Below are positions 1 through 64,000 of a stretch of 64,000 bases of DNA, piece by piece (positions within the stretch are counted from its first letter, which is position 1; the number at the start of each line of letters is the position of its first letter). Origin of the DNA: Solirubrobacter phytolaccae. GTDB lineage: Bacteria > Actinomycetota > Thermoleophilia > Solirubrobacterales > Solirubrobacteraceae. A program made the position numbers and the translations under genes. Under the pieces are notes generated by a model that saw nothing but the letters and a program-made list of their open reading frames with translations, was not told where the DNA came from and ran no database searches. The stretch lies in contig NZ_JAPDDP010000005.1 of the NCBI RefSeq assembly GCF_027587195.1, positions 62,001-126,000 of the forward strand. Reading direction: 5' to 3'.

Positions 1-364
1 CGCACGTGAGCAGGCCGATGCGGCCCGCGCGGCGCACGGCCAGCCGGCCGATCACCAGCGCGACGCCCTCGGCGACGTCGGACTTCAGGCGCTCGGCGGT
101 ACCGAAGGCCATGGACGCGGAGGTGTCGACGAGCAGCCACGTGGTGAGCGTGCGCTCGGGCACGTGGTCGCGGACGTGGGGGACGCCGGTGCGCGCGCTG
201 GCGGCGGCGTCGAGCTTGCGCACGTCGTCACCGACCTGGTAGGGCCGGATCTGCGCGAGCTCGGTCCCCAGTCCCAGCCCGGCCGCGCGGCGCTCACCCG
301 GGAGCGCACCGGCCGCGCGATCGGCGAGGACGAGGTCGAGGGCCTCGACCAGCGCCGTCTGCAT
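1..364 (-). CDS. DUF58 domain protein, N-terminal part
   Basis: The first 121 residues of a DUF58 protein; the rest lies beyond the left edge. The hallmark segment is visible (IRPYQVGDDVRKLDAAASAR, then a VWA-like LLVDTSASM), so the family call is firm. DUF58 proteins usually pair with a MoxR ATPase and are thought to help assemble or activate surface or metal-containing complexes; the substrate is unknown. The MoxR gene lies 119 bp upstream on the same strand. ATG at 364 is chosen because the residues before it are Gly/Pro-rich and unlike the family; an in-frame TTG further upstream is possible. Confidence 0.85.
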   Translation of the reverse strand, partial: MQTALVEALDLVLADRAAGALPGERRAAGLGLGTELAQIRPYQVGDDVRKLDAAASARTGVPHVRDHVPERTLTTWLLVDTSASMAFGTAERLKSDVAEGVALVIGRLAVRRAGRIGLLTC

Positions 365-483
365 CGGGCCGGGTCCCTGAGACCCGGCCGGGGTGGCGAC
401 GTATGACTCGCGCTGCGCGCTCGCATACTTCGGCGGCAACTCGCCAGAGGCTCGTTCCCGCGCGTGGGCGCTCGACGGGCGTG

Positions 484-1506
<1,023 letters not shown>

Positions 1507-1551
1507 GGAGTCGACTCTGGCGAGCGGTTCGTCAGATCCCCATAAGCGCCG

Positions 1552-1583
1552 TTGAGCGCGTCTTGAGTTACCGAACCTACCTT
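1552..1583 (+). promoter_or_regulatory. Promoter and possible OmpR-type direct repeat
   Basis: TACCTT (1578-1583) resembles an actinobacterial -10 box and ends 7 nt before the ATG at 1591, which would give a leaderless or nearly leaderless message. TTGAG occurs at 1552 and again at 1563. An 11-bp repeat period is what OmpR/PhoB dimers often recognise, so autoregulation is possible. The binding role is inference. Confidence 0.4.
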
Positions 1584-1590
1584 GACGGTC

Positions 1591-2244
1591 ATGCGAATCC
1601 TGGTCGCCGAGGACCATCCCCGGATCGCCTCCGCCGTCGCGCGTGGCCTGCGCCGCGAAGGCATGGCGGTCGACGTCGCCGAGGACGGCGCCGCCGCGCT
1701 GTACAAAGCGCGGATCAACCCGTACGACGTCGTGGTCCTCGACCGCGATCTGCCCGAGCTGCACGGTGACGACGTGTGCCGCGCGTTGACGGCCGAGCAG
1801 CCGCGCACGAAGGTGCTGATGCTGACGGCGGCGCGCTCCACCGACGACCTGGTGGAAGGGCTGGCGCTGGGTGCCGACGACTACCTGTCGAAGCCGTTCC
1901 GCTTCGCCGAGCTGGTCGCGCGCCTGCGCGCGCTGGGCCGGCGGACCGGCGAGGCGCGCCCGGCCGTGCTGAGCGCGGGCGACGTCGTGCTGGACCCGTC
2001 CCGGCGCGAGGCCACGCGCGGTGGCCGCGACCTCGAGCTCACGCCGAAGGAGTTCGCGGTGCTGGAGGCGCTGCTGGAGGCGCAGGGCGCGGTCGTCACG
2101 CCCGAGACGCTGCTCGAGCGCGCGTGGGACGAGATGCTCGACCCGCTTTCGAACACCGTCCGCATGACCGTGATGGGCCTGCGCCGCAAGCTCGGCGAGC
2201 CCGTCCTGATCGAGACCGTGCGAGGAGCGGGCTACCGAATTTGA
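1591..2244 (+). CDS. OmpR/PhoB-family response regulator
   Basis: A 217-residue response regulator. The receiver domain (about 1-115) has the acidic pair in VAEDH, a phospho-acceptor Asp in VVLDRDLPE, Thr in MLTAARS and Lys in YLSKPF. The C-terminal winged helix (about 125-217) ends in the usual RGAGYRI. The stop codon overlaps the start of the sensor kinase by 4 bp, so the two form a translationally coupled two-component system. ATG at 1591 is preferred to an in-frame TTG at 1582 because receiver domains start at this point. Confidence 0.95.
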   Translation: MRILVAEDHPRIASAVARGLRREGMAVDVAEDGAAALYKARINPYDVVVLDRDLPELHGDDVCRALTAEQPRTKVLMLTAARSTDDLVEGLALGADDYLSKPFRFAELVARLRALGRRTGEARPAVLSAGDVVLDPSRREATRGGRDLELTPKEFAVLEALLEAQGAVVTPETLLERAWDEMLDPLSNTVRMTVMGLRRKLGEPVLIETVRGAGYRI

Positions 2245-3146
2245 TCGCCAACCTGCGTGTCCGGCTGACCGTCATCTACGGCGGCATCTTCGTCGTCTTC
2301 GTGGCGGTGCTGCTCGGCGTCTCCTACTGGCTGATGGGACGTCACCTGCACCGCACCCTCGGCGAAGCCGCGGCGGACGCGTCGCAGGCGCAGCTCGGCA
2401 TGCAGTACCTGCTCTTCCTGGCCGGCGCGTCGCTCGTCGCGGGCGCGTTGGGCTGGTGGCTGGCGGGGCGCGAGCTGCGCTCGATGCAGTCGGCCTTCGA
2501 CGCGCGTGAGCGCTTCGTCGCCAACGCCTCGCACGAGCTCCGTTCGCCGCTGACCGTGATCCGCACCGAGGCCGACGTCGCGATGGCCAACCCGGACGCC
2601 GACGTCGCCGAGTTCCGGGCGATGGGCACGGAGATCGTCGCCGCCGTGGAGGACATGGACGCGCTGCTGGACGGCCTGATGGTGCTGGCGCGCTCCGGTC
2701 ACGGCCTGGCCTCGGTCGAGTCGGTTGACCTGGCGGCCGCCGCGCGCGCCGCGGCGACACGGGTGCGGCCCGGCGGCGTCCACGTCCGGCTCGACCTCGA
2801 GCCCGCCGGCGTCCGGGGCGAACGGCGGCTGCTCGAGCGCCTCGCCGCGAACCTGATCGAGAACGGCGTCCGCTACAACGCGCCGGGTGGCTTCGTGTCA
2901 GTGACGACGCGCGCGTCCGGTGAGGGCGCGGTGCTGGACGTCGTGAACTCGGGGCCGGTCGTCTCCTCCGACGTCGCCGCGCGGCTGATCGAGCCGTTCG
3001 AGCGCGGTGGACGCACGGGCCAGCAAGGTGCCGGTCTGGGGTTGTCGATCGTGCGCAGCGTGGCCGAGGCGCACGGCGGACGGCTCGCCCTCATGCCGCG
3101 CGACGAGGGCGGTCTGTCCGTCCGCGTGTCACTCCCTGCGGCTTAG
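2241..3146 (+). CDS. Sensor histidine kinase
   Basis: About 301 residues. Two membrane helices (near 10-32 and 55-75) flank a short extracytoplasmic loop. A HisKA domain carries the phospho-acceptor His in ASHELRSPL, and a HATPase domain has N (ENGVRYNAP) and G boxes (GAGLGLSIV). There is no HAMP domain or large sensor domain, so the signal is probably sensed in or near the membrane. The start is a TTG that overlaps the regulator stop. The 3' end overlaps the convergent PhoX-like gene by 4 bp. Confidence 0.9.
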   Translation: MIANLRVRLTVIYGGIFVVFVAVLLGVSYWLMGRHLHRTLGEAAADASQAQLGMQYLLFLAGASLVAGALGWWLAGRELRSMQSAFDARERFVANASHELRSPLTVIRTEADVAMANPDADVAEFRAMGTEIVAAVEDMDALLDGLMVLARSGHGLASVESVDLAAAARAAATRVRPGGVHVRLDLEPAGVRGERRLLERLAANLIENGVRYNAPGGFVSVTTRASGEGAVLDVVNSGPVVSSDVAARLIEPFERGGRTGQQGAGLGLSIVRSVAEAHGGRLALMPRDEGGLSVRVSLPAA

Positions 3147-4582
3147 AGCCAGCCCTTCTCCCACGGGCCGGTGATCGCGAACGTCTTGCCCGGATACTGC
3201 AGATGCACGAACAGCCACTTGCCGTCGGGCGAGTAGCACGCGCCGGACCACTCCGACCGGCCGATCGAGCCGGGCTTGATCTCGTCGTCCCACTGGTGCA
3301 GGTCGAGCGGCGTGTCGTTGCGGGCGAACGTCTCGAGCGTGCCCTTCGGCGTGAGCACCCGCAGCGAGTTCGTGCCGCCGTTGACGTCCTCGCCGTCCCC
3401 GTCTTCGCAGACCACCACGCCGCCGCGAGGTGACATGGTGAGCCCGTCGGGCTGGTCGAGCACCTTGCCCGAGCGCGACTCGTAGAGCAGCGTCAGCTTG
3501 CCCTTCTTGGTCCCGGACGGCGTGTAGCGCCAGATCTGGCCCTTCTCCTTCTCGCCCGCCTCGCTGGCGACGAAGTAGACGCTGCCGCCGGAGAACGTCG
3601 CCCCTTCGAGGCCGACGAAGCGGGCGGCGCCGAGCGCACGTCCCTGCTGATAGACCGCGTCCGGGTGGCGCTCGGCGTCGGTCGGGTCGGGGTCCTTGAT
3701 CGGCACCCACTCGCACTGCAGCGTCGGTCCGACCTTCTGGCCCGTCGCGGTGTCGTACTTCGACCGGCCGCGGACGGCGAGCATCTCGAGCCTGCCGCCC
3801 TGAGCGAGCTTGCCGCTGACCTTCGGGATGAAGCGGTAGAAGCCGTCACCGGGGTCGCCGTTGTCCTCGGTCATGTAGACGACGCCGGTCCGCGGGTCGA
3901 CCACGCACGCCTCGTGGCAGAAGCGCCCCATCGCTTTGAGCGGCTTGGGCTCGATCGGCGTCGTCGCCGTCAGCGGGACCTCGAAGACGTAGCCGTGCGG
4001 CTTCTCGAACCCCTCCGCCTTGCCGACGGTCGACTCCTCGCCTGAGAGCCAGCTGCCCCACGGCGTCTGGCCGCCGTTGCAGTTGTTGTCGGTGCCGTTG
4101 AGGATGAGGCTCGAGCCGAGCAGCTGACCGGTCACGGGGTCCCACAACGAGGTCGTCACGCCGCCCTGCGCCACCCGGTCATAGGCGCGGGAGGGGCCGA
4201 GGGCCTTGCCCGGGTCGTAGCCCTCCTGGTTGCGGATCAACGCGAGCCGACCGTTGCCCGCGTCGGCCACCGTGCTCCCGTCATGGAAGTTCGGAGTCGG
4301 CAGCCCGTCGCTCATCGGCGTGCCGGCGACGCCGAAGCTGAACACCGTGAAGCCCGCGGGCAGCGCGAACTCGCCCGTGCCCGGCGTCAACGGGCCGTAG
4401 CCCGGCTTGTCGGCGGCACGGCGCGCGACTTCGCGCATCGTCTCCGCCTGTGCGCCCGGCGCGCCGGTCGCGGCGAGCACCTGCGCGCCGACGGAGGCGC
4501 CGGCGACGAACGCCGCGCCGCGGCGCAGCGCCTCGCGGCGGGTGACGTGCTGCTCCTGCGCGGGAAGGTTGACCCTGGCCAT
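3143..4582 (-). CDS. PhoX-family (DUF839) exported phosphatase-like protein
   Basis: A 479-residue protein with a twin-arginine signal (TRREALRRGAAF) and the PhoX/DUF839 signature around NNCNGGQTPWGSW, followed by CHEACVVDPRTGVVYMTEDN. PhoX enzymes are Ca/Fe-dependent alkaline phosphatases that are exported folded through Tat; the Cys of the signature is kept. Some DUF839 proteins are not proven phosphatases, so the activity is a family inference. It sits convergent to the two-component system. PhoD at 42350 is a second, unrelated phosphatase in the window. Confidence 0.85.
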   Translation of the reverse strand: MARVNLPAQEQHVTRREALRRGAAFVAGASVGAQVLAATGAPGAQAETMREVARRAADKPGYGPLTPGTGEFALPAGFTVFSFGVAGTPMSDGLPTPNFHDGSTVADAGNGRLALIRNQEGYDPGKALGPSRAYDRVAQGGVTTSLWDPVTGQLLGSSLILNGTDNNCNGGQTPWGSWLSGEESTVGKAEGFEKPHGYVFEVPLTATTPIEPKPLKAMGRFCHEACVVDPRTGVVYMTEDNGDPGDGFYRFIPKVSGKLAQGGRLEMLAVRGRSKYDTATGQKVGPTLQCEWVPIKDPDPTDAERHPDAVYQQGRALGAARFVGLEGATFSGGSVYFVASEAGEKEKGQIWRYTPSGTKKGKLTLLYESRSGKVLDQPDGLTMSPRGGVVVCEDGDGEDVNGGTNSLRVLTPKGTLETFARNDTPLDLHQWDDEIKPGSIGRSEWSGACYSPDGKWLFVHLQYPGKTFAITGPWEKGWL

Positions 4583-4718
4583 CCGCCGACGCTACGCCCG
4601 CGCGTGGAGCGCGGGCGTTACCGGATCGTGACCCGGCCGCTGGTGCGCCAAGCGGATATCGCGGACGTATCGAAAACCGCATACGCGTCGGCAACGTCGG
4701 GGCGCGTTGACTTGGGGC

Positions 4719-4928
4719 ATGACCTTCAAGACACGCGTCGCCGGCTCATTGGTCGTCATCGTGGCGTTCGGCGCCGTCAGCAGCCCGCAGTCACACGCGT
4801 CCGCACCCGCGCCCTCGCCACCTCGGGCGTCCGAGGGCAAGGCGAAGGCGCCCGGGACCGTGCCGCGGACCGGGCCGGCGAAGCAGCGCGGGCGCCGGGG
4901 CGCGCCGGGGACGTTGCCGCGGCGCTGA
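4719..4928 (+). CDS. Small exported Pro/Ala-rich peptide (hypothetical)
   Basis: A 69-residue reading frame with a plausible signal peptide (VAGSLVVIVAFGAVSS) and a Pro/Arg-rich tail. No family is recognised. GGGG lies 2 nt before the ATG, which is close for a ribosome site. It ends 3 bp before the convergent acetyltransferase gene. It may be a real small secreted protein or a chance frame in GC-rich DNA. Confidence 0.35.
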   Translation: MTFKTRVAGSLVVIVAFGAVSSPQSHASAPAPSPPRASEGKAKAPGTVPRTGPAKQRGRRGAPGTLPRR

Positions 4929-4931
4929 CGC

Positions 4932-5360
4932 TCAGGCCTGGAGCGCCAGGAACACGAGCTCGTGCCCCGGCGCGGGCTCGCGGCGGGTCTCGACGAAGCC
5001 GTGCTTCCCGTACAGGCGCAGGTTCCCGGCGCTCCGGTCGCCCGTGAACAGCCAGGTGCCGCCGGCCTCGATCGCGGCGCCCAGCAACGCGGTGCCGAGC
5101 CCGGCGCCCTGCTTGTCCGGCACGACGCACAGGCGCGCGACCTCGCCGGTCGGCATCACCCGCACCGCTCCGAGCAGCCGACCGTCCTCGCGCTGCCCGA
5201 GGACCGTGACGTCGTCCCTCGCCAACACGGCACGCACTTCGTCGAGCGTCTCGTGCAGCGGCGGCAGGAACTGCTCGTAGACCATCGACTCGCCCACGTA
5301 GGCTGCGCGCTGCACGGTCAGCAGCTCGCCCGCGTCGTCAACGGTCAACCGCGCGATCAT
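4932..5360 (-). CDS. GNAT-family N-acetyltransferase
   Basis: A 142-residue single-domain GNAT protein. The acetyl-CoA binding segment ARLCVVPDKQGAGLGTALL carries the family Q-x-x-G-x-G/A pattern, and it is followed by AGNLRLYGKHGFVETR, the usual strand 6/7 region. The acceptor is unknown. The gene starts in a 4-bp overlap (ATGA) with the stop of the HIRAN gene upstream, so the two are co-translated. Confidence 0.9.
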   Translation of the reverse strand: MIARLTVDDAGELLTVQRAAYVGESMVYEQFLPPLHETLDEVRAVLARDDVTVLGQREDGRLLGAVRVMPTGEVARLCVVPDKQGAGLGTALLGAAIEAGGTWLFTGDRSAGNLRLYGKHGFVETRREPAPGHELVFLALQA

Positions 5361-5785
5361 CGAACGCGGAGTTCTACCGGCTCCCGGGACAGCAGCATCG
5401 TCACGCCGTCGCGCGGGTCGCGCGGCGAGCGGCGCCGCTCACGCAGGACCAGCGCGCTCCACCCGACGACGTCGAGCGTGAACTCGCGCGGCACGTAGCC
5501 GAGCGGCGTGCCGTCGGCCAGGTCGACGGCGAGCGCGGACGGGTCGTGCGGGTTCTCGGGCTCGGCGCGCAGCGTCAACGCACACCCCGGTGCGGCCAGG
5601 TCGGACGCGAGCGCCTCCGGCCGGTGGAACGCGCCGGCGACGTGGGTGACCTTCAGCCCGTCGGGCAGCTCGCCGCGGCTCAGGAAGCGACCGTCCGCGT
5701 CGACCAGTTGGAAGCCCGCGACCCAGACCTCGCCACCGTCATCCGGATACCAGTACTGCTCCTGGCGCTCGACTTCGACGATCAC
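5357..5785 (-). CDS. Stand-alone HIRAN domain protein
   Basis: 142 residues. The C-terminal half has the HIRAN signature (LRAEPENPHDPSALAV, then GTPLGYVPRE). In helicases such as HLTF, HIRAN binds single-stranded 3' DNA ends; stand-alone bacterial copies are uncharacterised. The N-terminal half (about 1-65) is a beta-rich extension with WYPDDGGEVWVAGF. It is coupled to the downstream acetyltransferase by a 4-bp overlap. Confidence 0.82.
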   Translation of the reverse strand: MIVEVERQEQYWYPDDGGEVWVAGFQLVDADGRFLSRGELPDGLKVTHVAGAFHRPEALASDLAAPGCALTLRAEPENPHDPSALAVDLADGTPLGYVPREFTLDVVGWSALVLRERRRSPRDPRDGVTMLLSREPVELRVR

Positions 5786-5802
5786 TGGGTAGGGATGCTG
5801 CC

Positions 5803-5985
5803 ATGGAGCTGCACAAGACTGTCGGGCATGCGGGGTTGAGCGGGTGGCGGGAGAAGGTCGCGGACGTCGTCGCGCCGCGCGTCCCGATCAAGGACGAGAA
5901 CGCCCGCGCGCTCATCGGCGGCGCGTTCTTCCTGCTGTCCGTCTACTACGTGATCGCGACGATCGTCAAAGCCGCGAAGGACTGA
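5803..5985 (+). CDS. Small single-pass membrane protein
   Basis: A 60-residue protein with an amphipathic N-terminal half and one membrane helix near the C terminus (ALIGGAFFLLSVYYVIATIV), ending KAAKD. No family is recognised. The composition (charged ends, clean helix) looks like a real gene. It is divergent from the HIRAN/GNAT pair across 17 bp. Confidence 0.6.
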   Translation: MELHKTVGHAGLSGWREKVADVVAPRVPIKDENARALIGGAFFLLSVYYVIATIVKAAKD

Positions 5986-5986
5986 C

Positions 5987-6220
5987 TCACACCTGGCCAC
6001 CGGGGGTGCGGTCGCGCTCCCGGTCGCGGTGCTCATAGCGGTCGCAGTCCCAGGCGGGGCGCTGCTGCTTCTCGAGCACCAGCTCGGGCGTGGGCGCGGA
6101 GGGCGTGGGCGTGGCGGCGGCGATGGCCAGCGTGCGATCCACGCTGGTCATGCCGTGCAGGGATGCGCCGAGGAAACCCACCCCGGCGACGAGCGTTGCG
6201 GCAAATCCGGCTCGGCGCAT
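5987..6220 (-). CDS. Small exported or anchored protein (hypothetical)
   Basis: 77 residues from ATG at 6220. A hydrophobic N-terminal segment (AGFAATLVAGVGFLGASLHG) is followed by a short Thr/Pro linker and a charged tail (RYEHRDRERDRTPGG). The frame extends upstream into the VWA gene, but that extension is not convincing as protein. It lies just downstream of the VWA gene on the same strand and may share its transcript. Function unknown. Confidence 0.5.
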   Translation of the reverse strand: MRRAGFAATLVAGVGFLGASLHGMTSVDRTLAIAAATPTPSAPTPELVLEKQQRPAWDCDRYEHRDRERDRTPGGQV

Positions 6221-6254
6221 GCCCACAGTCAAGCTCCAGTTGCTGAACGCAACC

Positions 6255-7175
6255 TCAAAGGAGTCGACGAAACCACCTAAGAGAGAGCCCGCTGCCGAGC
6301 AGCAGCAGGAGTACGGCACCGCCCGCGAACGCGCTGGTGACCTCGCGCTGCTCGTGCTTGGTGGCGACCTCGGACCCGAGCTTCTCGTAGACGGAGCTCA
6401 GCGCGCCCGCCTGGTCGGCGGTGAACGCCTCGCCGCCGCTCCGCTCCGCGATCTCCCGCAGCGTGGTGACGTCCGGCGGAACCGCGTCGCCGTTCGGCAG
6501 CGTGCCCGAAGCCGTGCCCAGCGCGACGGTGTAGATCGGGATCTTCAGCCGCTTGGCCTCGTCGGCGACCGGCAGCGGGTCGGTCCCGTGCGTCGCCTTG
6601 CCGTCGGAGAGCAGCACGATCGCGCCCGGCGCCTTCTGGGAGCGGATCATCGCGAGCGAGGTCGAGAGCGCGTCGCCGGTCGCGGTGCCGCCGCTCGGCG
6701 TCATCGCGGCCTCCAAAGCGCTGCGCAGCTCGTCCCGATCCGTCGTGGGGGAGGACACGGCCTGCGCACGGTTGTTGAAGACGACGCCGCCGACCCGCAC
6801 CTTCTCGGGCACCTTGTCGAGGAACGCCTCGCCGGCGTCCTTCGCCGCGTCGAGCCGCGACGGCGCGACGTCCGTGGCCATCATCGACCCGGAGTGGTCC
6901 ATGGCGAGCACGATCGTCGCCTGCTCGGCCGGCACCGCCACGCTCACCTGCGGACGGGCCAGCGCGGCGATGAGCGCCGCGGTCGCGAGCCCAGCCAGAC
7001 CGAGCGGAAGGTGCCGGCGCCAGCCGGGCGCGCGCGGGACGGCCGAGACCGCCACACGGGGGGAGGCGAACGCCGCCGCCGCGCGCCGGCGACGACGTTC
7101 GGTGAACACGTACGCCACGCTCAGCAGCGGGATCAGCACCAGGCCGACCAGCAGCCACGGGGACTGGAAGCTCAC
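6255..7175 (-). CDS. VWA-domain membrane protein, BatA-like
   Basis: 306 residues. Two N-terminal membrane helices are followed by a VWA domain with an intact MIDAS motif (DHSGSM, then a conserved Thr and Asp further on), and one C-terminal helix. This is the BatA/aerotolerance-type layout, usually a partner of MoxR and DUF58; the MoxR/DUF58 pair here lies about 5 kb away on the same strand. The start is a GTG overlapping the HtrA stop by 4 bp, so protease and VWA protein are co-translated. Confidence 0.88.
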   Translation of the reverse strand: MSFQSPWLLVGLVLIPLLSVAYVFTERRRRRAAAAFASPRVAVSAVPRAPGWRRHLPLGLAGLATAALIAALARPQVSVAVPAEQATIVLAMDHSGSMMATDVAPSRLDAAKDAGEAFLDKVPEKVRVGGVVFNNRAQAVSSPTTDRDELRSALEAAMTPSGGTATGDALSTSLAMIRSQKAPGAIVLLSDGKATHGTDPLPVADEAKRLKIPIYTVALGTASGTLPNGDAVPPDVTTLREIAERSGGEAFTADQAGALSSVYEKLGSEVATKHEQREVTSAFAGGAVLLLLLGSGLSLRWFRRLL

Positions 7176-8296
7176 GGCCGCGTCCCGAGCTCGACCTGGA
7201 TCGTCTGCTGGGCGCCGCCGCGCGTGATCTCGACCGCGACCTGCTGACCGGGACGGCGATCCTGGATCGCGGCCGCGACGTCGTCGGAGTCGCCGACGTC
7301 GTCACCCGCGACGGAGCGGATCACGTCACCGACGCGCAGGCCGGCCGCCTCAGCGGGGCCTCCGCTCGAAACCGAGGCGACCGTGACGCCGCTCGCGCCT
7401 CCACTCGTGGAGACACCGAGGTACGCACGCTTGATCGTCTCGCCGCGCTCGAGCCGGGGGATCACGTCGCGGACCGTGTTCGACGGCACCGCGAAGCCGA
7501 TCCCGACGCTCCCGCCCGACTGCGACGCGATCTGCGAGTTGACGCCGATCACGCGCCCCTTGGCGTCGAGCAGCGGACCGCCCGAGTTGCCGGGGTTGAT
7601 CGGCGCGTCGGTCTGGATGACCGAGTCGATCTGGAAGCCGTCGGGCGCCTGGATGTGGCGCCCGGTGCCGGACACGATGCCGGCCGTCGTCGTCTGCGAG
7701 AGCCCGAACGGCGAGCCGATCGCGACCGCGAGCTGCCCCGTCTTGACGCCGGTCGAGTCGGCGAGCGACAGCGCCTTGAGCTGGCGGCCGGCGCTCACCG
7801 TCACGACCGCGAGGTCGGAGGAGCGGTCGACGCCGGTCACGCGCCCCGTCAACGTCTCGTCGTCGGCGAACTGCACCTGCACGGTGCTCGCGCTGCCGAC
7901 CACGTGCGCGTTGGTGACGATCGTGCCGGACCCGTCGGTGACGAAGCCCGTCCCGGACCCGCTGCCGGTCGAGATCGACACGACGGCCTCACGCGCGGCC
8001 GTGTAGATCGCGGCCACGTCGCCTTCCTGCTTGGCGCCCACGAGCGCGGGCACGTTGGCGGCGGAGGCGGGCGAGTCGTCGTCGATCACGCCGAACGCGA
8101 ACGCGCCCCCGCCCACCAGCACGGCGGACACGAGCCCACCCGCAACCGCCGCGCCGAAGTGGCCTCGCCGCCGCGAAGGCGCGGGAGGCGGAGGCGACGC
8201 GGCCGGCGGCGGGACCGGCGGCGCCTCCGGTTCATAGGCCCGCACACGACGCCCGTCAGTCGGGTCGCCATCGAGCCACAGCAGGGGATCGGTCAT
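7172..8296 (-). CDS. HtrA/DegP-like membrane-anchored serine protease with PDZ
   Basis: About 374 residues. A Pro-rich cytoplasmic N terminus leads to one membrane helix (about 47-68), then a trypsin-like domain with the triad His (VTNAHVVG), Asp (RSSDLAVV) and Ser (NPGNSGGPL), and a C-terminal PDZ domain (SSGGPAEAAGLRVGDVI). It is an envelope quality-control protease of the actinobacterial HtrA/PepD type. A GTG 6 nt upstream of the ATG at 8296 is an alternative start. It is translationally coupled to the VWA gene downstream. Confidence 0.93.
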   Translation of the reverse strand: MTDPLLWLDGDPTDGRRVRAYEPEAPPVPPPAASPPPPAPSRRRGHFGAAVAGGLVSAVLVGGGAFAFGVIDDDSPASAANVPALVGAKQEGDVAAIYTAAREAVVSISTGSGSGTGFVTDGSGTIVTNAHVVGSASTVQVQFADDETLTGRVTGVDRSSDLAVVTVSAGRQLKALSLADSTGVKTGQLAVAIGSPFGLSQTTTAGIVSGTGRHIQAPDGFQIDSVIQTDAPINPGNSGGPLLDAKGRVIGVNSQIASQSGGSVGIGFAVPSNTVRDVIPRLERGETIKRAYLGVSTSGGASGVTVASVSSGGPAEAAGLRVGDVIRSVAGDDVGDSDDVAAAIQDRRPGQQVAVEITRGGAQQTIQVELGTRP

Positions 8297-8348
8297 GTCC
8301 ACCGAGCTTGGTGGGAGGTGCGTCAGATGAAGATAAGGGGACAGGCGG

Positions 8349-8377
8349 TTGAGTTCTCTTCACCATCGGCGTAGCGT
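8349..8377 (+). promoter_or_regulatory. SigA-type promoter of the TolB-like gene
   Basis: -35 TTGAGT (8349-8354), a 17-bp spacer and -10 TAGCGT (8372-8377) stand 6 nt before the ATG at 8384. The spacing predicts a leaderless message. The same TTGAGT with a 17-bp spacer occurs at lexA. Confidence 0.6.
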
Positions 8378-8383
8378 CGCGTC

Positions 8384-9682
8384 ATGACCCACGCGCACCG
8401 GGCGTGGCTCCTCGCCGGAGCCATCGGCCTCGCGAGCGCCGCACCCTCCGCCGCCGCGGAGCCGGTCAACGGGCGCCTCGTGTACACCTCCTTCGAGTCC
8501 AGCGCCGATCCCCTCGCGGGTGACCTCTGGACGATGAACGCCGACGGGACGGACAAGCAGCAGGCGGTCTTCGACCCTGCCTACGATGCCCAGCCGGACT
8601 GGTCGCCGGACGGAACCCGGATCGCGTTCCGCAATCGCCGCAACAGCCGCTTCGAGTCCGCCATCCTCGACTTCCGCGTGCGCGACGCCGCAGGACGTCC
8701 CGTGGTCACCGACATCCCGCACGCCGGCGACGGCACGCAGACCACGCAGCCCAGTTGGTTCCCGAACGGGCAGGGCCTGCTCTACCGCCGCACCACCACC
8801 GCTCCGCCCACGCGCTCGGACGTCTGGGCGATGAACCTGGACGGCACGAACCGCCGGCCCGTCGTGGTGCTGCCCGAGGACCAGTTCTATCCGAGCTTCT
8901 CGCCCGACATGCGGACCGTGCTGTTCTCGACGGTGAAGGGCGCGGACGCGCGCAACATCCAGGCGATGGACGTCGCCACCGGTGCGATCACGACGCTGTT
9001 CGATCACAGCCCGCGGAGCTACGACTCCGCTCCCGCCTGGTCGCCGGACGGCCGCCAGATCGCCTTCGAAAGCGACCTCGACGGCGACCGGGAGATCTAC
9101 GTCATGAACGCCGACGGCTCGAACGTCCGCCAGCTCACCCACAACGGCAACTGGGAAGAAGGCCCCGCCTGGTCGCCCGACGGCACGCGCCTCGCGTTCA
9201 CGCGCGCGCTCAGCAACACGGATTACAACGTCTGGACGATGGCGCCCGATGGCACCGACCAGCGCCAGCTCACCACCTACGCGGGCCGCGACGAGTCACC
9301 CGACTGGGGTCGAAACCCCGGACCCGGGACCGTCGGCGGCACCGTTCCCGCGACGCTCGCGCTGAGCCTCGACGGCGCCGCGAGCTTCGGCACGTTCACG
9401 CCCGGCCTCGACCGCGAGTACACCGTCAGCGCCCGCGCCACGGTCACCTCGACGGCGGGCTCGGCGACGCTGAGCGTCTCCGACCCCGGCCATCTGGAGA
9501 ACGGGACCTACCACCTCCCGCAGGCGCTGCGCGTGGAGATGACGCCCGCGACCTGGACCGGGCCGGTGTCCAACACGACCGTCACGCTCACGTTCAGACA
9601 GGCCATCGCACGAACTGACGCGCTCCGGACCGGGACCTACACGAAGACGCTGACCTTCACGCTGACGACGACGGACCCGTAA
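8384..9682 (+). CDS. Exported TolB-like beta-propeller with shared C-terminal domain
   Basis: 432 residues with a signal peptide (ending SAAAEP). Several PD40/WD40-like repeats carry the DWSPDGTRIAF and WSPDGRQIAFES pattern typical of TolB propellers. After about residue 310 comes a roughly 120-residue beta-rich domain starting VGGTVPATLALSL and ending TKTLTFTLTTTDP. That domain also closes the proteins at 12996-15191 and 39959-42337. The propeller is probably a binding scaffold outside the membrane; the ligand is unknown. Confidence 0.88.
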   Translation: MTHAHRAWLLAGAIGLASAAPSAAAEPVNGRLVYTSFESSADPLAGDLWTMNADGTDKQQAVFDPAYDAQPDWSPDGTRIAFRNRRNSRFESAILDFRVRDAAGRPVVTDIPHAGDGTQTTQPSWFPNGQGLLYRRTTTAPPTRSDVWAMNLDGTNRRPVVVLPEDQFYPSFSPDMRTVLFSTVKGADARNIQAMDVATGAITTLFDHSPRSYDSAPAWSPDGRQIAFESDLDGDREIYVMNADGSNVRQLTHNGNWEEGPAWSPDGTRLAFTRALSNTDYNVWTMAPDGTDQRQLTTYAGRDESPDWGRNPGPGTVGGTVPATLALSLDGAASFGTFTPGLDREYTVSARATVTSTAGSATLSVSDPGHLENGTYHLPQALRVEMTPATWTGPVSNTTVTLTFRQAIARTDALRTGTYTKTLTFTLTTTDP

Positions 9683-9696
9683 CTATCTTGGAGGCC

Positions 9697-10272
9697 GTGC
9701 CGGCCGACCGAATGCGCGCCTCAGACGCGGAACGCGAGCAGACCGTCGGGTTCCTTCGCGACGCCGTGGGTGAGGGGCGCCTGGACATGGACGAGTTCAC
9801 CGAGCGCACGACCCAGGCGTACCTGGCCAAGACCCGCGGTGAGCTGCTCGTGCTGCTGGACGACATCCCGGCCGCCCAGCTCGCCGCTCCGCCGCCGCCC
9901 GCGCCGTCCCCGGACCGCGGGCTTCCACGGATCCCCGGACGCTTCGGGTTCAGCGCGCGTTGGGTCGCGCCGACCGACCGCCGGCGGGCCGCAACCGACC
10001 TGGAGGAGTTCGTCGCGCCGCTGATGCGGACGCACGGCTACGCGCTCGTGCACGGCGGCGAGGCGCTCAAGGTCTTCGCACGCGAGCGCCGACCGCTCTG
10101 GACCTACGTGGTCGCGGTCGTGTTCTTCCCGATCGGGTTGCTCGCGCTGCTGCACAAGGAGCGCGCGCAGATCGTGTTCGAGCTGCGGGAGCGCGGCGAG
10201 GAGACGCTGATCTCGGTGAGCGGCGATGCGCCGCTCGCGATCCGGCGCGGGCTCAGCGCGCTCGAGCGCTGA
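9697..10272 (+). CDS. DUF1707 domain membrane protein
   Basis: About 191 residues. The N-terminal DUF1707 segment is clear (MRASDAEREQTVGFLRDAV, GRLDMDEFTERT), followed by a Pro-rich linker, a soluble middle part and one membrane helix near 140-160. DUF1707 is a short SHOCT-like helical module common in actinobacterial membrane proteins; its role is unknown. GGAGG at 9690-9694 sits 2 nt before the GTG at 9697 and 17 nt before an ATG at 9712, so the start is uncertain. The 3' end overlaps the convergent idi gene by 20 bp. Confidence 0.8.
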   Translation: MPADRMRASDAEREQTVGFLRDAVGEGRLDMDEFTERTTQAYLAKTRGELLVLLDDIPAAQLAAPPPPAPSPDRGLPRIPGRFGFSARWVAPTDRRRAATDLEEFVAPLMRTHGYALVHGGEALKVFARERRPLWTYVVAVVFFPIGLLALLHKERAQIVFELRERGEETLISVSGDAPLAIRRGLSALER

Positions 10273-10771
10273 CGATCTCCCAGGCGGGCGGGAACCATGC
10301 CGTGAACTCGGTCTCGCGGGCGCGGGCGATCCACTCGTCCAGCTCGGCGACCGGGACGAAGCGCCACTCGACGACCTCGTCCGGGTCGGGCGACGGGTCG
10401 ACGGAGATCTCGCACACGAGCAGGTGGTCGAGCTCGTTCTCGACCAGGTCGGCGAGCTCGGCGCGGTAGCGGAGAATCCCGACCTCGCGCAGCTCGCCCG
10501 CTTCGATGCCGAGCTCCTCGCGGAAGCGGCGGGCGGCGGCGGCCTCGGTGGTCTCGCCCGGGCGGGGATGGCCGCAGGCGGAGTTCGTCCACAGGCCGGG
10601 GGAGTGGTACTTGCCGAGCGCGCGGCGCTGCAGCAGCAGCTCGCCCGCCGGGTTGAAGGCGAAGACCGAGAACGCGCGGTGCAGCTCACCGGTCTGGTGC
10701 ACGGCGAGCTTCTCGCCGACCCCCAGCTCGCGGTCGTCCTCGTCGATCAGCACCACGCTCTCCTCAGGCAC
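10253..10771 (-). CDS. idi: Isopentenyl-diphosphate delta-isomerase, type 1
   Basis: A 172-residue Nudix-fold enzyme that interconverts IPP and DMAPP, the C5 units of isoprenoids. Key features are the catalytic Cys in TNSACGHPR, the Nudix-like GETTEAAAARRFREELGI, and the catalytic Glu in VENELDHLL. The length fits the type 1 family. It stands alone here, well separated from the polyprenyl synthase at 33436, but it would feed the same precursor pool. Confidence 0.93.
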   Translation of the reverse strand: MPEESVVLIDEDDRELGVGEKLAVHQTGELHRAFSVFAFNPAGELLLQRRALGKYHSPGLWTNSACGHPRPGETTEAAAARRFREELGIEAGELREVGILRYRAELADLVENELDHLLVCEISVDPSPDPDEVVEWRFVPVAELDEWIARARETEFTAWFPPAWEIVSARAR

Positions 10772-10784
10772 GAGCGAGACCCTA

Positions 10785-10817
10785 GCCGAGGCCCGAGGCG
10801 AAACCCCGGGCCTCGGC
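10785..10817 (-). terminator. Hairpin terminator after the epoxide hydrolase gene
   Basis: A perfect 11-bp stem (GCCGAGGCCCG with its complement) around an 11-nt loop lies just past the stop of the epoxide hydrolase. There is no clear T tract. Part of its sequence recurs at the 12958-12985 terminator. Confidence 0.6.
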
Positions 10818-10825
10818 CGAATGTT

Positions 10826-11965
10826 CTACGGGCGAGCCGCGCGCCCGGCGTAGAACTCACGCACCGCGCGCACGAGCTCGTCCGGCACCTCCATCGCGGC
10901 GAAGTGGCCGCCGCGGGGGTGCTCGGTCCACGAGACGATGTTGGTGTTGTCGCGCTCGGCGAAGGGGCGGATCGTCTTGAAGTCGTCGGCGAACACGGCG
11001 ACGCCGATCGGGCCGTCGTTCACGCGCACGGGGACGTCCTTCTCGACGTGGTGCAGGAGCACGGCGCCGGCGGAGGTGTTGGTCAGCCACTGCAGGCTGA
11101 CCTGCAGCAGCACCTGCTCAGGGGTCATCAGGCTGGTGCCGTTGCCGAAGTTCTCGAAGAGCTCGTGGTAGGCAAGCAGCCCGATGGGGGAGTCGCTCAG
11201 CGCCGCGGCGATCGTGAGCGGGCGCTTGGCGTTCATGTCGGCATAGCCGTTGACCGTCTGGAACCAGCCGGCGAACTCGAGCGCCGCGTAGTCGTCGGGG
11301 CCCACGCCCTCGAACTCGGCGGGGTCGCCGGACGGGAACGAGAACAGCTGCAGCACGTGCGCGCCGAGGAACCCGTCCGGGTTGGAGATCGCGAGCTCGC
11401 GGGAGAGCATCGCGCCGCCGTCGGACCCGTGCGCGCCGTAGCGCTCGTACCCGAGGCCGCGCATGAGCCGGTCGAACGCCCGCGCCGTGCGTTCCAGCGT
11501 CCAGTCGGTGGACGACAGCGGCGTGCTGAAGCCCATCCCGGGCAGGCTCGGGATGACGAGGTGGAACGCGTCCTCGGCGCGGCCGCCGTGCGCGGTCGGG
11601 TCGCTGAGCGGGCCGATGACGTCGAGGAAGTCCGCGAACGAGCCGGGGTAGGTGTGGGTGAGCAGCAGCGGCGTCGCGTCCGCGTGCGGCGAGACGACGT
11701 GCAGGAAGTGGAAGGTCTGGCCGTCGATCTCCGTGCGGAACTGCGGGTGGGCGTTCATCCGCGCCTCGTGCGTGCGCCAGTCGAACTCGGTGCGCCAGCG
11801 CTCGACCAGCGGGCGCAGGTAGGAGACGGGCGTGCCCTGGGTCCAGCCGGCGCCTGGCCACTCGGCGGCGAAGCGGGTCCGGGCCAGGCGGGCCTGCAGG
11901 TCGTCCAGCGCGTCCTGCGGGATGTCGATGGTGAAGGGCTCGATCTCCAGCGCGGTGTTCGTCAT
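10826..11965 (-). CDS. Epoxide hydrolase, alpha/beta fold with N-terminal EHN domain
   Basis: 379 residues. The N-terminal epoxide-hydrolase segment ([20 protein letters not shown]) is followed by an alpha/beta hydrolase core. The nucleophile elbow is GSDGG (Asp near residue 180) and the catalytic His lies in GGHFAAME (near 352). The family opens epoxides to diols through an Asp-ester intermediate; the substrate cannot be told. It is divergent from a WYL-family regulator only 25 bp away, its likely controller. ATG at 11965 is chosen over an in-frame TTG at 11974. Confidence 0.88.
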
Positions 11966-11976
11966 GAACGGCAAGG

Positions 11977-11982
11977 TATGCT
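11977..11982 (+). promoter_or_regulatory. -10 element of the WYL regulator gene
   Basis: TATGCT ends 8 nt before the GTG at 11991, in the 25-bp gap between two divergent genes, so both promoters must overlap coding DNA. No convincing -35 box is visible. Confidence 0.4.
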
Positions 11983-11990
11983 CAATTCAG

Positions 11991-12971
11991 GTGCAAAACG
12001 TTCCGCAATCGACCTCGAGTCGGCTCCTGCTGCTGCTGGGCTACCTGCAGAGCCAGCCGGTCTGGAGCGGCCCTGACCTCGTCGGGCTGCTCGGCGTGAC
12101 CGATCGGACGCTGCGCAAGGACATCGAGCGACTCCGCGGACTGGGCTATCCGGTCGACGCGACGCGCGGCCCCGGCGGCGGCTACCGGCTGGGCCGGCAC
12201 GGCCAGCTGCCCCCGCTGCTGCTCAGCGACGACGAAGCGGTCGCCGTGGCCATCGGGCTCGGGAGCGCCGGCGTCGCCCCGGGCTTGGCGGACGCGAGCG
12301 CCGCGGCGATGGCCAAGCTCGAGCGGACGCTGCCGGACCGGCTCCAACGCCGTGTCCGGGCGATCCACGCCAGCACCGAAGCCGGGCCGGCCAACACCGG
12401 CACCAACGAGCCGGAGGTGCCGGTCGACCCGGACCTGCTGGCTCAGCTGGCCGCCGCCATCAGCGGCCGCGACGGCGTGCGCTTCTCCTACGACGGCACC
12501 GAGGGACCGGTCACCGCCGACCCCTACCGGCTCGTGAGCTGGCGGCAACGCTGGTACCTCGTCGCCCGCGAGCAGCCCGGCCGCGAGTGGCGCGTGTACC
12601 GCGTCGACTGGATGCGCCTGCGCTTCCCCGGCGGCGCCCGGTTCGCACCCGCCCCGCTCGAAGGCGGCGACTACGCCGCGTTCGTCCTGCGCGACGTCGC
12701 CTCGACCGGCTGGAAGGTCCACGCCCGCATCCTCGTCGACGCTCCCGCCCAGGACGTGCTCGACCGGATCAACCCCGCGGTCGGCGTCGTGGAGACCGTC
12801 GACGACGGCCATTGCGTCCTCGTCACCGGCGCCGACACCCTCGAGACCGTCGCCGTCTGGATCGGCATGCTCGGGATCGACTTCCACGTGAGCGAGCCGC
12901 CCGAGCTCGTCGAGCACCTGCGGGTCCTGGCGCAGCGCTACGCGCGGTCCGTGCCAGGAGGCCCGGGGTGA
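11991..12971 (+). CDS. WYL-domain transcriptional regulator (DeoR-type HTH)
   Basis: 326 residues. The N-terminal winged helix (SSRLLLLLGYLQSQPVWSG, then TLRKDIERLRGLGYPV) is followed by a WYL domain (RWYLVAREQPGREWRVYRVDW) and a C-terminal WCX-like part. WYL regulators often sense nucleic acid or small ligands. Its divergent position next to the epoxide hydrolase, with almost no gap, suggests local control. The stop codon sits in the loop of the terminator hairpin. Confidence 0.88.
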   Translation: MQNVPQSTSSRLLLLLGYLQSQPVWSGPDLVGLLGVTDRTLRKDIERLRGLGYPVDATRGPGGGYRLGRHGQLPPLLLSDDEAVAVAIGLGSAGVAPGLADASAAAMAKLERTLPDRLQRRVRAIHASTEAGPANTGTNEPEVPVDPDLLAQLAAAISGRDGVRFSYDGTEGPVTADPYRLVSWRQRWYLVAREQPGREWRVYRVDWMRLRFPGGARFAPAPLEGGDYAAFVLRDVASTGWKVHARILVDAPAQDVLDRINPAVGVVETVDDGHCVLVTGADTLETVAVWIGMLGIDFHVSEPPELVEHLRVLAQRYARSVPGGPG

Positions 12972-12985
12972 TCGCCCCGGGCCTC
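12958..12985. terminator. Bidirectional terminator hairpin
   Basis: An 11-bp perfect stem (GAGGCCCGGGG / CCCCGGGCCTC) with a 6-nt loop stands between two convergent genes, so it can serve both. CCCCGGGCCTCGGC and the flank up to the next stop codon closely repeat the sequence at 10804-10831. Confidence 0.7.
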
Positions 12986-12995
12986 GGCACATGAT

Positions 12996-15191
12996 CTACG
13001 GGTTTGTGGTGCTCAGCGTGAAGGTGAGCGTCTTGCTGTACGTGCCCGTGCGCAGCGCGTCGGTCTTGCTGACCGCCTGCTTGAAGGTCACCGGGACCTT
13101 CTCGTTGGACGTCGGGCCGGTCCAGGTCTTGACGGTGCCGAGACCCTGCAGCGGCTGCGGCAGGGTGAAGGAGCCGTTGACGAGGAAGCCCGGCGTGGTG
13201 CCGGCGTCGGCGACGCTGAGCGCCGCGTCACCCGCGGTGGAGATGACGGTCGCCTCGGTGGTGGCCGTGTACTCCTTGTCGACGCCCGGCGTGAACGCGC
13301 CGAACGTGGCCGGCGTGCCGAGCGTCAGGGCGAGCGTGGCCGCGACCGTGCCGCCCGGGGTGCCCGTGACGGCCGTGCTGTTGATGACGTAGGCGACGGT
13401 CTTCGTGGTCGTGTTGCCGGCCTTGTCGACGGCGGTGACCGTGTAGGACGCGGGACCGATCTTGGACGTGTCCAGGTTCGTCGTCGCGCTCGTGCACGAG
13501 TCCACGCCGAGGCCCTCGTCGGCGCAGCTGAACGCGGCCGGGACGGTCGAGTTCTGCAGGTAGCCGACGCCCTCGTTGGACGACGTCACCGTGGGGGCGA
13601 CGTTGTCGGCCGTGATCGCGCCGATCTGGGTCTGCGGGTTCGAGTACGCGACCGTGTTCGCCCGGTCGGTGAACGAGTTGTCGAGATCCCAGACCATGAG
13701 GCCGCGGTAGATGTCGGCCTCGTAGATCTTGCCGTTGTACCAGTAGGTCGACCAGTCGCCGCCGTCCGGGTAGCCGTCGCTGCCGTACGTGGTGGTCTTG
13801 GGCAGCGCCTTGGGGTCGGCGTAGGCGATGACCTTCGGCGCGGCCGGCTGCGAGTAGTCGATCACGTTGATGCCGGCCTGGTAGTTGCCGGACACGAGGA
13901 AGTTGCCACCCTTGGTGGGCACGGTGTTGAAGTTGTGCCAGGTGCAGTTCTGGGTCGAGTCCTGCTCACGCGGCATCTGGACCGTCGAGATCTGGTCGCC
14001 GGTCGCGGCGTTGAGGATGAACAGCGACTTGAAGTGCGCCGAGTCGATGGGCTCGCAGCTTGCCTGGACACCGCCGCCCGGCTCATGGCCGAACACGACG
14101 GTCTTGCCGTCGTAGCTGAACGTGGCCGAGTGACCGCCGCTGGCCATCATGTTCTTCGACCACAGCTGGATCGGGTTCTCGATGCCGCCCGGCAGCGTCG
14201 GATCGATCGTGGTGTCGAACTTGAACAGCGTGATGCCGTTGCCGCCGGCGCAGGACGCGAGGCTGTTCGCGCCGTTGAGGAAGACCGTGTTGTCGTGGCA
14301 CTGGCGGCCGGCCGGCGCCTGCTTGACGTACTCGGCCTGGGTCGGATCCGAGATCTTGATCTTCAGGACGTCCATCCACGTGCAGGTGCTGCTCGAGCCG
14401 CCGTTGTAGATGTACAGCGCGTCGTTGGCCGGCGACGGCACGGCCGTGGCCGTGTGCGAGCCGCAGCCCTTGCGCGGCACGTCGTTGACGCCGAAGCGCA
14501 GCCCCTGCTTGCCGTCCGCCGGGTTGTTGCCGACGTCGATCATGACCGGGTTGGTCGGGTCGGTGATGTCGAAGAGGTGGACGCCCTCGAAGCCCACGCC
14601 GACGAGCGTGCCGCCGCAGGACTGCGTCGCGGCACCGTCGGCCCTGGTCGCGGAGTCCCACGAGCGCACGAGGATGTTGCCGTAGACGACGACGTCGCCC
14701 TGGGAGGTCGTGCAGCTCTTGTTCAGGTGCACCTGCTTGGGCTTCGACGGGTCCTTGATGTCGATCACGACGAAGCCGTCGTTGGTGCCCATGTACGCGT
14801 AGTCGCCCTGGAACGCGAGATCCGAGTTGTACGGGCTCGGCAGGTACGGGATCACGTTCGCCGAGTAGCCGACCGGCGTCATGTTCGGCGAGTACTCGAA
14901 CTCGCTCACCATCTGCTCGAACGTCGGGTCGTCGGCGATCGTCACGCCCGCGGCGCGCGCCTTGGCCAGCGTCGAGGTGACCGCGCCGCCTTCGCCGCCG
15001 CACTCGTGCGCGAAGTCCGGGCGGTGCATGCCGACCCAGGTCGCGCTGTTGACCGACAGGAAGCTCTTGTTCGCCGCGGCCTTCGCGTTGGCGCTCGCGC
15101 ACGGATGCGCGATCGCCGACGATGGCGCACACAACGCTAACGCCAGCACCGATCCAGCACCTGCCAAGGCGGCCCTCATCGCCTTATGCAT
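12996..15191 (-). CDS. Exported LVIVD-repeat propeller with shared C-terminal domain
   Basis: 731 residues with a signal peptide (ending SSAIAHP). The body is a beta-propeller with LVIVD-type repeats (DGFVVIDIKDPSKPKQV, GVHLFDITDPTNPVMI, GINVIDYSQPAAPKVI). Several paired Cys suggest disulphides outside the cell. A small Ig-like domain follows (about 555-610), then the roughly 110-residue C-terminal domain ending TLTFTLSTTNP that it shares with the genes at 8384 and 39959. No catalytic motif is seen. It is probably an abundant surface or secreted binding protein. Confidence 0.88.
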   Translation of the reverse strand: MHKAMRAALAGAGSVLALALCAPSSAIAHPCASANAKAAANKSFLSVNSATWVGMHRPDFAHECGGEGGAVTSTLAKARAAGVTIADDPTFEQMVSEFEYSPNMTPVGYSANVIPYLPSPYNSDLAFQGDYAYMGTNDGFVVIDIKDPSKPKQVHLNKSCTTSQGDVVVYGNILVRSWDSATRADGAATQSCGGTLVGVGFEGVHLFDITDPTNPVMIDVGNNPADGKQGLRFGVNDVPRKGCGSHTATAVPSPANDALYIYNGGSSSTCTWMDVLKIKISDPTQAEYVKQAPAGRQCHDNTVFLNGANSLASCAGGNGITLFKFDTTIDPTLPGGIENPIQLWSKNMMASGGHSATFSYDGKTVVFGHEPGGGVQASCEPIDSAHFKSLFILNAATGDQISTVQMPREQDSTQNCTWHNFNTVPTKGGNFLVSGNYQAGINVIDYSQPAAPKVIAYADPKALPKTTTYGSDGYPDGGDWSTYWYNGKIYEADIYRGLMVWDLDNSFTDRANTVAYSNPQTQIGAITADNVAPTVTSSNEGVGYLQNSTVPAAFSCADEGLGVDSCTSATTNLDTSKIGPASYTVTAVDKAGNTTTKTVAYVINSTAVTGTPGGTVAATLALTLGTPATFGAFTPGVDKEYTATTEATVISTAGDAALSVADAGTTPGFLVNGSFTLPQPLQGLGTVKTWTGPTSNEKVPVTFKQAVSKTDALRTGTYSKTLTFTLSTTNP

Positions 15192-15308
15192 CAGTAGTCC
15201 CTCTCTCGTTGAAGTACTCCTCCTAAAGACGACCTAATCAGGTTCTCATCAAGCGGTGCAAGCGGCCGGGCGTGCACCTGTCTCCACAGTTGCGAACATG
15301 CATAGGCG

Positions 15309-16121
15309 ATGGCCGATCCTCCCCTGACCCCGCGCGAAGCCGTGGCGGCGATGCGCATCCACGCGCCGACCGAGCGCAACCCGAAGCTCTCCCGCTTCCT
15401 CGAGAACGCCAACGCGAACGACAAGCTCAAGGCGCGCTGGCACATGCAGCAGGTCACGGCGACCCGGATGGACATGAACGACCACTCCTGGGTGCACCTG
15501 CAGATCGTGCTCAACCGGGCACTGCACCTGTTCCGGCTCCTGCACCGCGCGGGCCTGGAGTCCTCGATGGAGAAGGACTTCGACCTCTCGCACAAGGACG
15601 CCGAGGTGGTGATCGCGGGCGGCTGCCTGCTGCACGACCTCGGGATGTCGATCCACCGGATCGACCACGAGGTGTACAGCCTCCACCTCGCCGCCGATCT
15701 GCTGCCGGAGCTGCTCGGGAACGTCTACGAGGAGCCGGAGCGGACGGTCGTCGCGGCGGAGATCACGCACGCGATCATCGGCCACCGCAAGGGCGGGCGC
15801 CCGCTCACGCTCGAGGCCGGCATCGTCCGCGTCGCGGACGCGCTCGACATGGAGCAGGGCCGCTCACGCGTCGCGTTCGAGACCAGCCTGCCGAACATCC
15901 ACTCGCTGTCGGCGGCCGCGATCGACGAGGTCCGGATCGTTCCCGGCTCCGAGCGCGCCGTGCGCGTCGAAGTGGCGATGAACAACTCCGCGGGCGTGTT
16001 CCAGCTCGACGAGCTGATGGCGACGAAACTGCGCGGATCGGGCCTCGAACCTCACGTCGAGCTGATCGCGCGCATCGACGCCGAGCACGAAAAGCGATTG
16101 CTCAAGGTCTACCAGATATAG
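15309..16121 (+). CDS. HD-domain phosphohydrolase
   Basis: 270 residues. The HD metal site is visible: His in DHSWVHLQIVLNRA, the HD pair in GCLLHDLGMSIH, and Asp in VRVADALDMEQGRSR. The C-terminal third is a beta-rich partner domain (IDEVRIVPGSERAVRVEVAM). Such proteins hydrolyse nucleotides or related phosphomonoesters; the substrate is unknown. The gene is divergent from the large LVIVD gene. Confidence 0.85.
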   Translation: MADPPLTPREAVAAMRIHAPTERNPKLSRFLENANANDKLKARWHMQQVTATRMDMNDHSWVHLQIVLNRALHLFRLLHRAGLESSMEKDFDLSHKDAEVVIAGGCLLHDLGMSIHRIDHEVYSLHLAADLLPELLGNVYEEPERTVVAAEITHAIIGHRKGGRPLTLEAGIVRVADALDMEQGRSRVAFETSLPNIHSLSAAAIDEVRIVPGSERAVRVEVAMNNSAGVFQLDELMATKLRGSGLEPHVELIARIDAEHEKRLLKVYQI

Positions 16122-16149
16122 GTGTGGGCGAGCCGGGGATATCGCTCTC

Positions 16150-16647
16150 ATGCTCCGGCCACTGCTGCTCGCGCTCACCGCGCTGTTGTTCGCCGCTCCT
16201 GCCGCCCAGGCGTGCATCGACCAGCCGCTCTCGAAGCCGTTCACGCCCTGGCTGGACTACGCCCACTACCAGGCCGCGCCCGAGGACTGGACCCTCGACG
16301 GCGCGGCGTTCACCGGCGGCGGACACCCGTGGGGCGGCGGCAACGAGTCGCTCAGCATCCCCGCGGGGGCGAGCGCCATCACCGATCCCGTCTGCATCAC
16401 GCTCGTGCACCCGACGCTGCGCTTCTTCGCGCGCGGTACCGGCACGCTGACCGTCTCGGTGATCGCCGCCGGCGGACTCGAGCTGCCGGTCGGCGTCGTG
16501 CTCGGCACGGGCGGCTGGTCACCGTCGCCGGTCCTGCCGATCGTCCTGAACCTGCTGGGCGAGCAGGACGTGCGCTTCCGGTTCACCAGCGCGCTCGGCG
16601 CGTTCCGGATCGACGACGTCTGGATCGACCCTTACTCCAAAGGCTAA
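16150..16647 (+). CDS. Exported beta-sandwich protein (hypothetical)
   Basis: 165 residues with a clean signal peptide (LLLALTALLFAAPAAQAC). The mature part has the look of a carbohydrate-binding-type beta-sandwich (WTLDGAAFTGGGHPWGGG, SLSIPAGASA, VRFRFTSALGAFRIDDVWID). From memory, similar short exported proteins recur in Solirubrobacterales. There is no catalytic motif. It lies 28 bp downstream of the HD gene and may be co-transcribed. Confidence 0.75.
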   Translation: MLRPLLLALTALLFAAPAAQACIDQPLSKPFTPWLDYAHYQAAPEDWTLDGAAFTGGGHPWGGGNESLSIPAGASAITDPVCITLVHPTLRFFARGTGTLTVSVIAAGGLELPVGVVLGTGGWSPSPVLPIVLNLLGEQDVRFRFTSALGAFRIDDVWIDPYSKG

Positions 16648-16704
16648 GCCCGGACCCACCGATCCCCGCGGCGTCTCGCCGCCGTATGCACCGCCCCTGG
16701 CCGA

Positions 16705-16748
16705 CCGGCCGGGCCACGAAGGACACCGCCCTGCGTCGGCCCGGCCGG
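16705..16748. terminator. Large inverted repeat between convergent genes
   Basis: Perfect 11-bp arms (CCGGCCGGGCC / GGCCCGGCCGG) are separated by 22 nt in the 153-bp gap between convergent genes. A smaller hairpin precedes it at 16668-16682. It probably terminates both transcripts. Confidence 0.5.
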
Positions 16749-16800
16749 CCGACCATGGACGGCACCTACGACGCCGAGCCATCCACGGGTCATCGATGGG

Positions 16801-19272
16801 TCAGGGCTGAACGCGGATCGCGAGCAGCGCGAGGTCGTCGCGCAGCGGGTCGGGCGCCTGCGCCGACAGGTGCTCGACGATTCCGCGCGCGTCGAGGCGG
16901 CGCGCGCCCGCGACCGCCGTGTCCAGCTGCGCGGGCGTCATCACGTGCGGGGCGCGGGCCTCGGTGAGGCCGTCCGTGTAGAGCACGAGCGCGTCACCCG
17001 GCGCGAGCCGCGTCGTGCGGTCGGCGGCCTCGGTCGTCTTCAGCAGGCCGACGACGGTTCCGAGCGCGCCGAGCTCCTGCACGAGCCCGGTCGCGCGCAG
17101 CACCCGTGGCGCGGGATGGCCGCCGCAGGCGACGGTGACCATGACCGCGTCGTCGAGCTCGATCCGCGCGCACGCGAGCGTCACGAACCGGTCCGCCTGC
17201 TGGCGCAGCATCGCGTCGTTCAGCCAACGCAGGACGTTCGCGGGGGAGCGGTGGCGCGTGACGGCCGCGCGGATCGTGTAGCGGACGAGCGCGGTCACGG
17301 CCGCGGCCTCCGCGCCCTTCCCGCACACGTCGCCGATGACCGCGAACCACTCGTTCCGGCCGAGCGGGAAGAGGTCGTAGAAGTCGCCGCCGACCTCGTT
17401 GATCTCGCCCGCCGGGCGGTACAGCGCGGCGGTGTCGAGGCCCGGGATCACCGGCAGCTCGGGCGGAAGCAGGGAGCGCTGGAGCGTGTGCGCGATCGCC
17501 TCGCGCTGGCGGTACAGGCGCGCGTTCTCAACGGCGTTGCCGACCCGCAGCGCGAGCTCGCCCCCGGTCGCGTGGTCGACCGCGCCACCGAGCAGCATCC
17601 GGCCCTCGTGGAGCGGGAACAGCACCGACGGCATGCCGATCCCGGCCCGGAAGCGTTGCGCGCCGTCGAGCTCGATCACGCACGCGCCGCCGAAGTGCGC
17701 GGCGGCGAGCCGCGTCACCTCCGGGAGCGTGCGGTCGAGCTGCAGCGAGCTCGCGAGCACACGCGAGGCCTCCGACAGGAACCGCTGGGACTCCTCCGCC
17801 TGCTTGATCTCCGTGATGTCCTCGATGACGCTGATCGCCAGGCGGGGATGCGCGCCTTCGAGCACCGGGCTGGCCTTCACGCGTGACCACCGGTGCGAGC
17901 GCTTGATCACGAGCGGCTCGGGCTCCTCGCCCTCGAACACATGGCTGCCGGGGAGGAGCGTGGGCGCGACGCCGAGCGCCTCGCCGAGGTTGGCGGCGCC
18001 GTTGAGCAGCCGCGTGGCCGCGCCGTTGGCGAACACGAGCCGGCCGTCCGGCCCCTCGGCCGCGATCGCGTCCGCGACGCCTTCCAGGATCGCCCGCAGC
18101 TCGGCCTCCTTGCGGCGCATCAGCTCCTCCAGCCGCAGGTTCTCGAGCGTCACCGCGGCCTGCGCCGCGAGGTGCTCGAGCAGGTCACGCTCGACCGCGC
18201 TGAACGGAGACCCCTCGCGCATGACCGCGAGCACGTGGCTGTGGCCGACGCCGATCGCGAGCGCGTTCGCCTGCGCCGCGCCGAGCGCGAGCTCCGCCAG
18301 CTCGAGCGCCGGGCCGACCTCGCCGATCGCCAGCCGCGGCTGCAGCCGCCCGTCCTCGGCGATGTCCGACAGCCGGCCCGCGTCGGCGTGCAACGCCTCG
18401 ACGGTGGTCGCGAGCAGGATCCCCTCCAGCCGCGCCCGGTCCTCGGGCTCGTCCCCGCGTTGCAGTCGCCCGGCCTGGCGGCGCAGGTCCTCGGCGCGGG
18501 CGTCGAGGGCACGGGTGGAGCGCCGGAACGCGCGCTCGAGCTCGAGCTCGTGCTCGATCCGCTCGCCGCGTTCCCGCGCGATCAGGCCGAGCAGCGCGGC
18601 GGGCGCGATCGCCAGCAGGTACGCGTACTCCTGCACCTCGGACACGCGCGCGGCGAGGTAGCCGATCGGAGCGAGCGTCGCGTCGATCACGTACACGAGC
18701 GCCAGCACCGGCAGCAGCTCCGCCGGGCTGATGCGCGAGCCGAACCACTCGCGCGCGGCGGACGCGGCGTAGTCGCCGGCGAACTGCGCGAGCAGCGCGA
18801 GCGCGAGCACCGCCAGCGTCGGTTCCCCGATGGCCACGACCACGAGCGCGGGACCGATCGCGTACCAGCCGTCGGCGACGACGACCGCGAGCCGCTCCGG
18901 ATGCGCGCGCTTGCGCAGGAGGTCTGGCAGCTCGCCGAGCACGGCGCCGAGCGTCACCAGCAGCGGCACCGCGGCGGCCGGGGTGAGGAACAGCATCGGC
19001 ACGAACACGACCTGCGTCGGCCGGATGAGCCCGGTGCCGAGCTGGAAGCGCACGCGCCGGACGAGCGCGTAGGAGAGCACCAGCAGCGCCGCCGTGCCCG
19101 CGGGCTCGGGGTCCGCGGTCGCGCCCATCACCGCCGCGATGACGAGGAACAGCCCGGCCGCGGCGAGCTCCGTCGTGCGCTCGGTGCGTGAGAGCCGTCG
19201 CGTGACCGCGGGCGTCCGTCGCTCGAGCAGCGTCTCGGCCAGCCCGGCGGCGGTTTTGAGCGCGGCGCCCAC
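16801..19272 (-). CDS. Membrane GAF/PAS SpoIIE-type serine phosphatase
   Basis: About 823 residues. Six or more N-terminal membrane helices (about 35-235) are followed by a coiled segment, a GAF-like domain (about 285-385), a PAS domain (GVADAIAAEGPDGRLVFANG, ending VIEDITEIKQAEE), a second GAF-like part and a PP2C/SpoIIE domain. The phosphatase has its metal-binding motifs GGDFYD, DVCGKG, YTDGLTEAR and RDDLALLAIR. Such proteins usually dephosphorylate anti-anti-sigma factors in partner-switching stress cascades; no anti-sigma gene is nearby. GTG at 19272 or TTG at 19278 could start it. Confidence 0.9.
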   Translation of the reverse strand: MGAALKTAAGLAETLLERRTPAVTRRLSRTERTTELAAAGLFLVIAAVMGATADPEPAGTAALLVLSYALVRRVRFQLGTGLIRPTQVVFVPMLFLTPAAAVPLLVTLGAVLGELPDLLRKRAHPERLAVVVADGWYAIGPALVVVAIGEPTLAVLALALLAQFAGDYAASAAREWFGSRISPAELLPVLALVYVIDATLAPIGYLAARVSEVQEYAYLLAIAPAALLGLIARERGERIEHELELERAFRRSTRALDARAEDLRRQAGRLQRGDEPEDRARLEGILLATTVEALHADAGRLSDIAEDGRLQPRLAIGEVGPALELAELALGAAQANALAIGVGHSHVLAVMREGSPFSAVERDLLEHLAAQAAVTLENLRLEELMRRKEAELRAILEGVADAIAAEGPDGRLVFANGAATRLLNGAANLGEALGVAPTLLPGSHVFEGEEPEPLVIKRSHRWSRVKASPVLEGAHPRLAISVIEDITEIKQAEESQRFLSEASRVLASSLQLDRTLPEVTRLAAAHFGGACVIELDGAQRFRAGIGMPSVLFPLHEGRMLLGGAVDHATGGELALRVGNAVENARLYRQREAIAHTLQRSLLPPELPVIPGLDTAALYRPAGEINEVGGDFYDLFPLGRNEWFAVIGDVCGKGAEAAAVTALVRYTIRAAVTRHRSPANVLRWLNDAMLRQQADRFVTLACARIELDDAVMVTVACGGHPAPRVLRATGLVQELGALGTVVGLLKTTEAADRTTRLAPGDALVLYTDGLTEARAPHVMTPAQLDTAVAGARRLDARGIVEHLSAQAPDPLRDDLALLAIRVQP

Positions 19273-19324
19273 GGTCAACGCGCAGTATCAAGAACCGCGC
19301 GCGTCCAATGTGTCAGTACGGAAA

Positions 19325-20155
19325 CTAGTCCGCGGAGTCAACGAAGAGGTCGACCTGGGGTGTGGAACCGGGGACGTAGGCGTACTGGTCGAAATCGGTG
19401 ACGCCCTCCTCGCGCAGCACGTCCTCGCACAAGTAGGTGTTGCCCGTGCACTCGCGGCTCGGCCGGGTGATCACCGCGTACGCGGCGTCGGCATACAGCT
19501 CGGGCTTGCGCGAGACGCTCATCGCGGCGTCGCCGCCGAGCAGGTTCTGCACCGCCGCGGTGGCGATCAGCGTGCGCGGCCACAGCGCGTTGGAGGCGAC
19601 GCCGTCCTCGCGCAGCTCCTCGGCCAGGCCCAGCGCGAGCAGGCTCATCCCGTACTTGGAGAGCGTGTAGCCGATGTGGCCGCCGAGCCACTTGGGCTCG
19701 AGGCTGATCGGCGGCGAGAGCGTGAGGATGTGCGGGTTCTCGGCGGCCTTCAGGTGCGGCAGGCACGCGCGCGAGACCACGAACGTGCCGCGGCTGTTGA
19801 TCGACTGCATCAGGTCGAAGCGCCGCACGGGCAGGTCTTCCGTCTTGGACAGGTTGATCGCGGACGCGTTGTTGACGCACACGTCGATGCCGCCGAACGT
19901 CTCCACGGTCTTGGCGACGGCGGCCTCGACGCTGCTCTCGTCCCGGATGTCGCCGACGATCGGCAGCGCCCTGCCGCCCGCGGCCTCGATCTCCTCGGCG
20001 GCGGTGAACACGGTGCCCGGCAGCTTCGGGTGCGGCTCGGCGGTCTTGGCGATCAGCGCGACGTTCGCTCCGTCCCGCGCGGCCCGGAGTGCGATCTGCA
20101 GCCCGATCCCGCGGCTGGCGCCGGAGATGAACAGCGTCTTGTCCTTGAGGCTCAT
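19325..20155 (-). CDS. Short-chain dehydrogenase/reductase
   Basis: A 276-residue classical SDR. The cofactor motif SGASRGIG (about 10-17), the NNAS motif in CVNNASAINL and catalytic Tyr/Lys in YTLSKYG are present. The Ser position reads TLSPPIS. The sequence resembles the HSDL2-like branch (long inserted NHPL-type loop and GNTYLCEDVL near the end). The substrate is unknown; an acyl or steroid-like carbonyl compound is possible by family. Confidence 0.9.
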   Translation of the reverse strand: MSLKDKTLFISGASRGIGLQIALRAARDGANVALIAKTAEPHPKLPGTVFTAAEEIEAAGGRALPIVGDIRDESSVEAAVAKTVETFGGIDVCVNNASAINLSKTEDLPVRRFDLMQSINSRGTFVVSRACLPHLKAAENPHILTLSPPISLEPKWLGGHIGYTLSKYGMSLLALGLAEELREDGVASNALWPRTLIATAAVQNLLGGDAAMSVSRKPELYADAAYAVITRPSRECTGNTYLCEDVLREEGVTDFDQYAYVPGSTPQVDLFVDSAD

Positions 20156-20188
20156 GGCGCCTGAGTCTCACGGAATAGGCCGCGGGCT

Positions 20189-20380
20189 GTGTGCGTCTCA
20201 TCCGGCATGACCCGCGCCCCCTCCGGGAGACACAACGTCACGCCCGCCAAGGGCGGCGCCGGCTCGCGCACGACCGACAAGAAGGGCTACACGTTCACGA
20301 AGAGGTTCACGAAGGCCGGGACGTTCACGTACGTGTGCACGATCCACCCGTCCATGAAATCGACCGTGAAGGTGAGCTAG
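20189..20380 (+). pseudogene. Cupredoxin C-terminal fragment
   Basis: The last 50 or so codons read as the C-terminal half of a small plastocyanin-like protein: RHNVT (first His ligand), then YTFTKRFTKAGTFTYVCTIH and PSMK, which give the Cys, His and Met ligands. The normal N-terminal half, with the signal peptide and first strands, is missing, and the preceding DNA runs straight into the SDR gene start. The open stretch upstream of the homology has no protein-like character. It is probably a deletion remnant, though the surviving frame is intact. Confidence 0.7.
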
Positions 20381-20568
20381 CGCTGGATCGTGACCGGCGC
20401 GGCGAGGCTGCTGACGGCGGTGCCTTCGCCGTCGCACTCGAGCACCGAGATGTTCTCGGCCGCGTTTTCGTCCTCGCGGATCATCGCGTAATAGGCCTGC
20501 AGGGCCTGTTTGCGCGATGGGAACGCGGCGAGCGAAGCACCGTAGCTGTCGATGAGCAAGTAGTACAT
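20377..20568 (-). CDS. Small conserved-looking protein of unknown function
   Basis: 63 residues starting MYYLLIDSYGASL with an excellent ribosome site (GGGAGG, 5 nt before the ATG). There are no membrane or signal segments; it is an alpha/beta mix with a Cys late on. No family is recognised. The ribosome site and compact composition favour a real gene. It ends in a 4-bp overlap with the cupredoxin remnant on the other strand. Confidence 0.65.
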   Translation of the reverse strand: MYYLLIDSYGASLAAFPSRKQALQAYYAMIREDENAAENISVLECDGEGTAVSSLAAPVTIQR

Positions 20569-20699
20569 ACGTCCTCCCGTGCTGCGCAATGTAAACGCAC
20601 GGATCGGGATCGCACAAGCGCGAACACTGGACCGAGGTCGAGCCATGTCCGTGGGAAAACCCGATGGTCCAGTTCCGCGCGAGGGTCGATGCTGTGGAC

Positions 20700-20951
20700 A
20701 TGCCCCTTCTGACGCTGCGCTACGGAATCCCGTTCGCCCTCGTGCTGGGGGGCTTCGTCCTGCTGTTCGCCGTCGAGGACGAGATCCGCTGGGACGGCTG
20801 GGCGATGCTGGTCGGCTCCGGCCTGTCCGTGCTGCTGCTCAACTGGCTCTTCCGCCTCGGCGTCGCCGGTGACAAAGAGCGGGATCAGGAAGAGGCCGCG
20901 CGCGAGTACTTCGGCGCGCACGGCCACTGGCCCGACGAGAAGGGCGACTAG
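20700..20951 (+). CDS. Small two-helix membrane protein
   Basis: 83 residues from ATG at 20700 (an ATG at 20664 is possible). Two membrane helices (YGIPFALVLGGFVLLFAV and WAMLVGSGLSVLLLNWLF) are followed by an acidic tail (REYFGAHGHWPDEKGD). This layout is common in actinobacteria; no function is known. The 3' end overlaps the convergent ald gene by 4 bp. Confidence 0.7.
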   Translation: MPLLTLRYGIPFALVLGGFVLLFAVEDEIRWDGWAMLVGSGLSVLLLNWLFRLGVAGDKERDQEEAAREYFGAHGHWPDEKGD

Positions 20952-22063
20952 GCCGCGAGCGCCGCGGCCGGCGTCACGAACGCCAGGCCCTGGTCGTTGG
21001 CGACCGGCTCGCTGGTGACGGCACCGCCCGCGACGCTGAGGCCCTGCTCGAAGCCCGGGTCACGCTCGAAGGCGCCGCGCACACCGTGGTCGGCGAGCTC
21101 GAGCACGTACGGCAGCGTCGCGTTCGACAGCGCGGCCGTGGAGGAGATCGGCACGGCGCCCGGCATGTTCGCGACGCAGTAGTGGCTGATGCCGTCGACC
21201 GTGTAGACCGGGTCGGTGTGCGTCGTCGGCTTCGAGGTCTCGAAGCAGCCGCCCTGGTCGATCGAGACGTCGACGAGCACGGCGCCCGGCTTCATCAGCG
21301 CGAGCTGCGCGCGGGAGACGACGTGCGGCGCGCGGGCGCCGTGGACGAGCACCGCGCCGATCACGACGTCGGCCTCCTTGAGGCCTTCCTCGATCGACAG
21401 CGTGGAGGCGAAGACGGTCTTGCCCTGGCCGAGGATGAGGTCCAGCTCGCGCAGGCGGTCGATCGAGCGGTCGTAGACCTTCACGTCGGCGCCCATGCCC
21501 TGCGCGACGCGCGCGGCGTTGAGGCCGACGACGCCGCCGCCGATGACCATCACGTTCGCGGGCTCCACGCCCGGGACGCCGCCCATCAGCACGCCGCGGC
21601 CGCCCTGGGGCTTGGCGAGCATGAACGCGCCCGCCTGCGCGGCGAGCCGGCCCGCGACCTCGCTCATCGGCGCGAGCAGCGGCAGGCGGCCGTGCGCGTC
21701 GGTGATCGTCTCGTACGCGATGCAGGTGGCGCCGGAGTCGATCAGGCCCTTGGTCAGCTCGGGCGCGGGCGCGAGGTGCAGGTAGGTGAAGAGGGTGTGG
21801 TGCGGCTGCAGGCGCGCGATCTCGACCGGCTGTGGCTCCTTGACCTTGACGATCAGCTCCGCGGCGGCGAAGACGGCATCGGCGTCCTCACCGAGGGTCG
21901 CGCCCTGCTCGGTGTAGGCCTCGTCCGTGATCGCGGAGCCGAGGCCCGCGCCCTTCTGGACGATGACTTCATGACCGCGCCGGGTGAGCTCCCGAACGCC
22001 CGCGGGGGTGAGGGCAACGCGGGCTTCGTCGGTCTTGATCTCGGTGGGGACGCCGATGCGCAC
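20948..22063 (-). CDS. ald: Alanine dehydrogenase
   Basis: A 371-residue NAD-dependent alanine dehydrogenase, which converts L-alanine to pyruvate and ammonium and can run in reverse. Family landmarks are MRIGVPTEIK at the start, the substrate Lys in KVKEPQ, His in YLHLAP, and the nucleotide-binding IGGGVVGLNAA. The length is normal. A Lrp/AsnC gene lies divergent 72 bp away, the arrangement known for mycobacterial ald and its regulator AldR. Confidence 0.96.
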   Translation of the reverse strand: MRIGVPTEIKTDEARVALTPAGVRELTRRGHEVIVQKGAGLGSAITDEAYTEQGATLGEDADAVFAAAELIVKVKEPQPVEIARLQPHHTLFTYLHLAPAPELTKGLIDSGATCIAYETITDAHGRLPLLAPMSEVAGRLAAQAGAFMLAKPQGGRGVLMGGVPGVEPANVMVIGGGVVGLNAARVAQGMGADVKVYDRSIDRLRELDLILGQGKTVFASTLSIEEGLKEADVVIGAVLVHGARAPHVVSRAQLALMKPGAVLVDVSIDQGGCFETSKPTTHTDPVYTVDGISHYCVANMPGAVPISSTAALSNATLPYVLELADHGVRGAFERDPGFEQGLSVAGGAVTSEPVANDQGLAFVTPAAALAA

Positions 22064-22135
22064 GGGGTTCTCTCCAGGGGGTGTGGGGTACGCGTGCGAT
22101 CATCCACGGGCCCACAGCCCGAATCGAGTCTGACT

Positions 22136-22576
22136 GTGAAATCAGTAGCGCTAGACGAGACAGACCACCGAATCATCAAGCTGCTTCTCCGAAACGGAAG
22201 AGCGCCGTTCGCGTCGATCGGGGCGGAGGTCGGCCTCTCGCCGCACGGCGCGGCCGACCGCGTGCGACGGCTCCAGCGCGCGGGCGTGATCACCGGGTTC
22301 AGCGCGAACGTGGACTCGCAGACGCTCGGGCGCTCGCTCGAGGCGCTGATCGACGTGCGGCTGATGCCGTCGACGGACTCCACGCACTTCGAGCGCCTCG
22401 CGGGCGGCCTGGACGCCGTGCGCGAGGTGCTGTTCCTCACGGGCCGCTGGGACTACCAGGTCAGCGTCGCGTGCACGGACGCCGACGACCTCGACCGGAC
22501 GGTCCGCGCGCTCCGCCAGCAGGGCGGCGCGGCGCAGACCGAGACCCGGATCGTCATGCGGAGATCAGCCGTGTAG
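22136..22576 (+). CDS. Lrp/AsnC-family regulator, probably controlling ald
   Basis: 146 residues from GTG at 22136. The N-terminal HTH (LDETDHRIIKLLLRNGRAPF, then SPHGAADRVRRLQRAGVI) is followed by the alpha/beta RAM ligand-binding domain. The position divergent to ald matches AldR of mycobacteria, which responds to amino acids and controls ald; that role is inferred from context. The 3' end overlaps the convergent SDR gene by 12 bp. Confidence 0.88.
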   Translation: MKSVALDETDHRIIKLLLRNGRAPFASIGAEVGLSPHGAADRVRRLQRAGVITGFSANVDSQTLGRSLEALIDVRLMPSTDSTHFERLAGGLDAVREVLFLTGRWDYQVSVACTDADDLDRTVRALRQQGGAAQTETRIVMRRSAV

Positions 22577-23146
22577 GGCGAGCCGCTGGCCGTTCATCTT
22601 CTCGGCCGCGGGGGAGAGCAGGAACGCGATCGCGTCGGCGATGTGCGCCGCATCGGTGAACGTGGCGAACTTCGCGTCGGGCTTCGCCGCGCGCATCTCC
22701 GGCGTGACGATCGCGTTGACGGCGATCACGTTCGCGGTGATCTCGTCGGCGAGCGCGAACGTCCACGCCTCGGCGGCGGCCTTCGCGGCCGCGTAGGCCG
22801 CGTTGCTCCAGGTCGGCTCGAGCGCCTGCTTGGAGGACACGATCACGAAGCGCCCGTTGTTCGCCTTCAGCGGCTCCAGGAACGCGCGCGAGGCGTTCTG
22901 CACGGTCGTGAGCAGCTGCTTCTGCAGCCACTCGGTGTCCGCCGGGTCGACGCCGCCCTTCCAGCCGCCGACGAGGTGCACGAGCGCGGTGACGCCGGTC
23001 AGGGAGTCCGCCCACTGCTGGGTCTGCTGCGCGTCGAGCAGGTCGACCTCGCTGCTGCGGGGCGCCGAGACGGTCGCGCCGTCGCGCTCCAGGCGCGCGA
23101 TGACCGCTTGGCCGAGCGCGCCCCCGCCGCCGGTGATCGCGATCAC
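22565..23146 (-). CDS. Short-chain dehydrogenase-like protein
   Basis: A 193-residue, short SDR. The cofactor motif is ITGGGGALGQAV at the extreme N terminus. The active-site region reads IVSSKQALEP followed by YAAAKAAAEAW, so Ser, Tyr and Lys are in place. The start is a GTG that overlaps the stop of the DUF6421-like gene by 4 bp, so both products are made together. The substrate is unknown. Confidence 0.85.
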   Translation of the reverse strand: MIAITGGGGALGQAVIARLERDGATVSAPRSSEVDLLDAQQTQQWADSLTGVTALVHLVGGWKGGVDPADTEWLQKQLLTTVQNASRAFLEPLKANNGRFVIVSSKQALEPTWSNAAYAAAKAAAEAWTFALADEITANVIAVNAIVTPEMRAAKPDAKFATFTDAAHIADAIAFLLSPAAEKMNGQRLALHG

Positions 23147-25215
23147 GCGGCGGCTCCCGCCAGCTCGACCGTCTCGTCGAGCTTGGCCTTGAGCGAGATG
23201 TAGAACAGCGAGAGCGGGAACTCGTCGGGCTGGACGAGGTCGATGAAGCGGCGCGGGTCGCCCTGGTCGCTCAGCTCGCGGACGTCCTTGCGCCACGCGC
23301 TGTCGGCCGCCGGCTTGACGTAGGTGGAGACCAGGTCGTGCGCCGAGGCCCAGTACTGCGGCTTGGTCGAGTCGATCCCGTCGCGGTAGAGCGTCTCGAC
23401 CTGGGTGCGCAGGTTCGCGACGCCCTCGGCGATCCCGTCCCACTCGATCGTGAGCTCGTTGTTGGTCCAGTGCACCAGCTCGTGCTTGTGCAGGAAGGCG
23501 AACAGCAGCTGGCCGCCGAGCCCGTCGTAGTTGCGCACGCGCGGGCCGGTGATCGGGAAGCGGAACAGGCGGTCGAGCAGGATCGCGTGCTGGACGTAGC
23601 GCGCGAACGCGAAGCCCTCCTGCTCGAGCTTGACGGCCTCGACGAACGCGGTCAGGTCGCAGCGCAGCTCCTCCAGCGCGTACATCCAGTACGGCGCGCG
23701 CTGCCGGATCATGAACGGGTCGAACGGGAGGTCGCCGCGGCTGTGCGCGCGGTCGTGGATGAGGTCCCAGAGCACGAACGCCTGGCGCGACAGCTCCGGC
23801 GAAGCGAGCAGCGCGGCGGCGTCGGGGGCGAGGTTGAGGGACAGCACGTCCGCGGCCTTGGTGGCGACGGCGCGCAGGCGCGCGGCCTCGCGGTCGCAGA
23901 AGATCGCGCCGAAGTGGTTGGCGGGCTTGCCGGCGACGCTCACCGTCTCCGGGAACAGCACGGCGGTGTTGGACTCGTAGCCGGACGTGCGGTCCACGAA
24001 CGTGACCGGCACGAACTTCGGGTTCTGGAAGCGGGTCGCCTCCAGCTGCGCGAGCCACTCGGGCCACGGGACGCGGATGATCAGCGCCTCGAAGACCTTC
24101 TCGGACGGGCCGTTCTGCTTGTACATCGGGAACACGACGAGGTGCTCGATGCCGTCCTCGCGGTGCAGGTCCGGGCGGAACGCCTCGAGGCTGTTCGTGA
24201 AGTCGGGCTTCTCGAAGTCCCAGGCGTTGAGGTCGGCGATCACCGCGTCGAGGTAGTCGGCTTGGTGCGGGAAGTGCGGGCGCAGCACGTCGATCGCGGT
24301 GGTGATCGCCTCGATGTCGGCGTCGGCGCGCTTGTCGGCGTCGATCGAGCCGTCGGCGTTCTGGAGCGCGCGGAGCGCCTCGATCTCGCCCTTGAGCGCG
24401 GCCCACGCGGGGTCGGCCTTGGCCGCCGACGGCTGGATGTCCTCGGCGTGGTTGAAGGACGGGTTCGCGACCCAGTAGACGAGGTTGAGCCACAGGTCGG
24501 CGTGGTCGTACTCGCCGAGCGTGTCGTCGCCGAACAGGTCGGAGTCCGAGAGCACGACGACGCGGCCGGCGCCGTGCTCGGTGACGACGGCGAGCGGCGC
24601 GTGCGGCGCGGTGGCGGTCGTCGAGGCGCGCGCGATCACCTTCGCGCCGTTGGTGGTCGCGAGCGTGCCGGCGCGGTACAGGCGGATCTCGTTCACGCGC
24701 GCGAGCACGTCGGCGGACGAGCCGCGGCCGTTGGAGGTCAGCAGCGGGCGGATCCAGGTCGGCGTGCCGTCGGACTGCTCGTAGTCCTGCACCGTCGCGG
24801 TCTCGATCTGGATGCCGAAGGACGCCAGCAGCTCGTTGAGGTTGTTGCCGTAGCGGTCGTGGTCGCACTCGCCCAGCACGATCAGCCCGCCGCCGGCGTG
24901 CACGAACGCGCGGATCGCCTCGATCTCGTCGGCGCTCAGCTGCGGCGAGCCGACGCCCGTCGTCGCCTCCCAGCGCGGGTCCGACGGGTGTGCGAGCACG
25001 AGCACGTCCGCGTCGATCTGCGTCAGCAGGCCCTCCGTGTGCGCACGCACCGTGAAGTCGCGCTGCTCGAGCAACTTGGCCGCCTTCACGTACGAGACGT
25101 CCTCAGGATGCGCGGGCTGCATCCGCTGCGCGACCTCAGGCCGGATCGTCCAGGCCTGGCTGTGGGCTTCGTCGAAGAGCAGGGTCGCGGGCTTGTTCGG
25201 ATGCAGGAGAGCCAT
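23143..25215 (-). CDS. DUF6421-like protein with N-terminal GATase-like domain
   Basis: 690 residues. The first part, about 240 residues, is an alpha/beta domain like those in ThuA/GATase-type proteins (AFVHAGGGLIVLGECDHD, HGAGRVVVLSDSDLFG). The C-terminal 440 residues match my recollection of DUF6421 of streptomycetes. The stretch WDLIHDRAHSRGDLPFDPF followed by EELRCDLTAF has the look of a metal site (His/Asp/His and Glu), but this is inference. No activity is known. It is coupled to the SDR gene and divergent from an Lrp-type regulator. Confidence 0.7.
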   Translation of the reverse strand: MALLHPNKPATLLFDEAHSQAWTIRPEVAQRMQPAHPEDVSYVKAAKLLEQRDFTVRAHTEGLLTQIDADVLVLAHPSDPRWEATTGVGSPQLSADEIEAIRAFVHAGGGLIVLGECDHDRYGNNLNELLASFGIQIETATVQDYEQSDGTPTWIRPLLTSNGRGSSADVLARVNEIRLYRAGTLATTNGAKVIARASTTATAPHAPLAVVTEHGAGRVVVLSDSDLFGDDTLGEYDHADLWLNLVYWVANPSFNHAEDIQPSAAKADPAWAALKGEIEALRALQNADGSIDADKRADADIEAITTAIDVLRPHFPHQADYLDAVIADLNAWDFEKPDFTNSLEAFRPDLHREDGIEHLVVFPMYKQNGPSEKVFEALIIRVPWPEWLAQLEATRFQNPKFVPVTFVDRTSGYESNTAVLFPETVSVAGKPANHFGAIFCDREAARLRAVATKAADVLSLNLAPDAAALLASPELSRQAFVLWDLIHDRAHSRGDLPFDPFMIRQRAPYWMYALEELRCDLTAFVEAVKLEQEGFAFARYVQHAILLDRLFRFPITGPRVRNYDGLGGQLLFAFLHKHELVHWTNNELTIEWDGIAEGVANLRTQVETLYRDGIDSTKPQYWASAHDLVSTYVKPAADSAWRKDVRELSDQGDPRRFIDLVQPDEFPLSLFYISLKAKLDETVELAGAAA

Positions 25216-25287
25216 CCGTCAAAGGTACGGCGCGGTCCGCCGGCCCTCAAGACCGTTCTGCGGCGTCTGTGCGCAAGAATCCAACGT

Positions 25288-25722
25288 ATGGACGACGTGA
25301 ATCGACAGATTCTTGCGCTCCTCGTCGAAGACGGCAGGCGCAGCTACGACGACATCGCGCGTCGTGTCTCCTTGTCTTCCCCGGCGGTCAAGCGCCGAAT
25401 CGACCGGATGCGCGCCGACGGTGCGATCCGCGGCTTCAGCGCGGTCATCGACCCGGAGGCGTTCGGCTGGCGCACCGAGGCGCTGGTCGAGCTCTTCTAC
25501 GCGCCCGGGACCCTGCTCGAGCAGGTCGCCGCGTCCCTCGCGCGCCACCCGCAGGTCGTCGAGGCCTGGAGCGTCACCGGCGACGCTGACGCCATCGCCC
25601 GCGTGCGCACGAGCGACAACCGCGACCTCGAGCGGCTGATCATGGAGCTCCAGCAGGACGGGCAGGTCATCCGCACCCGCTCCCAGATCATCATGAGCGA
25701 CCTGATCGCTCCGCGTGCATAG
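25288..25722 (+). CDS. Lrp/AsnC-family regulator
   Basis: 144 residues. The HTH is MDDVNRQILALLVEDGRRSY followed by SSPAVKRRIDRMRADGAI, and a RAM domain ends at RTRSQIIMSDLI. It lies divergent from the DUF6421-like/SDR operon across 72 bp and is its most likely regulator. It is clearly different from the Lrp protein at 22136, so each operon here has its own. Confidence 0.9.
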   Translation: MDDVNRQILALLVEDGRRSYDDIARRVSLSSPAVKRRIDRMRADGAIRGFSAVIDPEAFGWRTEALVELFYAPGTLLEQVAASLARHPQVVEAWSVTGDADAIARVRTSDNRDLERLIMELQQDGQVIRTRSQIIMSDLIAPRA

Positions 25723-25771
25723 TCCGCACGCTGACATTCGGTAAACAAGTGCACTTTGGTACTAAGCCGAT

Positions 25772-25813
25772 GTAACCCGTTTCACGCTTGACCGGTGGAG
25801 AAAGGGTTACCGT
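25772..25813 (+). promoter_or_regulatory. Inverted repeat and -10-like box ahead of the cyclase/isoprenoid operon
   Basis: GTAACCC (25772-25778) and GGGTTAC (25804-25810) form perfect 7-bp arms 25 bp apart. TACCGT (25808-25813) overlaps the right arm and could be the -10 box. TTGACC lies at 25788-25793, but its spacing to TACCGT (14 bp) is short. The repeat could be an operator; its partner is unknown. Confidence 0.35.
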
Positions 25814-25822
25814 CGCCTCGGT

Positions 25823-27163
25823 TTGGCTCCCAAGCGCAAGAGCCCGCTGAACGAGCGTCTCGTCACGGCGATGCTCAGCGTGCAGTTCCACTCGCTCGGC
25901 CGTGAAGGGCAGATCGGGCGTCCGCCGACGCTCGTGTCGCCGGACCTCGCGCCCCTGCCACTCGACGAGGCGCTCGACATCGTCCGCGCGAAGGGCACCG
26001 AGGACTTCCAGCGCGAGGTCATGTGGACCGTGCTCCGCGGCTCTCCGCACCCCCCGTTCCGCGAGCCGTTCCGTGGCCGCCATCTGCGGTATCCGCCGCC
26101 CGTGCGCTTCTACTGCGAGACGCTCAAGTTCGACCTGGCCGTCTTCGACGAGCGGCGTAGCCAGTACCGCAGCGACGCCCGCCTGTTCGCCGCGGCGATC
26201 GTCAGCTACGCCCTCGAGCGACTGGACGTGTTCGCGGCGCTGCAGGCGGTGATCGTCAAGCGCGAGGAGGGGTCGCTGTTCGCGAGCGAGCTCCTCCAGG
26301 AGGCGCTCGGCGGGCCCGTCGAGGACTTCCTCGGCTTTCTCCATGACATGGAGAAGGTCCCGCGCCCCGGCGAAGACACGCTCACGCAGCAAAAGCGGTG
26401 CGCCCGCTCCCTGCGCAACTTCGAGGAGGAAGTCGGCGTGAGCCTGGAGACGTACGTGGGCGAGTTCGCCGACACGGTGGCCTTCATGGAGACCTGGAAC
26501 GCGCGCGAGAAGCCGGGTCGGCTGGAGCTCGGGGCGCAGGCGCCGCGGGTGTATCCGGCGTTCACCGTCGCGCTGCAGGACCCGAAGACGCTGACCACGT
26601 CGGTCACGTCGACCTCGCTGGTCAGAGCCGACGATCTGCAGCCGCTCCTGGTGGCGATGGACCCGCGCAGCTGGGACGGCCTGAGCACCTGGTTCAGGGA
26701 GGTCAAGTACGTCAAGAAGCGGAGCAAAGACCGCGGGACACCGCACAAGCCCAAGCAGCTGCGCGAGGTCGTCGACATCCACTCGCGCGGGGGCCAGACC
26801 GACATGGGCTTCTTCGAGAACCTGCTCTGGGTCGAGTTCAAGGTCGGCAGGGACAAAGAGGGCCGCGCGGACAAGGGCTGGGCGACCCTGGACTTCTCGC
26901 TCGCGGAGAGCGTCCGCAGCCGGCTGCTGTGGGACGAGCGGCCGGGCGGGCTGCTGGTCAACTCCGGCTGGACGAAGCTGCGGTGCATCAGCCCGGGGCT
27001 CTGGCGGCTCACGGCACGCAAGGTGCTGCGGTTCTCCGACCGAACCCCGCAGTCCGGAGGCAACACCCCGTTCGACTTCGGCCAGACGCTCAACCTGCTT
27101 GCCCCATCGGTGTTGAGCAGCTGGCTCGAGAGCGACATCTACAGCACTGGGAGGCAGGCATGA
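25823..27163 (+). CDS. Unknown soluble protein, first gene of the operon
   Basis: 446 residues from a TTG start. There is no signal peptide and no membrane helix. The N-terminal half is mostly helical and charged (EDFQREVMWTVLRG, LYVP-free; FLGFLHDMEKVPRPGED). The C-terminal half is mixed (GWATLDFSLAESVRSRLLWD, LRCISPGLWRLTARKVLRF). I recognise no family. The stop overlaps the next start (ATGA), so it is translated together with the phasin-like protein. As the first gene of a seven-gene operon it is likely central to the pathway, but no function can be assigned. Confidence 0.75.
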   Translation: MAPKRKSPLNERLVTAMLSVQFHSLGREGQIGRPPTLVSPDLAPLPLDEALDIVRAKGTEDFQREVMWTVLRGSPHPPFREPFRGRHLRYPPPVRFYCETLKFDLAVFDERRSQYRSDARLFAAAIVSYALERLDVFAALQAVIVKREEGSLFASELLQEALGGPVEDFLGFLHDMEKVPRPGEDTLTQQKRCARSLRNFEEEVGVSLETYVGEFADTVAFMETWNAREKPGRLELGAQAPRVYPAFTVALQDPKTLTTSVTSTSLVRADDLQPLLVAMDPRSWDGLSTWFREVKYVKKRSKDRGTPHKPKQLREVVDIHSRGGQTDMGFFENLLWVEFKVGRDKEGRADKGWATLDFSLAESVRSRLLWDERPGGLLVNSGWTKLRCISPGLWRLTARKVLRFSDRTPQSGGNTPFDFGQTLNLLAPSVLSSWLESDIYSTGRQA

Positions 27164-27813
27164 GCAGCGACCCGCCGCGCTCCGGCACCGACGGCTGGGA
27201 CCGCATCGGCGAGTTCATGAGCCGCATGAACGAGACCGGCGCCGTGATGGCGCAACGCAACCTCGACGCCTGGACCGAGATCTCCGCGGACCTGCGCGAC
27301 CCGAAGTTCACCGCCGACGCGTGGGCGCGCAGCAACGCGAAGCTGTTCGGCACGTTGCTCGACAACGCGCAGGAGATGGCCACGCTGTTGGGGACCTCAC
27401 CGGGCAACCAGCCCGCCGCGAACGTCATCCCGACGGTGTTCCTCCTCTTCGTGATCGAGATCCCCGACGACGACGGAGCTGATGACGCGTCGAAGCGCAA
27501 GCTGGTCCGCGACCCGTTTCCCGACGTGCCGCCGATCGACGCGCCGCGGTGGATCTCCCGGTGCCCGCCGCGCGCGTCCCTGTGGCTGGCGGGCGGCACG
27601 GGCGACGATGATGCCGTCGCCGTGCGCAAGTCGATCACCATCGCCCGCGACAAGAAGAACCTGCGCCGGTACAACGTCACCTACAAGTCGCGCAAGGCCA
27701 CGAAGCAACTGCCCCTCGGCAGCTACAGCGGGGTGAGCTATCTCGAGCTGGGCACGACCTACGTGCCGCTCGCCGACGTGCGCGTCGTCGTCCGCCGCGC
27801 GGACACCGACTGA
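27160..27813 (+). CDS. Phasin-like helical protein with beta-rich C terminus (unknown)
   Basis: 217 residues. The first 75 are amphipathic helices rich in Ala, Trp and Phe (WDRIGEFMSRMNETGAVMA, WARSNAKLFGTLLDNAQEMA) that resemble the helical part of phasins, the coat proteins of storage granules. The rest is beta-rich and basic (RRYNVTYKSRKATKQLPLG). The phasin likeness is by eye only. It overlaps the gene before it and lies 12 bp ahead of the cyclase gene. Confidence 0.7.
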   Translation: MSSDPPRSGTDGWDRIGEFMSRMNETGAVMAQRNLDAWTEISADLRDPKFTADAWARSNAKLFGTLLDNAQEMATLLGTSPGNQPAANVIPTVFLLFVIEIPDDDGADDASKRKLVRDPFPDVPPIDAPRWISRCPPRASLWLAGGTGDDDAVAVRKSITIARDKKNLRRYNVTYKSRKATKQLPLGSYSGVSYLELGTTYVPLADVRVVVRRADTD

Positions 27814-27825
27814 CGGCGCGGGCGC

Positions 27826-30800
27826 ATGGCGAGCGAGCACTTCGCGAAGCAGATCGAGAGCCTCTGGGGCGACGCTCGTCACGCCCACGACGACGGTGAC
27901 GGTGAGCGGGCGCGGGCGCTCGCGTCCGCGGTCCTGGCGCTCGATCCGGAGCACGCCGAGGCGCGCCGGCTGCTGGACGGGTCCGCTCGCCGCTGCCAGA
28001 TGACGTTGATGTTCTGCGACCTGGTCGGGTCCACGGCGCTCAGCCAGACGCTCGATCCCGAGGACATGACCGAGGTGCTGCGCGGCTACCGGGCGATCTG
28101 CGCGCAGGCCGTCCAGCGGTTCGGCGGCTTCATCGAGGACCGCCAGGGGGACGGGCTGCTGGTGCGGTTCGGGTTCCCGAGCGTGCACGAGGACGACGCG
28201 CGCCGGGGCGTGCTCGGGGGCTTGGAGATCGTCCGCGGCGTGCGCGCGCAGCGGGAGCACGGCGTCGAGCTCCACGTGCGCGTCGCGGTCCATACGGGCA
28301 TGGTCGTGATTGACGACGGCGGAGTCGTCGGTGCCGCGCCCAACGAGGCCTCGCGCCTGCAGACGTTCGCGGAGCCCGACACGGTGCTGATCAGCGAGGC
28401 CACCCACGCCCTGGTCGACGGCTACTTCGACGTCGAGGCCCGCGGGGTGGCGACGCTCCGGGACGTGCTCGCGCCGATGCGCATCTACGCGGTCGCGGGG
28501 GAGCGTGCCGACCGCCGGTTCGACGCCACCGGTGACCTGACGCCGTTCACCGGCCGTGAGCGGGAGCGTGACGTGCTCGTCGGCGCTTGGCGTGACGCGG
28601 CCGAGGACGACGCCTCGCCGTGCGTGCTCGTCAGCGGCGCCGCGGGCATCGGGAAGTCGCGGACGATCATGGAGGCGGCGCGCGTCGCCGGGACGGATGT
28701 GCGCCTGTGCCCGTGCTCGGGCTATCACCAGACCACCAGCCTGCACGCGTTCCGTGACGTGCTCGAGCAGGCGTGCGGCATCGCGGAGCACGACGACACC
28801 GGCCGGCGCCTCGCCAAGCTCCGGTCGGCCGTCGACACGGCCGACGGCGATCTGCCGCTGCTGGCGGCCGCGCTCTCGATCCCGCTCGAGGCGACCGTCC
28901 CGCAGTCCGAGGTCGACCCGAGCCTGCTGCGGACCAAGGCGATCGGCGCGGCGGCCGACCTGGTGCGCAGCGCCGCCGCGGAGGCGCCCGTGTTCCTGGT
29001 CGTCGAGGATCTGCACTGGGCGGACGAGTCGACCTTGGAGCTGATCGGCCTGCTGCTGGCGGCGCCGCACCCGGGCCTGCTGATCGTGCTGAGCGGGCGC
29101 GAGCGCTTCCAGCCGCCCTGGGACGAGGCGCCCCTGCAGCGGGTCGAGCTCGTCCCGCTGTCGACCGGCGAGTCGCAGGCGATGGCCGTGCGGCTGGCCG
29201 GAGGGGCCGGGCTCGGCGCCGACCGGCTGCGCGCGCTGATCGCCCGCAGCGACGGCATCCCGCTCTACCTGGAGGAGCTCGTCCGCAGCTCCGACGTGAG
29301 CGATCCGCGCGGGCTGTACCCGGCGATCCGCGAGCCGGACCCACGCATCCCGTCCGCGCTGCGCGACTCGCTGCTCGCCCGGCTCGCGTCACCCGGCGTG
29401 AACCTGGAGCTCGCGCAGATCGCGGCCACGATCGGTCGCGACGTCGACCGCGAGCTGCTCCAGCGCGTATCGGAGCTTGCGGACTCGACGTTCCACACCC
29501 GGCTCGCGAACCTCATGGCCGCCGGGCTCGTCGACGGGTCGGGCGAGCACATGATCCGCTTCCGCCACGAGCTGATCCGCGTGGTCGCGTACGAGACCCA
29601 GCGGCGGGCGGAGGCGCGGGATCGCCACAGCCGGATCGCCGACCTGCTCGGCACGACCGCGCGCCCCGCCTCCCGTGACGCCGGCGAAGCCGCCTTCCAC
29701 CTCGAGAAGGCCCACCGCTTCGACGAGGCGATCCTGGCCTACGTCGACGCCGCGCGCGCCGGGCAGGCGTTGGGCACGCACAAGGAGGCGACGACGGACC
29801 TGACCCACGCGCTCGGGCTGATCGAGCGGCTTCCGGCGGGGCGCGAGCGCCTCGTGACCGAGCTCACCGTGCGCGGGCTGCGCAGCTTCAGCGCCGTGAT
29901 GGCGCGCGGGTTCTCCGCCGAGGAGGCGATGGAGGACCACGCGCGCTGCGTCGAGCTGTGCACCGAGCTCGGAGGCGGGCCCGAGCAGCTGTCGAGCCTG
30001 ATGCTCGGGTGGGCCTACTACTGCTCGCAGGGCGACCTCGTCGAAGCCGATCGCGTGTCGGACACGATCGAGCAGGCGATCGCCGCGGCGGGCATCGCGC
30101 TGCCCGCGCGCGAGGTCTTCAAGGGCACCACGCGCTCCTTCCAGGGCCACCTGCAGGAGGCGCGCGAGTTGATGGAAGGCGGGCTCGCGCACGCCTGGTC
30201 ATCACCGCCGGGCCGGACGCCGGAGCACTGGCCGATGCCGAACGACCTGGCCGTGTCGGTCAGCGGCCATCTCGCCGTCACGCGGTGGATCATGGGCGAC
30301 CCGCACGGCGCCCGGCTGATCGGCGAGCAGGGCCTGCGCCGCGCCGCGACGCTGCCGTTCCCGTTCGGGCCGTTCAGCAAGGCCTACCTCGACGGCTGCC
30401 TCGCGCTCGTGCAGCGGCTGGCGGGCGAGCACGCCGTGTCGCTGCGCCACGGCCAGGAGATGCTCGCGACCGGCGAGCGCCACGGCTTCGCGCTGTGGTC
30501 GCTGGTCGGGTGGATGCACGTGTCCTTCGACCGTGTGCACCTGGGCGAGCTCGAGGCGCTCGACGCGGCCGTCGCGGCGGTCGAGCAGTGGCGGATCGCG
30601 CGCGCGTCGGAGGTGTGGACGCCGTACTTCCTGACCGCGCTCGCGGCGGCGCAGCTCCACGCGGGCCGCGCGGGCGAGGCGCGCGTGACGCTCGACGAGG
30701 CGCTGGCGGTCGCGGCCGCGACCGGGTCGGAGTTCTTCGCGTCCGAGACGCTCCGGCTGCGCGGCACGCTGCGCTGGGAGAACGGTGACCCGGGCGGGCT

Positions 30801-30909
30801 GGAGGACCTGCGCCACGCGGTCGAGAAGGCGCGCCGGCAACGCGCGGCCGCGTTGCAGCTGCGAGCGACGGTCGCCCTGGAGGCCGCGAACGAGTTCGCG
30901 GCGCCATGA
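27826..30909 (+). CDS. Class III nucleotide cyclase fused to AAA ATPase and TPR-like repeats
   Basis: 1027 residues. A short helical start is followed by a class III cyclase domain (about 55-205) with both metal Asp residues (MFCDLVGST and RQGDGLLVRFG) and the transition-state Asn/Arg pair (NEASRL). A STAND-like AAA ATPase follows, with Walker A GAAGIGKSRT (near 268) and Walker B VFLVVEDLHWADE (near 388). About 400 residues of helical TPR-like repeats end it. The intact residues predict cNMP synthesis gated by protein contacts; the Lys/Asp pair that sets ATP or GTP choice is not obvious. It overlaps the FAD gene by 4 bp, and a Crp-type regulator ends the same operon. Confidence 0.92.
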   Translation: MASEHFAKQIESLWGDARHAHDDGDGERARALASAVLALDPEHAEARRLLDGSARRCQMTLMFCDLVGSTALSQTLDPEDMTEVLRGYRAICAQAVQRFGGFIEDRQGDGLLVRFGFPSVHEDDARRGVLGGLEIVRGVRAQREHGVELHVRVAVHTGMVVIDDGGVVGAAPNEASRLQTFAEPDTVLISEATHALVDGYFDVEARGVATLRDVLAPMRIYAVAGERADRRFDATGDLTPFTGRERERDVLVGAWRDAAEDDASPCVLVSGAAGIGKSRTIMEAARVAGTDVRLCPCSGYHQTTSLHAFRDVLEQACGIAEHDDTGRRLAKLRSAVDTADGDLPLLAAALSIPLEATVPQSEVDPSLLRTKAIGAAADLVRSAAAEAPVFLVVEDLHWADESTLELIGLLLAAPHPGLLIVLSGRERFQPPWDEAPLQRVELVPLSTGESQAMAVRLAGGAGLGADRLRALIARSDGIPLYLEELVRSSDVSDPRGLYPAIREPDPRIPSALRDSLLARLASPGVNLELAQIAATIGRDVDRELLQRVSELADSTFHTRLANLMAAGLVDGSGEHMIRFRHELIRVVAYETQRRAEARDRHSRIADLLGTTARPASRDAGEAAFHLEKAHRFDEAILAYVDAARAGQALGTHKEATTDLTHALGLIERLPAGRERLVTELTVRGLRSFSAVMARGFSAEEAMEDHARCVELCTELGGGPEQLSSLMLGWAYYCSQGDLVEADRVSDTIEQAIAAAGIALPAREVFKGTTRSFQGHLQEARELMEGGLAHAWSSPPGRTPEHWPMPNDLAVSVSGHLAVTRWIMGDPHGARLIGEQGLRRAATLPFPFGPFSKAYLDGCLALVQRLAGEHAVSLRHGQEMLATGERHGFALWSLVGWMHVSFDRVHLGELEALDAAVAAVEQWRIARASEVWTPYFLTALAAAQLHAGRAGEARVTLDEALAVAAATGSEFFASETLRLRGTLRWENGDPGGLEDLRHAVEKARRQRAAALQLRATVALEAANEFAAP

Positions 30910-32870
30910 CCGCGTCCCGGCCGCGCAGGGTGGCGATCCTGGGCGGCGGGATCGCCGGGCTCACGGCGGCGTGGGAGCTCACCCGGCCCGAGCTGGGCGG
31001 CCGCTTCCAGGTCACGGTCTACGAGCGCGACTGGCGACTGGGCGGCAAGGGCGCCAGCAGCCGTGGCGTGCACGGCCGGATCGAGGAGCACGGGCTGCAC
31101 GTCTGGCTCGGCTACTACGACAACGCGTTCCGGCTGCTGCGCGAGGTCTACGCGGAGCTCGACCGCGAGCGCACCGACCCGGGCTGCCCGATCGCCGGCT
31201 GGCGCGACGCGTTCATCGCCTCGAGTGAGGTCGGCGCGGCCGATCGCACGCCCGAGGGCTGGTCGCACTGGGTCGCGAGCTTCACCGGCAACGCGCACGA
31301 GCCGGGGGTGGAGGGCGGGGCGACCGGACCGCTGGCGGTGGCGACGTTCGTCGAGCGCGGGCTGCGGCTGCTCGCGGACTTCGCCGCGTCCGTGCGCGCG
31401 GAGCCGTCGCCGGTGGCGGCGGGCGTCGTGCTCAGCGCCTCCCCGCACCCACCCCGGCAGGCGGCGCCCGACGACTTCGCGAGCGTCCTCCGCCAGGCCG
31501 AGATCGCGACGTTGATCGGCGCCGTGCAGTCGCTGCGGCTGCTGCGCGCCGGTGTCCCGGCCGACAGCGCGCTGGGCGCCCGCCTGCTCGAGTTCCTCGA
31601 CCGCACGCGGGTCGAGCTGCTGGACCGGATCCGGCGCGACGACGACGCCCGCCGCACGTGGCAGCTCGCCGACCTGCTGCTCGCCTGCCTCTCGGGCATC
31701 GTCTCCGGCGGCCTGCTCGGCAACCCGGCGGCGTTCGCGGCGATCGACCGCTGGGACTTCCGCGACTGGCTCGCCCGCCACGGAGCGGACCGCGAGACGC
31801 TCGACTCGCCGCTCGTGCGCGTGATGTACGACTTCGTGTTCGCCTACGAGGGCGGCGATCCCGCGCGGCCGCGGTTCTCCGCCGGCCTGGGCGTGTTCCT
31901 GTCCTACAAGCTGTTCTTCGAGTTCCGCGGCGCGATCTTCTGGAAGATGCGCGCCGGCATGGGCGACGTCGTGATGGCGCCGCTCTACCAGGCGCTGCGG
32001 GCGCGCGGGGTGCGGTTCGCGTTCGCGCATCGCGTGCAGCGCCTGCACGTGGACCGTGCGCGGCGGCGGATCGCGGCGGTGTCGCTGGTGCGGCACGCGG
32101 CCGGGCTCGACCTCGAGCCGCTCGTGCACGTGCGCGGGCTGCCGTGCTTTCCGTCGCGCCCGCTGCCGCGTCCGCGCGAGTCGGCGCGGCTCGTCGCCGG
32201 GGACGACTACGACGTCGTCGTGCTGGCGGCGGCGCTCGGGGCGCTGCCCGAGATCTGCGCGGAGCTGATCGAGGACTCGCCCGACTGGCAGGCGATGACG
32301 ATGCTGCTCGGGACGGTCGCGACGCGGTCGCTGCAGGTGTGGACGCGCGCGGGGGAGGAGGAGCTCGGCTGGCGGCACCCGGGGGCGACGGTCGCCGGCT
32401 ACGCGGTCCCGTTCGAGGTCTACGCGTCGATGACGCACACGCTCGAGACCGAGGACTGGCCGGACGCGGACCGGCCGCGGTCGGTGGGGTACTTCTGCGG
32501 CGTCATCGATGACCGGCTCGGCAAGCAGTCGGCGCGCAGGCGCGCGCACGACGACGCCGACGCCTTCCTGCGCGGACCGGTCGGGCGCTACTGGCCCGGC
32601 TATCGGGAGCCGGACCTGGTGTCGCGGTACACGCGCGTGAACGTGGAGCCGACCGAGCGCTACGTGCAGTCGTTGCCGGGCACGGCGCGCTGGCGGCTGA
32701 GCGCCGACACGTCGGGCTACGAGAACCTCGTCCTCGCCGGCGACTGGATCGACAACGGGCACAACGCGGGCTGCGTGGAAGCCGCGGTGCTGTCCGGGCT
32801 GGAGGCGGCCAACACGGTGCGCGGGCGCGGGCTGATGGAGGGGGTGCTCGGCTCGTGGAGCCGCGCGTGA
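30906..32870 (+). CDS. FAD-dependent oxidoreductase, phytoene-desaturase/amine-oxidase type
   Basis: 654 residues. The N-terminal dinucleotide motif ILGGGIAGLTAAWEL is followed by ERDWRLGGKGASSRG and the His-rich EEHGLHVWLGYYDN typical of this superfamily. The C-terminal FAD motif is YENLVLAGDWIDNGHNAGCVEAA. Members desaturate or dehydrogenate isoprenoids, amines or porphyrins. The polyprenyl synthase two genes downstream makes an isoprenoid substrate the best guess, but the sequence alone does not prove it. Overlaps on both sides show strict co-translation. Confidence 0.88.
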   Translation: MTASRPRRVAILGGGIAGLTAAWELTRPELGGRFQVTVYERDWRLGGKGASSRGVHGRIEEHGLHVWLGYYDNAFRLLREVYAELDRERTDPGCPIAGWRDAFIASSEVGAADRTPEGWSHWVASFTGNAHEPGVEGGATGPLAVATFVERGLRLLADFAASVRAEPSPVAAGVVLSASPHPPRQAAPDDFASVLRQAEIATLIGAVQSLRLLRAGVPADSALGARLLEFLDRTRVELLDRIRRDDDARRTWQLADLLLACLSGIVSGGLLGNPAAFAAIDRWDFRDWLARHGADRETLDSPLVRVMYDFVFAYEGGDPARPRFSAGLGVFLSYKLFFEFRGAIFWKMRAGMGDVVMAPLYQALRARGVRFAFAHRVQRLHVDRARRRIAAVSLVRHAAGLDLEPLVHVRGLPCFPSRPLPRPRESARLVAGDDYDVVVLAAALGALPEICAELIEDSPDWQAMTMLLGTVATRSLQVWTRAGEEELGWRHPGATVAGYAVPFEVYASMTHTLETEDWPDADRPRSVGYFCGVIDDRLGKQSARRRAHDDADAFLRGPVGRYWPGYREPDLVSRYTRVNVEPTERYVQSLPGTARWRLSADTSGYENLVLAGDWIDNGHNAGCVEAAVLSGLEAANTVRGRGLMEGVLGSWSRA

Positions 32871-33439
32871 ACGACGACGGGCTCCGCGCCGCCGAGGCGG
32901 TCTTCGACCGCATCCTCGACGGGCTGGAGGAGCGCTCGTCCTCGCCGCCGCTCTCGGACAGCGGGCAGGATCTCCCACCGGCCAGCCGCGTGCGGCTCAC
33001 GCAGGTGCGGTCAGCGGCGGCGCGTACGCTCGACCTCTACGCGGACCTCTTCCAGCGCGCATTCGAGACCTACGCGGACCTCGCGCAGGCCGCGCTGCAC
33101 CCCGGCACCGACCCGTCGCCGGACGTGCCGCTGGCGCTCCTCGGGCGCGCGGGCGAGGAGGCCCAGACGACCGTGTGGCTGCACAACGTCACCGCGGCGC
33201 GCGTGGACGGCGTCGAGCTGTTCATGACGGACCTGAACGCGGCGTCCGGCGCGCGGATCAGCGCCGCCTTCGCGTCCTTCTCGCCGGAGACGGTCGAGCT
33301 CGAGCCGAGTGCGAGCACGGGGTCGATCCTGCGCGTGCAGATCCCGCTGGGCGCGGCGCCGGGCCGGTACCACGGGCACGTGCTCTCGCCTGCCCTGCCG
33401 GCGAGCGCGCTCGCCGTGTGCCTGGTGGTCGCGCCGTGA
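32867..33439 (+). CDS. Phasin-like/beta-sandwich protein (unknown)
   Basis: 190 residues from GTG at 32867, which overlaps the FAD gene stop; an in-frame GTG at 32855 is an alternative. The N-terminal half is helical (RTLDLYADLFQRAFETYADL resembles phasin helices). The C-terminal half looks like an Ig-type beta-sandwich (VWLHNVTAARVDGVELFMTD, GSILRVQIPLGAAPGRYHG). There are no catalytic residues and no signal peptide. It is the second phasin-like protein in this operon. It overlaps the polyprenyl synthase start by 4 bp. Confidence 0.75.
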   Translation: MNDDGLRAAEAVFDRILDGLEERSSSPPLSDSGQDLPPASRVRLTQVRSAAARTLDLYADLFQRAFETYADLAQAALHPGTDPSPDVPLALLGRAGEEAQTTVWLHNVTAARVDGVELFMTDLNAASGARISAAFASFSPETVELEPSASTGSILRVQIPLGAAPGRYHGHVLSPALPASALAVCLVVAP

Positions 33440-34464
33440 GCGCGACGCTGACCACCGTCGAGGAGACGCTCGCGGGCTACGCGCGGCTGATCGGCGAGGA
33501 GGTCGAGCGGCGGCTCGCGCGCGAGGACTCGCCGTACCTCGCCTCGCTCGTGCGCGAGTACCCGCGGCGCGGCGGCAAGGGCATGCGCCCGGGGCTGTTG
33601 ATCGCGACCTGCCGGGCGTTCGGCGGGCCGACGCGGGAGGCGCTCGGGGCGGCGGTCTCGCTGGAGCTGCTGCACAACGCGTTCCTGATCCACGACGACT
33701 TCCAGGACGCGAGCCGGCGCCGGCGGGGTCTGCCGACACTGCACGAGCTGCACGGCGCGCCGCTCGCGATCAACGCGGGCGACGCGCTGGCGACGTTCGC
33801 GCTCGAGCCGCTCCGCGACACGAGTGTGCTCGGCGGCCGGCTCGCGCGGCGAGTGCTCGACGAGGTGCTGGCGATGATCGTCCAGACCACGGAGGGGCAG
33901 GCGCTCGAGCTGGGCTGGCGGCGCGACAACGTCGTCGCGCTGGCGCCGGCGGACTACCTGGAGCTCGTCTCGAAGAAGACGTGTTGCTACAGCACGGTCG
34001 CGCCGCTGCGGCTCGGGGCGCTGATCGGCTCGCGGGCGACGGTACCGCTCCGGTCGCTGGCGCGGTTCGGGTTCCACCTCGGCGCCGCGTTCCAGGTCCG
34101 CGACGACCTGCTGAGCGTGATGGGGTCGGGCGCCGTGCACGGCAAGGACGCGCTCGGCGACATCCGCGAGGGCAAGCGGACGCTGATGCTGCTGCACCTG
34201 CTGGGGGCGGTCGATGCGTCGCGGCGCGCGTGGCTGGTCGAGTTCCTGGGGGAGCCGGAGGAGGCGCGGAGCGATGCCGACGTCGCGCTCGTGCGCGAGC
34301 TGATGGAGCGCCACGGCAGCCTCGAGTTCGCGCGCGCGTACGCCGATCGGCTGGCGGTCGCGGCCGACGCGGCGTTCGAGGACGCGTTCGCGGGCGTGCC
34401 GCGCTCCGAGCACGTCGAGTTCATCCACGCGCTCATCCCGTACATGCTGGAGCGCACGGCATGA
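33436..34464 (+). CDS. Polyprenyl diphosphate synthase (trans-isoprenyl type)
   Basis: 342 residues. The synthase motifs are in order: RRGGKGMRPGLL (diphosphate binding), HDDFQD (first Asp-rich motif), FQVRDDLLS (second motif, last Asp replaced by Ser, as in many actinobacterial prenyl synthases), and HGKDALGDIREGKRTLML. It would condense IPP onto an allylic primer to give a C15-C40 chain; chain length cannot be set from sequence. GTG start in a 4-bp overlap with the gene before, ATGA overlap with the Crp gene after. Confidence 0.92.
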   Translation: MSATLTTVEETLAGYARLIGEEVERRLAREDSPYLASLVREYPRRGGKGMRPGLLIATCRAFGGPTREALGAAVSLELLHNAFLIHDDFQDASRRRRGLPTLHELHGAPLAINAGDALATFALEPLRDTSVLGGRLARRVLDEVLAMIVQTTEGQALELGWRRDNVVALAPADYLELVSKKTCCYSTVAPLRLGALIGSRATVPLRSLARFGFHLGAAFQVRDDLLSVMGSGAVHGKDALGDIREGKRTLMLLHLLGAVDASRRAWLVEFLGEPEEARSDADVALVRELMERHGSLEFARAYADRLAVAADAAFEDAFAGVPRSEHVEFIHALIPYMLERTA

Positions 34465-35123
34465 CGGCCGACTTCTGGGCGGGGCTGGAGCCGGCGGCCC
34501 GCGAGGCGCTGCGCAAGCGCGGGCAGTCGTGCACATACGCGCGCGGGCGGGAGCTGCTTCACGAGGGGCAGGTGCCCGATCGCGTGCTCCTGCTGCGCTC
34601 CGGGCTCGTGAAGGTCAGCCGGGTCGTGCTCGGCGGGCGTGAGGTCGTGCTCGCCTACCGCGGGCCGGGGGAGCTGGTCGGGGAGCAGTCGGCGCTGGAC
34701 GGTGAGCCGCGCTCCGCCACGGTCGCGGCGGTCGAGGCGGTCGACGCGTTCGTGTTCACGCACTCGGCGTTCCGTGGCTTCCTGCGCGAGCATCCGGAAG
34801 CGGCGCTGGTGCTGCTCGCGCTGATGAGCCAGCGGCTGCGTGAGGCCGACAGCCGCCGCGCCGAGTTCTCGACCCTGTCGACGATGGGTCGCGTCGCCTC
34901 GCGCCTCGCCGAGCTGTGCGACCGCTTCGGCGACGAGCACGACGGCCGCATCCGGATCTCGCTCCCGATCACCCAGGACGAGCTGGCGGGCTCCACCGGC
35001 GCGTCGATCGAGTCGGTCGGCCGGGCCCTACAGACCATGCGCTCGCTCAAATACATCGAGACCAAGCGCCGCGAGATCCAGGTGCTCGACCGCGAGGCGC
35101 TCGATGCCTTGCGCAACGCCTGA
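34461..35123 (+). CDS. Crp/Fnr-family transcription regulator
   Basis: 220 residues. The cyclic-nucleotide domain has the phosphate-binding cassette GELVGEQSALDGEPRSATV with the Glu and Arg-Ser that contact cAMP in Crp. A central helix is followed by a winged helix (ITQDELAGSTGASIESVGRA). The intact cassette predicts real cNMP binding rather than an Fnr-type sensor; there is no Cys cluster. As last gene of an operon that also carries a class III cyclase, it probably reads the signal that the cyclase writes. Confidence 0.92.
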   Translation: MTADFWAGLEPAAREALRKRGQSCTYARGRELLHEGQVPDRVLLLRSGLVKVSRVVLGGREVVLAYRGPGELVGEQSALDGEPRSATVAAVEAVDAFVFTHSAFRGFLREHPEAALVLLALMSQRLREADSRRAEFSTLSTMGRVASRLAELCDRFGDEHDGRIRISLPITQDELAGSTGASIESVGRALQTMRSLKYIETKRREIQVLDREALDALRNA

Positions 35124-35160
35124 TCCACGCCTTTAGGCAGCGCTTTATTCGGTGCTCGTG

Positions 35161-35176
35161 CCCGTCAAATGACGGG
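35161..35176 (+). terminator. Hairpin after the cyclase/isoprenoid operon
   Basis: CCCGTC-AAAT-GACGGG, 38 bp past the Crp stop, with a second small hairpin at 35185-35198. There is no T tract. The 170 bp up to the sigma-factor gene also hold AGACGC/GCGTCT arms at 35208-35228, perhaps part of its control region. Confidence 0.45.
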
Positions 35177-35294
35177 TTCCGCGCACGCCAGATGGCGTAT
35201 GCGGGGGAGACGCGCGGACGTAGCGTCTTCCCTGCAAATAGCCCCCATTCAGCCGGTGTGCCCCCGCGCCGTCTGAGCCTCCCGGAGTCCCGCC

Positions 35295-35924
35295 ATGCTC
35301 CACACCCACCATCAGAACCGCGAATACGTCGCCGCCCTCGACGCCGAGCGGCAGCGCCGCTCGACCGCCGACGGCCGCGCGCTCGAGCGCATGATCGCCG
35401 CCGCCGCCAGGGGCGACCAGTCGGCCTGGTCGGCGCTCGTCAGCCGCTTCAGCGGCAGGATCGCCCGCGTCGCCCGCGGCTACGGCCTGAACCCCTACCA
35501 GGCCGACGATGTCGCCCAGGAGACCTGGCTGCGTCTGTACCGCGGGCTGGAGCGGGTCCGTGACCCCCAGGCGCTCGGCGCCTGGGTGGACACGACCGCG
35601 CGGCGCGAGAGCCTGCGGGCCCTCAAGCGGCGCGGGCGCGAGGACCTCACGGGCGAGGACCTGTTCGTCGACGTCGTCGCCTACGACGACCCGGACGAGG
35701 CGCTCCTCGCGGAGCGTCGCGTCGCGCTCGCGGCCGCCCTGGCGCGGCTTCCGGAGCGCCAGCAGCGGCTGATGGAGTCGCTGCTCGCCGACACCGAGCC
35801 CAGCTACGCGGACGTGTCCGCGGAGCTCGGGTTGCCGGTCGGCAGCATCGGCCCCACCCGCGGCCGCTGCGTCGAACGGCTGCGCCGCATCCTTGCGCCG
35901 GAGCTCGCCGACCAACCTCGCTGA
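35295..35924 (+). CDS. Sigma-70 family (ECF-type) RNA polymerase sigma factor
   Basis: 209 residues with sigma region 2 (SALVSRFSGRIARVARGYGL, then ADDVAQETWLRLYRGL) and region 4 (LPERQQRLMESLLAD, SYADVSAELGLPVGSIGPTR). No anti-sigma factor lies beside it, which suggests a subgroup controlled in another way, or a distant partner. Region 2 and 4 motifs are good, so the role in transcription is firm while its regulon is unknown. Confidence 0.9.
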   Translation: MLHTHHQNREYVAALDAERQRRSTADGRALERMIAAAARGDQSAWSALVSRFSGRIARVARGYGLNPYQADDVAQETWLRLYRGLERVRDPQALGAWVDTTARRESLRALKRRGREDLTGEDLFVDVVAYDDPDEALLAERRVALAAALARLPERQQRLMESLLADTEPSYADVSAELGLPVGSIGPTRGRCVERLRRILAPELADQPR

Positions 35925-35929
35925 GAGCC

Positions 35930-35953
35930 GACCCGTCACTTCGGTGACGGGTC
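35930..35953 (+). terminator. Terminator hairpin of the sigma-factor gene
   Basis: A perfect 10-bp stem (GACCCGTCAC / GTGACGGGTC) closed by a TTCG tetraloop, starting 5 nt after the stop codon. Confidence 0.75.
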
Positions 35954-36086
35954 GCTCAAGCTCGCTCGCGCGGGTGTCGAGTAACGGGCTGCCGGGTTGC
36001 GTGCTTGCCCGGTTTTCCATGGCCTTTTGGCGTGCCGACCTGCGGCGCTCGACGGTTGACCGCAGCATCTCGAAAGGACCCTCTGC

Positions 36087-37592
36087 ATGTCCCGACTCTC
36101 GCGCGTCCTGGCGCCCGTCGCCGTTGCCGTCGGCCTGGCGGCCTTCGCGCCGTCCGCCCTGGCCGGCACGACCGTCACGTTCCCCGACGGCGGTCCCGTC
36201 GCGACGACGGTGCAGATCACCGATGCAGGGCCCTCGGCGAGCACGGTGCACCTGACGGTCACGGCCGCCACGCCGTCCGACCTCGCGAACACGAAGGTGT
36301 TCCTCGGCCGCGGGTCGTACGTCTACGACGTCATCGGCGCGGACGGCGTCCGCGAGGTGGACGGCGAGTTCCGGGACCTGTACGACGAGCCGTGCGCCGT
36401 CTCCCAGGCCACGGCGCGCACCGACGTCCCGGTCACCGTGGGCGCGAGCAGCTTCACCGCCGAGCTGCCGAAGGGCGACATCGTCTCCTTCGAGGAGGTC
36501 GACATCGCCGCCGTGGTGACGGGCATGGGCACGGGGTGCACGCGCGCCGGCAGCACTGGCATCGCAGTGGACTTCTTCAACGACGCGCAGGAGATCGACG
36601 GCTTCTCCTGGAACGACCCGGCCACGCCGACCGTGACCGCCACGGGCGGTCGTCGCCAGTACACCGTCTCCTTCGCCCAGGAGTCGGGGACGGCCTACGA
36701 GCTCTACCGGATCGTCAACGGCGTCCGTGCGCAGGAGCCGGTCTACCTGAACGGCAAGACCGGTGACACCCAGTTCGTCATCGAGTGGGACAACGACGGC
36801 AAGCCGCTGCCGCTCGGCACCGACTTCAGCTTCCAGCTCCGCGCCGTCCGCTCGTTCACCAGGATCGACGGCAACGGCGACGACTCAAAGCCGACGAGCG
36901 GCTTCACCCCGGTGGTGAACGTCGCGACGAACCCGGCGCAGACCGTCATGTTCACCGGGCAGCCGGCGGCCTCCACGACCGCCCGCACCGCCGACTTCAG
37001 CTACGCCGTGACCGGCAGCCTGCCCGGTGAGACGCCGTACTGCGGGCTCGACCTCCACACCGAGGCCGGCCGCGAGGTCCCCTGCTCCGCCACCGGCGCT
37101 TCGCTCGCCGGGCTTGCGGTCGGCGCGCACACGTTCACCGTGTTCCCGCTCGACAACGAGGCCGCGTACTCGGTCACCTGGACCGTCGTCGACGCGCCCG
37201 TCGCGCCGCCGGTTCCGCCCACGACTCCGGTCACGCCCGTTCCGCCCAAGAACCAGGCCGACCTCGACGGCGACGGCATCGAGAACACCTGGCTCGTCAA
37301 CGGCCAGCCCGCCGCCGCGCCCAAGACCCCGAAGGCGTCCGTGAGCGGCACGAAGGTCAAGCTCACGCTGCCGGCCGCACCCAAGGGCGCGAAGTCGATC
37401 CGCGTCTACCGCGCGGACGGCAAGGGCGCGTACAAGCTGGTCAAGACCGTGAAGGCCGGCAGCAAGGCCTTCACCGACACCAAGGTCAAGGCCGGCAAGA
37501 CCTACAAGTACAAGACGGTCGCGGTCAACGCCAAGGGCCAGCAGGGCAAGGCCTCCGGCACCGTCACCGCCAAGATCAAGAAGAAGAAGTAG
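36087..37592 (+). CDS. Exported multidomain protein with FN3-like C terminus
   Basis: 501 residues with a signal peptide (VAVGLAAFAPSALAG). Beta-rich domains follow; a Pro-rich linker near 370-385 leads to DLDGDGIENTW, a DxDxDG calcium-binding motif like thrombospondin type 3 repeats. The last domain is FN3-like (SIRVYRADGKGAYKLVKTVK), and the end is a run of lysines (KIKKKK). No enzyme motif is seen. The Lys-rich tail may bind wall polymers. Its 3' end overlaps the convergent membrane-protein gene by 17 bp. Confidence 0.8.
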   Translation: MSRLSRVLAPVAVAVGLAAFAPSALAGTTVTFPDGGPVATTVQITDAGPSASTVHLTVTAATPSDLANTKVFLGRGSYVYDVIGADGVREVDGEFRDLYDEPCAVSQATARTDVPVTVGASSFTAELPKGDIVSFEEVDIAAVVTGMGTGCTRAGSTGIAVDFFNDAQEIDGFSWNDPATPTVTATGGRRQYTVSFAQESGTAYELYRIVNGVRAQEPVYLNGKTGDTQFVIEWDNDGKPLPLGTDFSFQLRAVRSFTRIDGNGDDSKPTSGFTPVVNVATNPAQTVMFTGQPAASTTARTADFSYAVTGSLPGETPYCGLDLHTEAGREVPCSATGASLAGLAVGAHTFTVFPLDNEAAYSVTWTVVDAPVAPPVPPTTPVTPVPPKNQADLDGDGIENTWLVNGQPAAAPKTPKASVSGTKVKLTLPAAPKGAKSIRVYRADGKGAYKLVKTVKAGSKAFTDTKVKAGKTYKYKTVAVNAKGQQGKASGTVTAKIKKKK

Positions 37593-38550
37593 CCGCGGCG
37601 CGCGCGGCGGCGTCCTGGACGTCGCCGCGCGTACGCGTCCAGAGGTGATCGGCGCCCGCCCAGGCGGCGAAGCACAGCCCGCCGACCGTCCCGGTCACGG
37701 TCAGCAGCACCCCCGTGGCGGCGACCGCCGCGACCCCGTTGCTGCCCAGGATGAGCACCGCGGCCGCCGCGCCCGTCGTCGGCCCGATCGGCAGCTGCCC
37801 GAGCACCGCCACGGCGATCAGCAGCGCGATCGCGTCGAGGAACGACGCGTCGACGCCGACCGCGTGCAGCAGCAGCCAGTTGCGGAAGATCTGCGAGAAC
37901 ACGGCCACCAGCACGAGGCCGATCACGCGCGTCCCGCCGGTGCGCGTGCGCAGCACGGCGAGCCCGCGCCACAGCTCGCGACCCGTCCGCAATGCGAGCT
38001 TGCGGAGGCCGGCGCTGGCGGTGGCGAACACGGCGAAGGCGATCACCGGCAACCACCACGGCAGCCCCAGCGGCCCGACCAGCGTGAACGACGCCAGCGC
38101 CGCCAGCGTCGCCTCGACGGCAAGGATCGGGAACTCGGCCGCGATCAGCGTCGGCACCTGCGGACACACGCTCGGCGACGACCGCCGCAGCGCCGCGATC
38201 CGCGCCGCCACCCCGAGCTGCGAGTTGAGCACGCTCCCCAGCACCTGCATGCTCGACGCGCGGAACAGCACCCGCCGCTCCACCGTCCCGCCTGCCGCCT
38301 CGACGCTCAGGTGCCACGCCTCGCTGCGTGAGAGCAGGGCGACGATCTGCAGGACGACGGCGACGACGAGCGTCCACATCCCGACGCTCTTGAGCGCGAA
38401 CGTGAACTCGTCACGCTGCCCGGCGAGCACGATCGCGAGCGCCGCGGCGGTGCCCAGCGAGCCGACGACCGTCAGCAGCGTGCCGTGCCGTCGCCCGAAC
38501 TCCCGCAGGCGCCGGCCCTTCCCGCGCCGCATCACCCGCTCAGGTACCAC
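37576..38550 (-). CDS. Lysylphosphatidylglycerol synthase TM-like (UPF0104) membrane protein
   Basis: 324 residues with eight or so membrane helices and the family look of the LPG-synthase/flippase transmembrane domain (SVGMWTLVVAVVLQIVALLS, IGPTTGAAAAVLILG). It has no catalytic GNAT-like domain, so it is not MprF itself. Stand-alone members are thought to move or modify lipid-linked substrates. The start is a GTG. Nothing with a clear pathway link lies beside it. Confidence 0.75.
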   Translation of the reverse strand: MVPERVMRRGKGRRLREFGRRHGTLLTVVGSLGTAAALAIVLAGQRDEFTFALKSVGMWTLVVAVVLQIVALLSRSEAWHLSVEAAGGTVERRVLFRASSMQVLGSVLNSQLGVAARIAALRRSSPSVCPQVPTLIAAEFPILAVEATLAALASFTLVGPLGLPWWLPVIAFAVFATASAGLRKLALRTGRELWRGLAVLRTRTGGTRVIGLVLVAVFSQIFRNWLLLHAVGVDASFLDAIALLIAVAVLGQLPIGPTTGAAAAVLILGSNGVAAVAATGVLLTVTGTVGGLCFAAWAGADHLWTRTRGDVQDAAARAAATSSS

Positions 38551-38687
38551 TCGCCACCACGACCTCCGGTTCCAGCTTCAGCGCTCGGAAGTCAGATGGT
38601 GCTGCCGGCCCGATCGGACCGACCCCACGATGAATGCCCTCCTGCGACCACGGTACCCATCTTGCGTAACGAGCAGCTCAGCCCGCT

Positions 38688-39380
38688 CTAGGCCGGTGAG
38701 ACGCCGTCGGTGAGCCGCTGCTCGATCTCGCGGAGCCGGGCTTCGACCCCGGGGGCGTAGCCCGCGGTGCCGCCGCAGGCGAAGTTGGCGGTGAGCTCGG
38801 GTGACGTCCACCGATCGAGCGCCGCGCGCAGCTCGTCGAAGGCGGCCGGATACGCATGGTTGAACGAGGGCACGTCGATCCCGATCGCGCCGAGGATGAA
38901 CGGGCACCCGCGGCCGGGCGCCGGCGACCCGCCTTCGATGTCGTTGGCCGCGGCGCCACCCAGGTGGCGGACCTGCACCTTGATGAACGGCATCGAGCCG
39001 TGGGCGCCGAGCAGCTGCAGCAGCCGCTCGGCGCAGTCGGGATCGAAGGCGGCGAGCATCAACCCCTGTGACCACGAAGGTGCCGCGCCGCGGGGCTCGT
39101 CGAACACGCGAGCGATGTCCCGCGCGGGGAGGAGCTGGACCGTGTCGGCGTCCGGACCGAGGTCACGGAGCGCGGCGATGGCCCTCGCCCCTTCGTCTGA
39201 GCCCCCGGGAAACGCGCAGTGGAGGGCGAGTGACCGTGGACCGTGGCCGGGCGGACGGGTGAACGCGGCCGTCGTCGTCACGCGCGGGTCGGCGGTCGCG
39301 GTCCAGGCGCTCCACCCGCGGAACGCGTCGTCCATCTTGTCCTCGCCGAAGGTCAGGTAGCCGCCGTAGAGGGAGGTCAT
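38688..39380 (-). pseudogene. FAD-linked oxidase, C-terminal domain only
   Basis: 230 residues that align by eye with the substrate-binding and C-terminal half of FAD-linked oxidases of the VAO/BBE type (FRGWSAWTATADPRVTT, LRDLGPDADTVQLLPARDIA, FIKVQVRHLGG, Pro-rich end). The N-terminal FAD-binding half of about 200 residues is absent; in front of the ATG there is only a 67-bp regulator promoter region. It is probably a truncated gene, although the surviving frame and a good divergent promoter region suggest it may still be expressed. A split or repurposed domain is the alternative. Confidence 0.65.
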
Positions 39381-39394
39381 ATCTGCATCAGAGT

Positions 39395-39441
39395 GCTAAA
39401 TCAGCAACGAGTTGTCAAATTGACCGCGCGGCGTCTACCAT
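39395..39441 (+). promoter_or_regulatory. Promoter and two dyads between MarR and the oxidase fragment
   Basis: GTCAAATTGAC (39414-39424) is a perfect 5-1-5 palindrome, and GCTAAATCAGC (39395-39405) an imperfect one. For the MarR gene, TTGTCA (39412-39417), an 18-bp spacer and TACCAT (39436-39441) stand 6 nt before the GTG. A TTGACA for the other strand lies in the same palindrome, so one bound repressor could shut both genes. Confidence 0.55.
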
Positions 39442-39447
39442 CGCCTC

Positions 39448-39882
39448 GTGCGTGAGATGGAGCAGCTGTACGCCGAGCTCTTCGAGGCGGCCGGCGTCGG
39501 CCGCCGGGTGGGCGAGACGATCGCCGGTACCGCCGGCCAGACCCAGGCGCGCTGGCAGACGCTCTGGATCCTCGGGAGCGGCGGGACGCTCACGGTGCCC
39601 CAGGTCTCCCGCCGGCTCGGCGTCAGCCGTCAGAACATCCAGCGCCTGGCGGACCAGCTCCAGCAGGAGGGCCTGGTCGCGCTCGAGCCCAATCCGGACC
39701 ACAAGACCTCTCCGCTGCTGGCCCTGACCACCGAGGGTCGGCAGGCGCTGGAGCGCATCAACCTCGCCGCCGAGGCGTCCCATCTCGAGATCCTCGAGCA
39801 GTTCCCCGCGTCCGACGTGGCCGCGCTGCGAGCGCTGCTCCGACGCTTCACCGCCGCGATGCGGACCGACCCCCTCTCGTGA
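39448..39882 (+). CDS. MarR-family transcriptional regulator
   Basis: 144 residues from GTG at 39448. The winged helix is clear (TVPQVSRRLGVSRQNIQRLADQL, beta-wing LEPNPDHKTSPLLALTTEG), with dimer helices on both sides. MarR proteins are ligand-released repressors that sit on palindromes near their own promoter; two dyads lie just upstream, between this gene and the divergent oxidase fragment. The ligand is unknown. Confidence 0.9.
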   Translation: MREMEQLYAELFEAAGVGRRVGETIAGTAGQTQARWQTLWILGSGGTLTVPQVSRRLGVSRQNIQRLADQLQQEGLVALEPNPDHKTSPLLALTTEGRQALERINLAAEASHLEILEQFPASDVAALRALLRRFTAAMRTDPLS

Positions 39883-39958
39883 ACAACCCGTAGCCAGCTC
39901 CGGGATCCGGACCGCGGCGTCCGTAGTGTCGCGCCGGTCACCAGAGACTGGAGCTTCA

Positions 39959-42337
39959 GTGCATGGATCCGCGCGCCTGACGCGGCTGGCCGGGACGGCC
40001 GCCGCGCTCGGCCTGCTCACGCTTGCCGCACCCGCCGGGGCCGCCGTACCGGTCTTCACACCGGCGGGCCCGCTGTTCACCGACGTGTCCCCGGAGGCGA
40101 TCAGCGTCTCGCCCGACGGCAGGACGGTCGCGACCGCGACGCCCTTCACCGGGATCGCGCTCGTCGACATCACCGACCCCGCCGTCCCGCGGGTGAAGGC
40201 GAGCCTCGCGACCGACCAGACCGCGCTGGCGTTCACCAAGGACGGGCGCTACCTGCTCGTCGTCGACCAGCAGCTGGACCCGGAGCGCCCGGGCGGGCCG
40301 GACGCGCGCAACCTGCGCATCCTGGACGCGGGCACGCTCGCCGAGGTCCGCCGGATCGCGATCCCGAGCGGCGACTCGGTCGACGTGTCGCCCGACGGGC
40401 AGTACGCGGCGATCGCCGACGAGCAGGACCAGGGCTTCAACGACGGCTCGGTGATCGTGCTCGACATGCTCGGGCGCGAGGTGGCCGACTGGACGACGCG
40501 CCAGATCGCGCTGCCCGCCCGCGACGACGCGCGCTGGCTGAAGCCGCTGGGCGTGACGCTCAAGCTCCAGCCCGAGTACATCGACGTCCGCGCGGACAAC
40601 GTCGCGCTCGTCTCCGTCCAGGACCAGAACGCGTTCGCGCTCGTCGACCTCGTGTCCGGCACCGTGCAGAAGGTGCTCGACGCGGGCTCGATCGACACCA
40701 CGACGTTCAAGGAACGTGAGCAGTTCGGGGCGTGGGACTGGACGGCGCCGGCGAAGGCTCCGCGCATGCCCGACGGCGTCGCCTGGCTGCCCGACGGCAA
40801 GCACTTCCTGGCGGCCAACGAGGGTGAGAAGGACTTCTTCTCCGACGGCGCTCGCGCGATCGACCAGGGCGCGATCACGCGCAAGTTCGGCGGCCGTGGG
40901 TACGGCGTCTACAACGCCGACACGGGCGCCCTGGTGTACGACTCCGGGCTCGCGGGCGAGCGTGAGACCGCGCGCCGCGGGTTCTACCCGACGAGCGACG
41001 CCGGGGAGGCGGGCCACCAGTACGAGGGAGCGGCCGTCGCGCGCTTCGGCGAGTCGCTGCTCGGCTTCGTGGTGTCCGAGCGCGGCAACCAGCTGCACAT
41101 CCTCGACCTGGCCGATCCTGCCGCTCCGAAGCTGCTGCAGATCCTCGCGACGGGCGAGCGCCCCGAGTACGTCGTGCCGATCCCCGAGCGCAACCTCGTG
41201 CTCGCTTCCGGCGAGTCGGGCGGCCTGTCTGTCTTCAAGGTCGCGGCGCCCGGCTCCCACGCGGTCATTCCCGTCGTGCCCCAGGACCCGAGCTTCGAGT
41301 TCGAGCTCACGTACGGCTTCGGCGGCAACCCGAAGTCGATGACCTACGACGACGGCCGGATCCTGTTCCCGACCGACAACGGCGTGCTGTCCGTCGACCC
41401 GGACGACCCGCGCGGGCCCAACGCCAGGACGGTCGGCTCGCACGCGGGCGACGCCGTCCCGGACGGCGCCGGCGGCTACTGGCTGCGCAGCACGGAAGGC
41501 CCGCTCACCCACGTGAACCGGGCGGGCGAGACGGTCCTCGAGCGCGCGGACGCCGGCACGTTCGGCGGTACGCGCATCGGCGACCGCACCTACAACCCCG
41601 CGTTCGGCTCCGTCGACGTCTACGAGCTCTCGACGGGCACTTCGCTCGGCGCGTTCACGGTCGACATCCCGGGGCGCAACCCGTACGTGCAGGACACCGA
41701 GGCGACCCCCGGCGGCGACCTGCTGTTCGCCGTCCGCGTCCCGGAGCAGCAGGCGATCGAGGTCTACGTCCTGCGCGACCCGGAGACCGTGGCGTTCGGC
41801 TCGACGGTCAAGCCCGCGCTGCTGCAGACGCTCTCGCTCGGCGCCTACTCGCTGCGCCGTGACCTGGACGCCTGGTTGCGGCTTGCGGTCAGCCCCGAAG
41901 GTCGCGTCTTCATCGGCCACACGGACAACGCGTTCCTGGAGCTGGACGAGCGCCTGCCGGCCTACCAGACCTCGACGGAGACGTCCGTCGGTGGCACCGT
42001 CCCGGCCACGCTGTCGCTGGCGATCGGCACCCCGGGTCCGCTCGGCCCGTTCGTGCCGGGCGTCGAGCGTCTGTACGAGACGACCGCCGCGGCGACCGTC
42101 ACCTCCACGGCGGGTGACGCCACGCTGTCGGTCGGCGACCCCGGCCATCTCGTCAACGGGGCCTTCAAGCTGCCGGAGCCGCTGCAGGTCGCGCTCTCGA
42201 AGTCCACCTGGGACGGCCCGGTCTCCAACGAGCAGGTCACGGTCGGCTTCAAGCAGCTCGTGAAGGCCACCGACGCGCTGCGCACCGGGCGCTACTCCAA
42301 GACCGTGACCTTCACGCTGTCGACGACGCGGCCCTAG
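39959..42337 (+). CDS. Exported beta-propeller protein with shared C-terminal domain
   Basis: About 792 residues. GTG at 39959 is preferred because GGAG stands 5 nt before it and the signal peptide (AAALGLLTLAAPAGAAVP) then has normal length. The body is a seven-bladed-type propeller (SVSPDGRTVATATPF, WLPDGKHFLAANEGEKDFFS) resembling choice-of-anchor I proteins. The last roughly 110 residues, starting VGGTVPATLSLAI and ending TFTLSTTRP, match the C-terminal domains at 8384 and 12996. The PhoD gene follows after 12 bp, so the two are probably one operon. Confidence 0.88.
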   Translation: MHGSARLTRLAGTAAALGLLTLAAPAGAAVPVFTPAGPLFTDVSPEAISVSPDGRTVATATPFTGIALVDITDPAVPRVKASLATDQTALAFTKDGRYLLVVDQQLDPERPGGPDARNLRILDAGTLAEVRRIAIPSGDSVDVSPDGQYAAIADEQDQGFNDGSVIVLDMLGREVADWTTRQIALPARDDARWLKPLGVTLKLQPEYIDVRADNVALVSVQDQNAFALVDLVSGTVQKVLDAGSIDTTTFKEREQFGAWDWTAPAKAPRMPDGVAWLPDGKHFLAANEGEKDFFSDGARAIDQGAITRKFGGRGYGVYNADTGALVYDSGLAGERETARRGFYPTSDAGEAGHQYEGAAVARFGESLLGFVVSERGNQLHILDLADPAAPKLLQILATGERPEYVVPIPERNLVLASGESGGLSVFKVAAPGSHAVIPVVPQDPSFEFELTYGFGGNPKSMTYDDGRILFPTDNGVLSVDPDDPRGPNARTVGSHAGDAVPDGAGGYWLRSTEGPLTHVNRAGETVLERADAGTFGGTRIGDRTYNPAFGSVDVYELSTGTSLGAFTVDIPGRNPYVQDTEATPGGDLLFAVRVPEQQAIEVYVLRDPETVAFGSTVKPALLQTLSLGAYSLRRDLDAWLRLAVSPEGRVFIGHTDNAFLELDERLPAYQTSTETSVGGTVPATLSLAIGTPGPLGPFVPGVERLYETTAAATVTSTAGDATLSVGDPGHLVNGAFKLPEPLQVALSKSTWDGPVSNEQVTVGFKQLVKATDALRTGRYSKTVTFTLSTTRP

Positions 42338-42349
42338 GAGGTCAGCGAT

Positions 42350-43933
42350 ATGAGCATCAGTGGGGATTGGGACCGGCGCATCAGCCGCCGGGCATTGCTG
42401 CGCACCGGCGGGACGCTCGCGGCGGGCGCGGTGCTGCTGCCGACGGTCGCGCGTGCCGTCGGGTCGTCGGTCGACGGAGATCCGTTCTCGCTCGGGATCG
42501 CTTCGGGCGACCCGACGCCCGACGGGGTCGTGCTGTGGACGCGGCTGGCGCCGCGGCCGGAGCTGGCCGACGGTGGGATGGGCACGCAGCGCTGCGCCGT
42601 CCAGTGGGAAGTCGCGCTCGACGAGCAGTTCAAGTTCCCGGTACGGCGCGGGACGGAGCAAGCGGTGCCCGAGTGGGCGCACAGCGTCCACGTCGAGGTC
42701 ACCGGCCTGCTGCCGCAGCGCGAGTACTTCTACCGCTTCAAGTGGGGCACGAACGTCAGCCCGGTCGGCCGCACGCGCACCGCGCCTCCGCCGTTCTTCG
42801 GCAACAAGGAGCTGACGTTCGCGTTCGTCTCCTGCCACAACTGGGCCAACGGGTACTTCAACGTCTACGACGACATCGTCCGCCGCGACCCGCAGTTCGT
42901 CGTGCACCTCGGCGACTACATCTACGAGGGCCCCGGCGGCACCGCGCCGTTCCGCCCGCATCTGCCGGCGGTCAGACTGGCGTCGCTGTCGGACTTCCGG
43001 ATCCGCCACGCGCAGTACAAGACGGACCCGGACCTGCAGAAGGTCCACGCCGCCCTGCCGTTCTTCATGACCTGGGACGACCACGAGGTCGACAACAACT
43101 ACGCGGGCCTCGTTCCCGGGACGGACGTGCCGGCGGAGCAGTTCCCGGCCATCCGCGCCGCCGCCTACAAGGCCTACTACGAGCACATGCCCGTGCGCAA
43201 GACCGCGGTGCCCTCCGTCGGCACCGGGATGATGATGTTCCGGACCATCCAGTGGGGCCGCCTGGCGAGCTTCTACGCGATCGACGGGCGTCAGTACCGC
43301 TCCCCGAACGCGGACCCGGCCAGCCCGCGCGGCGCCAACGGCTACACCCCGAGCGAGCTGGACCCGAACCGGACCATGCTCGGCCCGGACCAGATGCGCT
43401 GGCTGCTGAACGAGCTGTCGACCACGCGCGCCGGTTGGAACGTGTTGGCCAACAACAAGGCGTTCTCGCCCTTCGACCGTGACACCGCGCTCAACTCGGT
43501 CGAGTTCAACAGCCCCGACAACTGGGACGGCTACGTCGCCGACCGCCAGAAGATCCTCGAGACGCTCGCCGAGCGCCGCACCCCCAACCCGATCGTGCTC
43601 ACGGGCGACTCGCACAACAACTGGGTCCGCAATGTGCCGCCGGACTTCAACCGCCTCGACGGCCCGCCCGTGGCGACCGAGTTCATGGGCACGTCACTCT
43701 CGACGGCAGGCAACACGCCGAACCCGTTCGTCCGCTGGAACAACGACAAGAACAACCCGCACCTGCTGTTCCGCAACAACCAACGCGGCTACGTGGAGTG
43801 CGCGATGACGCCCCAGTCCTGGACCTCGCGCTTCCGGATCGTCACCGAAATCGAGAAGCGCGTGTACGGCACGGCGGAGACGCTGGCGACGTTCGGCGTG
43901 GAGAGCGGCAAGGCCGGCGCCGTCCGCATGTAG
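42350..43933 (+). CDS. phoD: Alkaline phosphatase D (PhoD family)
   Basis: 527 residues with a Tat signal (RRISRRALLRTGGTLA). The PhoD metal-site motifs are in order: FVSCHNW, LGDYIYE, WDDHEVDNN and LTGDSHNNW. PhoD enzymes are Ca/Fe phosphodiesterase-phosphomonoesterases exported folded. A strong ribosome site (AGGAGGT, 42336-42342) overlaps the stop codon of the propeller gene, which ties the two genes together. Phosphate control is likely by family, but no Pho box was identified. Confidence 0.94.
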   Translation: MSISGDWDRRISRRALLRTGGTLAAGAVLLPTVARAVGSSVDGDPFSLGIASGDPTPDGVVLWTRLAPRPELADGGMGTQRCAVQWEVALDEQFKFPVRRGTEQAVPEWAHSVHVEVTGLLPQREYFYRFKWGTNVSPVGRTRTAPPPFFGNKELTFAFVSCHNWANGYFNVYDDIVRRDPQFVVHLGDYIYEGPGGTAPFRPHLPAVRLASLSDFRIRHAQYKTDPDLQKVHAALPFFMTWDDHEVDNNYAGLVPGTDVPAEQFPAIRAAAYKAYYEHMPVRKTAVPSVGTGMMMFRTIQWGRLASFYAIDGRQYRSPNADPASPRGANGYTPSELDPNRTMLGPDQMRWLLNELSTTRAGWNVLANNKAFSPFDRDTALNSVEFNSPDNWDGYVADRQKILETLAERRTPNPIVLTGDSHNNWVRNVPPDFNRLDGPPVATEFMGTSLSTAGNTPNPFVRWNNDKNNPHLLFRNNQRGYVECAMTPQSWTSRFRIVTEIEKRVYGTAETLATFGVESGKAGAVRM

Positions 43934-43967
43934 CCACCGGGCGTCCACTGCTTACTCGCAGAAACAA

Positions 43968-43993
43968 GAAAGGCCCGCATGTGCGGGCCTTTC
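43968..43993. terminator. Terminator after phoD
   Basis: GAAAGGCCCGC-ATGT-GCGGGCCTTTC, an 11-bp stem with A/T-rich ends that works in both directions. It stands 4 nt before the tRNA-Leu 3' fragment, the same order as at the intact tRNA gene (46520-46545), but the stem sequence differs. Confidence 0.85.
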
Positions 43994-43997
43994 CTAG

Positions 43998-44024
43998 TGC
44001 GCCGAAGAGGACTCGGGCCTCCAC
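43998..44024 (-). repeat. Copy of the tRNA-Leu 3' end (att-like direct repeat)
   Basis: 27 nt matching the 3' end of tRNA-Leu(GAG) (46551-46577) at 25 positions, in the same orientation. It covers the 3' acceptor strand and the T arm and then stops abruptly. The two differences are in the T loop. This is the footprint expected when DNA integrates at a tRNA 3' end. No integrase gene is present between the copies. Confidence 0.75.
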
Positions 44025-44178
44025 GGCCAGGAGAGCACGAGCAGCCCGGCGCCACGGTCAACGCGGCGGCGATGCGATGGTGAGCTACGCCATAGGTGTC
44101 GTCGTGACGATCACCTGGCGACGCGGCGAGGCCGCGCCGCCGGTGACCGCACCTGATCAGCAGCCGGCGTGACGCGGT

Positions 44179-45399
<1,221 letters not shown>

Positions 45400-45586
45400 G
45401 CTGCGTGGCACCCCTCGTGGTTGTTGGGCGTCGACATCTCCCCAACATGTCCCGCTTCGCCCGGGAATAGCGGGGCCCTGTGAAGGGGGGATCGACAGGG
45501 CCCCCCGGTCATCGCGCGGAGCGTCTACCGTCGAACGTGACGCGCGGCCGGCGAGTCCGCCACCACGCGAGCGAAAGACGGTCTCC

Positions 45587-46468
45587 ATGCCCGGCGCCGA
45601 CCACGTATCCGAGCTCCGCACTCGCAGAGCCGTGCGCGCCCTCCTCCTCTGCGCGGCGCTGCTTGCGACCGGCTGCGGGTCGTCGAGAACCGCGTCGGAG
45701 CGCTCTGCGGCGACGACGAGCACGCCCGGTCCGTCGACCCACTCGGTCGCGGTGGACGGGACGACCCGCGAATACCGGCTGTACCGCCCCGCGGGACTCT
45801 CACGCCGCGCGCCTCTGATCGTGGTCTACCACGGCTGGCCCCAGACCGCCGAGGACGCCGAGCGCGGAGGCGGCTGGACACAGGCGGCCGACCGCCACGG
45901 ATTCGTCGTCGCGTTCCCGGAGGGCGTCGAGCAGTCCTTCAACGCCGGCGGCTGTTGCGGCGGCGCGCAGAGCGAGGGAGTCGACGACGTCGCCGCGGCC
46001 CACGCGATCATCACCGACGTCAGTCGCCGCGTAGGCGTCGATCGTCGCCGGATCTACGCCACGGGCTTCTCCAACGGAGCGATGATGGCCTACCGGCTGG
46101 GCTGCGAGTCCGATCGCTTCGCCGCCATCGGCCCCGTCGCCGGCACGCAGATGGTCGACTGCCCGGACCGGCGCCGGGTGTCTGTCATCCACATCCACGG
46201 AACGGAGGACGGCATCGTCCCGCCCGACGGCGACGCCGACCTTCCGCCGATCCGTCGCGTCATCAGCCAATGGCGCTCGAGCCTGCGGTGCGCCCCAGCC
46301 TCGGTCACGACGTCCGGCGACCTCAGGCGCTCAAGATCACGCTGCCCCGGCGGTCTCGATGTCGACCTCTTCACCCTGCGGGGCCTCGACCACGAGTGGG
46401 CCACCCGTTCCCAGGGCCTCGACACCACCGAGACGCTCTGGGCGTTCTTCGCGCGCCACCGTCGCTGA
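45587..46468 (+). CDS. LpqC-like poly(3-hydroxybutyrate) depolymerase-family esterase, lipoprotein
   Basis: 293 residues from ATG at 45587. A lipoprotein signal with lipobox LLATGC (Cys30) is followed by an alpha/beta hydrolase with HGWPQ (oxyanion region), nucleophile Ser in TGFSNGAM, Asp in HGTEDGIV and His in LDHEW. The family includes PHB depolymerases and feruloyl esterases; the real substrate is unknown. It stands inside the tRNA-bounded segment, with its 3' end facing the tRNA terminator. Confidence 0.9.
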   Translation: MPGADHVSELRTRRAVRALLLCAALLATGCGSSRTASERSAATTSTPGPSTHSVAVDGTTREYRLYRPAGLSRRAPLIVVYHGWPQTAEDAERGGGWTQAADRHGFVVAFPEGVEQSFNAGGCCGGAQSEGVDDVAAAHAIITDVSRRVGVDRRRIYATGFSNGAMMAYRLGCESDRFAAIGPVAGTQMVDCPDRRRVSVIHIHGTEDGIVPPDGDADLPPIRRVISQWRSSLRCAPASVTTSGDLRRSRSRCPGGLDVDLFTLRGLDHEWATRSQGLDTTETLWAFFARHRR

Positions 46469-46519
46469 GGCGACGCCGCGAGTGTTCTCCCCCGGCGGAA
46501 CGAGCGGCCCCAGAACGAC

Positions 46520-46545
46520 GAAAGCCCCGCCGAAGCGGGGCTTTC
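46520..46545 (-). terminator. Terminator of tRNA-Leu and the esterase gene
   Basis: GAAAGCCCCGC-CGAA-GCGGGGCTTTC, an 11-bp stem with a 4-nt loop, 5 nt past the tRNA 3' end and 51 nt past the esterase stop. It can serve both strands. Confidence 0.85.
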
Positions 46546-46550
46546 TGCAA

Positions 46551-46635
46551 TGCGCCGAAGAGGACTCGAACCTCCACCCGGTTAGCCCGGACCAGGCCCT
46601 CAACCTGGCGCGTCTACCAATTCCGCCATCGGCGC
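46551..46635 (-). tRNA. tRNA-Leu (anticodon GAG)
   Basis: 85 nt folding as a type II tRNA: acceptor stem GCGCCGA / TCGGCGC, D arm with GGTAGACGC, anticodon stem CCAGG / CCTGG with loop TTGAGGG (anticodon GAG, reads CUC and CUU), a long variable arm (CCGG / CCGG) and T loop TTCGAGT. The discriminator base is A; CCA is not encoded. A copy of its 3' end lies 2.55 kb away at 43998. Confidence 0.97.
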
Positions 46636-46673
46636 AAGAGCGGCCGCGAAGTATAGCCGCGAGCGGTCGGGGG

Positions 46674-46702
46674 TTGAGTCCGTCCGCGAGGAGAGGTACC
46701 TT
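46674..46702 (+). promoter_or_regulatory. lexA promoter
   Basis: -35 TTGAGT (46674-46679), a 17-bp spacer and -10 TACCTT (46697-46702). The predicted start point falls in the LexA box that follows. Confidence 0.75.
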
Positions 46703-46705
46703 GTG

Positions 46706-46719
46706 CGAACACACGTTCG
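46706..46719. promoter_or_regulatory. LexA box of lexA
   Basis: CGAACACACGTTCG, a perfect CGAAC-N4-GTTCG palindrome of the actinobacterial/Gram-positive SOS type, 4 nt after the -10 box. It fits repression of lexA by its own product. Confidence 0.92.
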
Positions 46720-46747
46720 GGCAAGTTCAGGGAGACGCGAACACCGC

Positions 46748-47395
46748 ATGGACATCGGCAAGGATCTGACGAAGCGCCAGCAGGAGATCTTCGACTTCAT
46801 CAAGCGCTATTCAGCGAGCCACGGCTATCCGCCGACGGTGCGAGACATCGGCAAGGCGGTCGGTCTGGCGTCGTCCTCGACGGTGCACGCGCACCTGGCG
46901 AACCTGGAGAAGGTCGGGCTGCTGCGGCGTGATCCATCCAAGCCTCGTGCAATCGAGCTGCTGGACAAGGCCGGGTCGGCCGCGACGTCGGCGCTGGATG
47001 CGGTGAAGTCGGCCGTGCTGCCGAACGGGCTGCCGCTCGTCGGGCATGTGGCCGCGGGTCAGCCGTTGCTGGCCGAGGAGAACATCGAGGAGTACGTCCA
47101 GATCCCGGAGATCGCGGGCGGCGAAGACGGCGAGTACCTGCTGCGGGTGCGCGGGGACTCGATGATCAAGGCGGGGATCCTCCCGGACGACGTTGTGGTC
47201 GTTCGCCAGCAGGACACGGCCGACGACGGGCAGATCGTCGTCGCGCTCGTGGGGGAGGAGGCCACCGTGAAGCGCTACTTCAAGGAGGCGGACCACGTGC
47301 GTCTGCAACCGGAGAACGATGCCCTGGAGCCGATCCGCTCGCGCGAGGTACAAGTCCTCGGCCGGGTTGTCGGCGTGATGCGGAGGGTCGCATAA
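46748..47395 (+). CDS. lexA: SOS repressor LexA
   Basis: 215 residues. The N-terminal HTH (LTKRQQEIFDFIKRYSASHG, SSSTVHAHLANLEKVGLL) is followed by a self-cleaving S24 domain. The Ala-Gly cleavage site is in HVAAGQP, the catalytic Ser in GDSMIKAG and Lys in TVKRYF. It represses DNA-damage genes and cuts itself with RecA filaments. The box at 46706 shows autoregulation; similar boxes precede imuB and dnaE2. Its stop overlaps the next start by 1 bp (TAATG). Confidence 0.97.
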   Translation: MDIGKDLTKRQQEIFDFIKRYSASHGYPPTVRDIGKAVGLASSSTVHAHLANLEKVGLLRRDPSKPRAIELLDKAGSAATSALDAVKSAVLPNGLPLVGHVAAGQPLLAEENIEEYVQIPEIAGGEDGEYLLRVRGDSMIKAGILPDDVVVVRQQDTADDGQIVVALVGEEATVKRYFKEADHVRLQPENDALEPIRSREVQVLGRVVGVMRRVA

Positions 47396-47916
47396 TGAGT
47401 GCGCTGATGGCCGATCACCGCGACTACGCGGATGACGTGCGCCAGCCGTCCCTGTTCGACGTGCTCGCGCCGCCTTCGGCGCGGCCGCAGTCGGAGGAGA
47501 CCGTGGCGCCCGAGGGTGGGCAGGTCGTCGAGTTCCCGCGCCGTCACGAGGCTGCGGAGGGCGAGGTCGTCGTCGAGGGCGAAGCGTCCGTCGCCGAGGC
47601 GCCCAGCGGCTTCGTGGAGCCGTCGGCGCCCTTGGCTCCGGAGGACGCTTGGCTGGTGGAGATCGCGCCGGAGCTCGACGAGGCTGAGATGGTCGTACTC
47701 GCGCCGGAGACCGAGGTCGCCGGTGAGCCGCGCACGCCGAGGGCCGCGGGTGCCTCGTTGGCCGGGCCGACGCTCGACGACGTCATGTCGCGCGTATGGG
47801 AGGGTCTGGCCATCGGGTTGCCCGCGGCGTGCCCGGTCTGCCACGGCGAGGTGCTGCCCGCGGTCGAGGACTCGCGCATCGGGGCCTGCACCTCCTGCGG
47901 GACGACCGTCGCGTAG
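47395..47916 (+). CDS. Acidic protein with C-terminal zinc ribbon, co-transcribed with lexA
   Basis: 173 residues. The first 120 are acidic and probably disordered (VVEGEASVAEAPSG, PELDEAEMVVLAPE). The C-terminal 45 fold as a zinc ribbon (ACPVCHGEV, then ACTSCGTTV: CxxC twice). The start QPSLFDVLAPP has a short QPSLFD stretch that recalls beta-clamp-binding motifs (QxxLF type). The 1-bp overlap with lexA puts it under the LexA box, so it should rise in the SOS response. Function unknown. Confidence 0.82.
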   Translation: MSALMADHRDYADDVRQPSLFDVLAPPSARPQSEETVAPEGGQVVEFPRRHEAAEGEVVVEGEASVAEAPSGFVEPSAPLAPEDAWLVEIAPELDEAEMVVLAPETEVAGEPRTPRAAGASLAGPTLDDVMSRVWEGLAIGLPAACPVCHGEVLPAVEDSRIGACTSCGTTVA

Positions 47917-47947
47917 TCGCGCGCCCCGCAGGCTGATGGCGCGCGAG

Positions 47948-47975
47948 CAGTGACGGGCGGCGCCGCCCTCCACTG
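47948..47975. terminator. Bidirectional terminator hairpin
   Basis: CAGTG and CACTG arms enclose a GGGCG-GCGC-CGCCC stem, with a 2-nt mismatch between the two parts. It lies between the convergent zinc-ribbon and dehydrogenase genes. Confidence 0.6.
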
Positions 47976-47996
47976 TCGATGCTGAGCTGAGCCGCC

Positions 47997-48845
47997 CTAC
48001 TTCGAGTAGTCGTAGAAGCCGCGCCCGGTCTTGCGACCGAGCAGGCCGGCCTCGACCATGCGGTTGAGCAGCGCGGGGGACACTGAAGCCGGATCGCGGA
48101 ACTCGTCGTGCAGGGACTCGGCGACCGCCAGCAACGTATCCAGGCCGATCAGATCGGAGAGCCGCAGTGGCCCCATCGGATGCGCGCAGCCCAGCACCAT
48201 GCCCTGGTCGATGTCCTCCTTGGAGGCGAAGCCCGACTCGTACATGCGGATCGCGCTCAGCAGGTACGGGATCAGCAGCGCGTTGACGACGAAGCCCGCG
48301 CGGTCCTGGGAGTCGATGCACTGCTTGCCGAGGACGTCCTCGGCGAACTTGCGCACGTCGTCGACCGTCTCGGGCTCGGTCATGATCGACGTGACCAGCT
48401 CGACGAGTGGGAGCACCGGTACCGGGTTGAAGAAGTGCATCCCGAGCACGCGGCCGGGCTGCTTGGTCTGCGCGCCGAGCTTCATGATCGGCACCGAGGA
48501 GGTGTTCGAGGCGAGGAACTTCGCGTTGGGCAGGAGCTCGTCCAGGCGGCGGAAGACGTCGCGCTTGAGCTCTTCGTCCTCGACGATCGCCTCGATCGCC
48601 GCGTCCGAGCCCTCGATGTCCTCGAAGGTCGAGGTCACCGCGAGGTGGTCAAGCGCCGCGGCCTTCTCGTCCTCGCTGACTTTGCCGGAGCGCACGCCCC
48701 GGTCCAGCGACTTCTCGATCGCGGCACGCGAGCGCTCAGCGCGCTCGTCGTTCGCCTCCACCACAGTCACGTCGACGCCGGATCGCGCACAGACCTCTGC
48801 GATCCCTGCGCCCATCAGGCCACCACCGATCACACCGACTCGCAT
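47997..48845 (-). CDS. 3-hydroxyacyl-CoA (3-hydroxybutyryl-CoA) dehydrogenase
   Basis: A 282-residue single-function dehydrogenase. The NAD motif GVIGGGLMGAGIAEV (4-18), ASNTSS, catalytic His in GMHFFNPVPVLPLVE and the C-terminal domain ending TGRGFYDYSK are all present. It oxidises or forms acetoacetyl-CoA-type intermediates in fatty-acid or butyrate/PHB metabolism. No other pathway gene is adjacent. Confidence 0.95.
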   Translation of the reverse strand: MRVGVIGGGLMGAGIAEVCARSGVDVTVVEANDERAERSRAAIEKSLDRGVRSGKVSEDEKAAALDHLAVTSTFEDIEGSDAAIEAIVEDEELKRDVFRRLDELLPNAKFLASNTSSVPIMKLGAQTKQPGRVLGMHFFNPVPVLPLVELVTSIMTEPETVDDVRKFAEDVLGKQCIDSQDRAGFVVNALLIPYLLSAIRMYESGFASKEDIDQGMVLGCAHPMGPLRLSDLIGLDTLLAVAESLHDEFRDPASVSPALLNRMVEAGLLGRKTGRGFYDYSK

Positions 48846-48894
48846 GGCGGAGCAACCTAGCGGCTCGCCGGCCGCCTAGGCGGAATGCCTGGCG

Positions 48895-49113
48895 TCAGGC
48901 GGCTTCGGCGGGTGGCACAGGGATGACGCAGACGCAGTTGGGCAAGCGGCTCGAACCCGGAAGCATCATTCGTCCGGCACCGCGCTCGGCGGCTGCCTTG
49001 CACGCGACTTCGGCGGCGTGCTTCCGATCATCGAGCTGCTGCGCGACTGGAGTCTCTTCCCCCTGCGCATCGATATAGACGACGTCGTACATCACATTCA
49101 GTGTCTTCGGCAT
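48895..49113 (-). CDS. Small soluble protein (hypothetical)
   Basis: 72 residues, MPKTLNVMYDVVYIDAQGEE and onward, with a helical middle (RKHAAEVACKAAAERGAG) and a Pro-rich end carrying two Cys (NCVCVIPVPP). It has a natural composition and a start divergent from rnpB. No family is recognised. Confidence 0.6.
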   Translation of the reverse strand: MPKTLNVMYDVVYIDAQGEETPVAQQLDDRKHAAEVACKAAAERGAGRMMLPGSSRLPNCVCVIPVPPAEAA

Positions 49114-49159
49114 CTCGGACGGATCCGGGAGGCAAGATCACCGTAGCTTCACAACCAGC

Positions 49160-49165
49160 TACTTT
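49160..49165 (+). promoter_or_regulatory. -10 box of rnpB
   Basis: TACTTT ends 6 nt before the predicted 5' end of the RNase P RNA at about 49171. No clear -35 box is seen. Confidence 0.5.
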
Positions 49166-49170
49166 GACCT

Positions 49171-49489
49171 GGCGGATCGAGCAGTCGCGGGGGCATTGCC
49201 CTCGAGGAAAGTCCGGACATCGCAGGGCAAGGTGGTCGGTAACGCCGACCCGGGGAAACTCGCGGGAAAGTGCCACAGAAAACACACCGCCTAAGGTCGC
49301 TCGCAAGAGCGTCCCGGCAAGGTTGAAAAGGTGCGGTAAGAGCGCACCGGCGCCGTGGTGACGCGGCGGCCAGGCAAACCCCACCTGATGCAAGACCAAG
49401 CCGGACCGCTTGCAGGCTGCCCGCCAAGGTCCAGGTCGGTCGCAGAGATGGATGGCTGCTTGAGACAGAATCCGGCTTATAGATCCGCT
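49171..49489 (+). ncRNA. rnpB: RNase P RNA (M1 RNA)
   Basis: About 319 nt, the catalytic RNA of RNase P, which matures tRNA 5' ends. The 5' GCGGATC pairs with the 3' GATCCGC (helix P1). The conserved GAGGAAAGTCCGGAC near the start, the GTGCCACAGAAA and GGTAAGAGCGCACC blocks, and ACAGAATCCGGCTTAT near the end identify a bacterial type A RNA. Ends are set by the P1 pairing and may be off by one or two bases. Confidence 0.95.
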
Positions 49490-49494
49490 ACGGG

Positions 49495-49520
49495 TGGGGC
49501 TCCGGGAAACCGGGGCCCCA
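49495..49520 (+). terminator. rnpB terminator
   Basis: An 11-bp stem (TGGGGCTCCGG / CCGGGGCCCCA, one G-T pair) with a GAAA tetraloop, followed by the T-rich TCTATTT. Confidence 0.85.
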
Positions 49521-49576
49521 TCTATTTCCGGACGTCGGGAGCCTGACCGCGGCGGCGCTTCCCTCCGACCCGCATG

Positions 49577-49590
49577 CGAACATACGTTCT
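49577..49590. promoter_or_regulatory. LexA box of imuB
   Basis: CGAACATACGTTCT, one base off the full palindrome, ends 4 nt before the ATG at 49595. Its position supports that start rather than an in-frame ATG at 49574 inside the site. Confidence 0.88.
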
Positions 49591-49594
49591 GTCG

Positions 49595-50806
49595 ATGGTC
49601 GTCTGCGTCCTCCTTCCCCGCTTCGAGCTCGCGGTTGCCGCCGGTGGCCGTGAAGCGCTCGCCGCCGCACCGCTCGCCCTGGCCCCCGAGATCGGCCGCG
49701 AGCCGCTGATCGGCGAAACCTCCGCCGCTGCCGAAGCGCACGGCGTCCGCGCGGGCTTACGTCTCGGCGAGGCGCTCGCCCGCTGCCCGACGCTGCGTCT
49801 GGTCACGCCAGACCCGGCCGGTGTCGCGGACGCCTGGGAGACCGTCGTGAGCGCCCTCGAGGGCATCGGCGCGGCCGTGGAGACCGACCGCCCGGGTATG
49901 GCCTGGTTCGAAGAGCAGGGTCTGCGTGGCCTTCACGGCGGCAGCGTGGAGAGCGTCATCTCCACCACTCGCCGTGCCCTGGTGGGCGGCGAGAGCCGGA
50001 CCGGCGCGGGTGCCCGCGTCGGTGCCGCGCCGTCGCGGTTCGCCGCTCTCGCCGCGGCCCATCGTGCTCGCGCGCGCCGGCCCGAGATCGCTCCGGAGAA
50101 GCCGGCGGGGCTGGCCGCGTACCTGGCGCCGTTGCCCGTCTCGCTGCTCAGCTCGCGCGGCGAGGTCGCCGCGTTGCCGGAGGCGTTCGAGCGCTTCGGG
50201 ATCGCGACCCTCGGCGAGCTGGCCAAGCTCTCGCGCGCTGCGCTCGCCGATCGCTTCGGCAACCCCGGCCTGCTGGCACGAGACCTCGCGCTCGGTCGGG
50301 ACACACCGCTCCGCCCGCGTGTCCCCACCGAGCGTCTGCAGGAGATCCTCGAGCTGCCGGAGGCCGCGCTCGGCCAGCAGCTCGAGCGGGCCCTCGGCAT
50401 GCTGATCGACCGTGTCCTCGCGCGGCCCGAGCGCCGCGGCCGGACGGTGCGGGCCGTCGTGCTGTCGGCAGCGCTCGTCGGCGGCGGCACCTGGCGCTCG
50501 CAGCTCACCTTCCGGGAAGCACTGGCCGACCCACGCCGGATGCGCCTCGCCCTCGGGGGACGCCTCTCCGAGCTGCCCGCGCCGGCGGACTCGCTCCGCC
50601 TGCGCGTGGAGGCGTTCGGCCCGCCGAACGGAGATCAGCGTTCCCTGCTCGCCGAGCCGGCCGCGATCCGCCGCGCTCGCCTGCGCGAAGCCGTCCGCCA
50701 GACCCGCGCGGCCGCGGGCCCGGACGCCGCCCTGCGCATCCTTGCCGTCGACCCGGACTCACGCGTGCCCGAGCGTCGCCTGGCGCTCGCGCCGTGGGAG
50801 CCATGA
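49595..50806 (+). CDS. imuB: ImuB, Y-family polymerase-like mutasome protein
   Basis: 403 residues with the Y-family polymerase layout, including the helix-hairpin-helix region (LGELAKLSRAALADRFGN) and a little-finger-like C-terminal part. The catalytic acids of true Y-family enzymes are missing: the first motif reads CVLLPRFELAVA and the SxDE motif is absent. ImuB is the inactive adaptor that links DnaE2 to the beta clamp in mutagenic translesion synthesis. A LexA box lies right upstream. No imuA gene is seen next to it. Confidence 0.9.
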   Translation: MVVCVLLPRFELAVAAGGREALAAAPLALAPEIGREPLIGETSAAAEAHGVRAGLRLGEALARCPTLRLVTPDPAGVADAWETVVSALEGIGAAVETDRPGMAWFEEQGLRGLHGGSVESVISTTRRALVGGESRTGAGARVGAAPSRFAALAAAHRARARRPEIAPEKPAGLAAYLAPLPVSLLSSRGEVAALPEAFERFGIATLGELAKLSRAALADRFGNPGLLARDLALGRDTPLRPRVPTERLQEILELPEAALGQQLERALGMLIDRVLARPERRGRTVRAVVLSAALVGGGTWRSQLTFREALADPRRMRLALGGRLSELPAPADSLRLRVEAFGPPNGDQRSLLAEPAAIRRARLREAVRQTRAAAGPDAALRILAVDPDSRVPERRLALAPWEP

Positions 50807-51057
50807 GCCAGCCGAAGCCCGCGCGGGCTCGGGCGGCGGCCATCGCGCGTGCCACCGGCGCCGTGCCCCTACCGCGTCTCGCGCAGGCTCGGCCCGTCGC
50901 GCGGGCGACCGGCGCCGTGCCCCGGCCGCGTCTCGCGCAGGCTCGGCCCGTCACGCGTGCGCCTGGCGTCGTGAGCCTGCCGCGTCTCGCGCAGGCTCGG
51001 CCCGCCACGCGTGCGGCCGGCTCTGCGGCTCGGCCGCGGCGGTGCGTGCCGTCGTGA
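50803..51057 (+). CDS. Repeat-encoded Ala/Arg/Pro-rich ORF overlapping imuB
   Basis: An 84-residue frame that starts in an ATGA overlap with the imuB stop and is largely made of an 18-residue repeat (ATGAVPLPRLAQARPVAR type) from the 54-bp tandem repeat. It may be a real basic, disordered tail protein, or the broken N terminus of the DUF6504 gene that follows in another frame. No family is recognised. Confidence 0.35.
   Translation: MSQPKPARARAAAIARATGAVPLPRLAQARPVARATGAVPRPRLAQARPVTRAPGVVSLPRLAQARPATRAAGSAARPRRCVPS
50846..51016 (+). repeat. 54-bp tandem repeat, about three copies
   Basis: Three copies with a 54-bp period; the core CCGCGTCTCGCGCAGGCTCG starts at 50872, 50926 and 50980 and is identical in all. 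Being a multiple of three, the period keeps every reading frame open. It lies between imuB and the DUF6504 gene. Confidence 0.9.
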
Positions 51058-51182
51058 GCGCCGAGCGCGGTCATCCACCCAGCCGTCCGCAGGCGGGTCC
51101 GCCGCCCGCCCAAGGCGGTCCGCGCCGGCTCCCCGCGGCGGTCTCGCCTGGGGAGGAAGCGCCGCCGGTTGGCCTTCGGCGC

Positions 51183-51509
51183 GTGCGGGGCTCGAGCGCG
51201 GCGGGCGAGGCTCGCAACGCGGCGCAACGCGGCGGCGCCGCCAGCGTCGGCATCGAGCCGCTCACGAGCCGCGGTCCACGGCGCCTCGCGAAGCCCAAGC
51301 CGGTGCGCGTCCAGGCGGACAAGGTCGGCCGGCCGCTCCGGATCGGGCACCGCGAGGTGGACGCCGTGCGCGAGTCCTGGCTCGTCGAAGACCGCTGGTG
51401 GACGGACGAGCCGCTCCGCCGGCGCTACTGGGAGGTGGTCACGGGCGACGGTCGAGACCTCGTCGTGTTCCGAGATCTCGAGGAGGGCCGCTGGTACGCG
51501 CAGCGCTAA
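51183..51509 (+). CDS. DUF6504 family protein
   Basis: About 108 residues. The C-terminal 70 match my recollection of DUF6504: PVRVQADKVGRPLRIGHREV, then VRESWLVEDRWWTDEPLRRR and DGRDLVVFRDLEEGRWYAQR. This family typically sits just after imuB in actinobacteria and may belong to the mutasome; its role is unknown. The frame is open far upstream through the tandem repeat, so the start is uncertain; GTG at 51183 is one choice. Confidence 0.7.
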   Translation: MRGSSAAGEARNAAQRGGAASVGIEPLTSRGPRRLAKPKPVRVQADKVGRPLRIGHREVDAVRESWLVEDRWWTDEPLRRRYWEVVTGDGRDLVVFRDLEEGRWYAQR

Positions 51510-51630
51510 GCCACAGCGTGGCGAGCACGCGCGCGATCGCCGGATGGCGCAGCGCGCCTGGGCGCTCGCCCCGCGGAGTGAGCGGCCGCCCGCGCCGCCG
51601 CCGCCGCGCGGGCTCCGCGACGCGGCTGGG

Positions 51631-52428
51631 TCAGCGCGAGAGGCGTTGGTAGCGGCGCACGGAGAGCGGCAGGAAGATCGCGGAGATCACGACCGGCCAC
51701 ACCACCGCCATCAGGACGGCGTGGGAGCCGATCCAGGAGTCGGCGGTGTTCGCGCCGACGTTGCCGAAGAGCTCACGGGCCGCGCCGACCGTCGAGGACA
51801 GCGGGTTCCACTCGGCGAGGAAGCCGAGCCAGTTCGGCATCAGCTCCGGGGCGACGAACGCGCTCGTGACCATGGTGACCGGGAAGAGCAGGCCCCAGAC
51901 CGAGCCGGCCGCCTCCGGGCTGCCGACGATCAGGCCGAGGTAGATGCCGACCCACAGGCACGCGAAGCGCAGCAACAAGAGCAGCGCGACCGCGAGGAGC
52001 GCGTTCCCGAGGCCGTCATGCCAGCTCCAGCCGACGACGAGGCCGCAGCCGATCGTGATCAGCAGGCCCGCGAACGAGTTGATCATGTCGGCCGTGCAGC
52101 GCCCGGTCACGATCGCGGACGGCGCCATCGGCAGCGAGCGGAAGCGGTCCATCACGCCGCGCTCGATGTCGGTCGCGACCACGGTCATCGTGTTGCCGAT
52201 CCCGAACGCCATCGTCATCGCGAAGATGCCCGGCATCAGGAAGTCGCGGTAGTCACCGCCGCCCGGGACGACCATGCCGCTGCCGAAGACGTAGCCGAAC
52301 AGCAGCACGAACATGATCGGGAACGCCAGCTCGCCGATCACCCGGACCGGGCTGATGATCCACGTCAGGAGGTCCCGGCGCGTGATCGTCCAGGTGTCGT
52401 ACACGCTCCACTGCAGCCGCGCGATCAC
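51631..52428 (-). CDS. ABC-2 type transporter permease (DrrB-like)
   Basis: 265 residues, six membrane helices, with the ABC-2 signature region (GPNG-free membrane core; ERGVMDRFRSLPMAPSAIV before helix 3). It pairs with the ATPase gene upstream, whose stop overlaps its start by 4 bp. Such DrrAB-type pairs export drugs or lipids; a TetR regulator is divergent to them. Confidence 0.92.
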   Translation of the reverse strand: MIARLQWSVYDTWTITRRDLLTWIISPVRVIGELAFPIMFVLLFGYVFGSGMVVPGGGDYRDFLMPGIFAMTMAFGIGNTMTVVATDIERGVMDRFRSLPMAPSAIVTGRCTADMINSFAGLLITIGCGLVVGWSWHDGLGNALLAVALLLLLRFACLWVGIYLGLIVGSPEAAGSVWGLLFPVTMVTSAFVAPELMPNWLGFLAEWNPLSSTVGAARELFGNVGANTADSWIGSHAVLMAVVWPVVISAIFLPLSVRRYQRLSR

Positions 52429-53399
52429 GCCGCCACCTCCTCGGAAGCCGTCTTCTCGGCCGCCGGGCGACCGGTCAACTGCAGGAACACCTCATCCAGC
52501 GTCGGACGCCGCAGCGCCACGTCCTCGGCTGTCACGCCGACATCCTCGAGCCCGCGCAGCACCGCGCTGAGCGCCGCCACCGGTTCCGCCGCGGGCGCGG
52601 TGATGCGACGGGCCAACGCGTCGACCGAGGGTGAGCCGCCGCACGCCAGCTCGATCGCCGTCGCCGCGACCGACACGTCCGACTCGGCCGCCACGACCAC
52701 GTCGATCTGCGACCCGCCGACCCGTGCCTTCAGCTCCGCCGGCGTGCCCGCGGCGATCACCCGCCCGCGGTCGATCACGGAGATCGAATCCGCGAGTTGA
52801 TCCGCCTCGTCGAGGTAGTGCGTCGTCAGCAGCACGGTGGTCCCCTCGGACACCAGCGTCCGCACGACGTCCCACACCTCGTTGCGGTTGCGCGGGTCCT
52901 GCCCGGTGGTCGGCTCGTCCAGGAACAGGACGCGGGGCGCGCGGATGAAGCTCGCCGCGAGGTCCAGCCGACGGCGCATGCCGCCCGAGTACTTCTTCGC
53001 CGGCCGCAGCGCCGCCTCCGTCAGCCCGAACCGCTCGAGCAGCTCATCCGCCCGCTGTCGCGCGGCCCGCGGCGAGAGATGGTGCAGCCGCCCGAACATC
53101 TCCAGGTTCTGGCGGCCGGTGAGCACGTCGTCGACCGCGTCGTGCTGGCTCGTCAAGCCGATCCGCGCCCGCACCGCCCGCGGCTCGGAGACCACGTCGC
53201 AGCCCGCGACCCGCGCTCGCCCCGAGTCCATCCGCAGCAGTGTCGCGAGCACGCGCACCGCCGTCGTCTTGCCCGCGCCGTTCGGGCCGAGCAACCCGCA
53301 GACGGTCCCCTCCGGCACCGCGAGGTCGAGCCCGTCCAAGGCCACCGTGTCCCGGTACCGCTTGCGCAGCCCGTCTGCGACGATCGCCAGCTCATCCAC
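52425..53399 (-). CDS. ABC transporter ATP-binding protein (DrrA-like)
   Basis: 324 residues from GTG at 53399 (AAGGGG about 9 nt upstream). Walker A GPNGAGKTTA, signature KYSGGMRRRLDLA, Walker B VLFLDEPTTGQD and the His switch (TTHYLDEADQLAD) are intact. The C-terminal 90 residues are the extension typical of DrrA/daunorubicin-resistance ATPases. The reading frame stays open upstream, but no homology remains there. Confidence 0.94.
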   Translation of the reverse strand: MDELAIVADGLRKRYRDTVALDGLDLAVPEGTVCGLLGPNGAGKTTAVRVLATLLRMDSGRARVAGCDVVSEPRAVRARIGLTSQHDAVDDVLTGRQNLEMFGRLHHLSPRAARQRADELLERFGLTEAALRPAKKYSGGMRRRLDLAASFIRAPRVLFLDEPTTGQDPRNRNEVWDVVRTLVSEGTTVLLTTHYLDEADQLADSISVIDRGRVIAAGTPAELKARVGGSQIDVVVAAESDVSVAATAIELACGGSPSVDALARRITAPAAEPVAALSAVLRGLEDVGVTAEDVALRRPTLDEVFLQLTGRPAAEKTASEEVAA

Positions 53400-53418
53400 C
53401 GAAACCGACCCCTTCCGA

Positions 53419-53450
53419 GTACGCTGTACGCATAAGCGAGTACAGCGTAC
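53419..53450. promoter_or_regulatory. TetR-type operator between the ABC and tetR genes
   Basis: GTACGCTGTAC (53419-53429) and GTACAGCGTAC (53440-53450) are perfect inverted copies, 10 bp apart, in the 69-bp gap between divergent genes. This is the expected place and form for a TetR repressor site controlling both. Confidence 0.8.
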
Positions 53451-53468
53451 GCACTTTGTCAAGTCCGC

Positions 53469-54218
53469 ATGCCTGAATCGACCGGCGGAAGCGACTTCCG
53501 CATCAGTCTGAAGCTCCTCTGGGGCACGAAAGAACGCGCGCCGCGCGGCCCCAAGCCGACGCTGACGGTCGCGCAGATCGTCGAGGCGGCGATCGCGCTC
53601 GCCGACGCCGAGGGGATCGACAACGTGAGCATGCGGCGCGTCTCCGAGCGCCTCGGCGTCGGGGCGATGTCGCTCTACCGCTACGTGCCCTCGAAGGCCG
53701 AGCTCCTCGACGTGATGCTGGACACGATCCACGCCGAGCACGCCAACGCGCCGGCGCCGGCGGACAGCGAGCCGTGGCGCGTGCGGCTCGCGTGGCACGC
53801 GCGGCAAAGCCGCGCGCTGATCCAGCGCCACCCGTGGATGCTCCAGGTTCGCCATGGCCAGCGCCCGCCGCTCGGGCCGAACATCATGGCCGTCTTCAAT
53901 GCCTACCTCGGCACGGCCAAGGACATCGGCCTCGAGCCGCACGAGACGCTCGCGGTCACTGAGCTCGTCGGCAACTACGTCCAGGGGGCGACGCGCGCCA
54001 GTGTCGAGGCCGTGCAGGTCGAGCTGGAGAGCGGCACCTCGGACGAGGAGTGGTGGGGCGAGCGCAACGAGTTCTGGGAGGAGTACTTCGACGTCGAGCG
54101 CTTCCCGCACATCACCCTGATGTGGGAGCAGGGTGGCTACGACGAGCCGGTCGATCAGTTCGAGTTCGGCCTTCAGCGCGTGCTCGACGGCATCGAGGCG
54201 ATGCTCGCCGGGCGCTGA
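53469..54218 (+). CDS. TetR-family regulator
   Basis: 249 residues. A 30-residue extension precedes the HTH (LTVAQIVEAAIALADAEGID, SMRRVSERLGVGAMSLYRYV) and a TetR_C-type ligand domain follows. It is divergent from the DrrAB-like exporter, with a strong inverted repeat between them, so it probably represses the pump and itself. The 3' end overlaps the convergent acetyltransferase by 46 bp. Confidence 0.92.
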   Translation: MPESTGGSDFRISLKLLWGTKERAPRGPKPTLTVAQIVEAAIALADAEGIDNVSMRRVSERLGVGAMSLYRYVPSKAELLDVMLDTIHAEHANAPAPADSEPWRVRLAWHARQSRALIQRHPWMLQVRHGQRPPLGPNIMAVFNAYLGTAKDIGLEPHETLAVTELVGNYVQGATRASVEAVQVELESGTSDEEWWGERNEFWEEYFDVERFPHITLMWEQGGYDEPVDQFEFGLQRVLDGIEAMLAGR

Positions 54219-54706
54219 CCGCGGAACACGGCGTGAGGCCGGCCGAATGCGAGCCGCTCGCCGGCACGCTGCATCCCGAGCTTCGTCAGCACGTGCAGCG
54301 ATGCGACGTTCGCCGGCTCCGCCAGCGCGACCACCTCGTCCATCCCCAGCCGGTCGAACGCGACTTTGAGCCACGTCCCGGCGGCCTCCGTCGCGTAGCC
54401 GCGACCCCACCACGCCGCTCCGAGCGTGTACCCCAGCTCGACCTCGCCCGCCGGCGTGCGGTACAGCCCCGCGTCGCCGATCAGCGCTCCCGACGAGCGC
54501 TCGACCACCGCCCAGAACGAGTACCCGTGCAGCACCTGGTGGTCGCTGTAGTCGTCGATGAGGCGCCGTGTGTAGGCGAGGTCGGCCATGGGCCCCGTCG
54601 CGACGTAGCGCATGACCTCCGGGTCCGAGTAGATCGGGTGGACGAGCGCCACGTCCCGCGGCGTGAACGGCCGCAGCAGCAGGCGCGATGTCAGAAGCTG
54701 ATCCAC
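54173..54706 (-). CDS. GNAT acetyltransferase, RimJ/RimL type
   Basis: 177 residues. The start is typical (LTSRLLLRPFTPRDVALVHP), and the acetyl-CoA region reads ELGYTLGAAWWGRGYATEAA, then ANVASLHVLTKLGMQRAGER. Members acetylate protein N termini or small amines. The start is a GTG. Its 5' end faces dnaE2 across a region with LexA boxes, so SOS influence is possible but unproven. Confidence 0.88.
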   Translation of the reverse strand: MDQLLTSRLLLRPFTPRDVALVHPIYSDPEVMRYVATGPMADLAYTRRLIDDYSDHQVLHGYSFWAVVERSSGALIGDAGLYRTPAGEVELGYTLGAAWWGRGYATEAAGTWLKVAFDRLGMDEVVALAEPANVASLHVLTKLGMQRAGERLAFGRPHAVFRGQRPASIASMPSSTR

Positions 54707-54785
54707 GCCTCGGTTCTACCTCACGCGTGCGCTGCGTGCGGTGGTGGCGCTTCGGCTGCGTGAGTTCCGTGAGGGCCATGGGATG

Positions 54786-54799
54786 CGAACGAATGTACG
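54786..54799. promoter_or_regulatory. Imperfect LexA-like box
   Basis: CGAACGAATGTACG matches CGAAC-N4-GTTCG except for one base in the right arm. It lies 20 nt before the good box at dnaE2 and could be a weak second site. Confidence 0.4.
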
Positions 54800-54818
54800 T
54801 ATCCGTCCGGACGGAATG

Positions 54819-54832
54819 AGAACATGTGTTCG
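54819..54832. promoter_or_regulatory. LexA box of dnaE2
   Basis: AGAACATGTGTTCG (GAAC-ATGT-GTTC core, symmetric) overlaps the start of dnaE2 and argues for GTG at 54832 over ATG at 54826 as start. Confidence 0.85.
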
Positions 54833-57800
54833 TGCCGTACGTCGAGCTTCACGCCCACACCGCCTTCTCCTTCCTGGACGGCGCCTCCTCGCCCGCAGAG
54901 CTGGCCGCCGCGGCGGCGGAGCTCGGCCACGAGGCGCTCGCGGTCACGGATCACAACGGCGTGTCGGGGTCGATGGAGTTCGCGCAGGCGGCCAAGCCGC
55001 TCGGCCTGCGGGCCATCCACGGTGTGGAGCTCGACGTGGAGGACCCGCGCCCCGAGCGTGACGGCGAGTACCGGCACGTCACGCTCCTGGTCGAGAACAC
55101 GGTCGGCTGGCGCAACCTGTGCCGGATCGTCTCGCGTGCGCACGAGCACGACCGTGATCCGCACGAGCCGCCGCCTGCGGTGCCGGTCGAGGTGTTGGAG
55201 GCCCATCCCGAGGGCCTGGTCTGCCTGAGCGGATGCGCGGATCACGGGGTCCATGACGAGGCGACGCTCGCGCGGCTGAAGACGGCGTTCGGCCCGGACA
55301 ACCTCCGCGTGGAGCTCCAGCGGCCGTTCCAGCGCCACGACCGGTCGCGCAACCGGGAGCTGGCACAGCTCGCCAAGCGGCTCGGGCTGAAGACCGTGGC
55401 CACGGGCAACGTGCATGTCCATGCGCGCTCGCGGGCGTCGCTGCAGGACGCGTTCGTCGCGCTTCGCCACCACCTCACGCTGGATTCGTCAGAGCCGGTG
55501 CGACGGGGGAACACGGCGCACGTGCTCGCGTCACCGAAAGCCATGGCCGCGCGCTTCGAGGGGCACGCGGAGGCGGTGGAGGAGAGCGGGGAGCTCGCGG
55601 CCCGGCTGCGGTTCGACCTCACGCAGGATCTCGGGTACCGGTATCCGGGGGCGGAGGACCCGCAGGCGGCGCGCAAGCTCTCGGAGCTGTGCTGGGCGAT
55701 GCTCGAGGTGCGCTATCCGCCGGGGGCCGCGAACCACGGCGCGGCGCATTCGCGGCTCATCGAGGAGCTGCGGGTGATCGACTCGCTCGGCCTCCCGGGC
55801 TTCTTCCTGCTGCACCGCGACCTGCTGGAGCTGGCGCGCGACGTCGCGGTGGAGGTGCGCGGGCCCAGCTCGGCGCGCGCGCTGTTGCCGCCGGGGCGCG
55901 GGCGCGGGTCCTCGGTGTCGTCGATCGTCTGCTACCTCACGGGCCTCTCGCACATCGATCCGATCGCGAACGACCTGTTTCTCGGGCGGTTCCTCAACGA
56001 GGACCTCAACTCGCTGCCGGACATCGACCTGGACTTCCCGCGGGACGTGCGCGAGAAGCTGATCCCGCGCATCCATGACCGCTACGGCATGCAGCGGTCG
56101 GCGCTGGTGGCGGCGTTCCCGACGTTCCGGTCGCGCGGGGCCATCCGCGAGCTGGGGAAGGTGCTCGGCCTGCCGGCGGGGGAGCTCGAGCGGGTGGCGC
56201 GTGGCTCGGAGCCGTGGGCGGTCAAGAGCGTGGGGCGGGACGTCGAGGTCGCGATGGGGATGGAGCCCACGGGGGAGCCCGGGCCGTTCATCGACCCGGA
56301 CGCGCGGGCGAACGCGTTCGCGATGAGCACGAGTGAATGGCTCGCGATGGTCAATGGCAAGCGTCCTGACCAGGCCGAGGCGCACGAGACGGACACGTCG
56401 GATCGGTCGTACGCGCACCTTCCGGGGCGCTGGGCGTGGCTCGCGCGGCTGTGCGACGAGGCGTACGGGCTGCCGCGCCATCTCTCGCAGCACTCGGGCG
56501 GGATGATCGTCTCCACCCGCCCGTTGATCGACTGCTGCCCGGTGCTGCCGGCGGCGATGGAGGGGCGTCAGCTCTGCCAGTGGGACAAGGACTCGTGCGC
56601 CGACGCGGGGTTCCTGAAGATCGACCTGCTGGGGCTCGGGATGCTGTCGGCGGTCGAGCGCTGCGTGGAGGAGATCGGGCGGGTGCGTGGGGAGCGGGTG
56701 GACCTGTCGCGGATCCCGTACGACGACAAGCCGACCTACGACGCGATCCAGGTGGCCGACACGATGGGTGTGTTCCAGATCGAGTCGCGTGCGCAGATGG
56801 CGTCGCTGCTGCGGACGCGGCCGGAGTCGTTGGAGGACCTGACGATCCAGGTGGCGATCGTGCGGCCGGGGCCGATCCTGGGCGGCGCGGTCAACCCGTA
56901 CATCCAGCGTCGGCAGACGCAGCGCGAGAACCCGGACTACGAGGTGCCGTACGAGCACGAGTCGCTGCGCGAGGTGCTCAAGGACACGCTCGGCACGATC
57001 ATCTTCCAGGACCAGGTGATCGAGGTGGCGATGGCGTTCGCCGGCTTCTCGCCCGGAGAGGCGGAGGGGTTGCGCCGCGCGATGAGCCGCAAGCGCTCGG
57101 CCGAGGCGATCGAGGCCTACCACCAGCGGTTCCTCGACGGCGCGCGGACCACGCACGGCGTGGGCGAGGAGGTCGCCGAGCGCGTCTACGGGATGATCGT
57201 CGGCTTCTCGGGCTTCGGCTTCCCGAAGGCGCACGGCGCGGCGTTCGGGCTGCTCGCCTACCAGTCGACGTGGCTGCGCGTGCACCACACGCCGGAGTTC
57301 CTCTGCGCGCTCCTGAACGAGCAGCCGATGGGGTTCTACGCGCCGGACACGCTCGCGCACGAAGCCCAGCGCCGAGGGGTCGAGCTGCGCCCGCCGGACG
57401 TCAACGAGAGCGAAGCGCTGTGCATGGTCGAATGGGTGCCCGAGCTGGGCCCGTATCCCGGGCCGCCGAGTGACGCCGACGCCGAGCGGGCCGCCGCGGC
57501 CTTGATCGAGGTGGGCATTGCCGCAGGCGACGGCCAGGCGCTGCGAGTCGTGGAGGGAGGCGCGGGTAGCGGGGGCGGCGCGGCGGGCGCCGTCCCCGCG
57601 GGGGTCGTGCGGCTCGGGCTCGGCTATGTGTCGGGGGTGCGGGAGGACGAGGTCAAGGCGCTCGTGGCGGCGCGGAAGGCGGGTGGGCCGTTCCGATCGC
57701 TCGCGGATCTGGCTTCGCGGGCCGGGGCCGGGCGGCCGGCGCTGGACAAGCTGGCGTGGGCCGGGGCGTGCGACTCGCTGGTGGGCGGGGCGTCCGAGCA

Positions 57801-58473
57801 TGCGCGGCGAACGGCGTTGTGGCAGCTCGGGGTGGCGGCGCCGGGGGAGCGGCTCGTCGAGGGGACGCAGCTGGCGCTGCCGCTGGAGGTCCCGGACGCG
57901 CCGGAGCTGCGGCCGCTCACGCCGTGGGAGTCGATGATCGGGGACTACGCGACGACGGGGCTCACACTCGGGCCGCATCCGATGAAGCTGCTGCGACGGT
58001 CGTTGCCGCCGAACACGGTGTCGATCGCGGACCTGCAGCGGATTCCGCACGACACGCCGGTGCGGTTGGGTGGGCTCGTGGTGGCGCGGCAGCGGCCGGG
58101 GACGGCGAAGGGGATCGTGTTCCTGCTGCTGGAGGACGAGTTCGGGACGATCAACCTGATCGTGCCGCCGGACCTGTATGAGGCGAACCGGCTGACGGTG
58201 CGCTCGGAACCGCTGCTGCTGTGCCAGGGGCGGCTGGAGAAGCTGCCGCAGGCGGGCGGCGGGATCAACCTGTTCGTCAAGGCGGTGCGGGCGCTGGTCA
58301 CGCCGGACGACGTGAAGGCGGACGTCGTCGAGCTGGCGGAGCGGCGCGTGCAGGCGGCTGCGACCGGCCGCGGCGAGGGCGAGCAGGGCGGGCGCGAGGC
58401 GGCGGCCACGATGGGCGAGTTCCGCCAGGTCTCGCCGCCGATCCAGAGCTTCGCGTCGGGGCGGCGACGGTAG
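54832..58473 (+). CDS. dnaE2: Error-prone DNA polymerase DnaE2
   Basis: 1213 residues. The PHP domain opens the protein (VELHAHTAFSFLDGASS). The catalytic Asp residues of the C-family palm lie in SLPDIDLDFPRD (near 398) and FLKIDLLGLGML. A helix-hairpin-helix region and an OB fold (PVRLGGLVVARQRPGTAKG) follow. The motif set and the OB tail fit DnaE2, the translesion partner of ImuB. A LexA box overlaps the start. It is separated from imuB by the ABC exporter and tetR genes. Confidence 0.95.
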   Translation: MPYVELHAHTAFSFLDGASSPAELAAAAAELGHEALAVTDHNGVSGSMEFAQAAKPLGLRAIHGVELDVEDPRPERDGEYRHVTLLVENTVGWRNLCRIVSRAHEHDRDPHEPPPAVPVEVLEAHPEGLVCLSGCADHGVHDEATLARLKTAFGPDNLRVELQRPFQRHDRSRNRELAQLAKRLGLKTVATGNVHVHARSRASLQDAFVALRHHLTLDSSEPVRRGNTAHVLASPKAMAARFEGHAEAVEESGELAARLRFDLTQDLGYRYPGAEDPQAARKLSELCWAMLEVRYPPGAANHGAAHSRLIEELRVIDSLGLPGFFLLHRDLLELARDVAVEVRGPSSARALLPPGRGRGSSVSSIVCYLTGLSHIDPIANDLFLGRFLNEDLNSLPDIDLDFPRDVREKLIPRIHDRYGMQRSALVAAFPTFRSRGAIRELGKVLGLPAGELERVARGSEPWAVKSVGRDVEVAMGMEPTGEPGPFIDPDARANAFAMSTSEWLAMVNGKRPDQAEAHETDTSDRSYAHLPGRWAWLARLCDEAYGLPRHLSQHSGGMIVSTRPLIDCCPVLPAAMEGRQLCQWDKDSCADAGFLKIDLLGLGMLSAVERCVEEIGRVRGERVDLSRIPYDDKPTYDAIQVADTMGVFQIESRAQMASLLRTRPESLEDLTIQVAIVRPGPILGGAVNPYIQRRQTQRENPDYEVPYEHESLREVLKDTLGTIIFQDQVIEVAMAFAGFSPGEAEGLRRAMSRKRSAEAIEAYHQRFLDGARTTHGVGEEVAERVYGMIVGFSGFGFPKAHGAAFGLLAYQSTWLRVHHTPEFLCALLNEQPMGFYAPDTLAHEAQRRGVELRPPDVNESEALCMVEWVPELGPYPGPPSDADAERAAAALIEVGIAAGDGQALRVVEGGAGSGGGAAGAVPAGVVRLGLGYVSGVREDEVKALVAARKAGGPFRSLADLASRAGAGRPALDKLAWAGACDSLVGGASEHARRTALWQLGVAAPGERLVEGTQLALPLEVPDAPELRPLTPWESMIGDYATTGLTLGPHPMKLLRRSLPPNTVSIADLQRIPHDTPVRLGGLVVARQRPGTAKGIVFLLLEDEFGTINLIVPPDLYEANRLTVRSEPLLLCQGRLEKLPQAGGGINLFVKAVRALVTPDDVKADVVELAERRVQAAATGRGEGEQGGREAAATMGEFRQVSPPIQSFASGRRR

Positions 58474-58613
58474 ATGCCGGCGCCGACTCGAGGCTCTGCC
58501 TCGGGTGTGGCGTGGCCGATACGCGGCTCAGGTTCGGGCCTGAGGCGGTGAGGTATCGGTGCGTTTGGAGGGGTTCTGAGACAGTCTCGCCGCTAGCCAC
58601 CCGGTGGAGCGGG

Positions 58614-58619
58614 TACATT
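58614..58619 (+). promoter_or_regulatory. -10 box of the cytochrome gene
   Basis: TACATT ends 8 nt before the GTG at 58628, predicting a leaderless or nearly leaderless transcript. The -35 region is weak. Confidence 0.45.
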
Positions 58620-58627
58620 GCACGCCC

Positions 58628-59137
58628 GTGGGCACCCTCTTTTTCGTCCTTGCCTTTGTTGGGCTTGCACTGATCACGCTCGTGGCCGCGATGAGTCGCG
58701 GTCGCGGGGGACTCGCCGGACTCATGCACTCGGATTCTCGAGGCAGTCGCCGGACGATCCTGCTGCTGTTCTTCCTGTCGATCGTGGTGCTCGGCGGGTT
58801 GGTGCCGGCGTGGGTGATCAGCTCCGAGGCCAACAACAAGGACATCCCGTCCGCGCAGATCTCCGGTCTCACGGACGAGGAGAAGCGTGGTCAGGAGCTG
58901 TTCGGCAAGCGCTGCAGCCTCTGCCACACGCTGAAGGCCGCGAACGCGGTCGCGAAGGTCGGCCCCAACCTCGACACGCTGGCGCCGAACGAGGAGTTCA
59001 CCCTGGACGCGATCCTCAAGGGTCGCTCGAACGGGAACGGCCAGATGCCGGCCGAGCTGTACACGGGTCAGGACGCCGAGGACGTCGCGAAATTTGTCGC
59101 AAAGTCCGTGGGCGCTGCCCCTCCGTCCGGCGGTTGA
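58628..59137 (+). CDS. Membrane-anchored class I cytochrome c
   Basis: 169 residues. Two N-terminal membrane helices (about 2-22 and 43-65) are followed by a small cytochrome c domain with heme motif CSLCH (96-100) and Met ligand in GQMPAE (Met140). It faces outside and carries electrons between respiratory complexes. It has one heme only. No oxidase gene is adjacent. Confidence 0.9.
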   Translation: MGTLFFVLAFVGLALITLVAAMSRGRGGLAGLMHSDSRGSRRTILLLFFLSIVVLGGLVPAWVISSEANNKDIPSAQISGLTDEEKRGQELFGKRCSLCHTLKAANAVAKVGPNLDTLAPNEEFTLDAILKGRSNGNGQMPAELYTGQDAEDVAKFVAKSVGAAPPSGG

Positions 59138-59175
59138 TGTAGAAAGCACAAGCGTGCAGGCGCTTTCGGCGCTGG

Positions 59176-59181
59176 TACGAT
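59176..59181 (+). promoter_or_regulatory. -10 box ahead of the c-di-AMP riboswitch
   Basis: TACGAT, about 7 nt before the first riboswitch bases. No clear -35 box. Confidence 0.45.
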
Positions 59182-59182
59182 T

Positions 59183-59322
59183 TCGAGCGCATCCGCTGAA
59201 TTCCCGTTGGACGCGGGAAGCGGGGGACCCACTGCAGGTGGGGCGAATCGATGGTCGTCCTGGTCGTCGTAGCGCCGCTCTTCTGGCGCGAGCCCGTCAG
59301 CTAACCCCGTAAGCCGAGGAAG
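59183..59322 (+). ncRNA. c-di-AMP riboswitch (ydaO/yuaA type)
   Basis: The conserved blocks are in order: ATCCGCTGAATTCCCG, AAGCGGGGGACCCA, GGTGGGGCGAATC and AGCCCGTCAGCTAACCCCGT, which match the ydaO consensus closely. The ribosome site of the next gene (GAGGAAGAGGACGAG) begins right where the element ends, which suggests control of translation as well as or instead of termination. It governs the tail-anchored protein at 59334. c-di-AMP normally turns such genes off. Confidence 0.92.
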
Positions 59323-59333
59323 AGGACGAGTCG

Positions 59334-60074
59334 ATGGCCCCTGAACAAGAAGCCCACGAACGGGCCTTCTACGACCGCGAGAACGCGGGGACGCCCCGGC
59401 GTCAGCGTGCCGCGGCCGACTGGGGTGTCAACGAGGACATCTTCGACCGCATGCCCAGCCGCTTCGCTCGCGTCGAGCGGCGCGCCGAGCACCGCGAGAT
59501 CGTCATCCGCCAAGAGGGCGAGACCGCCACGGCGGTCGTCGAGCGCGGAGGGGACGAAGGGCGCCGGTTCGCCCGCAGCAGCGAGACCGGCGAGTGGACG
59601 AGCGTCGAGCTCGTACGCGCCGACGGCACGGCGACGCGAGCCGCGAGCGCCCGCGCCGAGCGCACGCCCGTCCGCGACGAGCGCGCCGAAGCCTCGGCCG
59701 CGCGCCGCGACACCGACCTTGATCCCCGCGCCGCGGCACGTGCCGTGATGTCGTGGGGCGCCGACCTCGACGAGGCGCCGCTCGTGCCCGGTGAGAGCCG
59801 GACGATCGTGCTCTCGCGCGACGAGGACGAGCTCGTCGACGACACGCCGCGAGCGCGCCAGACGGCCGAGTTCGACTCGCTGCCCGTCGAGCCGCAGGAG
59901 CGCAAGACCGTGGTGATCAGCGGGCACCCGGACCGGCTTCCCGTGCCGCGCACGGAGCGCCGGCCGCGGACCGCGGTGGAGCGGATCGGGCACCGGCCGG
60001 ACCGGATCGCGGGCTACGCGGTGGCCCTCGGATTCCTGCTCGTGCTGATCGCGGTTCTGACCACCGGCCAGTGA
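59334..60074 (+). CDS. c-di-AMP-controlled tail-anchored protein of unknown function
   Basis: 246 residues. About 220 charged, mostly disordered residues rich in Arg, Glu and Ala (EIVIRQEGETATAVVERGGD, RTIVLSRDEDELVDD, RKTVVISGHPDRLPVP) are followed by one C-terminal membrane helix (IAGYAVALGFLLVLIAVLTT). It has no signal peptide or catalytic motif. No family is recognised. The riboswitch places it in cell-wall, osmolyte or potassium control, the usual c-di-AMP outputs. Confidence 0.82.
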   Translation: MAPEQEAHERAFYDRENAGTPRRQRAAADWGVNEDIFDRMPSRFARVERRAEHREIVIRQEGETATAVVERGGDEGRRFARSSETGEWTSVELVRADGTATRAASARAERTPVRDERAEASAARRDTDLDPRAAARAVMSWGADLDEAPLVPGESRTIVLSRDEDELVDDTPRARQTAEFDSLPVEPQERKTVVISGHPDRLPVPRTERRPRTAVERIGHRPDRIAGYAVALGFLLVLIAVLTTGQ

Positions 60075-60160
60075 ACCTTGCGCCGAAGCCTTGCGGGGCG
60101 CGGCGTCCGGACATACCCTTACCTGTCGTAAGCCCCCCTAGCTCCCCCACGGTGGTGGCC

Positions 60161-60724
60161 ATGCCCAAGACAGAGATGAGCCGGTTCCCTATCCACGACG
60201 ACCTGACGGCGCCGGAGGACTCGATCGCGATCCTCAAGGGCGCGTCGTCGGCCGCCGGACAACTGCCGAACTTCCTCGGCGTGCTGGCGGGCGCGCCGGC
60301 GGCGTTGCGAGCGTACGTCCGCTTCAGGGCGGAGCTCCGCAAAGGCCATTTGCCGCGGCACTCCGCTGAGCGGATTGGGCTCGCGGTCGCCGAGTACTAC
60401 GGCTCCAAGCCGGGCCTGCAGCTGCACACGCGTACGGGCCGCCAGGCGGGCCTCGGCATCGACGAGGTCGCGCGAGCGAAGCGCTGGGACTCCTCCGACC
60501 ATCGCGAGGCGGCGCTGCTGCGGTACGTGCGCCCCTTGCTGACGGACGGCAAGTTCCCGCAGCACCTGCACGAGGAAGCGCGCGAAGCGGGCTGGACCGA
60601 GGAGCAGCTGCTGGAGGCGATCGCGGTGCTCTCCATGGAGTCCTTCACCGCTATGGTCAACGTCGCCGGCGACGTCCCCGTGGACGGCTCCGTCGAAGAG
60701 ACGCGGGTGCTGCGCGCCGCGTAA
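60161..60724 (+). CDS. AhpD-fold (carboxymuconolactone-decarboxylase-like) protein without catalytic cysteines
   Basis: About 187 residues from ATG at 60161. The helical AhpD/CMD fold is suggested by LPNFLGVLAGAPAALRAYVR, ERIGLAVAEYY, GLQLHTRTGRQAGLGIDEV and the second-lobe EEQLLEAIAVLSMESFTAMV. The usual CxxC of peroxidase members is absent (SKPGLQLH at its place), so it is not a normal alkylhydroperoxidase. An HxlR-type regulator with an N-terminal Cys cluster follows 4 bp later. CTTAC/GTAAG arms at 60118-60132 lie in its leader. Confidence 0.8.
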   Translation: MPKTEMSRFPIHDDLTAPEDSIAILKGASSAAGQLPNFLGVLAGAPAALRAYVRFRAELRKGHLPRHSAERIGLAVAEYYGSKPGLQLHTRTGRQAGLGIDEVARAKRWDSSDHREAALLRYVRPLLTDGKFPQHLHEEAREAGWTEEQLLEAIAVLSMESFTAMVNVAGDVPVDGSVEETRVLRAA

Positions 60725-60728
60725 CCCC

Positions 60729-61091
60729 ATGAACCCCGGGTCGACGACAACTCAGGCCCCAGATGGCGCCGCCGAAACGCACGACTGCCCGTGCTGCCCG
60801 CGCTACCACGAAGCGGTCGAGCTCGTGGGCAAGCGCTGGACCGGCGCGATCCTCTACGTCCTGCTGCACGGCGGTCGGATGCGGTTCACCGAGATCGCAC
60901 ACTCGGTGCCGGACCTGTCCGACCGCCTGCTCTCCGAGCGCATGAAGGAGCTCGAGGCGCGGGGCATCGTCCTGCGGCATGTGAGCGACGGCACACCGAC
61001 CAAGGTCTCCTACGAGCTGACCGCCAAGGGGCGCGAGCTCGCGCCCGCGATGGCGGAGATCAAGCAGTGGGCCGACCGCTGGTTGGACTGA
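60729..61091 (+). CDS. HxlR-family regulator with N-terminal cysteines
   Basis: 120 residues. The winged helix is typical HxlR (VELVGKRWTGAILYVLLHGG, RMRFTEIAHSVPDLSDRLLS). The N terminus carries three Cys in CPCC plus the usual position just before the first helix, a site where HxlR members sense quinones or thiol stress. Four bp after the AhpD-like gene, so probably co-transcribed and regulating it. Confidence 0.9.
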   Translation: MNPGSTTTQAPDGAAETHDCPCCPRYHEAVELVGKRWTGAILYVLLHGGRMRFTEIAHSVPDLSDRLLSERMKELEARGIVLRHVSDGTPTKVSYELTAKGRELAPAMAEIKQWADRWLD

Positions 61092-61112
61092 GTCCGACCG
61101 CACGTACACCCC

Positions 61113-61137
61113 GACACGCCGCCGTGTCCATTAGCCT
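61113..61137 (+). promoter_or_regulatory. Hairpin and -10-like box before glnA
   Basis: GACACG-CCGC-CGTGTC (61113-61128) is a 6-bp hairpin or dyad that could end the upstream transcript or bind a regulator. TAGCCT (61132-61137) stands 10 nt before the glnA ATG and may be its -10 box. Confidence 0.4.
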
Positions 61138-61147
61138 GCACGGCGCC

Positions 61148-62488
61148 ATGTCAGACCGTCCACAAACTGCCGAAGACGTCAAGGCGCTCGTCGCGGAGAA
61201 CAACATCCGCTTCGTCCGCCTGTGGTTCACCGACATCCTCGGGCAGCTCAAGTCCTTTTCGATCTCCGCCGAGCAGCTCGACGACGCCTTCGAGGGCGGC
61301 ATGGGCTTCGACGGCTCTTCGATCACCGGCTTCAACGCCATCGAGGAGTCGGACATGATCGCCATGCCCGACGCGTCGACCTTCAACGTGCTGCCCTGGC
61401 GGCCGGAGGACGGTGCGGGCGTAGCGCGCATGTTCGCCGACGTCCAGACGCCGGAGGGCCGCCCCTACGAGGGTGATCCGCGCCACGTCCTCCGCCGCGC
61501 CGAGCAGCGCGCGAAGGACATGGGCTTCGACGTGTTCAACGTCGGCCCGGAGCTCGAGTACTACCTGTTCAAGGACAACAAGGGCACCGAGGTCCTGGAC
61601 GAGGGTGGCTACTTCGACCTCACGACGCTGGACGCCGGCTCGGACGTGCGCCGCGACACGGTCCTCGCGCTCAACCGCCTGGGCATCGACGTCGAGTACT
61701 CGCACCACGAGGTCGGCCCGTCCCAGCACGAGATCGACATGCGCTACGCCGGCGCGCTGAAGATGGCCGACGACTGCATGACCTACCGCATCACGGTCAA
61801 GGAGTACGCGCTCAAGTACGGCTGGCACGCGACGTTCATGCCTAAGCCGCTGTTCGGCCAGAACGGCTCCGGCATGCACACGCACCAGTCCCTGTTCAAG
61901 GACGGCCGCAACGCCTTCTACGACGCGGACGACAAGTACTTCCTGAGCGACACCGGCAAGGCCTTCATCGCCGGCCAGCTCCGCCACGCGCGTGAGATCT
62001 GCAGCATCTTCGCCCAGTGGGTGAACTCCTATAAGCGGCTTGTGCCTGGCTACGAAGCGCCGGTCTACGTCGCCTGGAGCCGTCGCAACCGCTCGGCGCT
62101 GGTGCGTGTCCCGCTGTACCACCCCGGCAAGGAGAACGCGACCCGGATGGAGCTGCGCGCCCCGGACCCCGCGTGCAACCCGTACCTGACGTTCGCGGTG
62201 CTCCTGCAGGCCGGCCTGGAGGGCATCGAGCGCGGCTACGAGCTGCCCGAGCCGATGGAGAAGAACCTCTACCACCTGTCCCCGGACGAGCGGCGGCGCC
62301 TCGGCATCGAGCAGCTGCCGGAGACGCTGGGCGAGGCGGTCGAGGTCACCGCGGAGTCCGAGCTCGTGCTGCGGACGCTCGGCGAGCACATCTTCAACCG
62401 CTACATCGAGATCAAGCGCCAGGAGTGGGAGGACTACCGCGTCCAGGTCACTCCGTGGGAGCTTGAGCGCTATCTCTCGATTCTCTAG
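61148..62488 (+). CDS. glnA: Glutamine synthetase type I (GSI-alpha-like)
   Basis: 446 residues. Family motifs are FDGSSITGF, PELEYYLF, HHEVGPSQHEID, KPLFGQNGSGMHTHQS and NRSALVRVP. The length and C terminus (VTPWELERYLSIL) match the B. subtilis-like alpha form, without the 25-residue insertion and adenylylation loop of the beta form. Ala64 stands where B. subtilis GS has Arg62 (GFVRIEESDM there, GFNAIEESDM here). It makes glutamine from glutamate, ammonia and ATP. The 3' end overlaps the convergent RND gene by 41 bp. Confidence 0.95.
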   Translation: MSDRPQTAEDVKALVAENNIRFVRLWFTDILGQLKSFSISAEQLDDAFEGGMGFDGSSITGFNAIEESDMIAMPDASTFNVLPWRPEDGAGVARMFADVQTPEGRPYEGDPRHVLRRAEQRAKDMGFDVFNVGPELEYYLFKDNKGTEVLDEGGYFDLTTLDAGSDVRRDTVLALNRLGIDVEYSHHEVGPSQHEIDMRYAGALKMADDCMTYRITVKEYALKYGWHATFMPKPLFGQNGSGMHTHQSLFKDGRNAFYDADDKYFLSDTGKAFIAGQLRHAREICSIFAQWVNSYKRLVPGYEAPVYVAWSRRNRSALVRVPLYHPGKENATRMELRAPDPACNPYLTFAVLLQAGLEGIERGYELPEPMEKNLYHLSPDERRRLGIEQLPETLGEAVEVTAESELVLRTLGEHIFNRYIEIKRQEWEDYRVQVTPWELERYLSIL

Positions 62489-64000
62489 CTAGTCGGGAAG
62501 GCCACCACACCCGGCGGCCGACGTCTATGACGGCCGCCGGGACGATCACCGATCGCACCACGAACGTGTCCAGCAGCACGCCGAAGGACACGATGAAGCC
62601 GATCTGCGTGAGCACCACGAGCGGGAGCACGGCCAGCGCGCCGAACGTCCCCGCCAGCACGATGCCGGCGCCGGTGATCACCGCACCGGTGACCGCGAGG
62701 CCACGCAACGTCCCTTCGCGCGTGCCGTGCTTGTGCGCCTCCTCGCGGACACGCGCCATCAAGAAGATGTTGTAGTCGATCCCGAGCGCGACGAGGAAGA
62801 CGAACGCGAGCAGCGGCAACGTCGGCCCGACCCCGGTGAAGCCGAAGATGTGGTCGGACACGAAGATGCCCGTGCCGAGCGCGGCGGCGAAGGACACGAT
62901 CACGCTCGCGATCAGCACCAGCGGCGCGACGACGGCCCGCAGCAGGACCATGAGGATCCCGAACACGACGACGAGCGTGAGCGGGATGATCAGCTTGTTG
63001 TCGCGCGTCGCCGCCTCGCGCAGCTCGTACTCCTGGGCGGACGGGCCGCCGACGAGCGCGCCCTCGCCCACTGCCTCGCGGAGCCTGGGGATCGTGTCCA
63101 GCGCCGCCGTGGAGTAGGGCGCGTCGCGGAGCGTGACCGTGAGCTGCGTGCCGGTCTCGTTCGACGGACCGGGGAGCACTTGGCCGAACTCGCCGGCGGC
63201 GCGCGTGACGTCCTCCACCCGCGAGCGGTCGGTGACGACGACATCGGTCGGCGCGGACGCGCCCGCCGAGAAGTTGCGCGTGAGCATCTCCTGGCCTGTG
63301 ACGGAGTCGACCTCGCCGCGGAACTGGTCGCCGGTCGTCTGGCCCGTATCCAGCGCGGCGACGTTCGCGGCGAGGATGAGCAGGATGATCGTGCCGACGA
63401 TCCAGATCGCGCGCGGCCGGCGGGCGACGCGATCGCCGACCCGTCGCCAGAACCCGTGCGTCTCGTCGCTGCCGGTCTGGCCGGTGTGCGGGATCGTGTC
63501 CATCCCGGGCGACCAGAACGCGTTGCGGCCGGTTATCGCCAGCAGCGCCGGGAGGATCGTCAGCATCGAGATCATCGCCAGCGCGATGCCGACCGCCCCG
63601 ACCGGGCCGAGCCCGGCGGTGGAGTTGACGTCCGCGAGCGAGAGGCACAGCAGCGCCGCGATCACGGTCATGCCGGACGCGATGATCGCCGGGCCGGCGC
63701 TCTTCATCGCGATCGCGACCGCCTCGTGCTTGTCGTCGTGGCGCCGGAGCTCCTCCCGGTATCTCGACACGAGCAGCAGCGCATAGTCCGTGCCCGCGCC
63801 GAAGACGAGCACGGGCAGGATGCCGCCCGTCTGGCCGTTGATCGTCAGCCCGGCCTCGGCGAGCAGGTAGCCCGCGCCGCGTGACGCGCCCTCGGCGAGC
63901 AGCACGGTGAAGAACGGGATCGCCCAGAAGATCGGCGAGCGGTAGATCGCGATCAGCAGCACGAGCACGATGCCCGCGGCCGCGAACAGCAGCGGGCCAT
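62448..64000 (-). CDS. MmpL-type RND transporter, C-terminal part
   Basis: The last 517 or so residues of a large membrane protein; the start lies beyond the right edge. Twelve-helix RND architecture of the MmpL kind is visible: GAGTDYALLLVSRYREEL in the first half and LGIDYNIFLMARVREEAHKHG in the second, both with the Asp-Tyr proton-relay pattern, and a large extracytoplasmic loop between. MmpL proteins export lipids, lipopeptides or drugs in actinobacteria. The cargo is unknown. Confidence 0.9.
   Translation of the reverse strand, partial: GPLLFAAAGIVLVLLIAIYRSPIFWAIPFFTVLLAEGASRGAGYLLAEAGLTINGQTGGILPVLVFGAGTDYALLLVSRYREELRRHDDKHEAVAIAMKSAGPAIIASGMTVIAALLCLSLADVNSTAGLGPVGAVGIALAMISMLTILPALLAITGRNAFWSPGMDTIPHTGQTGSDETHGFWRRVGDRVARRPRAIWIVGTIILLILAANVAALDTGQTTGDQFRGEVDSVTGQEMLTRNFSAGASAPTDVVVTDRSRVEDVTRAAGEFGQVLPGPSNETGTQLTVTLRDAPYSTAALDTIPRLREAVGEGALVGGPSAQEYELREAATRDNKLIIPLTLVVVFGILMVLLRAVVAPLVLIASVIVSFAAALGTGIFVSDHIFGFTGVGPTLPLLAFVFLVALGIDYNIFLMARVREEAHKHGTREGTLRGLAVTGAVITGAGIVLAGTFGALAVLPLVVLTQIGFIVSFGVLLDTFVVRSVIVPAAVIDVGRRVWWPSRLARESRDSAQAPTE

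Follow-up and report, generated by a model that had tools for sequence, protein, structure and literature searches.

A link between isoprenoid synthesis and cyclic-nucleotide signaling is known mainly from the operons of family 2B encapsulins. Proteins that fuse a cyclase to a STAND ATPase and repeats are known from mycobacteria, where they are represented by the Rv0386 type. In class III adenylyl cyclases, a Lys and an Asp read the base (PMC4215837), and cyclases without this canonical pair can act on GTP (PMC4215837, PMC5995499). Here we describe a seven-gene operon that joins isoprenoid synthesis to a STAND-cyclase protein. It lies in a 64,000-nucleotide stretch of the Solirubrobacter phytolaccae genome (contig NZ_JAPDDP010000005.1), referred to below as the window. 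We found no description of this gene set in the open-access full-text literature, including that on cyclases and encapsulins, or in Pfam or NCBIfam, in agreement with the initial annotation, which held that known families do not explain the set. We suggest, with a probability of about 60%, that this operon is the actinobacterial version of a conserved and undescribed isoprenoid-lipid module, in which lipid synthesis and handling would be under STAND-cyclase control and the Crp step is local.

Gene products of the operon

The seven open reading frames, g1 to g7, all run on the forward strand. Five of the six junctions are 4-bp overlaps (ATGA at 27160, 30906, and 34461; GTGA at 32867 and 33436), and the remaining one is a 12-bp gap (27814-27825). 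The initial annotation had the gene set, the overlap sites, and the gap in place but counted seven junctions, whereas seven genes have six. Its domain calls for the cyclase and STAND ATPase, the FAD oxidoreductase, the polyprenyl synthase, and the Crp protein are supported by Pfam and NCBIfam matches. It had listed the first product as an unknown protein, and g1, like g2 and g5, indeed matched no family in either database. An inverted repeat just upstream of g1, GTAACCCGTT-N19-AAAGGGTTAC (25772..25810), is found nowhere else in the 7.7-Mb genome and may be an operator.

The g1 protein (25823..27163) is predicted to have a helical N terminus and a START/Bet v1-like (SRPBCC) C-terminal domain at about residues 245 to 410. 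The model (mc83f7c73ff26) has a mean pLDDT of 55 overall and about 70 to 92 across much of the C-terminal domain; with it, Foldseek/VIA-align gave START matches with Z of 9 to 10.5 over about 130 to 160 residues. Judged from this model, whose fold matches would also allow other families, g1 is probably a lipid-binding protein. Its profile matched family f3 (E 1.1e-4, probability 56%), and g1 is probably a distant relative of the 480-aa family that occupies the corresponding position in mycobacterial modules.

The g3 protein (27826..30909) has a class III nucleotide cyclase domain (PF00211 Guanylate_cyc, 42.7 bits versus a cut-off of 21.9), an AAA_16/STAND ATPase (PF13191, 71.5 bits), and a TPR-like C terminus, an architecture shared with the Rv0386-type proteins. 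Its key residues are D/D/D/G/N/R, that is, two metal-binding Asp, an Asp and a Gly at the base-reading positions, and the transition-state Asn and Arg. With the PF00211 domain, both metal Asp residues, and the Asn/Arg pair, g3 is classed as a predicted class III nucleotide cyclase. It is not classed as a class III adenylyl cyclase, in which the Asp and Gly positions are Lys and Asp. Thus, the metal and transition-state residues reported in the initial annotation are present, and both ATP-reading residues are absent. The guanylyl-type signature replaces the Lys by Glu and the Asp by a variable small residue; g3 has Asp, not Glu, together with Gly. The closest solved structure to the cyclase domain is that of Cya2 (2w01). 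Because of the Asp/Gly pair, we infer that cGMP is at least as likely a product of the window protein as cAMP. Across 58 aligned cyclase domains from the module, the ATP-reading Lys occurs in none, about 50 retain both metal Asp and the transition-state Asn/Arg, and metal or transition-state residues are missing from several. Because the canonical ATP-reading residues are absent and certain relatives no longer have their catalytic residues, the earlier description of the operon as cNMP-wired is no more than plausible.

The hallmark of the module is g4 (30906..32870), an FAD oxidoreductase of the phytoene desaturase/HpnE superfamily (amine-oxidase/HpnE-like) with the motifs WRLGGKGAS and RIEEHGLH. 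Its best curated model is HpnE (TIGR03467), at 81.0 bits versus a cut-off of 283, so that by this equivalog it is not a hydroxysqualene dehydroxylase. No solved structure is related to the g4 FAD family at a threshold of E 1e-5. Elsewhere than in the window, protein lengths suggest FAD-ADC fusions at locus L009 and apparently at L086.

The product of g6 (33436..34464) carries a polyprenyl_synt domain (PF00348, 179 bits) and two Asp-rich motifs, DDFQD and FQVRDDLLS, with Ser in place of the third Asp of the second. The domain and both motifs mark it as a predicted E-type polyprenyl diphosphate synthase. It also carries HNAFLIHDDFQD and belongs with the module synthases, which form a single clade apart from the housekeeping enzymes (support 99/98). 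The best PDB match is the Thermus GGPP synthase 1wmw. The top NCBIfam match is the encapsulin cargo polyprenyl transferase NF041169, and with 185.9 bits versus a cut-off of 450, g6 falls outside that family.

Two of the genes encode small proteins. The g2 product (27160..27813) is helical. The g5 product (32867..33439) is predicted to have helices at residues 3-24 and 38-77 and a PapD/MSP-like beta-sandwich at 89-189 with pLDDT above 90. In fold searches g5 best matched sandwich domains from GH123 enzymes, HYDIN, VAP-A, and pilus chaperones, with E values from 1e-7 to 1e-3 and TM-scores to the query under 0.5. Both proteins had been described as phasin-like. We rejected this identity, since neither has a curated phasin match in Pfam or NCBIfam and g5 is two helices plus a sandwich, not helices alone. 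The C-terminal motif of g2 resembles that of g5. The g2 gene holds the position ahead of the cyclase that families f12 and f20 hold in other loci; its profile similarity to f20 is weak, and we did not accept it as a member.

The last gene, g7 (34461..35123), encodes a Crp/Fnr-family regulator with a cNMP_binding domain (PF00027, 70.0 bits) and a Crp-type helix-turn-helix (HTH_Crp_2, 60.6 bits), both above cut-off. The phosphate cassette, GE...PRSA, reads GEQSALDGEPRSA, so the Crp-type protein with an intact cyclic-nucleotide cassette seen earlier is confirmed. The adenine contacts of Crp are made by a Thr/Ser or Thr/Asn pair in the C-helix. Here g7 has Ala-Asp aligned to the Thr-Asn of Rv3676 and lacks the expected contacts. 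An ECF sigma factor just downstream of the operon (35295..35924, forward strand) is 43% identical to one beside the module at locus L014 and is a possible accessory regulator.

Recurrence of the module across phyla

We examined 51 database loci in which the FAD gene had 6 kb or more of flanking sequence on each side. They came from the best 80 of at least 541 g4 relatives; because similarity to g4 guided the choice, distant variants are under-sampled. The synthase, the g5 family (in which families f2 and f6 coincide), and the cyclase-STAND family were each present in 48 of the 51. With three synthases and eight class III cyclases in the 7.7-Mb genome, about 1% of loci would be expected to have a synthase by chance, and about 1 to 2% a synthase or a class III cyclase, within about 22 kb. 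The order FAD oxidoreductase, g5, synthase is maintained with small gaps in Actinomycetota, Pseudomonadota, Myxococcota, Acidobacteriota, and others. The distances of the FAD and synthase proteins are correlated, with r = 0.86, or 0.66 when the mycobacterial loci are left out. In one genome (L014) g5 is fused to the synthase; locus L032 very probably represents that contig again, and one fusion was counted. An apparent FAD-g5 fusion at L055 was discarded because the joint crosses undetermined bases. Therefore, the co-occurrence at 94% of well-flanked loci, the fusion, and the dedicated synthase clade show that the operon is a real unit, as had been proposed.

The predicted co-occurrence held for these four genes and failed for Crp. 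A Crp gene was found at 5 of the 51 loci, about the chance level for so common a family, and directly adjoins the module in the window and at L009, L014, and L044. Loading of the operon's own Crp by cNMP is therefore not a general rule, and frequency supports neither Crp nor the ECF sigma factor as a core part. Strong g5-family matches and the g1 family occur in exactly three of 296 Actinomycetota genomes, which are the three with full-length g4 (at least 49% identity). Proteobacterial and myxobacterial modules have extra enzymes resembling acetoacetate decarboxylase, saccharopine dehydrogenase, and HpnA, the epimerase being closest to HpnA at 199 bits versus a cut-off of 368. No phytoene/squalene synthase or terpene cyclase is among the 25 families listed of 78 recurrent neighbors. 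Distant FAD homologues in Azospirillum and Catenovulum lack the synthase and g5. A plasmid search with g5 gave no match. The core of FAD oxidoreductase, g5, and synthase is small, and g5 can serve as a marker for further clusters; it has already located one (L137).

Proposed function and alternatives

Because the core recurs from Mycobacterium to Myxococcota, the module is probably an unrecognized lipid pathway with its own signaling control. We suggest that g6, given its family, Asp motifs, and clade, supplies this pathway alone with a linear polyprenyl diphosphate. The g4 enzyme, which is related to hydroxysqualene dehydroxylase and phytoene desaturase, would oxidize or reduce the polyprenyl chain. 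The g5 protein, and probably g2, may hold the synthase and FAD enzyme together or coat a hydrophobic product, a role suggested by the predicted g5 fold and the single fusion. The START-like pocket of g1 may carry or sense that product, and the predicted folds of g1 and the sandwich proteins fit with its handling or packaging. In g3, a ligand or partner at the ATPase/TPR part would activate the cyclase domain, and the cyclic nucleotide would set operon expression, here through the adjacent g7 as a local variant. More speculatively, and rather doubtful at present, the module could be an undescribed, widespread class of bacterial isoprenoid-lipid organelle or complex, with the synthase and flavoenzyme assembled by a new family of helix-and-sandwich proteins, a START-type carrier, STAND-cyclase control, and feedback by a nucleotide that may be cGMP or otherwise not cAMP. 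The rarity of Crp, the adenine-contact mismatch in g7, and the cyclases without catalytic residues count against our preferred explanation, as do the absence of a phytoene/squalene synthase or terpene cyclase from the listed neighbors and the distant FAD homologues that lack the synthase and g5.

In the same module, g3 could instead serve above all as a STAND ATPase switch or as a scaffold, with cyclase activity not the main output and no nucleotide link to Crp. This is a possible but clearly weaker account. It would explain the missing ATP-reading Lys, the catalytic losses, the lack of Crp enrichment, and the distant module versions, which have 1700-1900-aa proteins of another cyclase/ATPase family in place of g3. 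However, the conservation of metal Asp and transition-state Asn/Arg in most of the domains argues for catalysis, and activity on GTP does not need the canonical pair (PMC4215837, PMC5995499). We consider it unlikely that g4 is just an orthologue of HpnE or CrtI that serves a known pathway to carotenoids, hopanoids, or squalene. HpnE and HpnA are indeed the nearest models for g4 and the accessory epimerase, but both scores are far under cut-off, the FAD family has no close structure, and neither the window genes tested with Pfam nor the listed neighbors include a squalene/phytoene synthase.

A shell-less or degenerate family 2B encapsulin operon, its cNMP domain moved to Crp, would account for the top NCBIfam match of the synthase and the weak match of g7 (20 bits) to the cNMP part of the shell. 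Yet no HK97-fold shell with an internal cNMP domain (NF041163) scored above cut-off in this genome, the NCBIfam scores are far too low, and genome G371 has true 2B shell genes on another contig, beside a synthase outside the module clade. With no shell and a separate synthase clade, we rejected this relationship as very improbable. Overlapping genes are frequent in high-GC actinobacterial genomes, and the window has about 71% GC, but chance packing of ordinary neighbors is refuted by the recurrence across phyla and is hardly credible. Anti-phage defense was also rejected: the PADLOC Pycsar matches of g3 and g7 reflect shared cyclase and cNMP domains, and there is no effector.

Comparison with known systems

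If the preferred reading is right, an isoprenoid pathway marked by small proteins that lack a family model is common to environmental mycobacteria, myxobacteria, marine alphaproteobacteria, and acidobacteria. In its superfamily and isoprenoid setting, g4 resembles HpnE and phytoene desaturase, sharing their flavin-binding fold. It differs in its own motifs, in scores far below cut-off, and in having a linear polyprenyl synthase as partner. The START-like pocket predicted for g1 recalls the START lipid-transfer proteins, which it does not match in Pfam or NCBIfam. With phasins, g2 and g5 share small helical size, and g5 has a predicted sandwich like MSP/PapD domains; this likeness is one of fold or general shape.

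In Cya2, a guanylyl cyclase of Synechocystis, an acidic residue likewise replaces the base-reading Lys, and Gly replaces the Asp (PMC5995499). The acidic residue is Glu in Cya2 and Asp in g3, and Cya2 is a CHASE2 membrane receptor, whereas g3 is a soluble STAND fusion and a predicted cyclase. The TOMM kinase/cyclase fusion proteins (TIGR03903) combine cyclase, STAND ATPase, and repeats as g3 does. However, g3 scores 343.5 bits versus a cut-off of 705.75, its match begins at profile position 270, and it has no kinase domain in Pfam or NCBIfam, so it is not a member. TOMM fusions sit with thiazole/oxazole peptide genes, and g3 sits with isoprenoid genes.

The likeness to family 2B encapsulins is in organization. 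In the available portion of their description (PMC8346489), a terpenoid enzyme and a cyclic-nucleotide-binding domain are encoded in one operon, the cargo is a polyprenyl synthase of the g6 superfamily or a terpene cyclase, and the idea of a sequestered isoprenoid pathway is shared. That portion includes no counterpart of the FAD, g5, or START-like proteins. Compared with the operons described there, the module has no HK97 shell, carries its cNMP domain on a transcription regulator, encodes a cyclase, and has a synthase clade of its own.

Gene identities and flanking sequences of the operon

The window (G000:C125:62001-126000) comes from a 7.74-Mb genome in 169 contigs. All seven open reading frames proposed in the initial annotation (g1 to g7, 25823-35123) were confirmed along with their junctions, which comprise five overlaps of 4 bp and one gap of 12 bp. 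Pfam and NCBIfam identified g3 as a class III cyclase with AAA_16, g4 as an FAD amine-oxidase superfamily member closest to HpnE, g6 as a polyprenyl synthase, and g7 as Crp; g1, g2, and g5 matched no family in these libraries. The g5 protein is confidently predicted to have two helices and a PapD/MSP/ASH-type sandwich. The C-terminal domain of g1 appears START/Bet v1-like, with Z scores of 9 to 10.5 against START and aromatase/cyclase structures in a model of low overall confidence. By sequence, g1 is a modest match for the mycobacterial f3 family (E 1.1e-4, probability 56%), and its position agrees.

An AsnC/Lrp-type regulator gene ends about 100 bp upstream of the operon, and at 23143-25215, on the minus strand, lies the gene for a 690-aa protein that contains DUF4350 together with DUF6421, two domains of unknown function. 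Directly ahead of g1 lies a 39-bp inverted repeat, GTAACCCGTT-N19-AAAGGGTTAC (25772-25810), a candidate operator that occurs nowhere else in the 7.7-Mb genome. An ECF sigma factor gene (35295-35924) starts about 170 bp downstream of the operon. Its product is 43% identical to the sigma factor adjoining a related module (L014, 3331-3975), and both have GSIGPTR near the C terminus. A perfect 16-bp palindrome, CCCGTCAAATGACGGG (35161-35176), lies between the Crp and sigma factor genes; relaxed matches to it occur at about chance level.

Recurrence of the module across genomes

We used g4 as the query for collecting relatives. Close to home it is rare: within the class, 2 of 199 genomes have it, and within the phylum, 4 of 296, counting the genome of the window itself. 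Scanning a collection of 84,980 genomes turned up at least 541 relatives; the best 80 were taken with flanks of up to 10 kb, and gene calling and family building were done in Python. Fifty-one loci, sampled from those most similar to g4, extend 6 kb or more on either side of it; the synthase, g5, and cyclase-STAND families were each found in 48 of these. The window's genome holds three polyprenyl synthases and eight class III cyclases, so the chance rate is roughly 1 to 2% per 22 kb. We are virtually certain that the module is real. The search for shared gene order bore out the grouping of g4 with these three families; g1-like genes were present in 26 loci and Crp in only 5. A sigma factor was present in 3.

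The commonest order is FAD (g4), g5, synthase. Mycobacterial modules have two divergent arms, one running from g5 to the synthase and the other from F3 through F12/20 and the cyclase to FAD. Modules of Pseudomonadota, Myxococcota, and Acidobacteriota add tandem acetoacetate decarboxylase (ADC)-like genes (PF06314), a saccharopine-dehydrogenase-like gene, and an epimerase closest to HpnA. Remoter, plasmid-borne g4 homologues lack the synthase and g5. At one remote locus, Qingshengfaniella L009, the FAD, cyclase, and Crp genes are consecutive; at others, a cyclase/ATPase protein or ADC gene adjoins FAD. Five remote loci (L010, L011, L059, L076, and L092) have the g3-type regulator swapped for a separate family of 1400 to 1900 aa, annotated as AAA ATPase or cyclase. 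The FAD protein is lengthened to 968 aa in L009 (8001-10907), with a C terminus that is ADC-like by eye, and to 1129 aa in L086. These lengths suggest FAD-ADC fusions, which would connect the FAD step with the accessory ADC proteins.

In the reverse direction, g1- and g5-family profiles were run on 296 Actinomycetota genomes. The g1 family and strong g5 matches were found in exactly the three genomes with full-length g4 (at least 49% identity); these also contributed to the profiles, so the informative part is the absence from other genomes. One further plausible g5 match led to a different, sister-type cluster (L137; G414:C3:102000-121900, 3950-10838), in which a module-type polyprenyl synthase overlaps a g5-like helix-plus-sandwich protein. 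More small sandwich proteins and a methyltransferase are present, and FAD and cyclase genes are absent. One protein there, matching no Pfam family, has what we take to be a CrtC/AttH-like motif. In a further 248 genomes of Pseudomonadota, the phylum to which Granulosicoccus belongs, no g5 match was found at E 1e-5, so the distribution of the module is patchy.

Synthase clade and possible cyclic-nucleotide signalling

In a tree with 19 other polyprenyl synthases, drawn from eight genomes that mostly carry the module too, the module synthases fall together on one side of a branch (support 99/98; 200/200 bootstrap trees). HNA[FLM]L[VI]HDD is usual ahead of their first motif, and the second ends in Asn, or in Ser in the window. 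FAD and synthase distances are correlated (r 0.86, or 0.66 minus mycobacterial loci), values that still include shared descent of the hosts. In L014, g5 and the synthase are joined within a single open frame. An apparent FAD-g5 fusion in L055 was dropped, as the joint is an assembly gap. Genome G371, the source of this g5-synthase fusion, also encodes two true shell proteins of family 2B encapsulins on a different contig from the fusion (contigs C51, 4027-10604, and C129). Their genes lie near another polyprenyl synthase, and this one genome has two separate terpenoid systems.

Alignment of g3 agreed with the initial annotation that the metal and transition-state residues are intact: both metal Asp residues and the transition-state Asn/Arg are kept, and about 50 of the 58 relatives in the alignment keep them too. 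None of the 58 cyclase domains has the ATP-reading Lys. The base-reading pair is Asp/Gly in the window and Glu/Gly in the guanylyl cyclase Cya2, the closest solved domain. Glu replacing Lys is a mark of guanylyl cyclases (PMC4215837), and E488K converts Cya2 to an adenylyl cyclase (PMC5995499). Cyclic GMP is therefore a possible product in the window, although relatives differ. The cyclic-nucleotide cassette reported for g7 was also recovered: the phosphate cassette is kept, with Ala-Asp at the Thr-Asn positions of Rv3676. Crp directly adjoins the module in the window, L009, L014, and L044, but its overall frequency near the module is not clearly above expectation for so common a family. A Crp loop operating in the window is a tentative proposal, somewhat less likely than not.

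Proposed pathway and comparison with known systems

We build on the conserved gene set, the dedicated synthase clade, the g5-synthase fusion, and the predicted fold classes shown so far. The synthase would make a pathway-specific polyprenyl diphosphate, which the FAD protein may oxidize or reduce. The g5 and g2 proteins might serve in enzyme assembly or product coating, and g1 could be a carrier or sensor of the pathway product. The STAND-cyclase would turn a sensed ligand into a signal that, in the window lineage, g7 may read to control the operon. We put the overall pathway reading at roughly 0.6.

Known systems were weighed against it. An encapsulin system was rejected: no shell protein scored above the cut-off in the window's genome, and the module synthase belongs to another clade. 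By curated models, g4 is not HpnE, g3 is not a TOMM kinase/cyclase, and g2 and g5, to which the initial annotation gave phasin-like helices, are not phasins. The full texts of 5.39 million open-access papers yielded no account of this gene set. The parts of the module are of known kinds; what is new to the libraries consulted is their combination, together with the g5 and g1 families.
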